The notes under the pieces: model-generated | Seen by the model: the letters and a program-made list of their open reading frames with translations, nothing else | Told to the model about the DNA's origin: nothing | Databases searched by the model: none | From: a virus | Direction: 5' to 3' (one strand) | Length of the DNA stretch: 36,663 bases | Virus record (IMG/VR): IMGVR_UViG_3300025889_000374 | Location: 1 to 36,663 of that record | Part shown: piece after piece, positions 1-36,663 of the stretch | Layout of the letters: the number at the start of each line of letters is the position of its first letter | Numbering within the stretch: position 1 is the stretch's first letter | Program-made: the position numbers and the translations under genes

Positions 1-2575
1 GAGCCGCATCCAGCAGGTTCATCCCGTTGAGTATGTTGGCGGTCTCCAACTCCGTGCGCGGGCCTTTTGGCGTAGGTGGCGTAGCGGGCTTTGCAGCTTC
101 CGTCGGCTTCGCGGGCTTTGCGGGCTTCGCAGCTTCCGTCGGCTTTGCAGCCCCTGTAGTTTCCTGTGCAGGAGGCGTTGGGGTGATTGCGGTAGGCGAC
201 GGAGGTTCGGCGCGACGCGCAGCGGCATCGGACTGCTTGTCTTCCGAAGTCGTCTTGAGGTCCGCCCCAATTTTGCTTTCCCCCTTACCTTCCCAGACGC
301 TAGGTTCAGTAGTTTTGGGTGCCGGGGGTGCCGGGGGTGCTGGGGGCGCAGCTTCCTCTTCGGTCAAGTCGGGCGTTCCGGGCTTGACGAGCGCCCCAAA
401 CATACCCGCAGGGACTGCTGGCTTAGGAGCGGTTGGTTGCGCGGCAATAGTGGTTTTGACTGGAGCCGCTGGGGCCATCTTTCGGCCCAGTATCTGCGCG
501 GCTAGGCGCAAGTTGCCCGCACGGTCTTCTGCTGTTTCGTTTAGCTTGGGATCTTGCAGCGCAGCAAGAGCATTGGTAGCCGCCCGCTTTCGGGCAAGGG
601 CCGTTCCAGCGTTTTTGATTAGGTCTTGTAGCGCAGGTATCGCCGTCTCTACCGTCAGTGCAGCGGGTTCTGCTCCTTGAGGTGCATTTCCCTCTCCAGC
701 AGGTTGCTCAGTAGGAACCAGTCCACTGTTGTCAGGCGTTGTAGGCGTTGTGGTGGTGGCGGTTCCTCCGGTTCCGGGTTCACTTGGGACGGCTCCGGCA
801 GGCTCACTAGGTACTCCCACGCTTGGCTTACTTCCTCGGGGCTTAACTGGCAACTTAGTTGCAGGAACTTTGGGAGTCGGGGCACTGGGAGCCTCCTTGG
901 GTGTGGCGTTCGCAATGATCTCGCGCAGTGCGGCGGCAACGCCTTTGCGGGTGGTAAGTATCGTGGGGTCGGCTTCCACCATATCCCGCACTTCATCAGG
1001 AGTCTTTCCTTCTACGTTATCAATCAGCCACCGCCGGTTAGCTTTGGACATCGTTCCAAACTGCTTGATTTCCGTAGCAGTAATTGCACCGGGCTTTGCG
1101 GGAGGTGTGGGCGGCGCAGCAGGAGTTTCCGCCTTGGGCGGTGTGGGCGGTGTGGGCGGTGTGGGCTTCGTAGCTGTTGGCTGGCCTTCGGATGCTTGGC
1201 GCAGCGGCAACTTATACTGGTACGGACCCGTACGTGCGTATGGTGGCGCGGGGGTCGGTTCAGTGGGTTCCACGCTAACTGGCGCAGCGGGTATCTGCGG
1301 CCCTGCGAATTCCCCACCAAGCTCTTCGGGCGTAAACAGACTACCTTGGGTGCGGGCCTTAACCTCATCCGACGCGGCAATTAAATCTGGGGCGTTAGCA
1401 AGCGCTGGGAACTTCTTGCGAGTAAGTTCGTCTTGTCGAGCCTGCTCTGCATCAGCCGCTACCTGTGCGCGTTGCTCTGCAACGCTCATTTCCTCGTAGC
1501 TGCGAATCTGAGCGCTAAGGTCCGCAATCCGCTGCTTTACCTCTGGAGTTTGCGCGCCCTGCTTAAGGCGTTCCCGCTCAAGATACAACTGCTCTACGTC
1601 TCGTTGATAGTCCAACCCAAGGTCCATCTGCCCTTCCGGAACCGCCGGTTTTTCAGGGGGCGTGGGTGCGGCAGGTGGTTGGCTAACTCTCGGCGCTCGA
1701 CCCTGACCCATTTCTGCGGGGCTAAACATCTCACCTTGGGTACCTACGGGTTCTTGCGTGGGTGGCGTTGCAGGGGCGGGGGCTTTTGCGCGTCGCCCGA
1801 GAGCCATATCCGTAAGCGCTTGGATAAGCGCACCAGTAGCACCGCCATAAGCAGCGGCCTCCCCGGTACCTTCGATGACGGCTTGCTCGGGTTTGTAAAT
1901 GCCTTTGGCAATAAGGTTCTGAGCAATCTGTGCGGCGGCTTCCTGTGCGGCTTCTGCGCCACCTGCTGCTAGGGCACGGCGAATCTGGCTTGTAATACCA
2001 TCCACCAGCGGTTTACCGAGATGCTCGATAAACTTAAACACCGGCAGCATCTCAGTAGCACCCACTACTGCGCCCAGCGCGGTGGCGGTGCCCCGGCCCC
2101 CGGCTTCTGCTTTACCTTCTTCGGCGCGTACTCGGGCTTCGCCTGCTCCGGCACCCACACCCAAGGCAGTAGCACCTACCCTACCTGCGGTACCAAGCGG
2201 GCCTGCTGCAAAGAACGGCACGGTAGACCCGACGGCTTCTCCAAATTTCCTACCAACCGCCTCCTCATACCCCGGGGTCGCAGCAAACGGCTGCTTCGCC
2301 GCAGTGGCTACGCTCTTGATTTTCTCCCGGGCAGCTTTCTCAGTTTCCTCGGGCAGCAGCGCGGACGCGCCCGTAGCGGCGCTCTCAAGCAGACCTACGG
2401 CCCCGGCTGGGATGCCTTTGAAAAACTCTTTGGCCTGCCCCAACATCGTGGTTGGAGCGGGTTTGGGTGCCAGCGCCGGGAACTGTTGCTGGATTATTGC
2501 GGCTGCTTTGTCCCTCGATACGTCGTCAGGAAACTCGACTATGCGCCCGTCGGGCAAAGCAACCGTATACGGCAT
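1..2575 (-). CDS. Very large internal/ejection-type virion protein (3' end outside window)
   Basis: An open frame of 858 codons with no stop starts at an ATG at 2575 behind a GAGGTA ribosome site and runs off the left edge, so the C-terminus is missing. The protein opens with a compact block, MPYTVALPDGRIVEFPDDV, followed by an amphipathic helix ending in QQFP, a type of start I associate with large phage virion proteins. Residues of about 40 to 250 are Ala/Gly-rich helices, including a stretch around GGAEAAQEAAAQIAQNLIA that resembles the conserved helical block of giant phage internal or polyvalent proteins. Beyond about residue 250 it is Pro/Ala/Thr/Lys-rich linker with short PT/PA repeats (near 1135-1165 and 320-345). 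It is the last gene of a run of four large low-complexity proteins. Inference: a DNA-ejection or internal protein; enzymatic domains could lie in the missing part. Confidence 0.75.
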   Translation of the reverse strand, partial: MPYTVALPDGRIVEFPDDVSRDKAAAIIQQQFPALAPKPAPTTMLGQAKEFFKGIPAGAVGLLESAATGASALLPEETEKAAREKIKSVATAAKQPFAATPGYEEAVGRKFGEAVGSTVPFFAAGPLGTAGRVGATALGVGAGAGEARVRAEEGKAEAGGRGTATALGAVVGATEMLPVFKFIEHLGKPLVDGITSQIRRALAAGGAEAAQEAAAQIAQNLIAKGIYKPEQAVIEGTGEAAAYGGATGALIQALTDMALGRRAKAPAPATPPTQEPVGTQGEMFSPAEMGQGRAPRVSQPPAAPTPPEKPAVPEGQMDLGLDYQRDVEQLYLERERLKQGAQTPEVKQRIADLSAQIRSYEEMSVAEQRAQVAADAEQARQDELTRKKFPALANAPDLIAASDEVKARTQGSLFTPEELGGEFAGPQIPAAPVSVEPTEPTPAPPYARTGPYQYKLPLRQASEGQPTATKPTPPTPPTPPKAETPAAPPTPPAKPGAITATEIKQFGTMSKANRRWLIDNVEGKTPDEVRDMVEADPTILTTRKGVAAALREIIANATPKEAPSAPTPKVPATKLPVKPRGSKPSVGVPSEPAGAVPSEPGTGGTATTTTPTTPDNSGLVPTEQPAGEGNAPQGAEPAALTVETAIPALQDLIKNAGTALARKRAATNALAALQDPKLNETAEDRAGNLRLAAQILGRKMAPAAPVKTTIAAQPTAPKPAVPAGMFGALVKPGTPDLTEEEAAPPAPPAPPAPKTTEPSVWEGKGESKIGADLKTTSEDKQSDAAARRAEPPSPTAITPTPPAQETTGAAKPTEAAKPAKPAKPTEAAKPATPPTPKGPRTELETANILNGMNLLDAA

Positions 2576-2583
2576 AACCTACC

Positions 2584-4521
2584 TCATTCAATCTTCCCCG
2601 TTGCGGGGTTGTACTTCAACACCGGGGCTGCTTTTGTTGTTGCCGCGCCGGGGCGTTCGGGCATTGTACCGCCGCCTTCCAATACCGCAATTGCTTGGCG
2701 CAGCGAGTCAAGCTGTGGGCGAAGCTCTTTTATGCGCTCTGCGTTCGCCTTAATAAAGGCGTTCTTCGACAGTTCAGTAAGCTCTTTCTGCACGCTATCC
2801 AGTTGCGCTCTTGCTGTGGCCAAAGTCTGTCTAGCATCGGCGCTACCGATACGGCCTTCAGCCGCAAATCTTGTAGCTGCATCCTGTATTCTCGCAACTT
2901 GGAGGCTCGTCGCGTTTCGGGCTTCTGCAATTCTTTCTTGAGATGCGTTTTGCTCTCTTGCAGACCGTGCTGTCAGTTCGTGACCCACCGCGCTGGTAAG
3001 CGCAGTTGTACGGTTACGCTGGTTCTCTGCGGCGGTCTTACGGCTTTCGCCCAAGGTCTTCAGAAGCTCTTCCTGCTCCTTAGTAGCTTCGCCACGACGC
3101 GCGGCTTCAACGGCGGTCATTACCTTGTCTTGGTACGCGGCCTGCGCTGCATCGGCTGCACGCTCTCCGGTGACTGCATTCAGATAGCCAGTACCAAACC
3201 CACCAAGTCCGCCCCGCGCACGGGCGCTCAGAACCTGCATAAGGCGCTCAACCCCACGATCTTCTTTAGTCTTGTCGTAGGCTTCTTGCTGCGCTTTAAG
3301 CCGTGCAAGCTGCTCCAGCCCAGCGGGCGTCTTTAGCAAGTCGGGCCTAGTAGCGTTGAATTCTTTCCTCGCCTCATCTACCGTCATCGCTTTTGGCTCG
3401 GCCTTAAGCGTCTCCAACTGCATCCGTTCAAGCTCGGTTGGCGCTGCCGGAGGCTGAGTTGCGGGTGCTTGTGCAGCGGGGGGCATAGCGGCGGGGACTT
3501 TTGGAAGGGCTGCGGGTAGCCCACGGCGCATATCCCTAGCGCCCATATCACCACGCTCCGGGGGGACGCCCCCCAAGGCGGCGGGCGCGGCAGGCAACCC
3601 ACGGCTCATATCCCTAGCACCCATATCACCACTCTCAGGGGGGAGGCTCGGAGCGGCGCGTGCGGCTTTTGGGGCTTTCGCCGCTGCTTCAGAGGGTTGT
3701 GCCGCGTTCAGAATCGCAGCCGCAAACGCCGTATCGTCCCCGCCGCCAGCACTTTCCAGCATCCCTCGCTGCTCCGGAGACATATTCTGCAAAGCGTTAG
3801 CGGCCCCATAGCTTAGTCCCGCGCCAGCGGCAAGCCCTGCAAGCGGCCCGGGTTTTAGCGCGGTCCTAAGAACTTCAAGCCCGCGCGGGTTGGGCTGCTG
3901 CGCGTACCCCCCTCTAGGCACCGCAGCAGGAGCAGGAGCAGGAGCAGGAGCAGGGGCAGGCGGTCCCTGTGTGGCGGCTCTGAATGCGTCAAGAATTGAC
4001 TTCCGCGTGCCCGGGTCAGCATTCGCAAACTCGGACGCAGTCTTACCAATACTTTTTAGGAACTCCCGTAGCGCTGCGTTTGGATCTCCGCCCGTAGCAA
4101 ACCCAATCACGCCGCCTTCTTTGTAGTTAAACATCCGGGGGTCTACGGGTAGCCGTGCGAGGCCCCCACGAGCGGCCATAAACGGCGCGGGTTGAGGCTG
4201 GGCTTCCGGCTGGGGAATGCCTTCTGGCGCGGGCTGCGGGGCTTGGGCCATCTGCTGCATGAGTTGCTGCTGGGCTTGCTGCTGTTGCTGATCTTGCAGG
4301 GCCATAAGTCCGGCCTTTTGCTGAAGCTGTTCCGCAACGCTAGGTTTATCTCCCTGCGCGGCCCCTCGGGCTAGGTCAGCTTTTTCATTCGCAGCCAGCC
4401 GTTCGTTCAGAACAGCGGTAGCCAGCCACGGCGGCGTCTGCGGGTCTTGCCCTTTGGCTTTCGCGTCCAACACGGGGAGCGGAAGTCCCCGGAGTTCGTC
4501 TTGGAGTCGTACAAGATTCAT
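2584..4521 (-). CDS. Large internal virion protein, Ala/Gln-rich with long C-terminal coiled coil
   Basis: 645 residues, ATG behind AAAGGA. The N-terminus (MNLVRLQDELRGLPLPVL, then PPWLATAVLNERLA) looks like conserved phage internal proteins of unknown mechanism. Residues 75-115 are Gln/Pro-rich. At about 115-146 lie two Gly-Gly elements (AARGGLARLP and YKEGGVIGFATGG), the same kind of motif found in many proteins of this window. A (PA)n tract at about 188-200 is encoded by a GCAGGA-type hexanucleotide repeat at about 3926-3961. A 15-residue unit, GDMGARDMxRGLPAA, occurs twice (about 298-312 and 324-338). From about 360 to 620 the chain is charged and strongly helical, a probable coiled coil. 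No catalytic motif is visible. It sits between two other giant proteins with 8-16 base gaps, which suggests coordinated production of an internal core or ejection complex. Confidence 0.75.
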   Translation of the reverse strand: MNLVRLQDELRGLPLPVLDAKAKGQDPQTPPWLATAVLNERLAANEKADLARGAAQGDKPSVAEQLQQKAGLMALQDQQQQQAQQQLMQQMAQAPQPAPEGIPQPEAQPQPAPFMAARGGLARLPVDPRMFNYKEGGVIGFATGGDPNAALREFLKSIGKTASEFANADPGTRKSILDAFRAATQGPPAPAPAPAPAPAAVPRGGYAQQPNPRGLEVLRTALKPGPLAGLAAGAGLSYGAANALQNMSPEQRGMLESAGGGDDTAFAAAILNAAQPSEAAAKAPKAARAAPSLPPESGDMGARDMSRGLPAAPAALGGVPPERGDMGARDMRRGLPAALPKVPAAMPPAAQAPATQPPAAPTELERMQLETLKAEPKAMTVDEARKEFNATRPDLLKTPAGLEQLARLKAQQEAYDKTKEDRGVERLMQVLSARARGGLGGFGTGYLNAVTGERAADAAQAAYQDKVMTAVEAARRGEATKEQEELLKTLGESRKTAAENQRNRTTALTSAVGHELTARSAREQNASQERIAEARNATSLQVARIQDAATRFAAEGRIGSADARQTLATARAQLDSVQKELTELSKNAFIKANAERIKELRPQLDSLRQAIAVLEGGGTMPERPGAATTKAAPVLKYNPATGKIE

Positions 4522-4537
4522 GGCAGTCCTTTAGCTA

Positions 4538-6496
4538 TCACTGACCCAGCGCGGAGAGAGTCTTATACAGCCCAACTAAGTCGTTGATCTGCCCGCTGAT
4601 TCGGCCAATTGCATCGGTGGTTGCAGACGTATCCGTAGTGGTAATCGGAAGCCCCGTAACCAGATCGCGCTGGAACTTAATCATGGACGCCGGGTAGTCA
4701 CGCTGCCGCTCGAACTCAGCCTTATCTGCTGCAATGCCCTCAGATTCAATATCACGCTGTGTCTGGCCCAACCTCGCCATAGCGTCCAGCGACTTGAGAC
4801 CGAAGTCCGAACTGTACTGCCGGGAGGCTTCGGTAGCTTTCTCTGCACCCAGCCTGCGCTCCTGATCCGTGTTGTACTGCCCCATTGCCTTGTCAAAAGC
4901 AGTTTGGTAGCCGGTTCCAATAGTCTGGGCTTGCTGCCGCTGCAACGATTCAGTACCCAGCGCGTCCTCAACAGCCTGCCGGGTGCCGCCAAACGCGCCT
5001 GCTTGGGTCATTTTCGCCGCCCTATTGGTACGCTGAATGTCGGCCTCCCGACGCATTGCCGCCAACTGGGGGTCGAGCGCAGCTTGGATGTAGGGGTTCA
5101 TGTACTGCTGGGCTTGCTGGGCACCGAACGTGCCGCCCGAGTAGGTAGTGGGGGTGTACCCTGCACCTGCCAGCGTACCGATACCTGCAAAGGCTTGGTT
5201 TTGAAGATCAGACGCCCCAGCAGACAGGGGGCCGGTATACGCTTGGTACGGCTCCGAACCCAAAGCCTCGGCCCTGCCTAGCATGTTAGTGACATACGGA
5301 CCCGCCCACGGAGACAGACTGGATGAGGTGGACATATTTGGCGCGGTCGTCGTTGGCGCTGTCGTTGACGTTGTCGTAGGTACAAGACTTCCGGAGGTTC
5401 CATCAAACTTCTTCACCGCGCCGCCGCCCGCATACCCCGCCAGACCTCCCGGCATAAATTTGTCCGGGTTAATCCGTTTGCCTTGTTGGGTAGTGCCGGT
5501 ACGGGCCTTGCGAACCTTGTCCATCATGGCGTAGAGCTTTTCTGCGCCAGCTTCAGAGTTTCCGTTGCCTAAATGCGACACTACATCGGCGGGGATAACG
5601 AACTCACCGTGGCTCAAGGCAGCGGGGTCTTTGCCATCAATGGACGTTGGGATTTTGTCCGCCATACCGTCAGTCTTACCCGCAAGGTACCGGCCTCGCG
5701 CCAATGCAGCAATACCACCGTCTGCCATAGTCTTAACTCCGGTTACTGGATCGTAGGTCGCTGCGTTGGGAACCGGCATGAGTTGCGCCACCCCAGAGGC
5801 TGGGGCCGTTGCAGCGGGGGCGGTAGCCGCCGGGGGGGCTTCCCACGGCGTCCTGAATTTGCCCGCATAGGGGTTTACTTCCGCAGCACGGGGAGTGTAC
5901 CCCGCTAGGATGCCCTGAGCCTGCGTGTCGGCTGTGGACTGCGCTGTACCAGCATCTGCGGGCGCAGTGAATTGCGTGGGGGTAAAGTAACTCCGTCCGC
6001 CTGCGCCGGGGCGGCGGTTGGTATCGTCGTATTGTACTTGCTTGCGCGTTGCCGTGAACGTAGGTACAGGCGTGTTGTAACCGCCTTTTTCAACTTCACT
6101 GCCTTTTCCAAGCAGGGAATAAAGCGCAAGCCCCGCAGTGGCTACCCCCGCAAAATTAAACTTCCCTGTCTCTGAGTTGTAGAAGTATTTTTTTATGAAA
6201 TCTTTCGCCCCCGCCCCAAAGGCTTTAATTGCGGATGCCAAAATCCCTTTAGCCGCTGGATCGGCCTTTGCGGCCTCAGTCATGAAATCCTCGAAGTCCT
6301 GATCCCCCGCAGCGCCAGACATAAAGTCTTGGAACTCTTGGTCCCCCGCAGCGCCAGACATAAAGTCTTGGAACTCTTGATCCCCGGCGGATAGCGTACC
6401 GGAAGTGTCGGTAGGGGTGTCAGTATAGGTGTAAGTAGGGGTGTCCGTAGAGGTGTCAGTAGGCTCGTCAAGAACGTAGTTATATTCGTCATCCAT
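4538..6496 (-). CDS. Large internal virion protein with Gly-Gly / DGMADKIP block
   Basis: 652 residues, ATG behind AGAGG. The acidic Thr/Tyr-rich start is followed by three tandem 13-residue units of the AGDQEFQDFMSGA type (about 37-75) and one hydrophobic segment (about 113-132). Residues about 257-360 form a distinctive block: MADGGIAALARGRYLAGKTDG, then DKIPTSIDGKDPAALSHGEF, VIPADVVSHLGNG, and finally GGLAGYAGGGAVKKF. I recognise this block from many environmental phage proteins but know no proven function. The C-terminal half (about 460-600) contains YMNPYIQAALDPQLAAMRRE and GAFGGTRQAVEDALG followed by a long charged helix, again typical of internal or tail-tip proteins of short-tailed phages. 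The function is inferred from position next to the other large proteins; no enzyme motif is visible. Confidence 0.75.
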   Translation of the reverse strand: MDDEYNYVLDEPTDTSTDTPTYTYTDTPTDTSGTLSAGDQEFQDFMSGAAGDQEFQDFMSGAAGDQDFEDFMTEAAKADPAAKGILASAIKAFGAGAKDFIKKYFYNSETGKFNFAGVATAGLALYSLLGKGSEVEKGGYNTPVPTFTATRKQVQYDDTNRRPGAGGRSYFTPTQFTAPADAGTAQSTADTQAQGILAGYTPRAAEVNPYAGKFRTPWEAPPAATAPAATAPASGVAQLMPVPNAATYDPVTGVKTMADGGIAALARGRYLAGKTDGMADKIPTSIDGKDPAALSHGEFVIPADVVSHLGNGNSEAGAEKLYAMMDKVRKARTGTTQQGKRINPDKFMPGGLAGYAGGGAVKKFDGTSGSLVPTTTSTTAPTTTAPNMSTSSSLSPWAGPYVTNMLGRAEALGSEPYQAYTGPLSAGASDLQNQAFAGIGTLAGAGYTPTTYSGGTFGAQQAQQYMNPYIQAALDPQLAAMRREADIQRTNRAAKMTQAGAFGGTRQAVEDALGTESLQRQQAQTIGTGYQTAFDKAMGQYNTDQERRLGAEKATEASRQYSSDFGLKSLDAMARLGQTQRDIESEGIAADKAEFERQRDYPASMIKFQRDLVTGLPITTTDTSATTDAIGRISGQINDLVGLYKTLSALGQ

Positions 6497-6507
6497 ATCT
6501 CGCCTCT

Positions 6508-9500
6508 CTATCGTAGTGTGCGCAGTAACTCATCGAGGTACGCATCGCCTGTGGAATAAGCGTCATCTTGGCTGGTAACACCGAGAAGCGCAAGTATTTC
6601 GTCCACAGAGCCACCTTGTGCCATTTTAGTAGTGTTCTTAGCCTCATCGGCGGCTATTTTGCGGGCTACGTACTCGAAGGGTGTGTAGTCAATCGGCCCC
6701 TCTTCATCCGCCCAACCTGCGGCCCCGGCGAGTTTTGGCTCTTTAGGTGCAGCCAGTGGAGCCTGCGCGGTTCCAAACGGCATAAGAACTGTCCGCGTAC
6801 CCGCACCCGAGCCGCCGCCCGAGCCACCAGTACCCCCAGTACCCGAGCCACCCGTCCCGCCAGTACCGGAACCGCCAGTACCCCCAGTACCCCCAGTACC
6901 CCCCGTCCCGCCAGTAATGGTTTCCGTAGTCGTCGCATTGGGCGGCGTATCCGCGCCCGTAGTTGGGCCGGTTATGTAGTCACTCTGCGCACCCGTCGGA
7001 TCATCAGTTGGGCTGGTGATGGTATTCTGGTTCGCCGCGTTGGAATCGCCTATGTATGTGGTCTGCGCACCCGTCGGATCATCAGTTGGGCTGGTGATGG
7101 TTTCCGTGGTCGTGGCGTTGGGGAAAGTGTCCGCGCCCGTGGTTGGGCCGGTTATAGGCGTAGCCTGCGCTCCTTCGGTAATAGTCTCCGTAGTCGTGGC
7201 GTTTGGCTTGGTATCTGCCCCCGTCGTTGGGCCAGTTATGTACGTGGTCTGCGGACTGTCGGTAATAGTCTCCGTAGTCGTGGCGTTGGGGAAAGTGTCC
7301 GCGCCTGTAGTTGGGCCGGTTATGTACGTGGTCTGTGCGTCCGTCGGGTCCGCAGTCGGGCTGGTGATGGTCTCCGTAGTCGTAGCGTTTGGCTCGGTGT
7401 CAGTACCTGTAAGTGAGCCGGTTATGTAGTCGCTCTGCGGGCTATCGGTGATAGTCTCCGTAGTCGTAGCGTTGGGGAAGTCATCCGAACCCGTAGTCGG
7501 GCCGGTTATGTAGCTGGTCTGCGCCTCTTCGTTTGACAGCAAGTTTTGGTTTGCCGCGTTAGATACGGGCTGCGGCCCGTAAAGTTCGCTCAAATCCGGA
7601 GGTGTGGGTTCCGCAGGTGGGGGCTCCATACCCGTAAATTGGTCGTAGAACGTCTCCGAGCTAACTGGCGGGGTTACATCTACAGGTGGGGGCTCCATAC
7701 CCGTAAATTGGTCGTAGAACGTCTCCGACGGCTGTTCCGCAGGTGGGGGCTCGGGAGGCCCAAATAGGTCGCTCATCTCCAACGGCTGTTCCGCAGGTGG
7801 AGGCTCGGGAGGCCCAAATAGGTCGCTCATCTCCAACGGCTGTTCCGCAGGTGGAGGCTCCCCAGATGCGTATTCGTTGTAGAACGTCTCCGAGCTAACT
7901 GGCGGGGTTACATCTACAGGAATAGTGTCGCCAACTTGGAATACGTTATCCGGGTTTTCTACGATATTTACACTTCCATCTGGCGTAGTTACCAGAGCAG
8001 TACCCGTATCAGCATCGACCGCAATGACCGTGGTAGGCTCCGATATCAAGGTAGCCTGCGCGTCAGTGTCGCCCGCATCAGCCAGCAGGTTTTGGTTCGC
8101 AGCATTAGAAACCGTATTGCTGGTAGCCGGTTCGCCCGTTATGTCAGTGGCTACTAATTCCGGCTCAGGTGGAGGCTCAGGTGCAATCGTCGGCTCCCCT
8201 TGCGGGCCTGCATCGGATACCACCCCAGAATCTACTGCGGCGTACTGCGTCCCTTCGGCAGGGGTCTGGGGGCCTAAAATGGCATTGACTGTCTCTTGCG
8301 GCAAGTCCGGAGTCAGCTTAAAGTCTGTGTCGATCCCTTGCGGCAGGCCCGGAACCAATCCGGCGTCTGTCAGGACGGTCTCAATAGCAGGCTCCGCAGC
8401 CGCCGTTTCTTGTGGCGGGGGGAGGGGTGGAAGCTCGTTTTCCGCAATAATGGTGGTAACTGCGGCGTCTACCTGCTGGGCAGGGATAGCTGTCTGCGGA
8501 ACATCCAGACGGCGACTAGCATCGCGGTACGCGGCGGAGATTTGCTCTGGAGTCAGCCCGCCCAAGCCGAGCGCTTTGTCAGCGTAGTCTGCTGTGGTCT
8601 TGATTGCTTCTTTCAGCGCCGCGTTAAGCGTAGCTTGCGTAATATCTTGGCCCCGCAAAGACGCAACCGCTGCGGCCATTGCCACGTTCTGCGCTTGGGG
8701 CGGAAGCCCCGTGCCGCCCATCTGCTTAGAAACTTCTGAGAAGGCGGATGTAGCTACCGAGTTAATAAACGCAGCGGCGGGGTCTTGCCCGGTAACTACT
8801 GCGGTGGCTACCGCCTTGGCCGCGTTAGTCGTTCCTTTTACTACAGCTTCTTTGACGGCAGGGGGTAGGTCTACGTCTTTGAGCGCCGTAGTGAGGGCGG
8901 GGGAGAGTTTGTCTGCGGCAACGCCTATGCCGGTGCTGATGATGGCACCCTTTGCCGCCGCTTCGATGTCGCCACCGTTCATGGCGGTATTGACAATGGT
9001 ATTTCCTACGAACTGCGCCGCAATGGGGTTTGTTATACCGAGCGCTTTTCCAATGGTCAGCCCGGGGTTTGAAACCAAGTTGGAGAACGTGAACCCCGGA
9101 GTTGCCGCTGGGGCCGCTGCCGCCGCCGGTGCGACAGTTGTTGCCGCCGTTGTAGCTGCGGGCGCAGCCGTTGTAGCTGCCGCAGTTTCCGCAGCCGTTG
9201 TAGCTGCCGCAGTCTCCGCAGCCGTTGTAGCTCCAGTCAGCCCCGCTGCTTCCGCCGCTGTAGTCGCCCCGGTCAGTCCGGCAAGTTGCGCTGCTTCAAT
9301 CGTAGCCGCCACCGTGGGCGAAGCCGAGGCTACGGTCAATTCTGTAGCGGCTGTAGCTAACGCCTCAGCAGACATTGAGCCTGCAAGCTCTGCAACGCCC
9401 ATTTCCGTAAGGGCACTTCCAACAGTAGGTGCTCCAAAGCCGCCGATAAGCTCCGCGATATATGGTGCGCCAAGGACTGCTGCGCCAACTATAAGTATGA

Positions 9501-9918
9501 ACCCAAGTGCCCCTAAACCGTCGCCACCTTGGTCGTAGGAGTACAGATACTTACCAGAGGTGTCGTACACCGCGACCATATTGTTGCCGAGATACCTGCT
9601 GTACCCGGTCAACTCCATCGGAGCAGATTGAAACCTCGGCTCGTACCCCGCGTCCGGGCTACCTCCTCCCCCAGTTGGCATATTTGCAATAATTGGGCCA
9701 TAGCCGCCATATGCCCAACCACCCGGCAAAAGATTTGGGTCTTTTTCGGGGTCATATTGACCGGGGAAATCAGGCAGCGGAATCTGCTCCATGTGACCGG
9801 ATTCACCACTACCAACCCAGTAGTACCCCAGTGGAAGGCCGGTTGAGTTATCAAAGTTCTCAGCGCTGCCCCCACCTTCGAAATGCTGCACGCCCTTTGT
9901 TTTTGACCCGCCGTCCAT
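6508..9918 (-). CDS. Giant repeat-rich virion protein (1136 aa)
   Basis: ATG behind AAAGG. Domains in order: a Gly-Gly N-terminus (VQHFEGGGSAENFD) and Tyr/Gly-rich region to about 125; one strong hydrophobic helix, about 135-158; an Ala/Thr-rich stretch (about 180-275) with AATTAAET units; a helical domain (about 275-490) that looks folded; an acidic Pro-rich linker; two copies of an 18-residue PPPAEQPLEMSDLFGPPE unit plus related SETFYDQFTGMEPPP copies; six YITGPTTGADTFPNATTTE-like units (about 800-1000); a GGTGGSG linker (about 1000-1035); and a conserved-looking end containing KMAQGGSVDEILALLG. The motif SNAANQN occurs three times. The single membrane-type helix and the Gly-Gly ends resemble ejection or internal proteins, while the Thr-rich repeats resemble adhesin or fibre linkers, so the role is open. 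It is real: frame and codon pattern hold over 3.4 kb. Confidence 0.75.
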   Translation of the reverse strand: MDGGSKTKGVQHFEGGGSAENFDNSTGLPLGYYWVGSGESGHMEQIPLPDFPGQYDPEKDPNLLPGGWAYGGYGPIIANMPTGGGGSPDAGYEPRFQSAPMELTGYSRYLGNNMVAVYDTSGKYLYSYDQGGDGLGALGFILIVGAAVLGAPYIAELIGGFGAPTVGSALTEMGVAELAGSMSAEALATAATELTVASASPTVAATIEAAQLAGLTGATTAAEAAGLTGATTAAETAAATTAAETAAATTAAPAATTAATTVAPAAAAAPAATPGFTFSNLVSNPGLTIGKALGITNPIAAQFVGNTIVNTAMNGGDIEAAAKGAIISTGIGVAADKLSPALTTALKDVDLPPAVKEAVVKGTTNAAKAVATAVVTGQDPAAAFINSVATSAFSEVSKQMGGTGLPPQAQNVAMAAAVASLRGQDITQATLNAALKEAIKTTADYADKALGLGGLTPEQISAAYRDASRRLDVPQTAIPAQQVDAAVTTIIAENELPPLPPPQETAAAEPAIETVLTDAGLVPGLPQGIDTDFKLTPDLPQETVNAILGPQTPAEGTQYAAVDSGVVSDAGPQGEPTIAPEPPPEPELVATDITGEPATSNTVSNAANQNLLADAGDTDAQATLISEPTTVIAVDADTGTALVTTPDGSVNIVENPDNVFQVGDTIPVDVTPPVSSETFYNEYASGEPPPAEQPLEMSDLFGPPEPPPAEQPLEMSDLFGPPEPPPAEQPSETFYDQFTGMEPPPVDVTPPVSSETFYDQFTGMEPPPAEPTPPDLSELYGPQPVSNAANQNLLSNEEAQTSYITGPTTGSDDFPNATTTETITDSPQSDYITGSLTGTDTEPNATTTETITSPTADPTDAQTTYITGPTTGADTFPNATTTETITDSPQTTYITGPTTGADTKPNATTTETITEGAQATPITGPTTGADTFPNATTTETITSPTDDPTGAQTTYIGDSNAANQNTITSPTDDPTGAQSDYITGPTTGADTPPNATTTETITGGTGGTGGTGGTGGSGTGGTGGSGTGGTGGSGGGSGAGTRTVLMPFGTAQAPLAAPKEPKLAGAAGWADEEGPIDYTPFEYVARKIAADEAKNTTKMAQGGSVDEILALLGVTSQDDAYSTGDAYLDELLRTLR
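6915..7515 (-). repeat. Coding repeat array: YITGPTTGADTFPNATTTETIT units
   Basis: Six degenerate units encode the pattern YITGPTTGxDxxPNATTTETIT, separated by either a short DSPQ-type spacer or a longer SPTxDPTxAQ spacer. A seventh, broken unit keeps only TTYI before a SNAANQN insertion. All units stay in the frame of the surrounding giant gene. The alternation of two spacer types suggests duplication of composite blocks rather than simple slippage. Confidence 0.85.
7730..7863 (-). repeat. 54-bp tandem coding repeat (PPPAEQPLEMSDLFGPPE)
   Basis: Two nearly identical 54-base units (7730-7783 and 7784-7837) and a partial third encode an 18-residue Pro-rich acidic unit. A related longer block ending in SETFYDQFTGMEPPP is duplicated just downstream in DNA coordinates (about 7612-7730). 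The copies differ by single bases, so the expansion is recent or maintained by recombination. Confidence 0.85.
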
Positions 9919-9950
9919 GTCGTTCTACCTTTGTTCGTGTTTTAGTGCAG

Positions 9951-11327
9951 CTACTGCGTCAAGTCGTAGAAAGACAGGGTTCCAAAAGCGTCACCCGTCG
10001 TAGCTCCAGAAACAGTTCTGATCTGGATAGTGTAGATATCGCTAACGCTGGTCAACGAAACGCCAAGCTGCAAGTCCCAGTTGTACCCAGTAGGTACGCT
10101 CACCGTGCCGGTTCCGCCGCTGCCGCTGGAAGTAACGTACTGCGTCTGCACAATGGAGCCGCCGGTAACTGCGGTAGCAGCCACATCGTACTGCACATTG
10201 CTGTCCGTTGGAACCGAAGCCCAAGACGCGCCCGTCAGGGTGGGGTTCTTCACCAAAGCAATCTCGTAGTTTTGGCTGGTGGTTGGTATTACAGAAATCG
10301 TGCTTGGCAGCACCACAGCACCCAGTGCAGTGGACGCGATACGGATAGACACCAGCGGAAGGAAGGTAGTTCCAATCGTAGTCAGTACGGCTGTGCGCCT
10401 AGCTGCGTGGGCGATTGATGTCTGCTCGTACCCGCCCTCAGAGACTACAGAACAGCATATCTGGGTCAGCGTAGCCGCAACGGCGACGGTTGAGGTTATC
10501 TCGTACCGCACGGGCAGGATTGCGGTTGTCATATACACGCCAGTGATGGAGTTGGCGTTGTTGAACGTGTGGCAGACGATGTACTGCCCGTCGATGATGA
10601 ACCCGCACCGAACTGACCCAACGCCCAGCCACTCGAAGTCCATCCACAGAATCTGCGACTTGGAGGGGTCCAGCACATACCCACTATCCCCTGTGCCGTC
10701 CAGCTTGTCGCCGTTCCATGCAGACTGGTTAACCGTGCGGGAATCATCGACAGAGCCAGATGTGTATGAGCGCAGGACAAAAGAGTTGGTGCTGCCAACC
10801 TTCTGGAAGAACACGCCGTTCTGGGTGCCAAAATAGCCTACCCGCTGCGTAAGCGTCGTGGCCGTGCTGCCGTCCATTACGAACGTAGCAAGCACTAACA
10901 AACCTTTACCGGGCTGGTAAGGGAAAACCCTGTACGTCTGCCGTACAACGGAGCCAACTCCACCAGCAGTAACCGCCATGTCCACCGCAGACTTGTTGAC
11001 TTGCCACGTAGATGAACCCGTGCCCGTCAGTGCCGTATCAAACTGGTTGTCGGCAGCGAAGCGGTTCTGGCTATCGAAGAGGGTATACGGGCTGCTGACC
11101 CGCAACCGCCCAAAGGCGTCGGTATTGGTTCCGTCGATGCTTACCGGAACAGTCGAAGTGGTGCCGGTCATAAGCTGCCCTATGATTTGGTCGAGTTGGT
11201 TGAAGTACAGCCGCAGGACATTAGTCAGTTGGTCTTGGTATTGCGCTTGGTACTGCGGCGGTGCTTTGGGCAGGCGTGGGGCTACCGTGTGCTGTAGCTC
11301 GTAGTCGGAGGTGACGATCAGGGCCAT
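9951..11327 (-). CDS. Structural (tail appendage-like) protein, 458 aa
   Basis: 458 residues. The first 60 residues (ALIVTSDYELQHTVAPRLPK, then QYQDQLTNVLRLYFNQLDQI) form a helix suited to docking or trimer formation. A short linker (STVPVSIDGTNTDAFGRLRV) leads to a Thr/Ser/Gly-rich beta-strand domain that fills the rest, with no cysteine pattern or catalytic motif. This organisation, an N-terminal helix followed by a beta-sandwich, is common in phage tail appendage and receptor-contact proteins, but I do not recognise a named family. It lies three bases after the hub-type gene and before the giant proteins. No clear ribosome site precedes its ATG, so translation is probably coupled to the upstream gene. 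Confidence 0.7.
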   Translation of the reverse strand: MALIVTSDYELQHTVAPRLPKAPPQYQAQYQDQLTNVLRLYFNQLDQIIGQLMTGTTSTVPVSIDGTNTDAFGRLRVSSPYTLFDSQNRFAADNQFDTALTGTGSSTWQVNKSAVDMAVTAGGVGSVVRQTYRVFPYQPGKGLLVLATFVMDGSTATTLTQRVGYFGTQNGVFFQKVGSTNSFVLRSYTSGSVDDSRTVNQSAWNGDKLDGTGDSGYVLDPSKSQILWMDFEWLGVGSVRCGFIIDGQYIVCHTFNNANSITGVYMTTAILPVRYEITSTVAVAATLTQICCSVVSEGGYEQTSIAHAARRTAVLTTIGTTFLPLVSIRIASTALGAVVLPSTISVIPTTSQNYEIALVKNPTLTGASWASVPTDSNVQYDVAATAVTGGSIVQTQYVTSSGSGGTGTVSVPTGYNWDLQLGVSLTSVSDIYTIQIRTVSGATTGDAFGTLSFYDLTQ

Positions 11328-11330
11328 AGG

Positions 11331-13472
11331 TCAGCGTCTGCCGTCGTTTCGGAGGTCGATGCGCGTGGAACCCATCTGCCACTGCACTCCAAGCCCGTTA
11401 GCCTGCAACTTCATGGACATCTGCCGTGCGCGGATGCGGATGTAGATCTGCCCGGTGTACTGGTCAACTTGCACAGAGGTGACCGGCGGGGTAGTCCCCG
11501 CAGTCTGCGAAACGGTTGCATCCGCGCTAGTGCTTATGCCGCCCACAGATGGCGGGGTGGTGTACCCCGAACCGGAGTTCTTCAACGGCTGCAAAGACAT
11601 CGTCACGGATGGCGCATCCACCGTAGACCCCCTGAACGTCAAGTCAGGCAGCAGCCGGTAGACAAACGCAAAGTTGTGCCCGTCGCCAATGTCGAACTGC
11701 GAAGTCGTGATGTAAGAGTCAATGGCAATAGGAACAGCCGGTTCCCCGTCATCAACGCCGTACTCATGGTTCACCAAGACCTGACTGTAGGTGGCCGCTA
11801 CAGGGTAATCCCTAAGCGACGTATCTAGCCATGCAGTACGCGCCATCGAACCAAAGTACCACAAATCTTCTGCGTAGTTATAGACGACATACTTGTCTAT
11901 GGTGTTGCTGGTAGAGGAGCAATAGAACCACCAGACTTCGTTAAACCCCTCGTTAGTCCCCGCAAAGATCTGCGACGCCTGCGCCTTGTTTATGTCTCCG
12001 TAGACGTACTGCCGAAGGTCGCAGCGAAGCGTCTGAACCGTACCGTCGTACTTATAGAATTTGTCCGTACCCATCCAGTAGGACACGCCGCTGGCGTACG
12101 CAGTGGCGTTAAGACTCGCTACCGAGATGTTGTCGGACAGAAGCTGCGTCTTCCACACGCCCGGAGGTCCGAGGTACTGCAACGAATACACCGCCGCGTC
12201 CGTCCAGACCAAGATTTCCTGTCGAGCCTGCAAGACGCTGGTGATCAGCGAACCATGCGAAAGGCGGATACTGCCCGCTTGGTTAGTTGCAGCGGGCACC
12301 CACTCGGTCACGCTCTCCTGATCAGACCACCGCACCAGCATAGGGTCGTACACGGTACTGAGGTAGTCGTTGGTTCCAAAGATGAGCGTAAAGCGGCTAG
12401 TGTCCGACACAATCAGCGTGTTCTGAGTGAGCGGGACGGAGTTGGCTCCTGTGAGCGACGATACCGGCACGGCCCGGATGGAGATGGTGTGCGTACCAGA
12501 ACCCACGGTCGTCGTATTGATAGCCGCCCCGCCCGAAGTTGTGGCTAGGTTGAACGTGGTTGCCGTTACGTACTTGGTGTAGTAAATCGTCTGCGGAATC
12601 AGCGGCGCGGGAAGCGCCCCCGTCGTATTGAACATGATTGGCGTATTGGCCGGAATCGGGTAGCCTGTGTTGGTCGTCAAGGTCACAAGCCCCGGCGTTG
12701 CGTTGGATATCGTGCAGGTTGTTGGGGACGCGAGATTAGGAACGTACCCCGCCGCCCAGTAATACATGGCTCCCTGTTTCGGCCCGAAGATCAGGTTCTC
12801 GCCAAAGTTGTACTGCGACCAGATACGCAGCGTAGACGCCGCCGACAGACCCGCACCGCCCCAGTTACCAGAATTCCATGCCCCCGCACCCCAAGCTGCC
12901 GCCGGGGTATTCAAGCCGTCTCCAATATGAAGCTGGTAGGCAGCGTAGACGGCAGTACCCCCACCCGACGCGTTGGCCGAAGCGTTGCCCGACGCAGTGA
13001 TGGTGTACGTGGAGCTAGTAGGCGCGGTCTGAATCTTATACTCGCCGTTCAGCGTCAGCCCGCCGACAGCCGTGGCCCCGTAAAACGTAACGTAGTCTCC
13101 AACGGAGAACCCCCCGGCGGCGTCTGTCACGGTGACCGTAGGTGAGTTCAGTACCGTCGTAAACGGGTTTGTGCCCAGCAAAACAGTTGCCCGCAGCGGG
13201 GTAATGTCGTAGTACGAACCGCTCTGTTCGATGTAGAACTTGCTCTCTGTACCGACACCCATGAGGTTTGCGCCAGCCAGCGTGGTCCAGTTCCACAGTG
13301 AGCGGCACGTACCGATATAGGTATTGTTGGAGATACGCTGCCAGCCGCCGATCTTCTCTGGCGTGCCCTGCCGAAAACGAATCTTCTCCGACTCGTAGTA
13401 ACCATTCTCGTTAGTCAGGCGCGTGTTCTCTCGGTTTACACCCGGCCTGAGTGTGATCTTCTGTAAGGGCAT
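11331..13472 (-). CDS. Tail hub / DNA-stabilisation type protein (P22 gp10-like)
   Basis: 713 residues. The chosen start is the ATG at 13472, two bases after the lysozyme stop and behind GAGG; a longer frame from 13550 would run inside the lysozyme gene and gives an implausible Arg/Pro-rich leader. The N-terminus, PLQKITLRPGVNRENTRLTN then ENGYYESEKIRFRQGTPEKIGGW, is a pattern I associate with podovirus proteins that close the portal channel, comparable to P22 gp10. The rest is rich in beta strands, with many Trp/Tyr and repeated Asp-Gly turns consistent with a propeller or multi-domain beta fold. It belongs with the adaptor-like genes at 22.1 and 24.0 kb functionally, although it sits after the lysis genes. 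The P22 comparison is by pattern only. Confidence 0.65.
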   Translation of the reverse strand: MPLQKITLRPGVNRENTRLTNENGYYESEKIRFRQGTPEKIGGWQRISNNTYIGTCRSLWNWTTLAGANLMGVGTESKFYIEQSGSYYDITPLRATVLLGTNPFTTVLNSPTVTVTDAAGGFSVGDYVTFYGATAVGGLTLNGEYKIQTAPTSSTYTITASGNASANASGGGTAVYAAYQLHIGDGLNTPAAAWGAGAWNSGNWGGAGLSAASTLRIWSQYNFGENLIFGPKQGAMYYWAAGYVPNLASPTTCTISNATPGLVTLTTNTGYPIPANTPIMFNTTGALPAPLIPQTIYYTKYVTATTFNLATTSGGAAINTTTVGSGTHTISIRAVPVSSLTGANSVPLTQNTLIVSDTSRFTLIFGTNDYLSTVYDPMLVRWSDQESVTEWVPAATNQAGSIRLSHGSLITSVLQARQEILVWTDAAVYSLQYLGPPGVWKTQLLSDNISVASLNATAYASGVSYWMGTDKFYKYDGTVQTLRCDLRQYVYGDINKAQASQIFAGTNEGFNEVWWFYCSSTSNTIDKYVVYNYAEDLWYFGSMARTAWLDTSLRDYPVAATYSQVLVNHEYGVDDGEPAVPIAIDSYITTSQFDIGDGHNFAFVYRLLPDLTFRGSTVDAPSVTMSLQPLKNSGSGYTTPPSVGGISTSADATVSQTAGTTPPVTSVQVDQYTGQIYIRIRARQMSMKLQANGLGVQWQMGSTRIDLRNDGRR

Positions 13473-13474
13473 GG

Positions 13475-13936
13475 CTACCTCAACAATAGGGCTTCGGCGT
13501 CGCGGCGTTTGACCAGTCCGGGGAGAACCTTGCCCCCACCGCGCACCCACTTCCCAAGTTCTTCTCGCGCCGCTTCAAGTTCTCCGGAGTTGATCTTCTT
13601 ACGGAGTGTTGAGGACTGAAGTCTACCAGTACCGAGGTTGTATGTGAAGTCCAGAATAGCCGCCGTAGGGCCGGGGCCGAGTTCCGACAGACCGGGGCAG
13701 AGCCTGAGTACCTTGGGGTAGATGTCCATGAGTTCGTGCATAAGCAACTGCTCTGCACGCTCTTTGGTCACCGGGGGGTCTGCCAGCGTTACCTTGACGC
13801 CGTTCTCGTAGGCTGTGGTCCCATAAGAAATTGTGGGAATTCCGGCGGGGCACAAGTAAGGACGAAGGTAAAGGCCCTCAAATCTACGACATAGTGCAGC
13901 CGCAATTAGTAACGCGTCATCTCTTACTGTTGCCAT
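13475..13936 (-). CDS. Endolysin, GH24 (T4-type) lysozyme with E-C-T triad
   Basis: 153 residues. It hydrolyses the beta-1,4 bond between N-acetylmuramic acid and N-acetylglucosamine of peptidoglycan at the end of infection. The family signature is FEGLYLRPYLCPAGIPTISYGTT at residues 19-41, with Glu20 as the catalytic acid, Cys29 at the usual Asp position and Thr35; the second family patch is AILDFTYNLGTG at about 93-104. Length is normal for a single-domain phage lysozyme. There is no signal peptide; the N-terminal LLIAAAL stretch is short and followed by Arg-Arg, so a signal-anchor is unlikely. It needs a holin to reach the wall. Its ATG has only a weak ribosome site (GGGATT), and the upstream gap is shared with the promoter and leader of the divergent HNH gene. 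Confidence 0.93.
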   Translation of the reverse strand: MATVRDDALLIAAALCRRFEGLYLRPYLCPAGIPTISYGTTAYENGVKVTLADPPVTKERAEQLLMHELMDIYPKVLRLCPGLSELGPGPTAAILDFTYNLGTGRLQSSTLRKKINSGELEAAREELGKWVRGGGKVLPGLVKRRDAEALLLR

Positions 13937-13938
13937 GC

Positions 13939-13944
13939 TATAAT
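13939..13944 (+). promoter_or_regulatory. Extended -10 promoter for the HNH gene
   Basis: A perfect TATAAT is preceded by TGC, an extended -10 element, 25 bases before the HNH start codon. No good -35 hexamer stands 16-18 bases upstream, in the first codons of the lysozyme gene, which is acceptable for extended -10 promoters. Transcription would begin near 13951 and give a leader of roughly 18 bases containing the ribosome site TTGGAGGA. This is the only plus-strand promoter I can support. Confidence 0.6.
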
Positions 13945-13947
13945 CCC

Positions 13948-13968
13948 AACTGTACTTGGAGGACAGTT
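13948..13968 (+). promoter_or_regulatory. Leader hairpin with Shine-Dalgarno in its loop
   Basis: AACTGT (13948-13953) and ACAGTT (13963-13968) are perfect inverted repeats enclosing the loop ACTTGGAGG, which carries the ribosome site. The start codon follows directly at 13969. Transcripts from the nearby promoter would begin inside the left arm and lack the full stem, whereas longer plus-strand transcripts would contain it. Confidence 0.45.
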
Positions 13969-14535
13969 ATGAGCGCCCCTACCACTATTCACTCTAAAGG
14001 AATTGACTGGATTGTTTGTGCCACTGGTGAAATTAGAACTCCAGCGCACACAAGTACGTACACGCGAACGCGAAACGGAAAAAACCAGACGTTTACAGCC
14101 TCTTTTCAAGAAAAGCCGTTGGCACAAACAAAAACCAGAACTGGCTATCTGGAAGTTTCTGCGGCAAAAAACGGTAAGCGCATTAAGCATCTTGTGCATC
14201 GTCTTATCGGCATGGCGTTCGTTCCGGGATACGCCGAAGACCTTACCATAAACCATATAAACGGCGTAAAAACTGACAACCGCATTGAAAACTTGGAGTG
14301 GATTAGCCTTGCGGACAACACAAAGCATCAGTGGCGTACAGGATTGGTAAGCCTTCGCGGAGAAATGCAACCCAATCATAAACTTACAAGCAAACAAGTT
14401 GTCTACATTAGAAGGCTTCTTCGCCAAGGCGTAAGCGCAAATGCATTATCCGTTGTGGCCGGTGTTTCATCTAGCACGATAGACCTTATAAAAGACAATG
14501 TTCGGTGGAAAGACCTACCGGAGGATGCGGCCTGA
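13969..14535 (+). CDS. HNH endonuclease (free-standing homing type)
   Basis: 188 residues on the strand opposite to all neighbours. The start is the ATG at 13969 with TTGGAGGA eight bases upstream; the frame is open back to 13831 but that part overlaps the lysozyme. The HNH domain spans about 72-122: LVHRLIGMAF, then NHINGVKTDNRIENLEW with His96, Asn95 and Asn104 as metal and catalytic residues, and DNTKH near 116-120. A C-terminal helix-turn-helix (about 138-180, KLTSKQVVYIRRLLRQG then STIDLIK) probably binds DNA. Such genes are mobile and cut cognate alleles lacking them. Hand counts of two 60-base stretches gave 45-50% GC, lower than the surrounding genes. Its TGA ends exactly one base before the stop of the convergent holin-like gene, so it fills the gap between holin and lysozyme precisely. 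Confidence 0.9.
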   Translation: MSAPTTIHSKGIDWIVCATGEIRTPAHTSTYTRTRNGKNQTFTASFQEKPLAQTKTRTGYLEVSAAKNGKRIKHLVHRLIGMAFVPGYAEDLTINHINGVKTDNRIENLEWISLADNTKHQWRTGLVSLRGEMQPNHKLTSKQVVYIRRLLRQGVSANALSVVAGVSSSTIDLIKDNVRWKDLPEDAA

Positions 14536-15006
14536 CTATTTTCCGCGCTTCCCTAATGACCTGTCAGCAAAGAAAAAGCCAAGCACTGCGCCGCCAAGTT
14601 CGCGGTCCCAGTCGTCCATCACAAACTTGTTGGCATACAGCTTCATTACCCAGAGGGTGAGCGCGATTGTTGCAGCGCAGGGGCGAATGACGCCGTTCCA
14701 AATATCTACGACAGAGTACCCAGTAGGCTTGAACGCCTGCGCGACTGCCATACCAAATGCGTCTGCCTCTGACTTATCTACTGCCGCTATGGCCTGTGCT
14801 TCGATGGTTTTGATGCCCAGTTCAGCCTGCACACGCTGCGCTTCCAGCGCACGCTGGTGGGCCTTGTCGTCAAGCTCGGACTGGAGTTGCAGCATCTCGA
14901 CTTCATGCTTGTGGTCCTGCTTCTTGTTGATGAATGCCGAGGCTTCGCCCCAGATCATCCGGAATACAGACCCGCCCAGAAACGACAACAGTGCAGCAAA
15001 CATCAT
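14536..15006 (-). CDS. Holin-like membrane protein
   Basis: 156 residues. An N-terminal hydrophobic segment (MMFAALLSFLGGSVFRMIW) is followed by a charged helical domain (about 25-90, KKQDHKHEVEMLQLQSELD onward), a second membrane segment (about 104-124, GVIRPCAATIALTLWVMKLY) and a third hydrophobic stretch (GGAVLGFFFADRSL). This matches a widespread phage family usually annotated as a three-segment holin-like protein; it would open or depolarise the inner membrane so lysozyme can act. The start overlaps the preceding stop (ATGATG over TGA), so translation is coupled, with AAGGTG upstream. Lysozyme is the next minus-strand gene, but the plus-strand HNH gene now separates them. Family assignment is by pattern. 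Confidence 0.7.
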   Translation of the reverse strand: MMFAALLSFLGGSVFRMIWGEASAFINKKQDHKHEVEMLQLQSELDDKAHQRALEAQRVQAELGIKTIEAQAIAAVDKSEADAFGMAVAQAFKPTGYSVVDIWNGVIRPCAATIALTLWVMKLYANKFVMDDWDRELGGAVLGFFFADRSLGKRGK

Positions 15007-15266
15007 TTCACCTTCGCTCTTTCTTCCATCAGCTTGAGGCGAACCTGCAAGTCGTGGAGGTCCCTGTAAATCTCTTCCTTCAGTGCGTGGCGCTTTTCTG
15101 CCGAGATGGGGCTGTCAGTCGGCACCCCGGTGGCGGTAATCAGGGCGGGCATGTTGCCCTCAATCTTGGTCAGGCGGGTATTGAAGGACGACACTTCGCC
15201 GAGTAGCCACGCTAGGCTGGCTACCACTATAGGGATTACGGCTTTGAGTGCGTCAGACCAGTTCAC
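15003..15266 (-). CDS. Small membrane-anchored protein of the lysis region
   Basis: 87 residues from a GTG that overlaps the previous stop (GTGA). One N-terminal membrane helix (about 6-25, ALKAVIPIVVASLAWLLGEV) is followed by a soluble, charged helix ending in LHDLQVRLKLMEERAKVK. An N-in single-anchor protein with a periplasmic coiled helix next to a holin is the layout of an inner-membrane spanin, but no partner lipoprotein is seen and the helix is short; a holin accessory or antiholin is equally possible. Start choice is set by the ribosome site and the overlap. Confidence 0.65.
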   Translation of the reverse strand: MNWSDALKAVIPIVVASLAWLLGEVSSFNTRLTKIEGNMPALITATGVPTDSPISAEKRHALKEEIYRDLHDLQVRLKLMEERAKVK

Positions 15267-15577
15267 GGCGCGGCTTGATCACGCTGCTCTGCAAGCTGGA
15301 GGTACATACTGTACAGAGCGACATAAACGTCTTGCTGCGACATCGTTTGGCCGGTTAGCGCACCAGTGGCCGGGTCGCGCAGGTTGATAACCCCCTGCGG
15401 ATCGAAGTCGCAGGCCAGTCCCGATTGCGACTGAATGAAAACGCCGCTGTCCAGAACAACAACCGTCTCTTCTTTGAACGCAACGGCGGGGGTCGTGTTG
15501 TACGGGTTGTTGATAAGCACCTGATTGCATCGCTGCCACTTGGTGCCGGTGACTTGAGTCTCTTGATAGTTAGCCAT
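15263..15577 (-). CDS. Conserved phage protein of unknown function
   Basis: 104 residues. The ATG at 15577 has a strong AAAGGAG ten bases upstream; the frame is open to 15667 but that part overlaps the previous gene and reads as Arg/Pro-rich junk. The sequence has patches typical of a small conserved beta domain: WQRCNQVLINNPY, FKEETVVVLDSGVF, and FDPQGVINLRDPATG, then a helical end (YVALYSMYLQLAEQRD). I recognise this pattern from phage structural regions but know no function. It overlaps the preceding coiled-coil gene by eight bases and the following gene by four, so the small genes 15.0-15.8 kb form one coupled group. Confidence 0.75.
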   Translation of the reverse strand: MANYQETQVTGTKWQRCNQVLINNPYNTTPAVAFKEETVVVLDSGVFIQSQSGLACDFDPQGVINLRDPATGALTGQTMSQQDVYVALYSMYLQLAEQRDQAAP

Positions 15578-15761
15578 CAATCTGCTCCTTTGCGTTAGCT
15601 TTGTCTTCGGGGGTTGGTGCTGGGGCCATCGCCTCAAGCGCCTTAATCTTTGCTTGCAGGGACGCAATCGTCCCGGCGTCCAGTACGTTTTGGTTCAGGG
15701 CGTTGTTGCGCTGGGCAATCAGCAGTTCAAAACGCGCGTTCAGTTCGAGTTCATCAGTCAT
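15570..15761 (-). CDS. Small coiled-coil protein
   Basis: 63 residues, beginning four bases after the fibre-like gene's stop. The body (LNARFELLIAQRNNALNQNV, then TIASLQAKIKALEAM) has heptad spacing of hydrophobic residues and is probably a coiled coil; the end is Pro/Ala/Lys-rich. I do not recognise a family. Position directly after a fibre gene would fit a small fibre-associated or chaperone-like factor, but this is only context. Confidence 0.6.
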   Translation of the reverse strand: MTDELELNARFELLIAQRNNALNQNVLDAGTIASLQAKIKALEAMAPAPTPEDKANAKEQIDG

Positions 15762-15765
15762 GTTT

Positions 15766-17838
15766 TTACCAGTAGGGAATGTATTGAGTGGTGCCGCCGA
15801 CTTTGATCTTCAGCCAGCCGACGACGGTTGTGCTTGCACCCGTTGGCCCAAGCGAGGTGAGTGTAGTTGCCACGGTGCCATTTGCCACGTTCGTGTTCAC
15901 GAAGTTTACTGCGCCGTTGGTAGAACCCGTGCCGGTTGTCAGGGTGATGTCGCCGCCTGCTGCACTGTTACCGTTGCCCGCTGTGATGGCTACCGCTCCG
16001 CCTGCACCAGTTGCGCCTCCATTGCCTGCGGCTAATGTCGCTGCGCCCCCCGTAGCTGCAAGACCCCCAGCACCCGCAGTGATGGTTACGGCTCCACCTA
16101 CGCCACCCGTTGTGGTTGTGGAGCCTGTGCCAGCGGTGAGAACAATAGGACCACCGGCAACGGAAGCAATCGGACCGGCAGCGCCGCCGGTTAAGACGAT
16201 GCCACCGGAATTACCAGATTGGGCGGCTCTTGATGTCCCGCCATTTAATGCTAATATTCCGGCTAAACCAGTTCCAGTTGAACTTCCCGCGTTAATTGTC
16301 ACGTAGCCAGAAAGGTTTGCACCTTTCCCATTAGCGCCAGAAATTGTTACGGTACCACCTTGGGAAGCTGTAGCGCCACCAGAGCCGCCAGCAATTGTTA
16401 CATCCCCACCCGGACCAGAAGACCCACCTCCTGTACCTCCGGTTAAGGATACTGCTCCGCCTTGGGCACCAGAGCCGCCAGATGCTCCGCCTGTGCCCCC
16501 AGTAATAGATACAGCGCCTCCGGCAACAGCAAGGCCACCTGTACCAGCAGTGAGAGTCAACGCGCCCCCCACACCACCAGTAGTCGTTGTCGAGCCTGCC
16601 CCAGCAGCAATTACCACAGGACCGCCTGCAATGGAGGCAACTGCACCAGCGTTTCCGCCATTAATGACTACGCCGCCTGAATTGCCACTTTGGGTGGTCT
16701 TTGATGAGCCACCTTGCAGCGTCAAAATTCCGGCAAGTCCAGTTGCACTAGACGGCGTAGCTACAGAAACATTTACATTTCCAGAGGCTGTACCTAGCGC
16801 GTTACTGGTTATGGTTATAGCCCCACTAGGCCCACCAGCGCCACTATTTCCAGCGGCACCGGACGTAATATTTACTAGTCCCCCTTGGCCCGTGGCACCG
16901 CCTATACCCCCAGTAATATCCACATTACCGCCCGAAGACCCGCCTGAACCAGCCCCCGCTACTACACTCGCAGACCCACCACTAAATGTCCCTGCTGTTG
17001 CGTTCCCACCATAAACACCTGCAGCCCCCCCAGAGCCTGAAGTAGCCCCCCCGGCCCCGCCGGTAATATAGGCGGTGCCGCCATTCGATGTAGCCGCGCC
17101 TTGCCCAGCAGTAATTGTTACGTCACTTCCTGCCGCGCCTCCACCAGTAGCCCCATTAAGGCCCGTAATTGTTACCGTGCCGGTTCGTGAAATGCGAATC
17201 GTGTCTACACCTCGCGTTTGAACCTGCAACGGGTCGGCAGTCGATGCCGCCAGCGTTCCAATTTTGTGCAGCACCTGACTGCCCGCGCCGCCGGTACTCG
17301 CCGTCGTCTCGCCAATTGCAAAGCCGGTTTGAGACGCGGTGGTCTGAGTCCAGTTCCACGCAATCGGGTTGTTGCCATTGGCAATCGTAGCCGAGGTGGT
17401 AGCTGCGGTGACTGCGCTTAGTGCGCTACCAGATACTGCGCTACTGCTAATCTTTACAAAGTCCGACCCGTTCCACGCAACAATTGCTTTTTCCGCCGCC
17501 ACAACCGTGACCCCGGTTGTCGGCCCCGACCCCCGAATAACGATGGACTGCGACCCGGAGGTGGCGTTGATGACAACGTAGGCTTTGCTTCGGGCCGGTG
17601 CCGTGACGTTGCGGGTTACCGAGCCGCCTGCTGTCCACAGGATAACTGCCGAGCGTGCTTGGTTTGCAGACCCGTCAGTGGAGGTCAGCGTTACATCTGC
17701 ATCAGTCGATAGCGTGGTGGTTCCGGCAACTGCCGAGTCTAGCAGCGACGTAATAGCGTTGTTGACCTCATCGCCCCATGTACCAGACAGACTGCCTGTA
17801 GTCGGAAGGGAAAGCCCCAGTAGAGATGTATACGGCAT
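15766..17838 (-). CDS. Tail fibre-like protein with Gly-rich beta repeats
   Basis: 690 residues, ATG behind AGGAGC. The N-terminal 130 residues (PYTSLLGLSLPTTGSLSGTW, then GDEVNNAITSLLDSAVAG) are a familiar phage fibre head that often attaches to the virion. A transition at about 130-220 leads to about 430 residues of GGxVxITGGxGG-type repeats (about 225-645), which should form a stacked beta or collagen-like shaft. Inside it, residues about 366-455 and 523-612 are two copies of the same approximately 90-residue unit. The C-terminus (about 645-690, ending GWLKIKVGGTTQYIPYW) is a short conserved tip typical of such fibres. Role: probable host-surface contact. The repeats keep frame throughout. 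Confidence 0.8.
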   Translation of the reverse strand: MPYTSLLGLSLPTTGSLSGTWGDEVNNAITSLLDSAVAGTTTLSTDADVTLTSTDGSANQARSAVILWTAGGSVTRNVTAPARSKAYVVINATSGSQSIVIRGSGPTTGVTVVAAEKAIVAWNGSDFVKISSSAVSGSALSAVTAATTSATIANGNNPIAWNWTQTTASQTGFAIGETTASTGGAGSQVLHKIGTLAASTADPLQVQTRGVDTIRISRTGTVTITGLNGATGGGAAGSDVTITAGQGAATSNGGTAYITGGAGGATSGSGGAAGVYGGNATAGTFSGGSASVVAGAGSGGSSGGNVDITGGIGGATGQGGLVNITSGAAGNSGAGGPSGAITITSNALGTASGNVNVSVATPSSATGLAGILTLQGGSSKTTQSGNSGGVVINGGNAGAVASIAGGPVVIAAGAGSTTTTGGVGGALTLTAGTGGLAVAGGAVSITGGTGGASGGSGAQGGAVSLTGGTGGGSSGPGGDVTIAGGSGGATASQGGTVTISGANGKGANLSGYVTINAGSSTGTGLAGILALNGGTSRAAQSGNSGGIVLTGGAAGPIASVAGGPIVLTAGTGSTTTTGGVGGAVTITAGAGGLAATGGAATLAAGNGGATGAGGAVAITAGNGNSAAGGDITLTTGTGSTNGAVNFVNTNVANGTVATTLTSLGPTGASTTVVGWLKIKVGGTTQYIPYW

Positions 17839-17846
17839 ACTTGCTC

Positions 17847-18938
17847 CTAAACGGTCTGGATTTCCTGCCAGTCGGCAGTCTCAGTGTCGTCGATGTCGCT
17901 CCATGACGGAGCCGGTTCCCCAATTATAGGCGTCCACCCGGGGGTTTGGGGAGTGCTTATATCCACCCAACCCAGTGCCTGCGTGTTGTTTATATCCACC
18001 CAGTTAGCGGTTTCGGTGTCGTCAATCGGCTCCCAGACACGCGGTCGAATCGTTGCCGACTGCCCGACAACAACATACAAACCACTCTCAGCAGCTAGTA
18101 TTTTCCCCTTGCTAAGGGTAGCCGCCTGACCATTGACCGAGTACGAGCCGCTGGCGGCGGATATCGCCCTGCCTTTAATAAGGGTAGCTGCCTGACCATT
18201 GACTGAATACGAGCCGCTGGCAGCTACAAGGGTCTTCCCTTTGTTAAGAGCGGCTGCTTGCCCGCTGACCAAATACGAGCCGCTGGCGGCAGTAAGTAGC
18301 TTGCTACGCAGCAGCGTAGCCGCCTGCCCGCTGACCAAATACGAGCCGCTGGCGGCAGTAAGTAGCTTGCTACGCAGCAGCGTAGCTGCCTGCCCGCTGA
18401 CCAAATACGAGCCGCTGGCGGCTACAAGGGTCTTTCCTTTGCTAAGGGTAGCTGCCTGACCATTGACCGAGTACGAGCCGCTGGCGGCGACAAGAATACG
18501 CGACTTGGTAATCGTCGCCGGTTGCCCATTAACTGCGTACGAGCCACTGTCTGCTACTAAGGACTTCCCCTTGCTAAGAGTAGCCGCTTGCCCTGTTAGG
18601 TTGTAGCCAGTACTTGGTAGCCCGCCCCAAACACCTACGTTCCATACGTTCTGGCCCCAAGCCCCGGTGGCCCAGCCAGTTTCCGCAATCAGGACTCTGG
18701 AACGCAGCAGCGTAGCCGCTTGCCCGCTAAGGAGGTATGACCCACTATCAGCGGTAAGGATACGCGACTTAGTAATCGTCGCCGGTTGCCCAGTAACGGA
18801 GTACGCGCCGCTGTCAGAGGTAACCAGCGTGCTGCGGAGCAGCGTGGCCGCTTGGCCCGTTACCGAATAGTTACCAGTATCGCCTGCGAGGACATACGCC
18901 CCGCCTGCTGGTTGGTTAAATAAAAGCAGCAGCGACAT
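17847..18938 (-). CDS. Repeat-containing tail/fibre protein
   Basis: 363 residues, ATG behind AAAGGAG. After a short hydrophobic start (SLLLLFNQPAGG), twelve 22-residue units of the ASGSYxVxGQAATLxKGKxLxA type fill residues about 17-299, interrupted once by a Trp/Gly-rich insert (about 86-107, TGWATGAWGQNVWNVGVWGG). The C-terminus (about 300-363) is a second array: six Trp-containing units of a (D/N)xTxTxxWxxI pattern. Each unit probably supplies one or two beta strands to a fibrous fold. It precedes the Gly-rich fibre gene by eight bases, so the two probably act in the same appendage. I do not recognise a named family. Confidence 0.75.
   Translation of the reverse strand: MSLLLLFNQPAGGAYVLAGDTGNYSVTGQAATLLRSTLVTSDSGAYSVTGQPATITKSRILTADSGSYLLSGQAATLLRSRVLIAETGWATGAWGQNVWNVGVWGGLPSTGYNLTGQAATLSKGKSLVADSGSYAVNGQPATITKSRILVAASGSYSVNGQAATLSKGKTLVAASGSYLVSGQAATLLRSKLLTAASGSYLVSGQAATLLRSKLLTAASGSYLVSGQAAALNKGKTLVAASGSYSVNGQAATLIKGRAISAASGSYSVNGQAATLSKGKILAAESGLYVVVGQSATIRPRVWEPIDDTETANWVDINNTQALGWVDISTPQTPGWTPIIGEPAPSWSDIDDTETADWQEIQTV
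18042..18890 (-). repeat. 66-bp tandem coding repeat array (12 units)
   Basis: Twelve in-frame 66-base units, each encoding 22 residues with the core GSYxVxGQAATL. Units differ in a module between the cores: LLRSKLLTA, LSKGKTLVA or ITKSRILTA. Two adjacent units (within about 18267-18400) are identical except for one base, a sign of recent duplication. One 22-codon unrelated insert lies after the third unit. Confidence 0.9.
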
Positions 18939-18956
18939 ACTGCCGCTCCTTTAACT

Positions 18957-19283
18957 TTAAGCCTGCTCGGCCTTTATTTGCCGGTCGTGGACGATGGCAA
19001 GCACTGCCAAAAACGCTTGGTTGAGCGTGGTGTCCGTCCCCAGCGGGGCGGCGTTGTCGGGCGAGATCATTGGCACGGGCGTGTCGCCGTCTGCAGCGAA
19101 GTCCAGCTCGCATGTAATGGGCGGCAGAGGCTCAATGTTTCGCACCGTTCCGTCTGCCAGCTTGACGGCAAGCGCCTGCTCAATGGTCGCGGTGGTGCGT
19201 CGGTCTGCTGCGTAGTTGATGGTGATGCGCGGCGCGCGGACATAGGGTACGCCGACCTGAGACCCGTCGTAGTTCAGACTCAT
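18957..19283 (-). CDS. Small phage protein of unknown function
   Basis: 108 residues. The ATG overlaps the previous stop (ATGA), so it is translationally coupled. The first half has beta-strand character (VPYVRAPRITINYAADRR, then VKLADGTVRNIEPLPPITCE), and the second half ends in a helix (LNQAFLAVLAIVHDRQIKAE). No motif identifies a function. It lies among tail and fibre genes and is followed by the 22-residue repeat protein. Confidence 0.7.
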   Translation of the reverse strand: MSLNYDGSQVGVPYVRAPRITINYAADRRTTATIEQALAVKLADGTVRNIEPLPPITCELDFAADGDTPVPMISPDNAAPLGTDTTLNQAFLAVLAIVHDRQIKAEQA

Positions 19284-19903
19284 ACCGGGACTTCCTCCCA
19301 GCCGAGGCTGGCCTTGAAACCAGATACCGCCGATGCCGCGCTTGTGATAATCATGGCATATGCACCGGGCGGCAAAATAATTGAGCCTTCAAAGTCGCCG
19401 TATGTATCAGCAGGCAATGTGGTTGCTGATGGCATGGACGTAAGCAGCATCAAAGTATTCGGGGCTGTTGGGCATGTCCACGACGCATCCGCAAAGGCAA
19501 CTGATGCGGCCCCAACTCCAATAAACCCATTGCGGGTCGTCAAAGCGGTCGTATGCGTGACGTTTGTTGCGGCGTTATAACCAACGGCCAGCAGCACCTC
19601 ATTCACCGTAGTGTTTATCACGGGAAATGAGTACCCAAACTTGTTAAGAACGCAGTTGATTGACGATCCAACCGGGTTCGACACACATACTCCAAGCAGA
19701 GCCGTGGTCGTACCAGAGGTGAACGCAACGGTTGTAACGCCCGTGGGGTTTGCCGCAAAAAACTGATTGCGGCGATAGCACGTTTCGTAGTAACGGCCGT
19801 GCAGTTCGCTGACGATCTGGTCGCCCAGCTTGCCTTGCCGCAAAGCAACCTGTACACCGTCTGCAGTAGATGTGATTGGTCCTACTTGTCCTTGCGAAAG
19901 CAT
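19280..19903 (-). CDS. Putative structural (tail) protein, 207 aa
   Basis: 207 residues, ATG behind AAGGAG. The start (SQGQVGPITSTADGVQVALR, then QGKLGDQIVSELHGRYYETC) is followed by a Thr/Val/Gly-rich beta-strand domain and an end with PGAYAMIITSAASAVSGFKA. No catalytic residues are recognisable. The composition and place within the tail block point to a virion protein that assembles as a beta sandwich. It overlaps the next gene by four bases. Confidence 0.7.
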   Translation of the reverse strand: MLSQGQVGPITSTADGVQVALRQGKLGDQIVSELHGRYYETCYRRNQFFAANPTGVTTVAFTSGTTTALLGVCVSNPVGSSINCVLNKFGYSFPVINTTVNEVLLAVGYNAATNVTHTTALTTRNGFIGVGAASVAFADASWTCPTAPNTLMLLTSMPSATTLPADTYGDFEGSIILPPGAYAMIITSAASAVSGFKASLGWEEVPV

Positions 19904-19918
19904 ATTGCTCTCCTTTCG

Positions 19919-21280
19919 TTATGCGTAGAAAAATGCGCCGAGAACATCGTTCGCAGCAGTGACGGTTGTGTCCAAGTCGGCCACCGCGCCCGTACACGCG
20001 ATGGCAATGCCAGTGGCGAATGCAAGCCCACCGGCGTATTGACTGAACGCTTGTGAGTTGGCCGGAATTACCACCACAAAGGCAGGCGAGTCTGTCCCCA
20101 TCGTTGGGGCCGATGCTTTGTTGAAAAATCGAAAATACTTGGCGCTGGCGGTCGTGTTGTACAGGTGCCAGCCAATCACGCGACCCGCAGATGCTTTAAT
20201 GCTTGCAGCATTTGTTGTTGCTGCTGCGGTAAATTTGCTGATCGTGGCGGCGCCCGTGGCAGATGCGCGATATTGAAGTCCAAAATCACCTAGCAAGGTT
20301 GTGCTGGCACTCAATGAAACATTGGTAACACCCCCGGCTACGTTAAAGCCGATCTGCTGTGGCGTAGGATGTACGCGAAGATAGGCCACAACAGTGCAGG
20401 GTGCGGTTGTTACAGAACCGAATCGTATTTGCGCGTAACGCCCAACGCACGGCCATTGACCAACTAAAGGAGTTGTTGCGGAAACACTAACTGTGCCTCC
20501 GTTGGGCATATTTACTCCGGTTGCCTGTCCGTAAACGGCTGGAACAATATTTGTCCATGATCTTTGATCATCAGAGAAATAAACTTGAACGGTGCCAGCG
20601 CCAACAACCGCAGAAACTGTCAAAGATGGATAGCCTTGCGTGTCAATGACGGTTGAATTTATAGCCCCAACTGCTGTCGCATAAAACGGCCCCGCCGCAT
20701 CGCTAGGAATCAACGCACCCTGAGCGTCTTGTTTTGTGCCCAGCAGCGAGACATTCAGCGGCGTATTGTTCTGCCGATCCATCGCCAGCGACAAAATGTC
20801 TGCAGCAGCAATACCCTCTGCAGCGCGGCCCAGCGCGTTGATGACCATCGATCCGTTTATCTCTTGCACATTGATGCGCAAGTACCGACCGCTCGGGCGC
20901 ACGGTGAAAAGCCCGCCGCTGGTGATGATGTCTTGCAAGGACAAATTGTCGCGACTGAACACCAGAACCGTGTCCCAGACAGTCCCGTCGTTACTGGCCT
21001 CGAACGTGCAATTGCCCTGCCACACACCGCTGATCTGCGCCACCACCGCGCCGTATCCAGAAGTGTCCATCGACGCCGACGCGCCCTCTACCGTAATCGT
21101 TGTCGATAGCAGGGAAACGCAGTCGGGGCCGGTGGCCTTCAGCGGGTTGCTGTTGGTGCCGATAGGCGTGGAGGAATCAAGCGTGCCATCGACCAGCTTG
21201 ACCTGCTGGTACTGTACGCCACCAACATCGTCGGTGCCGACAACCGAGCCTGTTCCTGGGAGAGTGACGTTATCAGCCAT
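19919..21280 (-). CDS. Tail structural protein, 453 aa
   Basis: 453 residues. The N-terminal phrase MADNVTLPGTGSVVGTDDVG, with VQYQQVKLVDGT, is a start I have seen in phage minor tail proteins. Two beta-domains follow: about 50-160 with FEASNDGTVWDTV and SGRYLRINVQEI, and about 200-310 with VQVYFSDDQRSWTNI and GRYAQIRFG. They look like internal duplicates of one carbohydrate-binding or sandwich fold, followed by an Ala/Thr-rich C-terminal domain (about 310-453). No clear ribosome site lies before the ATG, which is two bases after the upstream stop, so coupling is likely. Role inferred: tail or appendage component, possibly sugar-binding. Confidence 0.7.
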   Translation of the reverse strand: MADNVTLPGTGSVVGTDDVGGVQYQQVKLVDGTLDSSTPIGTNSNPLKATGPDCVSLLSTTITVEGASASMDTSGYGAVVAQISGVWQGNCTFEASNDGTVWDTVLVFSRDNLSLQDIITSGGLFTVRPSGRYLRINVQEINGSMVINALGRAAEGIAAADILSLAMDRQNNTPLNVSLLGTKQDAQGALIPSDAAGPFYATAVGAINSTVIDTQGYPSLTVSAVVGAGTVQVYFSDDQRSWTNIVPAVYGQATGVNMPNGGTVSVSATTPLVGQWPCVGRYAQIRFGSVTTAPCTVVAYLRVHPTPQQIGFNVAGGVTNVSLSASTTLLGDFGLQYRASATGAATISKFTAAATTNAASIKASAGRVIGWHLYNTTASAKYFRFFNKASAPTMGTDSPAFVVVIPANSQAFSQYAGGLAFATGIAIACTGAVADLDTTVTAANDVLGAFFYA

Positions 21281-21283
21281 TTA

Positions 21284-21694
21284 TCAGGTTGCTTGGAAGA
21301 CGCCGGTAGTGCCGTTGAGAGTCACCGTAACGGTTTCGCCAGCGGCAACCGCCTGCGAAGAGCCGTAGTCCCAGTACCCGACAGGGGTGCTGGTCGTGGA
21401 GTCCCAGAGGATGGCGTACCGGAAGGTGAAGCCCGCACCCGTAGCAGTCCACACAGCGGGGCTGCTGAGTATCAGGGTATATATACCTGTGGACACAGTT
21501 GCGGACGTTACCGTAGCAGCATTCCCCCCTGCGGTATACCCACCGCCCGTCGCAAGATCAGTCGTACCGGGGGTAAACGTGGTATCCGCAGCGTTGACCG
21601 TGGCGGCAAGGGCTACTTTCCACGCATCCGAACCCGCGTTAATGCCTTCCAACAGCGGCTCAATCGCCGACGTGTACTTGTTATATACTGCCAT
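21284..21694 (-). CDS. Small tail structural protein (paralogue of next gene upstream)
   Basis: 136 residues, ATG behind AGGAGC. Order of features: an N-terminal helix (YNKYTSAIEPLLEGINAGSD), a strand block with GGGYTAGGNAATVTSA, then FRYAILWDSTTSTPVGYWDY and an end of VTVTLNGTTGVFQAT. The neighbouring 142-residue protein has the same order (N-terminal helix, SGYTAGGVQLTG, RGALIYNSSKGGKSIAVLDF), so the two are probably ancient duplicates with one fold. Function unknown; a minor virion or tail component is the likely role. Confidence 0.7.
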   Translation of the reverse strand: MAVYNKYTSAIEPLLEGINAGSDAWKVALAATVNAADTTFTPGTTDLATGGGYTAGGNAATVTSATVSTGIYTLILSSPAVWTATGAGFTFRYAILWDSTTSTPVGYWDYGSSQAVAAGETVTVTLNGTTGVFQAT

Positions 21695-21703
21695 TTATAG
21701 CTC

Positions 21704-22132
21704 CTAAGTGACCATTCGGATCACCGCGCTGTCTGCGGCGTTGGCAGGCATAGTGACCAAAAAGGTGGTGGTTGACGTTTTGTCAGCCCCAAAGTCCAGC
21801 ACCGCGATTGACTTGCCGCCCTTGCTGGAATTGTAAATCAACGCGCCCCGGGCGGTAAGTGCCGCTGTCCAAGATGCGTCGTTAAAGTCTATATACGTAG
21901 TCCGCGCCGACGGGGTAACTGCGGTGTTTATCGTCACGCCCGTAAGCTGCACCCCGCCAGCGGTGTACCCCGACGCTACAACTTCGTCTGCGCTCGTGTA
22001 GGCGGTCGTCGTCTGATCCAGCGAAGCGCTACTTGTGTACAGGGCGATCTTGATTACGTCCGTCAGGAGGTCATGCACCGCCTGCGGAAGCTCCGCCTTG
22101 AAGCTGTCAGTCTGGCCTTGGGTGATTGCCAT
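21704..22132 (-). CDS. Small tail structural protein
   Basis: 142 residues, with a one-base overlap to the adaptor-like gene upstream (TGATG type). The N-terminal helix (SFKAELPQAVHDLLTDVIKI) and the phrases ALYTSSASLDQTTTAYTSAD, SGYTAGGVQLTG and RGALIYNSSKGGKSIAVLDF are shared by many small phage virion proteins I have seen, none with a proven function known to me. Length and features parallel the following gene (see that entry). Likely a minor virion protein. Confidence 0.7.
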   Translation of the reverse strand: MAITQGQTDSFKAELPQAVHDLLTDVIKIALYTSSASLDQTTTAYTSADEVVASGYTAGGVQLTGVTINTAVTPSARTTYIDFNDASWTAALTARGALIYNSSKGGKSIAVLDFGADKTSTTTFLVTMPANAADSAVIRMVT

Positions 22133-22785
22133 CAGTTCACCTCAATCCGAAGCTGCCCGTCCCGGTATGCATCTTGCCGCAGCTTGCCGTCGCCAAGGTT
22201 CTTGAGCAGAGCAATGGACTGCGCGTACATATCTTGGTACAGCTTGACCATATCCTGTTCGCCCTTCATGAAGCGAATAGCCTCAACCAGCGCACCGTTC
22301 AGTAGCGCCGAGTCAAAGTTGTCGCCGAGCCACGTCTCGCTGGCAGTGACAATGCTCTCCGGGTAGAAGTAGTAGTGCAGTTCCGCCGCGTACGCAACGT
22401 CTGGAGTCGGGCCAACGATAAAGCTCAACTCTTTAGCTAGGTCAGAACGGGGGCCAAAGATGGCGTAGTACCGGGGCGCTCCAGTATCCGCTGCTGACGG
22501 ATAGGCTTCGCGGATGAAGTTCACATCCTTGTTCAGGAGATACGTGTAGTCCTGCGTAACCGGGTCGATGATGGCAAGAGAGAAGGCGGACAAGAAGTCC
22601 AACGGGGCAGACAGGTACTTGTTATTGGCCGTCAAAGTCCCCGTGACGTTCTTGCGAAGCGAAGGAAGCTGAACTGTGTTGTATATGCGCTGCTCGGTCT
22701 GCTGCGTAAACAGCTTGTACTCGTCCGCTGTGAATTGGTTTTCACAGATATCAGCGATATTGGCACACAAGTCAGCGTAGTTCAC
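22132..22785 (-). CDS. Adaptor-like (head-tail connector) protein
   Basis: 217 residues from a GTG at 22785, which overlaps the upstream TGA (GTGA) and has AGAGGA nine bases ahead. The N-terminus (NYADLCANIADICENQFTAD, then FTQQTEQRIYNTVQLPSLRK) and the middle part (LSAPLDFLSAFSLAI, LLNKDVNFIREAYP) match a phage family I associate with connector/adaptor rings that sit below the portal; the C-terminal half is a long helix bundle (ALLNGALVEAIRFMKGEQDM). Such proteins extend the portal channel and dock the tail. It is followed by tail proteins. Assignment is by pattern and context. Confidence 0.7.
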   Translation of the reverse strand: MNYADLCANIADICENQFTADEYKLFTQQTEQRIYNTVQLPSLRKNVTGTLTANNKYLSAPLDFLSAFSLAIIDPVTQDYTYLLNKDVNFIREAYPSAADTGAPRYYAIFGPRSDLAKELSFIVGPTPDVAYAAELHYYFYPESIVTASETWLGDNFDSALLNGALVEAIRFMKGEQDMVKLYQDMYAQSIALLKNLGDGKLRQDAYRDGQLRIEVN

Positions 22786-23045
22786 GCCATCGGTCCTCTA
22801 GCCATTACACCTTTGGTAGCCGCGCCCGTACCCCGGATTTTAATGCCGTTGGTCTTTGGCTCCTTGTACGGCTGGCTGCGGACGCCGCCCACAGATACTG
22901 CTAGGTCGTCGAGCGTGCCGCGATCCCCGCCGTCGTACCCAGCGTTCTTCAGGCTGACTTTTCCACCACTCATAGTGTGCGGCTTGGCGTAGACGGCAGC
23001 GTTGCCGACTTCCTTGCCCATCATCTTTTTGCTAAACGTAGCCAT
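22782..23045 (-). CDS. Small conserved phage protein with Gly-Gly elements
   Basis: 87 residues. Its ATG overlaps the upstream stop (TAATG), and the following gene starts within its own stop (GTGA). It is short, basic and Gly-rich: FSKKMMGKEVGNAAVYAKPH, TMSGGKVSLKNAGYDGGDRG, then VGGVRSQPYKEPKTNGIKIR. This looks like a conserved small phage protein that I have no function for. The SGGKV and DGGDRG elements are related in style to the Gly-Gly motif of its neighbours. Likely partly disordered. Confidence 0.75.
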   Translation of the reverse strand: MATFSKKMMGKEVGNAAVYAKPHTMSGGKVSLKNAGYDGGDRGTLDDLAVSVGGVRSQPYKEPKTNGIKIRGTGAATKGVMARGPMA

Positions 23046-23179
23046 TACTTGCCCCTTTTTTGAGCAGCGACCTTAGCCAGATTGCGGCCAAGTTTCTTCA
23101 TGTCTTCGTTGGTTTTGCCGCCGAATCCACCCTTGCCACCCTTTTGGATGGGAGCGGTCTTTGCACCTTGAGTAGCCAT
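23045..23179 (-). CDS. Tiny basic phage protein, 44 aa
   Basis: ATG at 23179 behind AGGAGA, stop overlapping the next start (TAATG). The 44-residue product reads MATQGAKTAPIQKGGKGGFG, then GKTNEDMKKLGRNLAKVAAQ, ending KRGK. The helix TNEDMKKLGRNLAKV is a pattern I recognise from very small phage structural-region proteins. It is strongly basic and could bind DNA or another virion protein. Good ribosome site, exact coupling to both neighbours and no better frame support it as a real gene. Confidence 0.75.
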   Translation of the reverse strand: MATQGAKTAPIQKGGKGGFGGKTNEDMKKLGRNLAKVAAQKRGK

Positions 23180-23187
23180 ATCGTCTC

Positions 23188-23544
23188 CTAAGAGGTTTGC
23201 ACCGTAACTATACCAACATAACCGACTGACACCAAGGTATTTGGCGTTAGCACGGAATCAAAGAACTTCGACCCACCTACAGGATTCCAGCCCCACTGAA
23301 TGTCCCGGTTCTGAACGTACCCAGCAAAATCAGGACGTGGCTCACGAACAGCCTGTGGATCAGCAACCGGGTACATACCAAGTTGCAACTGCGGATGATC
23401 TTCTTCCCAACACTCATTGCAAACCTTTATGGATGTCTGCTTCGTCTTGATGATGAGCTTCTTCAGGTCTTTCAGCTTGACTCGAATGCCGCACCTATCG
23501 CACTCCGCGATAGCCTTATTGCCAAGGGTAAACCGATTACTCAT
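23188..23544 (-). CDS. Zinc-ribbon phage protein (Cys4)
   Basis: 118 residues, start overlapping the upstream stop (ATGAG). Two Cys pairs, ECDRCG (residues 14-18) and VCNECW (about 41-46), are placed to bind one zinc ion. Between them lies a basic stretch (KLKDLKKLIIKTKQTSIK). After them, EDHPQLQLGMYPVADPQAVR and EPRPD form a conserved-looking segment, and the C-terminus is beta-type. I know this arrangement from tailed-phage structural regions but not a proven role; a small zinc-stabilised virion or assembly protein is plausible. Confidence 0.8.
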   Translation of the reverse strand: MSNRFTLGNKAIAECDRCGIRVKLKDLKKLIIKTKQTSIKVCNECWEEDHPQLQLGMYPVADPQAVREPRPDFAGYVQNRDIQWGWNPVGGSKFFDSVLTPNTLVSVGYVGIVTVQTS

Positions 23545-23978
23545 CGGTACTTAGCTTTCTTCGCGCCACGAGCCATGCCCCAGCCGCGCACAGAACCACC
23601 GCGCTTATAGTCCTGCTCACCTTTTGCCAGTTCACCTTGTTTGTATCCTGCTTCGCCAGCTTCCGCTACGTTCTCTCCAGCACCCGCTTTGCCGACTACT
23701 TTTTTGGCTTTCTGCAAAGCAGTTCCAGAGCCAACGACATCTCTTGCCGCCCGGGCCACTCTGTCACCAACACGATACGCCCTAGTAACAGGGATTGCGG
23801 ACAGGGCCGCTTTTGCAAGTTCGTTGTAGTCCCCGGCTTTTATTGCGTCCGCGCCTTCTAGGGCGGCTGCGGTCATGCCAACCGGCGGAAAAATCTGTGC
23901 CGCCTCGTACGCAAGGGGGTGGTTATTCTTGAGGTACTTATGCGTTCGCATGACGATGTTTTCGTCGGAGTCACTCAT
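23541..23978 (-). CDS. Small protein with KRGGSVRGWGMARGA tail
   Basis: 145 residues, ATG one base after the upstream stop and behind a GGGGGGTGA site. The N-terminal part is helical (YLKNNHPLAYEAAQIFPPVG, then AAALEGADAIKAGDYNELAK), the middle is Ala/Gly/Lys-rich, and the last 23 residues read DYKRGGSVRGWGMARGAKKA then KYR. That tail is almost identical to the tail of the gene at 24921-25442 and similar at the DNA level. The body resembles a short piece of the Ala-rich helical regions of the giant internal proteins. Function unknown; see the shared-motif finding. Confidence 0.75.
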   Translation of the reverse strand: MSDSDENIVMRTHKYLKNNHPLAYEAAQIFPPVGMTAAALEGADAIKAGDYNELAKAALSAIPVTRAYRVGDRVARAARDVVGSGTALQKAKKVVGKAGAGENVAEAGEAGYKQGELAKGEQDYKRGGSVRGWGMARGAKKAKYR

Positions 23979-23979
23979 A

Positions 23980-24672
23980 TCACCCCCCTATAAACATCTG
24001 TCGGGGTACAAACCGCACCGCAGCCTTGTCGCGGTCTTCGTCAGATGCTTGGTTCCATGCCTCGTCATACTGGGCTTTGAGCATCTGCATCCGGTCTAGC
24101 GCACCGGGGAGTTTCATGGACAGGTAGTACGCCAAGCCCGCCACCATTGCTGGAATCATGCGAAACGGCACATCCATCGTGTTCACGCCGTTGCCTGCAT
24201 CCTGAATCCTGCGCAGCCTCCAGTACACCAAAGTGTACGCCTGCGACCCATCTGGCACGGGCCAAACGGTCACGCTCGGGGCCTCCAAACGGTTAATCAG
24301 GATCTGGATTGGCCTAGCTTGCGTCAGCTTGTTCGGGATGCTGGAGTACGTAGATACACTAATCCGGGTAATGGTCAGGTCTGCTTGCGTCGATACGCTC
24401 CCCGCTCCAGTGCGGATGACATGCTCAATCAGGTCAACGGTGGCGTCCGGCAGCGAGTATGTTGCAGTCCCCTGCACCAGTGGGATCGAGCCTTGCTCGA
24501 TAGTCCACATGTTAATCCCGCGATTCGCCCAGTCTGCAAACAGCAGGTTCATGGACCGCCTAGCCGTGCGAAGGTCGTAACCCGAGCGTAGCTCCGAGCC
24601 GCAGCGCTCAAACGCTTCCTCAACTATCTCACTGAGGTCTAGGTTGAAGGTAGACGTTCCAGAGGTTGCCAT
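23980..24672 (-). CDS. Head-tail connector / packaged-DNA stabilisation-type protein
   Basis: 230 residues. The N-terminus (TSTFNLDLSEIVEEAFERCG, then SELRSGYDLRTARRSMNLLF and ADWANRGINMW) is a pattern I know from podovirus-type phages, comparable to adaptor proteins such as P22 gp4 or T7 gp11-like rings. A beta segment (IPLVQGTATYSLPDATVDLI), a further part with VWPVPDGSQAYTLVYWRLRR, and a C-terminal helix with DRMQMLKAQYDEAW complete it. It would bind the lower face of the portal and start the tail. The second adaptor-like gene at 22132-22785 has the same general plan. Confidence 0.75.
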   Translation of the reverse strand: MATSGTSTFNLDLSEIVEEAFERCGSELRSGYDLRTARRSMNLLFADWANRGINMWTIEQGSIPLVQGTATYSLPDATVDLIEHVIRTGAGSVSTQADLTITRISVSTYSSIPNKLTQARPIQILINRLEAPSVTVWPVPDGSQAYTLVYWRLRRIQDAGNGVNTMDVPFRMIPAMVAGLAYYLSMKLPGALDRMQMLKAQYDEAWNQASDEDRDKAAVRFVPRQMFIGG

Positions 24673-24675
24673 TAC

Positions 24676-24924
24676 TTACCCTTTAGCCGTCTTCGCAGAT
24701 TGCCTGAAAGCACTAGCTGTAGGCGCACCCTTTTGCCCCACAGAGCGCATTTTTTCGCCAGAGCCCTGAGCGATTCGCCTACGCTTTGCGTTGATGTTTG
24801 CATACAGCCCAACCTCCCCGCCTTCCGCATACTGCGTGAAGTCCGTATTGTCACGCCTCGCCTTGCGCGTGCCCCTCGGCATTTTGGAGGGGGCGATAGC
24901 CCCCATCCCACGGGACGGTCTCAT
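24676..24924 (-). CDS. Small basic phage protein with Gly-Gly motif
   Basis: 82 residues, start overlapping the upstream TGA (ATGA) with no strong ribosome site, so coupling drives translation. After a basic start, YAEGGEVGLYANINAKRRR and IAQGSGEKMRSVGQKGAPTA then SAFRQSAKTAKG form a conserved-looking unit that I recognise from small proteins of cyanophages and other environmental phages. No function is known to me; the charge suggests nucleic acid or capsid contact. A second frame (24672-24911) overlaps almost fully but has a poor composition and was rejected. Confidence 0.75.
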   Translation of the reverse strand: MRPSRGMGAIAPSKMPRGTRKARRDNTDFTQYAEGGEVGLYANINAKRRRIAQGSGEKMRSVGQKGAPTASAFRQSAKTAKG

Positions 24925-25442
24925 ACGATTTTCGCTGACCGCGCTCCGCGTGCCATTCCCCAGCCTTTTACAGAACCGCCTTTTTTCATACCGGTACGTT
25001 CTGCGTCTATGTCACGCAGCGCTTTAGAATTTTCCTCGTGGGCAATTCGGTCTTTAGCGTCTTCTGACAACTCTACGCGGCTGCTACTACCTAGTTTGTC
25101 TGCAATTGACTTAAGAACGCTAGACTTATTAACTAAACTTTTTCCAAGCCCGGTACGCTCGTCAATATCCCTACCCAGATCATAGCCGCCTTGCAGCGCT
25201 GCGTTAGCTAACCCTGCTCTGCCTACCGAACGAAGAATAGCTCTACCCCCAGCCTCTTGGGACCGCGTACGGTTCTGGGGGCGGGTATCGGCGGTATCTA
25301 GGCCGCGTTTAATGCGGTCGGCATCGGCTCTCTGAGACGCGACTACGTCCTCATACAAATTTGGCGTGAGGTCGTTTGCATTTGTCTGCCCCGGAGACCG
25401 ATACCGATACCCGGGAATTTCAGGCTTATTAAGGCGTCCCAT
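24921..25442 (-). CDS. Small protein with KKGGSVKGWGMARGA tail
   Basis: 173 residues from the ATG at 25442, which has AAGG seven bases ahead and lies just after the upstream stop; a longer frame to 25499 is possible but overlaps that gene. The start MGRLNKPEIPGYRYRSPGQT resembles the neighbouring MGRPTDQEIKD. The centre (about 65-130) is helical with GGRAILRSVGRAGLANAALQ. The tail reads MKKGGSVKGWGMARGARSAK then IV, matching the tail of the gene at 23541-23978. The conserved tail with an unrelated body suggests a modular peptide. Confidence 0.75.
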   Translation of the reverse strand: MGRLNKPEIPGYRYRSPGQTNANDLTPNLYEDVVASQRADADRIKRGLDTADTRPQNRTRSQEAGGRAILRSVGRAGLANAALQGGYDLGRDIDERTGLGKSLVNKSSVLKSIADKLGSSSRVELSEDAKDRIAHEENSKALRDIDAERTGMKKGGSVKGWGMARGARSAKIV

Positions 25443-25452
25443 ACATTGCCTT

Positions 25453-25665
25453 TCAGCAAATCCTGCCGCGAGTCTTACCGCGTTGAGCGCACCCATCAAT
25501 AGAGCCGCCTTTGGCGTAGCCGCGCTGCCCGCGAATCTTGTCCCGCAGGGGGGATGGGGTATCCATAGGGGCTTCTTCGGTGGAGGTCAAAGATTTTTGA
25601 TACGCCTTCTCAAGCTTAGGCGCGTTGATGATATCTTTAATCTCTTGGTCTGTAGGGCGTCCCAT
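25453..25665 (-). CDS. Small protein with AKGGSIDG tail
   Basis: 70 residues from the ATG at 25665, which overlaps the upstream TAA (TAATG) with GGTGGGAAG ahead; the frame also allows a GTG at 25671. The N-terminal half is helical (TDQEIKDIINAPKLEKAYQK), the centre is Pro/Ser/Thr-rich, and the end (GYAKGGSIDGCAQRGKTRGR then IC) is a divergent form of the Gly-Gly tail, with Cys instead of Trp. No family recognised. Confidence 0.7.
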   Translation of the reverse strand: MGRPTDQEIKDIINAPKLEKAYQKSLTSTEEAPMDTPSPLRDKIRGQRGYAKGGSIDGCAQRGKTRGRIC

Positions 25666-26033
25666 TAGCACTTCCCACCTTTCTTCATAGCGATCATCTT
25701 GCCCTTGGTTTTACCCTTGGACTCTACACCACCACCTTTAGCCATCTTCTTGGCCTCTTCCATCTTCTCACCCCGCGCGTACTGCTGCGGAGTAATCTTG
25801 CCGGACTTGATGGCCTTGGCTTCCTTAAGCTCTTCGCCGTAAGTCTCCTTACCCTTGAACAGGTTCATACCCTTGGTAGCCATAGCATCACCGCCTTTTG
25901 CAAATTTGCGGCCCTTATCAGCCGCTGTGAAGTCTTTACCCACACTCATAGGAACGCCAGCTTTCTTGGCAAATGACGGTGAGTGTGCAATAGCCGCCAT
26001 GAAGTTGTGTTGCGCTTTGGAAGAGGAGGGCAT
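25665..26033 (-). CDS. Conserved small phage protein (DUF3008-like), Gly-Gly rich
   Basis: 122 residues, one-base overlap with the gene upstream. The N-terminus (MPSSSKAQHNFMAAIAHSPS, then FAKKAGVPMSVGKDFTAADK) is a clear conserved phage pattern that I recall as DUF3008-like. Downstream come FAKGGDAMATKGMNLF, a charged helix (TYGEELKEAKAIKSGKITPQ) and an end with KMAKGGGVESKGKTKGKMIA then MKKGGKC. The repeated AKGG/KKGG elements tie it to the shared-motif set. Strongly basic; possible DNA- or capsid-contacting protein. Function unknown. Confidence 0.8.
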   Translation of the reverse strand: MPSSSKAQHNFMAAIAHSPSFAKKAGVPMSVGKDFTAADKGRKFAKGGDAMATKGMNLFKGKETYGEELKEAKAIKSGKITPQQYARGEKMEEAKKMAKGGGVESKGKTKGKMIAMKKGGKC

Positions 26034-26218
26034 TACTTTCTCCCAAACAAACGCTGTACGGTGTCGGTTTCCCAGATACGGATTCCGGTCCAGATGATGG
26101 TGAAGAGCGCGGCTATGGAAGGTAACATCTCTGCCAGAGTTCCTATAACTGTGGCAATCGACAAGACATCGATGATGTGCTTTGCGTTATCACCAAGGTG
26201 CGAAAGATTCTCTTTCAT
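26033..26218 (-). CDS. Small membrane protein
   Basis: 61 residues. The ATG at 26218, with GGAAG nine bases upstream and one base after the upstream stop, is preferred over a GTG at 26236. Residues about 12-42 are hydrophobic (IIDVLSIATVIGTLAEMLPS, then IAALFTIIWTGIRIW), enough for one long or two short membrane helices, followed by WETDTVQRLFGRK, a charged end. Small proteins with this topology occur as holins or membrane components in phage structural operons, but the lysis genes here lie 11 kb away, so the role is open. Confidence 0.7.
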   Translation of the reverse strand: MKENLSHLGDNAKHIIDVLSIATVIGTLAEMLPSIAALFTIIWTGIRIWETDTVQRLFGRK

Positions 26219-26219
26219 G

Positions 26220-26474
26220 TCAGCACTTCCACGCACGCAGACTTTTGTTTATGCGGCTGTTCGGATCGTTCGCCGTCTTGGCGCTGGTTAGCTTCTTCTT
26301 CATGCCCGACATCCGGGCACAGAATGAGTCCCGCCTCGGCCCGCCTTCAGGCTGCGGTGCCTTCAACCCCGGCTTACCGGGGTTAGCTTTGTTGTAGGAC
26401 GCCCGCCCCTTGGCGTTCAAGCCGCCGGACTCGGATTTGCCTTCCTTACGCTGCCATGCCGGGGATTTAGCCAT
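26220..26474 (-). CDS. DUF6321-like conserved phage protein
   Basis: 84 residues. The sequence AKSPAWQRKEGKSESGGLNA, then GRASYNKANPG, and the end SFCARMSGMKKKLTSAKTAN followed by NDPNSRINKSLRAWKC match a conserved phage family that I recall as DUF6321. Cys at the SFCARM and WKC positions are part of that pattern. No biochemical role is established to my knowledge. The gene starts one base after the upstream stop, within the coupled cluster of small genes. Confidence 0.8.
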   Translation of the reverse strand: MAKSPAWQRKEGKSESGGLNAKGRASYNKANPGKPGLKAPQPEGGPRRDSFCARMSGMKKKLTSAKTANDPNSRINKSLRAWKC

Positions 26475-26475
26475 G

Positions 26476-27054
26476 TCATACCTTTTTGGCTATGCCGTAG
26501 CCCCTGTAGCCGGTTACGCGGCCACCGGCCTTGTACCCCTTGACGCTACCACCTTTTTTCATGCCCCCTCCAAGGGGCTGCATGTAGTTACCTGCCGCTG
26601 CGGTAGCCCCAGCTACTTTATCCTCCGGAGACACGAAAGACGAAGGCTTAGGCATGTAGTTACGCGCCGCCGCAGCGGCCTCAGCTACTTTAGCCTCCGG
26701 GGATACGGGAGTCGGGGTCCGCAACTGATCTAACGTCACGCCGGGGTTACGTTGCAGCTTTGCGGCCTCGTATTCAGACATCTGCGGCTGCGGCGGGAGG
26801 CCCTTTGTCGGCGACCCGGAGCCTTGCTGGGGCATGGGGCTTGGCTGCGCCGTGAGGCCGGGTGATGGCAATCCGGAGCCTTGCAGGGGTGTGGGGCTTA
26901 GTTGCGGTGGGAGGCCCTTTGTCGGTGACCCGGAGCCTTGCTGGGGCATAGGCGTACTACGCGGAGGTTGTACCCCACGCGAAAGTACGGAGGTTCGTGT
27001 TCCCCGCGACGGTTCGGCGGGGCGCAGGGGTATCCGGGGCGGTTGAAAAGCCAT
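26476..27054 (-). CDS. Pro-rich small protein with KKGGSVKGYKAGG tail
   Basis: 192 residues. The first 90 residues are Pro/Ser/Gly-rich repeats built on MPQQGSGSPTKGLPPQ, present twice exactly and once in a variant (PLQGSGLPSPGL). The middle holds two copies of a helix-plus-linker unit (SPEAKVAEAAAAARNYMPKP and SPEDKVAGATAAAGNYMQPL). The tail (GMKKGGSVKGYKAGGRVTGY, then RGYGIAKKV) is a variant of the tail in two other small proteins. It is mostly disordered by composition. Function unknown. Confidence 0.75.
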   Translation of the reverse strand: MAFQPPRIPLRPAEPSRGTRTSVLSRGVQPPRSTPMPQQGSGSPTKGLPPQLSPTPLQGSGLPSPGLTAQPSPMPQQGSGSPTKGLPPQPQMSEYEAAKLQRNPGVTLDQLRTPTPVSPEAKVAEAAAAARNYMPKPSSFVSPEDKVAGATAAAGNYMQPLGGGMKKGGSVKGYKAGGRVTGYRGYGIAKKV

Positions 27055-27066
27055 GATTACTCCGTC

Positions 27067-27351
27067 TCACCCATAAAAGACAATAGCCGTCGTACTTGCA
27101 GCGCACACCGCAGATACGTTAGTGTTGCACTTGATGCCCTCGCCGGGGAACAGGATATTTAGCGCACCAATCGCAGCAGGGGCTGTGAATGAGAACACGG
27201 CGGTGCCGCCCGTACCGTCGTTCAGAACAACCGTGCCGCCCGAAGGATAGCTGATCGTCACGCCCTTGATTCGGGTGGGTCCGGCAAAAATTGTGGTCGT
27301 AGCTCCAGCAGCCGCAGCGCCGGATTTAACGTCGGTTTGCATCATGCTCAA
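27067..27351 (-). CDS. Small structural protein
   Basis: 94 residues, with AGGAGATTG ahead of the ATG. After a short leader (SMMQTDVKSGAAAAGATTTI), the rest is beta strands with Gly/Thr/Ala turns (RIKGVTISYPSGGTVVLNDG, then TAVFSFTAPAAIGALNILFP, and an end of AASTTAIVFYG). The size and composition suggest a small virion component such as a decoration or tail-tip protein. It is separated from the previous gene by a hairpin that could reduce read-through. Confidence 0.7.
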   Translation of the reverse strand: MSMMQTDVKSGAAAAGATTTIFAGPTRIKGVTISYPSGGTVVLNDGTGGTAVFSFTAPAAIGALNILFPGEGIKCNTNVSAVCAASTTAIVFYG

Positions 27352-27364
27352 TCTCCTGTAAACA

Positions 27365-27380
27365 GGGGGCCGAAGCCCCC
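27365..27380 (-). terminator. Stem-loop between two structural genes (possible partial terminator)
   Basis: On the minus strand, GGGGGC and GCCCCC form a perfect 6-bp GC stem with a TTCG loop in the 34-base gap between the genes ending at 27386 and starting at 27351. It is followed by TGTTTAC, not a long T run, so it would act as a weak terminator or a processing/stability element rather than a full stop. Confidence 0.5.
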
Positions 27381-27385
27381 ATCAA

Positions 27386-27868
27386 TTAAGCAGAGACCGG
27401 GTTAGCAATCGCCGTCGTGCCGCTCACGGCCTTCTGCGCGTAGTTGACCGTGACAATAAAGCGGCCAGCACCCAGAGTGCCAGTGCCCACTACGTTACGA
27501 ATGTAGACGGTAGTATCCGCCGAAGTGGAAGTCTGCCATGCCAACTGCGTTGCAGCGGTCGTGGTGCCCGTAAAACGCCCGCCAAGCGAGGTAGCAACAG
27601 CGGCGGACAGTTCAGCGCCGCCAGACGTGGTTCCGACAGAGACGGTGGTCGTTCCCACCGTGGCTGCGACAACTTGGTCAATTACGATGTTGATGATCTG
27701 CGCCCCAGCGGGCAGAATCATTGCGGCTACGTCGTAGTTACCCGTCGTGGTGCCCGCCAGATTGCCAGAGTCGTACGATTGAGAGAGAACCACAAGGCCA
27801 GCATTGCGACCGGGGTTGTTCAGCACCGTACCTACGCGCAGGGGGCCGGAAAAGGAGGCAAAGCTCAT
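27386..27868 (-). CDS. Structural protein, first gene of second transcription unit
   Basis: 160 residues, ATG behind AAGGA. The N-terminus (SFASFSGPLRVGTVLNNPGR) leads into strands with LVVLSQSYDSG, YDVAAMILPAGAQIINIVID, TVSVGTTSGGAELSAAVATS and an end of GRFIVTVNYAQKAVSGTTAI. It is a compact beta-sandwich-like protein with no enzymatic motif, and I recall similar short proteins close to capsid genes of environmental phages. Its gene is the first after the capsid terminator and has its own promoter, so it may be produced in high amounts. Confidence 0.75.
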   Translation of the reverse strand: MSFASFSGPLRVGTVLNNPGRNAGLVVLSQSYDSGNLAGTTTGNYDVAAMILPAGAQIINIVIDQVVAATVGTTTVSVGTTSGGAELSAAVATSLGGRFTGTTTAATQLAWQTSTSADTTVYIRNVVGTGTLGAGRFIVTVNYAQKAVSGTTAIANPVSA

Positions 27869-27892
27869 GATTTTTTCCTTACATACAAGTTA

Positions 27893-27937
27893 GGCGTAGC
27901 AATCGGTATGTCGTCTGCCGGAACAGTTTGCTACGCC
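27893..27937 (-). promoter_or_regulatory. Perfect 10-bp inverted repeat in the 5' leader
   Basis: GGCGTAGCAA (27893-27902) and its exact complement TTGCTACGCC (27928-27937) flank a 25-base spacer within the leader of the unit that begins at the promoter at 27957-27985. In the RNA this would form a stable stem. A CCGGATTTCCGG palindrome (27936-27947) touches its edge just after the predicted start site. Confidence 0.6.
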
Positions 27938-27956
27938 GGATTTCCGGAATGGGGTC

Positions 27957-27985
27957 AATATAGCAGGTTTTCACCCTACGGGCAA
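27957..27985 (-). promoter_or_regulatory. Promoter for genes downstream of the capsid gene
   Basis: Minus strand: TTGCCC (-35) at 27985-27980, a 17-base spacer, then TGC followed by TATATT (-10) at 27962-27957. The -10 matches five of six consensus bases and has an extended TGn. Transcription would begin near 27950, about 80 bases before the next gene. It lies directly behind the capsid terminator, which fits a second transcription unit. Confidence 0.65.
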
Positions 27986-28050
27986 CAGCGTATTGGACTT
28001 AGTTACAGGTAGTGTGGTTCGACACGGTAAACAAGAGTTACGACACAGGC

Positions 28051-28081
28051 AAAAAGAAAAAGGCCCCCGAAGGAGCCTTTT
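28051..28081 (-). terminator. Rho-independent terminator of the capsid operon
   Basis: Minus strand: a 10-bp stem (AAAAGGCTCC with GGGGCCTTTT, one G-U pair) closes a TTCG loop with the ideal C-G closing pair and is followed by TTTCTTTTT-type tract. It begins about 20 bases after the major capsid protein stop. Strong canonical form. Confidence 0.92.
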
Positions 28082-28102
28082 CTAGGTGCTAACCCTGATA
28101 AA

Positions 28103-29020
28103 TCAGGACGAACCGGGGGAGCCGTAGGCACCCAGCGGGTCCGAGACGCCGAAGCTGTAACGCTCACGGGCCTTGTAACGCTGGTTGCCAGTATCAAAAT
28201 CCCCGTCCATCGAAGTGGACAGAGGCGTACGCACGAAGTGCTTCAGGCCGTTCGGAACATCCGTGGTCAGGAACCAAGCGTTCGTATCGGTCAAGAAGTG
28301 GTTGACGGTGTAGCCTTCGGGGATCGAACCGTTGTTCTTCAGCGCGTTGATGTCGTTATCGGTCGTGCCGACACGCAGCGACGTTTCCAGCAGTCGGGTT
28401 GCGACGAACTGGAGAGCCGGAGGAACAATCAGCTTACGGGGCTTGGCTGCGATCAGCAGGCCGCGCTCATCCGTCCACGCAGCGATCTGAATAACGGCGG
28501 CTTCCAGAGAAGTCTCGTTCAGGTCAGCGCCAGTGGTAGGACGGTTGCTGTTGGTGCCGCCGCTGACCAGCGGGTGGTCAGTAGCAAACAGAACCTTGCC
28601 GTCGCCGTAGGTGGGGTTGCCTGCGCCGGTAAAGCCCGTGTTCAGGATGGCCGCAGCCTTGATCTGCTTGGTATATGCCATAGCCCGAGCCAGAGACTTC
28701 GTGTAGCGTGCCGACAGGCTGTCGTACAGGTTGTCTTCCATCGCCTCTTCGGTGATAGAGAAGCCCATAGCGATAGTCTCGTGGACGTACCGAGCGGTCC
28801 ATGCCTCTTGGGCGTTGTCATAAGTAATCGCCTGACCTTCGTTCTTCACAGGCGCTGCGGAGAAGCCAGAGAGCTTGGTCTCTTCTTCGAACGAACGCTC
28901 AGAAGTTTCGGTTTCGTAGATTTCCTTATGCTCTTCGCCGTAGCGGGCATACTCCATACCAAACAGCGCGTTGAGGCCGGGGAGGAGTTCTTTAAGTAGC
29001 TGTGCGCGTGAAATTGCCAT
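28103..29020 (-). CDS. Major capsid protein (HK97 fold, Mu gpT-like)
   Basis: 305 residues, ATG behind AAGGAG. Features typical of the family: SERSFEEETKLSGFSAAPVK (about 39-58, E-loop region), YVHETIAMGFSITEEAMEDN (about 78-97), a spine-like helix with ARYTKSLARAMAYTKQIKAA, GDGKVLFATDHPLVSGG (about 139-155), ADLNETSLEAAVIQI, and a C-terminal domain ending in RYKARERYSFGVSDPLGAYG. The pattern is close to the Mu gpT-type major head subunits. No prohead protease or delta domain is seen, so assembly probably depends on the separate scaffold-like gene upstream. The gene is closed by a strong terminator. Confidence 0.9.
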   Translation of the reverse strand: MAISRAQLLKELLPGLNALFGMEYARYGEEHKEIYETETSERSFEEETKLSGFSAAPVKNEGQAITYDNAQEAWTARYVHETIAMGFSITEEAMEDNLYDSLSARYTKSLARAMAYTKQIKAAAILNTGFTGAGNPTYGDGKVLFATDHPLVSGGTNSNRPTTGADLNETSLEAAVIQIAAWTDERGLLIAAKPRKLIVPPALQFVATRLLETSLRVGTTDNDINALKNNGSIPEGYTVNHFLTDTNAWFLTTDVPNGLKHFVRTPLSTSMDGDFDTGNQRYKARERYSFGVSDPLGAYGSPGSS

Positions 29021-29030
29021 GATTTACTCC

Positions 29031-29636
29031 TTAGAAGCCAACGGCGTTGTTATACGAATGCCAGCCGATGTTCCACTTCACCAGCAAATCAGTCTTGGCA
29101 TCACCGGGGGTAGACGCAAAACCAACAATACGGAAGGGAGCGGTCGTGGTAATCGACGTAGCGTTTACCGAGGCGGTGGAGTTACCGTTCTGAGTCGAGC
29201 CGGTAGTAATAGCGCCAGAGGTCATGTAGACGTTTTCGCCAAGTTTCGCCTGCGCCACAGAGCCGTCAGCCTGAACTTGCAGGATGACATCCGGATCATC
29301 AACGACGTACGCAGTGACAACACCCGTGGTACTAGCGGGGTAGTACTGGGCGTAAATCTGCTGCCCTTGCGCGTTGATGTACGAGCAGCCAACGAACACG
29401 CCAACCGCACCAGTCAGGGCGGTGCCTGCCGGGAATGCGTTAGTGGTAGCGTCCGCGCCGGTTGCGGTAACCAGTTGCAGATATCCGGTGGAGTGAACGT
29501 AGACCAACGATCCGTTATAGATGTTGGAAGCGTACCCTGCCGGGTCGATGAGAAGAGAGCGGGTAGAGCCAGCGTATTGCTGACCGCCCACTAGGTTTAC
29601 GGGTTTGAAGCCGTAAGGAGTAGCAGTTGCTGCCAT
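29031..29636 (-). CDS. Capsid decoration/stabilisation-like protein
   Basis: 201 residues, ATG behind AGGAGC. The start (ATATPYGFKPVNLVGGQQYA, then STRSLLIDPAGYASNIYNGS) is a pattern I know from small head proteins next to capsid genes of short-tailed and environmental phages. The rest is a beta-rich domain, with YVVDDPDVILQVQADGSVAQ and a C-terminal WNIGWHSYNNAVGF. It would bind the capsid surface or stabilise it. It is read immediately before the capsid gene with a 10-base gap, so both share a transcript. Confidence 0.75.
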   Translation of the reverse strand: MAATATPYGFKPVNLVGGQQYAGSTRSLLIDPAGYASNIYNGSLVYVHSTGYLQLVTATGADATTNAFPAGTALTGAVGVFVGCSYINAQGQQIYAQYYPASTTGVVTAYVVDDPDVILQVQADGSVAQAKLGENVYMTSGAITTGSTQNGNSTASVNATSITTTAPFRIVGFASTPGDAKTDLLVKWNIGWHSYNNAVGF

Positions 29637-29650
29637 AAAAAGCTCCTAAG

Positions 29651-30103
29651 TTAAGAACCGCGCCCAAACGAAACCTTGGACTGACGCTCACGGAAGAGCG
29701 GCATACGAGGATCGTTTTCACGCATGAAGTTGTTGTCAACAGAATTCATCTGACCGTCCGCTTGCTGCCGGTAGTAGGCATCGCGTTGCTCAGTGAACTC
29801 AGTGGGTGTTTTGCAAAGGAGCAGACCACCAATCTCGATGCTGTCGGGGTAGGTTTTACCTGCGCCCATCAGTTGAATCTCGGGGTGTTCCGACGCCTTT
29901 ACAGGCTCCCAACCCTCACGCATTTTCGAGGAGATGTTCATGGGATCAGGTTCGCCGCGTGCGCTGATACGAATCCAACGGAATGCATATCCCGGCTCCG
30001 GATGCGGGTCGGGCAGCAGTTGCGGGGGCATCCACTTTGCAGGGCGCTCCAGCTTCGCGCGGGTTTCGTTCTCACGAGTCAATTTAGGTCCGTTCATGTT
30101 CAC
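29651..30103 (-). CDS. Conserved protein of head region, unknown function
   Basis: 150 residues, start overlapping the scaffold-like gene's stop (ATGA, 4 bases). The sequence is highly charged with few strands: PKLTRENETRAKLERPAKWM, PPQLLPDPHPEPGYAFRWIR, GGLLLCKTPTEFTEQRDAYY, and an end of RENDPRMPLFRERQSKVSFG. I have seen similar short proteins between scaffold and capsid genes in environmental phages; none has a function known to me. Translation is coupled, which suggests a stoichiometric link to the scaffold. Confidence 0.7.
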   Translation of the reverse strand: MNMNGPKLTRENETRAKLERPAKWMPPQLLPDPHPEPGYAFRWIRISARGEPDPMNISSKMREGWEPVKASEHPEIQLMGAGKTYPDSIEIGGLLLCKTPTEFTEQRDAYYRQQADGQMNSVDNNFMRENDPRMPLFRERQSKVSFGRGS

Positions 30104-31044
30104 TTCCTCATTTCTTCCGCAACCTTACGAGCATACAGTTCCAGAGGAACTCCAAGCCGTTTGGCGATATTCACCTGCGTTTGGGTAAGTACGACTTTCT
30201 TGGGCGCAGTACTCCTTGTGGCGGGTGCAACCACGTTCCGTTTATTAGTGCGCTGAGAAGGAGCATCAGCGGTTTCCTCAGAGTCGAACTTCTCTGGAAA
30301 CACTTGCCGCACGCGAGAATTAACCCGTTCGTAGTATTCGTCAGACCGTGGGTCAACCCCCTCTTTTACTAGCTTGCTGTGCAAGCCAAGAGCGAAGCTG
30401 GTCATCTCGTCGTCAGAACCAAACCAGTCATTTTCCCTCTGCCAAGCAGCAGCTTTTTCGTCTACTGCTGCGGGCTGTGGTGTTTGTACCACAGGTTTAG
30501 ATTCTTGTACAGGGGCGGGCCGGAAATTACTTACACGGTCTGCTTTTATCTTAACTGCGGTCATTTTCTCCTGAGCCGCAACCAGCGCGTCTGCATCCCC
30601 TGCCTCGTATGCATTCTTATATTCGCGCTTAACCTCCTCAAGCTCCTGCTGAACTACCTTCTTGGCCTGCTCCAACAGCGCTTTTTGCCCCTCATTCAGG
30701 GAGCCTTTGAGCTTGCGGTTCTCTTCGGCGATAGCCTGCGCAGCACGAACAGCCTCTTCCTTCTCTCGGAGTGCGGCTTCTTTGGCGCGGCGTTCTTCGT
30801 GGTAGCCCTTGGTAAAGTGCTTGATTCGCTTCTTGGCGCTCTCAGAGTACGCCTCAAGCTCTTCTTCCGTGGGGTCCGACGGGGGTTCCGCCATTGGTTT
30901 GCGGCCACGATCCTTCTCAGGGGTATCGTCCACAATCTCGATTTCAGTGTCGGCGGCGGGTGTAACTACCTTACCGCCCTCGCGCGGATTCTTTTTCTCC
31001 GCCTCGTCAGGGAATACAAACTCGGTCTTTTCGATTTCAGCCAT
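30100..31044 (-). CDS. Scaffold-like protein
   Basis: 314 residues, ATG behind AAGGAG. An acidic disordered N-terminus (about 1-70) is followed by a long charged helix (about 70-165, KKRIKHFTKGYHEERRAKEA and EEAVRAAQAIAEENRKLKGS), which is a likely coiled coil, then a Pro-rich linker, a helix (ENDWFGSDDEMTSFALGLHS) and a basic end with LTQTQVNIAKRLGVPLELYA then RKVAEEMRK. This order (acidic N-terminus, coiled coil, basic helical end that contacts coat protein) is the architecture of phage scaffolding proteins. It lies between portal and capsid genes, as expected. The short C-terminal helix is a recurring signature in scaffolds of this type. Confidence 0.8.
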   Translation of the reverse strand: MAEIEKTEFVFPDEAEKKNPREGGKVVTPAADTEIEIVDDTPEKDRGRKPMAEPPSDPTEEELEAYSESAKKRIKHFTKGYHEERRAKEAALREKEEAVRAAQAIAEENRKLKGSLNEGQKALLEQAKKVVQQELEEVKREYKNAYEAGDADALVAAQEKMTAVKIKADRVSNFRPAPVQESKPVVQTPQPAAVDEKAAAWQRENDWFGSDDEMTSFALGLHSKLVKEGVDPRSDEYYERVNSRVRQVFPEKFDSEETADAPSQRTNKRNVVAPATRSTAPKKVVLTQTQVNIAKRLGVPLELYARKVAEEMRK

Positions 31045-31053
31045 GACTACTCC

Positions 31054-31458
31054 TTAAACACGCTGGACACCGCGAGGGTCTTGGATGGTTGCTTCAACAG
31101 AGTCATCATTGATGATCCTGAATTCACGGCCATGAATCTTCATGCGCGTACCGGAGTTTGGACGAACGATTACAAAGTCCCCCACCTTGCAGGACGGCCC
31201 CGACGGGAATCGCTTCTCGTCCTTGAACGCATCCGGCCCCATCTTCATGACGAACAGCACGGGGGAGAGAAGCTCCTCGTACATCATCGTCTGCCCAGCC
31301 TTGAGCAGCCCACCTTCGTATTCCTCTTTAGCTTCAGGCAGCATACACAGCAAGTGGTACGTCTGAGGCTCCGGAATCTGGCTGGCTTTTTCCTCTGAAG
31401 TTTTGCCAAGTACCCCCGAAAGGTCTACGGCATTCACGTCAAACTCATTCATCTTCAT
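31054..31458 (-). CDS. GroES-like co-chaperonin
   Basis: 134 residues from the first ATG, or 132 from the ATG at 31452 that is nine bases from GGAAG and may be the real start. Residues 35-125 match the GroES fold: a strand (YHLLCMLPEAK), a loop region with EYEGGLLKAG at the mobile-loop position, a strand with SPVLFVMKMGPDAF, the hallmark KVGDFVIVRPNSGT (about 91-104), then MKIHGREFRIINDDSVEATI. In GroES these form a ring cap that binds GroEL through the mobile loop and encloses folding substrate. T4 gp31 does this for its capsid protein. The N-terminal 30 residues are extra. The gene lies between portal and scaffold, so the capsid protein is the likely client. This is from pattern, not alignment. 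Confidence 0.75.
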   Translation of the reverse strand: MKMNEFDVNAVDLSGVLGKTSEEKASQIPEPQTYHLLCMLPEAKEEYEGGLLKAGQTMMYEELLSPVLFVMKMGPDAFKDEKRFPSGPSCKVGDFVIVRPNSGTRMKIHGREFRIINDDSVEATIQDPRGVQRV

Positions 31459-31636
31459 TTGCTTCCAATCGTCGTCGCAGGTCTTGTATGTGCATCTTTA
31501 CGAGGTTAAGACCGTGTAACACCCCGCAAATCCTCTGGTACTCACCAAAGTCCTTACACCGCCCGTTTTTCAGGGCGTCTGTCATGTCAACCTCATTGAG
31601 GTTCATCATCTTTTCCAGCGCGTCTAGCTCAGTCAT
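31445..31636 (-). CDS. Small helical protein
   Basis: 63 residues. It overlaps the portal stop by four bases (ATGA) and the GroES-like gene by 14 bases, so the three genes are tightly coupled. The whole chain is helical and charged (ELDALEKMMNLNEVDMTDAL, then GRCKDFGEYQRICGVLHGLN and MHIQDLRRRLEANEDE). I do not recognise a family; similar small helical genes sit after portal genes in other phages, which is all that can be said. Confidence 0.7.
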   Translation of the reverse strand: MTELDALEKMMNLNEVDMTDALKNGRCKDFGEYQRICGVLHGLNLVKMHIQDLRRRLEANEDE

Positions 31637-34218
31637 TCTTTAGCCTCCGGCTTCTGTGCAGCCGCTTGCGCCGCCCGCTGTGCCATCATTTCCGCGTGGG
31701 ATAGCTTCTGCTGGTGGGCGTGGTGGGCCTGCATCAGCTTCTGACCATGAACCTGCCCGCCGTGGGCCATGCCCTGCTGGTGTTGCTGCTGGGCCATTTG
31801 TAGCTCTTGGGCGTGTTTCTCCTGCATCATCTGCATCTGAGCCTGCTGCTGGGACATCTCCAACATGTGGCGTTGTTGCAACATTTCCGGCGTTTCGCCA
31901 ATCTTGGACGCCAACTCCTGCTGCTTCAGGGCCAGTTCTGCCTGCTTGACTGCGAGGTCGCCCGCGACCTTTTTAGCTTTGGTAGCGGCTTCCTGAGACT
32001 TGATCTGCAACTCCGCCTGCTGAATCTGCACCAACGGGTCTTGTGCGGCCTGCTGGGCCTGCTGTTGCTGAACCTGTCCTTTGCTCTGCGCCAGAACCTG
32101 TTGAGCGGCCTGCGCGACGATTTTCGCCAGCGCGGTCTCGACTGCCGGGGGCATTTCCTCATCCGGGGGCGGCAGTGGCACGCCAAGTTGCTCTTCGACC
32201 TTCTTGCGGTAGGCGAACGCCAGATGCTCAGAGACGTGCGCCATGATCTCCGCTTGCATCTTCTGCGCCTGTGGGGACTGCCCAATCTGCGCCATCAGGA
32301 GCGGGTCTTGCATCAGGGCGGTGTGTACGGCAATGTGGGCGTCGTGATCTTGGTAGATAAACGCCTTGACGGGTTTGCCGGTAAGCAGTGCCATGTTCTC
32401 AGACACCGGGTCGCGCGGGGTCATATCGTCTTCAATCGGCACGAGCTTTGCGGCGTTCTTGATCCCCAAGACCTCCAGCATCTGGCGGTGCAACTGCGGC
32501 AAGTCGTAAATCTGCGGTGCGCCTTGGGCCAACTGGATGGCAGCTTGGTACTGCATGATCCGCTGCGCCATCGTGGAACTGTTGGGGTCGCTGACGGGGA
32601 TAACCTCCACCAGCGAGTAGTCTTCCCGCTTGGCCTTGCGGTCGCCCGTAGCCGGGTCGAACTCGTACTCCGTAGGGGCGCTATCCCGAATGATTGCCGC
32701 CAGAAGTTTGAACTCCTGCTTCATCGAGGCGTGGACCCGAGCCTGCACGGCACTCATGGTCTTCAGTGTGCGCTCAAGGAGCGCCAGCGTGGTGCCGACA
32801 GGCGCGTTAGCGCTCATGTCGCTAATCTTCATGTCCGAGATGGCACCCAGCCTGCGGGCTTCGTCGGTGATCTGGTTCAGAAGCGCCAAGAGGGTCTGGC
32901 TAGGCTCCTTGTACGGCAGGGGCATGATGTTGTCACGCACCGTCCCAGAGGCCACATCCACGTCCCTGAACTCCCCCGGAGCGATAGGCGTGTCGTCGCC
33001 CTTGATCCGCAGCCCCTTGGACTTCAACCCACCGGGCAGGTTAGCCAGCGACCCCGCGTCCACCAACTGACGGATCAGGCTCGTGCCCGCACGGGCATAG
33101 CCACCAATCAGGTTAATCAGCCCCAATCCGTACGGCCCGAAGCCGGGGATGTACGTGTACTGCACGAAATACTGGTTCTTGATCCGGTTCTTGTCGTCTT
33201 CGTCCCAGTTGCGCCGGATTGCCAGCACCTCGTTCGTTCCGCGCTCGATGGTGATTACATAAGGAAGCGCAATGCCGTCGTCGTCCTCATACCCCGGCAA
33301 GTCGTAATCAACGTGGATCTCCAGAAGCTGGAAGCGCTCATCATCAGTTAGGGTATACCCTTGCTCCTCGGCTTTCTTCTTCTCCACATCCGTGGAAATC
33401 TGCACGGGGTCGCCCAGATCGACATCCCGGTAAAACCCAGCTACCTGAAGTTTGCGTACTTCGTTGGGAGTCTTGCGCATTACATGCGTAACTCGCTCTG
33501 CTGCCCGGGCGTCGGAAGCTCCGTAAGGAATGATGATCTCCTCGGCGGGCACGAACACGGACACCTGACGATCCAGCGACGGGTCTTTGTACACTTTCTT
33601 GAACGCCGCACCCGACAGCCCAAGGTTAAACAACATGCGCTCATGCTCGGGGCGGTACTCCGGCATCTTCTCCAGAATCTGGTAGTTCATGTCCTCCTGC
33701 ACCCGTGCAGCGGCATCTTCCTTCATCTTGTCGATGGCACCAACAATCTGGGTCTTGACCGGCCCCTGTGCAGGGAACGTCTCCGTTGCCATCTCCGCTT
33801 GGAAGCGAATGGCCGCTTCCGTCAGCACGGTGCTGTACACCCCGCAGGCCCCTGACCAAGGCTCCGTACGCTCGTCGTACTTCATGCCCAGCACTTCCAA
33901 GCCCTTGACGTAGGCATCTACCCAGTCTTTGCGCGACGCGATGTCCGCATCTACGAGTGCGATTAGCTCGGAGGACAGCATGGCGAGGTCTTTCTCCTCC
34001 ATGTACTCCGCAAGGTTCGAGTCGAATGACTCGCCTTCCTCCGCGTCGGGGATCAGCGTAACCTCCACACTCCCGTCAGACAGCGTCACCTGATCCGGGT
34101 TCTCGATCTCTATTTCAAGCGCAGCAGGCCCTTCGCCAGTGTCGAACTTGTCCGGTACGATGGAGTCAAGCCCCAAAGGAGCCGCGTAAAGAGACGGGGA
34201 CATGCTGTTCGTTGCCAT
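31633..34218 (-). CDS. Portal protein (large, P22-type)
   Basis: 861 residues, ATG behind AAAGGA. The N-terminal domain carries SRKDWVDAYVKGLEVLGMKY (about 95-114), WSGACGVYSTVLTEAAIRFQ and AEMATETFPAQGPVKTQI (about 120-157), the typical wing and stem elements of P22-like portals. Downstream segments (RAGTSLIRQLVDAGSLANLP and GLKSKGLRIKGD; MPLPYKEPSQTLLALLNQI; VHASMKQEFKLLAAII) fit the crown and stem region. The ring of twelve subunits forms the DNA entrance in the capsid. The C-terminal tail from about 690 is a long Gln/Ala/Met coiled-coil-like helix that ends in a His/Gln-rich segment with AHGGQVHGQKL. It is longer than P22's portal, mostly in this tail, and its stop is shared with the next gene. 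Confidence 0.85.
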   Translation of the reverse strand: MATNSMSPSLYAAPLGLDSIVPDKFDTGEGPAALEIEIENPDQVTLSDGSVEVTLIPDAEEGESFDSNLAEYMEEKDLAMLSSELIALVDADIASRKDWVDAYVKGLEVLGMKYDERTEPWSGACGVYSTVLTEAAIRFQAEMATETFPAQGPVKTQIVGAIDKMKEDAAARVQEDMNYQILEKMPEYRPEHERMLFNLGLSGAAFKKVYKDPSLDRQVSVFVPAEEIIIPYGASDARAAERVTHVMRKTPNEVRKLQVAGFYRDVDLGDPVQISTDVEKKKAEEQGYTLTDDERFQLLEIHVDYDLPGYEDDDGIALPYVITIERGTNEVLAIRRNWDEDDKNRIKNQYFVQYTYIPGFGPYGLGLINLIGGYARAGTSLIRQLVDAGSLANLPGGLKSKGLRIKGDDTPIAPGEFRDVDVASGTVRDNIMPLPYKEPSQTLLALLNQITDEARRLGAISDMKISDMSANAPVGTTLALLERTLKTMSAVQARVHASMKQEFKLLAAIIRDSAPTEYEFDPATGDRKAKREDYSLVEVIPVSDPNSSTMAQRIMQYQAAIQLAQGAPQIYDLPQLHRQMLEVLGIKNAAKLVPIEDDMTPRDPVSENMALLTGKPVKAFIYQDHDAHIAVHTALMQDPLLMAQIGQSPQAQKMQAEIMAHVSEHLAFAYRKKVEEQLGVPLPPPDEEMPPAVETALAKIVAQAAQQVLAQSKGQVQQQQAQQAAQDPLVQIQQAELQIKSQEAATKAKKVAGDLAVKQAELALKQQELASKIGETPEMLQQRHMLEMSQQQAQMQMMQEKHAQELQMAQQQHQQGMAHGGQVHGQKLMQAHHAHQQKLSHAEMMAQRAAQAAAQKPEAKE

Positions 34219-34234
34219 AGGAATCCTTTAGACA

Positions 34235-34501
34235 TTAGCGCCGCTTCAGCGTCGCGCGGTTAGTTTTCACGTTGTAGCTATACTGGCTTGCGGGCCTGCC
34301 GGAGAGTTTCGCAGCCCTATCTTTTGCCCGCTCACTGGCTGTCATGGCGTTGCGTGCCCGCCCAGCCTCAGTAAGGGTTTCCGAATCCTGCTCCATCTGC
34401 CCGCGCTTACGCAGCAAACCAATAGCCAAATCCCGGCTCCCAACCTGAGTAGCCAGTCGGTCAATCAACTCATTCGCACCCGTATGCTTCTGTGTTCCCA
34501 T
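34235..34501 (-). CDS. Small basic protein, unknown function
   Basis: 88 residues between terminase and portal. It is charged and helical: ANELIDRLATQVGSRDLAIG, then LLRKRGQMEQDSETLTEAGR and ARNAMTASERAKDRAAKLSG, with a basic end (YSYNVKTNRATLKRR). I recognise the pattern from the same place in environmental phages, without a known function. The ATG lacks a clear ribosome site and comes seven bases after the terminase stop, so translation may be coupled. Possible head or packaging factor. Confidence 0.7.
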   Translation of the reverse strand: MGTQKHTGANELIDRLATQVGSRDLAIGLLRKRGQMEQDSETLTEAGRARNAMTASERAKDRAAKLSGRPASQYSYNVKTNRATLKRR

Positions 34502-34508
34502 GTGTTGT

Positions 34509-36071
34509 CTAGTAGTATGCTGCCTTGCGTGGCAGGTGGTGGCCTGTATTATCCTCGTGGTCGGTGTTCAACCGCAACAGACCGCCCTTACGAATGCGGA
34601 TCAGCGCCAGCGTCATGGCGTCAACATCGTCGTCATGCTCCCCGGATGGGAACGCCAGTATCTCTTCGACCACCTCAGCCGCCCACCCAGTCTCTGGGAA
34701 CCATACCTGTCCCGTCATAAACATATCACTCACCGAGTTCATACGGGCAATCTTGTCCTGCCCCTTCCCCGGGCTGTAGTCCTGCACAAACAACCCCGAG
34801 CGGCGCATCTCGTCAATCAGTGGCTGGCCGCTGGCCTTCGCCTCCACAATGCAGCTATCCGGGTTCCAATCCTGCGACTGCTGCAAGGCCATCTTCTTCA
34901 ACTCCGGAAATTCCCACTTACCCTTGACCCGGTTGAGCAAAATGACGTTGTCAACCCCGTCCTCATTCTTCCACACACCCCATGTCTGGCACACCGAATA
35001 GTCAGACCGCTCCTTGGTCGTCAGCGCCGTGTCGTAGGACTGCACAATAAAGTCCACGGATGGCGGGTTTTCCTTCGGCCACCACTTTATATTGTCCCGT
35101 TTGATGATTGCAGCTTCTTGGGCCGTGGGATTTTGCTGGTACTGGGCGTTCCATTGCCACGCAGGCATACTCGCCTTGGTTCGCAACAGGGACTCCAAGC
35201 TCCACTGCTCCGGCCACAACGATTTTTGGAGAATTGCGGGGGCGTCAGGGTCAAAATTGGCGTCTTTTGGGTCCGCTGCGGGGTTTGCACGCTCAATAAT
35301 GGCCGGAAACTCGAACATTTCGTACTGATCACCGTCTTCGTTCAGACTTCCGTCCTTCAGCAGCCGCCCAATCAGGTCTCGCTGGTGCCAGCGCGTGTGC
35401 AAAATGCAGATTTTCCCTCCCGGCATCAGACGAGTCCGCAAACCTGCACGGAACCACTCATAAACACCGTCGAGAGAGGTCGTATTCCCGCTTTTTATGT
35501 CCTGTTCCGACAGCGGATCGTCCACAACGATCAAATGCGCACCCCGTCCAGCCAATGCACCACCCACACCAGTGGCGTAAACCTCGCCGCCCTTGGTCGT
35601 ATTCCACTTTCCTGCGGCTTTTGCGTCGGCTGCAATGGCTACTCCGGGGAAAATCGCCTTGTACTCGGCTGTCTGCATCAGGTTTCGCACCTTACGAGCC
35701 ATATCCACGGCAAGATCAACCGTATGGGAGGCCACAATCATCTTATGGTCGGGGTGGTTGCCTAAATACCATGCAGGGTAATAGATAGAAATCATCTGGC
35801 TCTTGCCAAACCGGGGGGCCATAGACACGGCAATCCGGTCTTTTACCCCGCTCTCTACCTGCATAAGCAATGCACCGAGCCGCTTCAGGTGAACTCCAAA
35901 CTTGTAGTTCTGGTCTACGGCTGCAATAAACGCCAGAAAGTCTATCCGCGCCAGATTAGTGCGCTTGCGCTCTTCCAACTCATCCAGCAGCGCCAACGTA
36001 TTCGCCATCTCCTCATGGGACATGGTCTTGATATTGGCAAGCAGCCGCTTGACCTCTTCAGCTTCAGTCAT
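34509..36071 (-). CDS. terL: Terminase large subunit
   Basis: 520 residues, eight-base overlap with the small-subunit gene. The ATPase domain has Walker A SMAPRFGKSQ (about 83-92), Walker B LIVVDDP (about 180-186) and a motif with LHTRWHQRDL (about 224-233). The nuclease domain has the RNase H-type acidic residues: Asp347 in SYDTALTTKERSDYS, Glu410 in CIVEAKASGQPLI, and the acidic cluster GEHDDDVDAMTLAL (about 477-490). Together these power DNA packaging into the prohead through the portal and cut the concatemer. Length is normal. The most similar families are the T4/P22-like large terminases. Confidence 0.95.
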   Translation of the reverse strand: MTEAEEVKRLLANIKTMSHEEMANTLALLDELEERKRTNLARIDFLAFIAAVDQNYKFGVHLKRLGALLMQVESGVKDRIAVSMAPRFGKSQMISIYYPAWYLGNHPDHKMIVASHTVDLAVDMARKVRNLMQTAEYKAIFPGVAIAADAKAAGKWNTTKGGEVYATGVGGALAGRGAHLIVVDDPLSEQDIKSGNTTSLDGVYEWFRAGLRTRLMPGGKICILHTRWHQRDLIGRLLKDGSLNEDGDQYEMFEFPAIIERANPAADPKDANFDPDAPAILQKSLWPEQWSLESLLRTKASMPAWQWNAQYQQNPTAQEAAIIKRDNIKWWPKENPPSVDFIVQSYDTALTTKERSDYSVCQTWGVWKNEDGVDNVILLNRVKGKWEFPELKKMALQQSQDWNPDSCIVEAKASGQPLIDEMRRSGLFVQDYSPGKGQDKIARMNSVSDMFMTGQVWFPETGWAAEVVEEILAFPSGEHDDDVDAMTLALIRIRKGGLLRLNTDHEDNTGHHLPRKAAYY

Positions 36072-36582
36072 TTAGCAGGGGCTGCTCAGGCGGCGTACCC
36101 ACCTCATCCGCTTCAAGGGTCCGCATCAGACGCTCCCGCAGTAGCTGTTCAAGCTCCTCCGTCGGCCTGTGACGCATGGTCACTTCTGTCTTGTCGGTGA
36201 ACAGCCCAACGTCGGAAATCTTCCCGAGCAGTTCGTAGCACTTGAGCCGTATGCGGGGGTCTGGATTCGTCGAATCGACGATCAGCTTGTTTGTGACGTA
36301 GGTTCGCAGTTGGGCGGCTGACTGCACAACGACTTTGTCGTACTCGTCCAAGATTGCCTTGATGTGAACAACCGAGCCGGGGGACGAGAGTGTGGTTGCA
36401 GTGGGCTGCTGGGTGCCCGTAAAAACTGCATGGGCGGTGGCAATATCTTCGTCGGTGACTTCGACTTCATCCGCAATCTCCGCGAGGCTGTTAAACGCAG
36501 CATTTACCCGAGCCTGAAGGTCTTCAAACGTCGGCGGGTAGTCCGCATAGGGAATATCGGTATCGATATCGGGAGTTTGCAT
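36064..36582 (-). CDS. Terminase small subunit (candidate)
   Basis: 172 residues. It directly precedes the large subunit and overlaps it by eight bases, which is the classic arrangement. The chain is largely helical: FEDLQARVNAAFNSLAEIAD, then IDEYDKVVVQSAAQL-like and a C-terminal RIRLKCYELLGKISDVGLFT and TEELEQLLRERLMRTLEADE. The middle resembles the oligomerisation helices of small terminases; a DNA-binding motif is not obvious. No clear ribosome site precedes the ATG. It would recognise the packaging site and stimulate the large subunit. The name rests mainly on position, size and helical content. Confidence 0.65.
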   Translation of the reverse strand: MQTPDIDTDIPYADYPPTFEDLQARVNAAFNSLAEIADEVEVTDEDIATAHAVFTGTQQPTATTLSSPGSVVHIKAILDEYDKVVVQSAAQLRTYVTNKLIVDSTNPDPRIRLKCYELLGKISDVGLFTDKTEVTMRHRPTEELEQLLRERLMRTLEADEVGTPPEQPLLND

Positions 36583-36612
36583 AAATTTTAAGCAGCCAGA
36601 GGCGATGCGGCG

Positions 36613-36621
36613 AATATACCA
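36613..36621 (-). promoter_or_regulatory. Possible promoter of the virion gene unit
   Basis: Minus strand TGG followed by TATATT is an extended -10 about 30 bases before the small terminase ATG, with a transcription start near 36606. No good -35 stands at the usual distance. The same -10 pattern is found in the other minus-strand promoter at 27957-27985. The region 36583-36663 otherwise holds no gene that I can see; the window ends there. Confidence 0.4.
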
Positions 36622-36663
36622 AAAATTTTTGCAGGGGTGTTATTTTTGGCACGGGGGGGTGTT

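Follow-up and report, generated by a model that had tools for sequence, protein, structure and literature searches.

Why should several small proteins with unrelated bodies, encoded beside the shell genes of a virus, end in the same glycine-rich peptide, and what might that peptide do? The question is raised by the 36,663-nucleotide stretch of viral DNA analyzed here (hereafter the window), in which the first-pass annotation had noticed a recurrent Gly-Gly peptide. All of the peptides quoted there were recovered at their positions, and the pattern [KA].GG.[VI].G occurs five times in six tail proteins of the window against 0.03 expected (0/500 composition shuffles). The GG peptide is thus real and does lie at protein ends, as had been claimed, but the GG itself is only a hinge, and the conserved element extends to the C-terminus as the core KGGxVsassRADG(I/C)AQRGKT(K/R)GKMV-COOH. 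In its canonical form, KGGxVSASSRADGIAQRGKTRGKMV-COOH, the GG hinge and a core of about 14-15 residues end at the C-terminus of the protein. The copies and landmarks in the window are as follows, in transcription order.

28103..29020, minus strand: major capsid protein, the left landmark of the tail interval (PHROG 371 major head protein)
26479..26562, minus strand: weak tail MKKGGSVKGYKAGGRVTGYRGYGIAKKV of protein 26476-27054 (HMM 10-12 bits)
26220-26474: DUF6321 (PF19846), a C-terminal phage module
25905..26033, minus strand: N-terminal module SKAQHNF...ADKGRKF of protein 25665-26033, with similarity to jumbo-phage proteins
25668..25745, minus strand: degenerate core MAKGGGVESKGKTKGKMI plus the extension AMKKGGKC, in protein 25665-26033 (HMM 16-17 bits)
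25456..25518, minus strand: canonical tail YAKGGSIDGCAQRGKTRGRIC, reaching the C-terminus of the 72-aa protein 25453-25671 (HMM 43 bits)
24924..24986, minus strand: GWGMARGA variant tail KKGGSVKGWGMARGARSAKIV of protein 24921-25442 (HMM 28-31 bits)
23980..24672, minus strand: SU10-type adaptor (neck) protein, inside the tail interval (Pfam PF24175, E=1.3e-11)
23544..23606, minus strand: GWGMARGA variant tail KRGGSVRGWGMARGAKKAKYR of protein 23541-23978 (HMM 31-33 bits)
22785..22856, minus strand: type I tail KTNGIKIRGTGAATKGVMARGPMA of protein 22782-23045 (HMM 55-56 bits)
22132..22785, minus strand: 217-aa virion structural protein, the right landmark of the tail interval (PHROG 2941, E=4e-14)

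The bodies of 23541-23978 and 24921-25442 are unrelated, and both carry the GWGMARGA variant. Protein 22782-23045, overlooked in the first pass, has at its end a tail of a second, related type (GIKIRGTGAATKGVMARGPMA), and the type I alignment (A1) has 11 invariant positions, all within the last 21 residues. The degenerate core of 25665-26033 ends 8 residues short of the C-terminus, and relatives show the same ending of +8 to +10; for 26476-27054, no body homologues were found among the fetched loci. Other GG elements had been grouped with the tail and are better set apart: AHGGQVHG of the portal and AEGGEVG of 24676-24924 are not C-terminal and have no core, and the same holds for those of the three giant proteins, in which [KA].GG.[VI].G occurs 0 times and, across relatives, an aromatic/M-x-x-GG hinge is enriched (63 observed vs 13.9 expected).

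The placement of the element was examined with the DNA-level pattern DG-x-A-x-RGKT, which is blind to reading frames. All 148 sites found in viral contigs are in frame and at most 17 residues from a stop codon (at a distance of exactly 5 residues in 123 cases), and conservation ends at the stop codon; core placement near the N-terminus is confined to a single side family of 61-81 aa. Identity is high at individual residues (G 93%, D 85%, G 94%, T 92%), and the last 26 residues carry a mean charge of +5.9, on bodies that are themselves basic (+6.9 per 100 aa vs +1.7), hydrophilic, and disorder-prone in composition. Such charge, in tail and body alike, would suit extensions that bind DNA or RNA nonspecifically, on proteins packaged in the head or bound to the nucleoid, but charge-driven binding needs neither strict residue identity nor a fixed C-terminal distance nor the genome-specific spelling described below, and this explanation is regarded as improbable.

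Searches for known relatives of the tail gave no family in Pfam or PHROG (one non-significant PHROG match, E=0.078, from 10 tails), no match of the tail profile in the PDB, no short-peptide tblastn match in phages and plasmids (a search in which the query length is probably below sensitivity), and, in the literature searched, no paper printing the core strings. Nor were convincing PDB relatives found for the capsid protein, the portal, DUF6321, or a tail protein. AlphaFold2 models of two tail proteins, built from shallow alignments, were of low confidence and gave the tails no confident structure, so the hairpin once suggested for the element is unsupported.

The tail is a property of one abundant lineage of lake phages, in which it ends many otherwise unrelated small proteins beside the shell genes. 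In a set of 20 near-whole or partial genomes (the window included), read in all frames, every environmental genome examined has tails; all 70 matches lie in the head-neck gene interval, against 3 matches for the reversed control, and exactly one type I tail is present in each of the 20, some of them partial. Viral contigs hold at least 120 stretches matching DG-x-A-x-RGKT, whereas 257 Gb of cellular genomes gave 15 matches, vs about 7.5 expected from uniform bases, and a landmark gene of the same phage lineage is present on 112 of 115 viral pieces. The window is that of an HTVC023P-type podophage, with homologous terminase, portal, capsid protein, and adaptor in conserved order; relative to HTVC027P, identity is 41% for TerL and 42% for the portal, and capsid and adaptor homologues follow in the same order. 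Two isolated phages, MinM2 and Pag-Yong1, encode a canonical tail between their capsid and adaptor genes (C-terminal peptide RDGCAKRGRTKGRFI of MM2_5 / UMO75986.1). The cultured marine relatives HTVC027P, CRP-902, and 023Pt_psg01, as well as freshwater DSL-LC04, gave no tail matches in the stretches searched and have homologous capsid proteins; the presumed partner therefore does not require tails.

The tail-bearing bodies fall into 74 clusters under loose linkage and 145 under strict linkage. Tails can also change on a conserved body, as seen among homologues of the 24921-25442 body (L297, L244, L204, L124, L095, L157, and L205), which bear other versions, mostly canonical. The most frequent carrier family has an N-terminus common to jumbo-phage structural proteins: the module at 25905..26033 shares 70% identity with a 58-aa protein of the phiKZ-type phage PA7 and also starts jumbo-phage structural proteins such as CBB_322, for which virion mass spectrometry yielded 30 peptides (PMC5259590).

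Within a genome, tails on non-homologous bodies are more alike than between genomes (70% vs 58% identity; 0/2000 permutations), a likeness that persists with a reduced alphabet and in a subset picked by the major capsid protein or adaptor only. Codons nevertheless differ at identical tail residues as often within genomes (55%) as between them (58%), and the third base of fourfold codons is nearly saturated (62% and 63% different, respectively). Given this equality of synonymous differences, recent DNA copying is disfavored, and the earlier proposal that a short module had spread finds no support insofar as it means a recent spread of DNA. The DNA similarity reported for two genes does exist, but it is no greater than the shared amino acids require: the tails of 24921 and 23541 use the same codon at 7 of 16 shared positions (6.5 expected), and the DNA just upstream of the pair is alike at 16 of 60 positions, as by chance. 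These observations also bear on a reading in which the tail is a recombination junction, where like DNA at gene ends aids the shuffling of small genes and the peptide is functionless. The same tail on many bodies and the tail change on a conserved body would fit, but near-saturation even within a genome, the codon-usage expectation and dissimilar flanks of the window pair, and the halt of conservation at the stop codon make it very improbable indeed.

Agreement of the peptides within a genome, with codons as divergent there as across genomes, points instead to selection on the tails of each genome to fit one shared partner, although ancient homogenization followed by synonymous saturation could have left the same trace. 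Position, diversity of bodies, and co-variation together favor the earlier suggestion that unrelated bodies carry a short module, one that acts as if binding one common partner. Mirror-tree comparisons with the tails did not single out the capsid protein (rho 0.10) or the portal (0.07) and were negative for the scaffold; the 217-aa protein gave rho 0.197 (1/500), which is not strong after eight comparisons with differing sample sizes. As this is the sole correlation to stand out, and as the tail genes sit between the capsid and connector genes, with type I always just before the 217-aa structural gene wherever that gene was labeled, the site of docking might be the neck (portal, adaptor, or 217-aa connector) instead of the capsid interior, in which case the small proteins would plug the neck or tail channel or assist in assembly. 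Several tail proteins per phage would, however, compete for a 6-12-fold site, and the mirror-tree signal is weak and drawn from unequal samples; neck docking is accordingly judged unlikely. A further reading, in which the bodies are host-takeover factors and the tail directs them to a host component once they have been ejected upon infection, could draw on the rapid variation of the bodies, as expected of accessory factors, and on a genome-specific optimum that could reflect the host. It is given little probability, since the genes occur only within the block of head-neck structural genes.

To judge from the sequences, the tail has the look of an address label for docking small proteins into the virus particle, and capsid-interior targeting is plausible. 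In the favored mechanism, the tails would be C-terminal docking peptides of small, basic, probably disordered late proteins. Within one phage, all tail proteins would share a single binding site on one partner encoded by the phage itself; the likeliest partner is a protein present in many copies inside the prohead, on the capsid or scaffold side. With the GG hinge, the peptide could extend into its groove, and the fixed spacing to the free C-terminus, with its hydrophobic last pair (KMV, RFV, KMC), would form part of the contact. In this way an exchangeable complement of small proteins would enter the virion, much as the T4 internal proteins do by means of their N-terminal capsid targeting sequence (CTS), and the loaded proteins would presumably be ejected later.

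The CTS of T4 IPI, IPII, and IPIII sits at the N-terminus and is cleaved off by the prohead protease gp21 (PMC9026906). Like it, the tail is a short terminal peptide common to late proteins that are small, basic, and rapidly changing and whose bodies diverge (the same core on 74-145 body clusters), and the carrier set changes from phage to phage. Unlike it, the tail is unrelated in sequence and C-terminal (148/148 matches within 17 residues of the C-terminus), and its head targeting is putative; among the proteins scanned, neither a dedicated prohead protease gene nor a cleavage site was identified. That the tail is a C-terminal counterpart of the CTS, putatively loading variable small proteins into the head, is held to be an evenly balanced proposition. 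Encapsulin cargo-loading peptides, which are short and C-terminal and recruit various proteins to the inside surface of a shell with the HK97 fold (PMC8346489), offer a second likeness, in that the tails too are short C-terminal peptides on different proteins, behind a hinge that is probably flexible. The tail core is longer, basic, and different in sequence, however, with shell binding putative; encapsulin cargo consists of folded enzymes, whereas the carriers here are small disorder-prone proteins of a tailed-phage genome, encoded in a head-neck block with terminase, portal, and capsid genes rather than in a shell operon. DUF6321 is likewise short and C-terminal on proteins of very different length (PHROG matches of 99-928 positions) beside head genes, but it is a 72-position module of different sequence found in marine cyanophages and pelagiphages. 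At two loci (L025 and L238), DUF6321 is followed by the tail.

A broader and more tentative proposal, which we think somewhat less likely to hold than to fail, is a head-loading code: this freshwater lineage would tag fast-changing basic proteins with a genome-specific C-terminal peptide read by one of its own head proteins, such that new genes gaining 14 codons become virion cargo delivered to the host. The tails would allow a direct test of how several proteins evolve together with a single putative receptor. Should the tail prove to be a loading signal, it would also provide a short C-terminal handle for bringing foreign proteins into a podophage head, and a single search would name the candidate cargo of a phage lineage that is common in lakes and whose genes are otherwise mostly hypothetical.

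The Gly-Gly pair that the first-pass annotation had treated as a recurrent tail peptide belongs, as seen once relatives were collected, to a longer element in which it serves only as the hinge. Its core consensus across 205 tails is S-S/K-R-A/G-D-G-I/C-A-Q-R-G-K-T-R/K-G-K/R-M/F/I/Y-V/C/I, with the protein's C-terminus at its end and with strong conservation of key positions (G 93%, D 85%, G 94%, and T 92%). The following copies are found in the window.

Tails in the window
25453-25671: canonical tail
24921-25442 and 23541-23978: GWGMARGA variant
25665-26033: degenerate core with a GGKC extension
26476-27054: marginal match
22782-23045: related type I tail (GIKIRGTGAATKGVMARGPMA) as the C-terminal end, overlooked in the first-pass annotation

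All of the peptides quoted in that annotation were located, and its motif occurs 5 times in six tail proteins versus 0.03 in composition shuffles; the giant ejection-type proteins, however, contain none. Likewise, AEGGEVG, the portal's AHGGQVHG, and the giants' GG elements, formerly grouped with the tail, are internal and devoid of the core, the giants sharing only an aromatic/M-x-x-GG hinge (4.5-fold enriched in relatives). In four genomes with relatives of 2584-9918 (G005, G006, G017, and G018), ejection-type proteins often end in [FY]AxGGx[VI]...GLADLL, in which this hinge leads into another, helical-looking C-terminus. AlphaFold2, run with shallow alignments, gave tails without confident structure (pLDDT of ~38 over the final residues of 24921-25442 and 54-60 for the type I tail), and no profile or structure library searched contains the tail.

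The 36,663-base record covers part of the genome of an HTVC023P/HTVC027P-type podophage whose TerL and portal are 41-42% identical to those of Pelagibacter phage HTVC027P; relatives are abundant in IMG/VR (at least 600 matches for each of two queries). On the minus strand, the terminase small and large subunits, portal, GroES-like protein, probable scaffold, and capsid (PHROG 371) are followed by a block of small genes, an SU10-type adaptor (PF24175), a 217-aa structural protein, tail genes, and large ejection-type proteins, where the names TerS, GroES, scaffold, and ejection were assigned from gene order and resemblance. An HNH-endonuclease-like ORF lies on the opposite strand within the lysis region (13831-14535, plus strand), and tandem degenerate repeats occur in proteins 17847-18938 and 6508-9918 (SGSYLVSGQAATLLRSKLLTAA; TYITGPTTGADTFPNATTTETIT).

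All reading frames of at least 30 aa (14,905, including those of six cultured relatives) were scanned for tails. The 20 environmental genomes, the window among them and some partial, yielded 70 matches versus 3 in the reversed control, and all 70, read off the map by eye, fall within the short interval from the capsid to the 217-aa connector (or, where either was unlabelled, from scaffold or adaptor to the next labelled structural gene). The type I tail is present once, and only once, in each of the 20 genomes. In the cultured freshwater cyanophages MinM2 and Pag-Yong1, a canonical tail (...YASGGMIGRDGCAKRGRTKGRFI) is carried by a 308-aa protein whose gene is flanked by those of the capsid and adaptor; no tail was found in the searched stretches of HTVC027P, 023Pt_psg01, CRP-902, DSL-LC04, and Caulobacter phage RW.

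To guard against circularity, the search of viral contigs used a degenerate DNA pattern encoding DG-x-A-x-RGKT, blind to frames and stops, and gave at least 120 stretches. All 148 matches in the loci listed are in frame with a stop codon at most 17 residues on, in 123 cases exactly 5 residues past the pattern. Across cellular genomes totalling 257 billion bases, the same pattern had 15 matches, of which only about three are tail-like; this is about the number permitted by base composition (7.5 expected by our own calculation with uniform bases). Since a landmark gene of the window's phage lineage is present on 112 of the 115 viral pieces listed, the tail marks out a single phage lineage. The only clear non-C-terminal use of the core is a 61-81-aa protein (L085:2607-2798, L109:1276-1521, and relatives) that carries it close to the N-terminus (MAFTRSADGIAKKGKTEGKNLGDSGP) and adjoins the type I gene on its upstream side.

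The bodies ahead of the tails are diverse: 286 unique bodies form 74 clusters when linked loosely (single linkage) and 145 under strict criteria. They are hydrophilic, rich in disorder-promoting residues, and basic (+6.9 per 100 aa versus +1.7 in other proteins), and ten long representatives had no Pfam match and no more than one PHROG match, below significance. The largest cluster, with 76 members and 25665-26033 among them, is marked by an N-terminal SKAQHNF module (25905-26033 in the window). This module also makes up a 58-aa protein of the phiKZ-type phage PA7 (70% identical) and opens structural proteins of other jumbo phages, including virion structural proteins of Rak2-type phages. Because one such jumbo-phage protein, CBB_322, was detected in virions with 30 unique peptides (PMC5259590), at least the SKAQHNF-type carrier is, indirectly, indicated to be a virion protein.

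Protein 26220-26474 is a DUF6321 protein (PF19846). Elsewhere this domain sits at the C-terminus of PHROG families whose lengths range from 99 to 928 positions, and also at that of a cyanomyovirus protein beside the terminase; in two relatives (L025 and L238), a GG tail is joined behind it. The module NINAKRRRIAQGSGEKM...SAKTAKG of 24676-24924 (PHROG 16028) is also fused ahead of DUF6321 (PHROG 11180), and several small modules of the block thus recombine with one another. In L008, L131, L144, and L274, a MKK-x-KR-[YF]-x-x-GG element, possibly a second, N-terminal shared motif, starts many tail-bearing bodies.

Within a contig, tails attached to non-homologous bodies show 70% identity, versus 58% across contigs (0 of 2,000 label permutations), a likeness that persists with a reduced alphabet and among loci for which capsid or adaptor homology was the sole criterion; among pattern-picked loci it is weaker yet present (13 of 2,000; reduced alphabet, 30 of 2,000). 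The GWGMARGA variant is common to 24921-25442 and the unrelated gene 23541-23978, and seven loci with homologues of the former's body (L297, L244, L204, L124, L095, L157, and L205) carry other, mostly canonical, versions. The DNA-level similarity of these two tails goes no further than their shared amino acids require, as their codons agree at 7 of 16 positions (6.5 predicted from codon usage) and the 60 bases upstream are alike only at chance level. Codons at identical residues differ in 55% of cases within versus 58% between genomes, and fourfold sites in 62% versus 63%. Ancient homogenization followed by synonymous saturation could also produce the within-genome likeness; the simplest reading of these sequences is that the different genes of one phage follow one genome-specific optimum, as a single shared partner would impose.

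As a working parallel, the T4 capsid targeting sequence comes closest, with ten terminal residues common to small basic internal proteins whose bodies are fast-diverging (PMC9026906), although that signal is N-terminal and cleaved, so the C-terminal tail is not a member of its class. In position, the tail most resembles the C-terminal peptide that loads cargo into encapsulins, which form shells of the HK97 fold (PMC8346489); as these peptides come with shell operons, the tail does not belong to that class either. Recruitment of unrelated proteins to a viral shell by short terminal peptides is already known. What appears to be undescribed so far is the tail sequence itself, along with its position at the C-terminus in a tailed phage and a spelling specific to each genome, and no printed occurrence of the core strings was found in the literature searched.

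Mirror-tree comparison picked out no partner; the 217-aa connector alone stood out, weakly, and docking of tails at the neck therefore stays the main rival. We give an even chance to the tail being a C-terminal docking peptide, through which small, basic, replaceable proteins would be loaded into the particle, most likely via the prohead interior.
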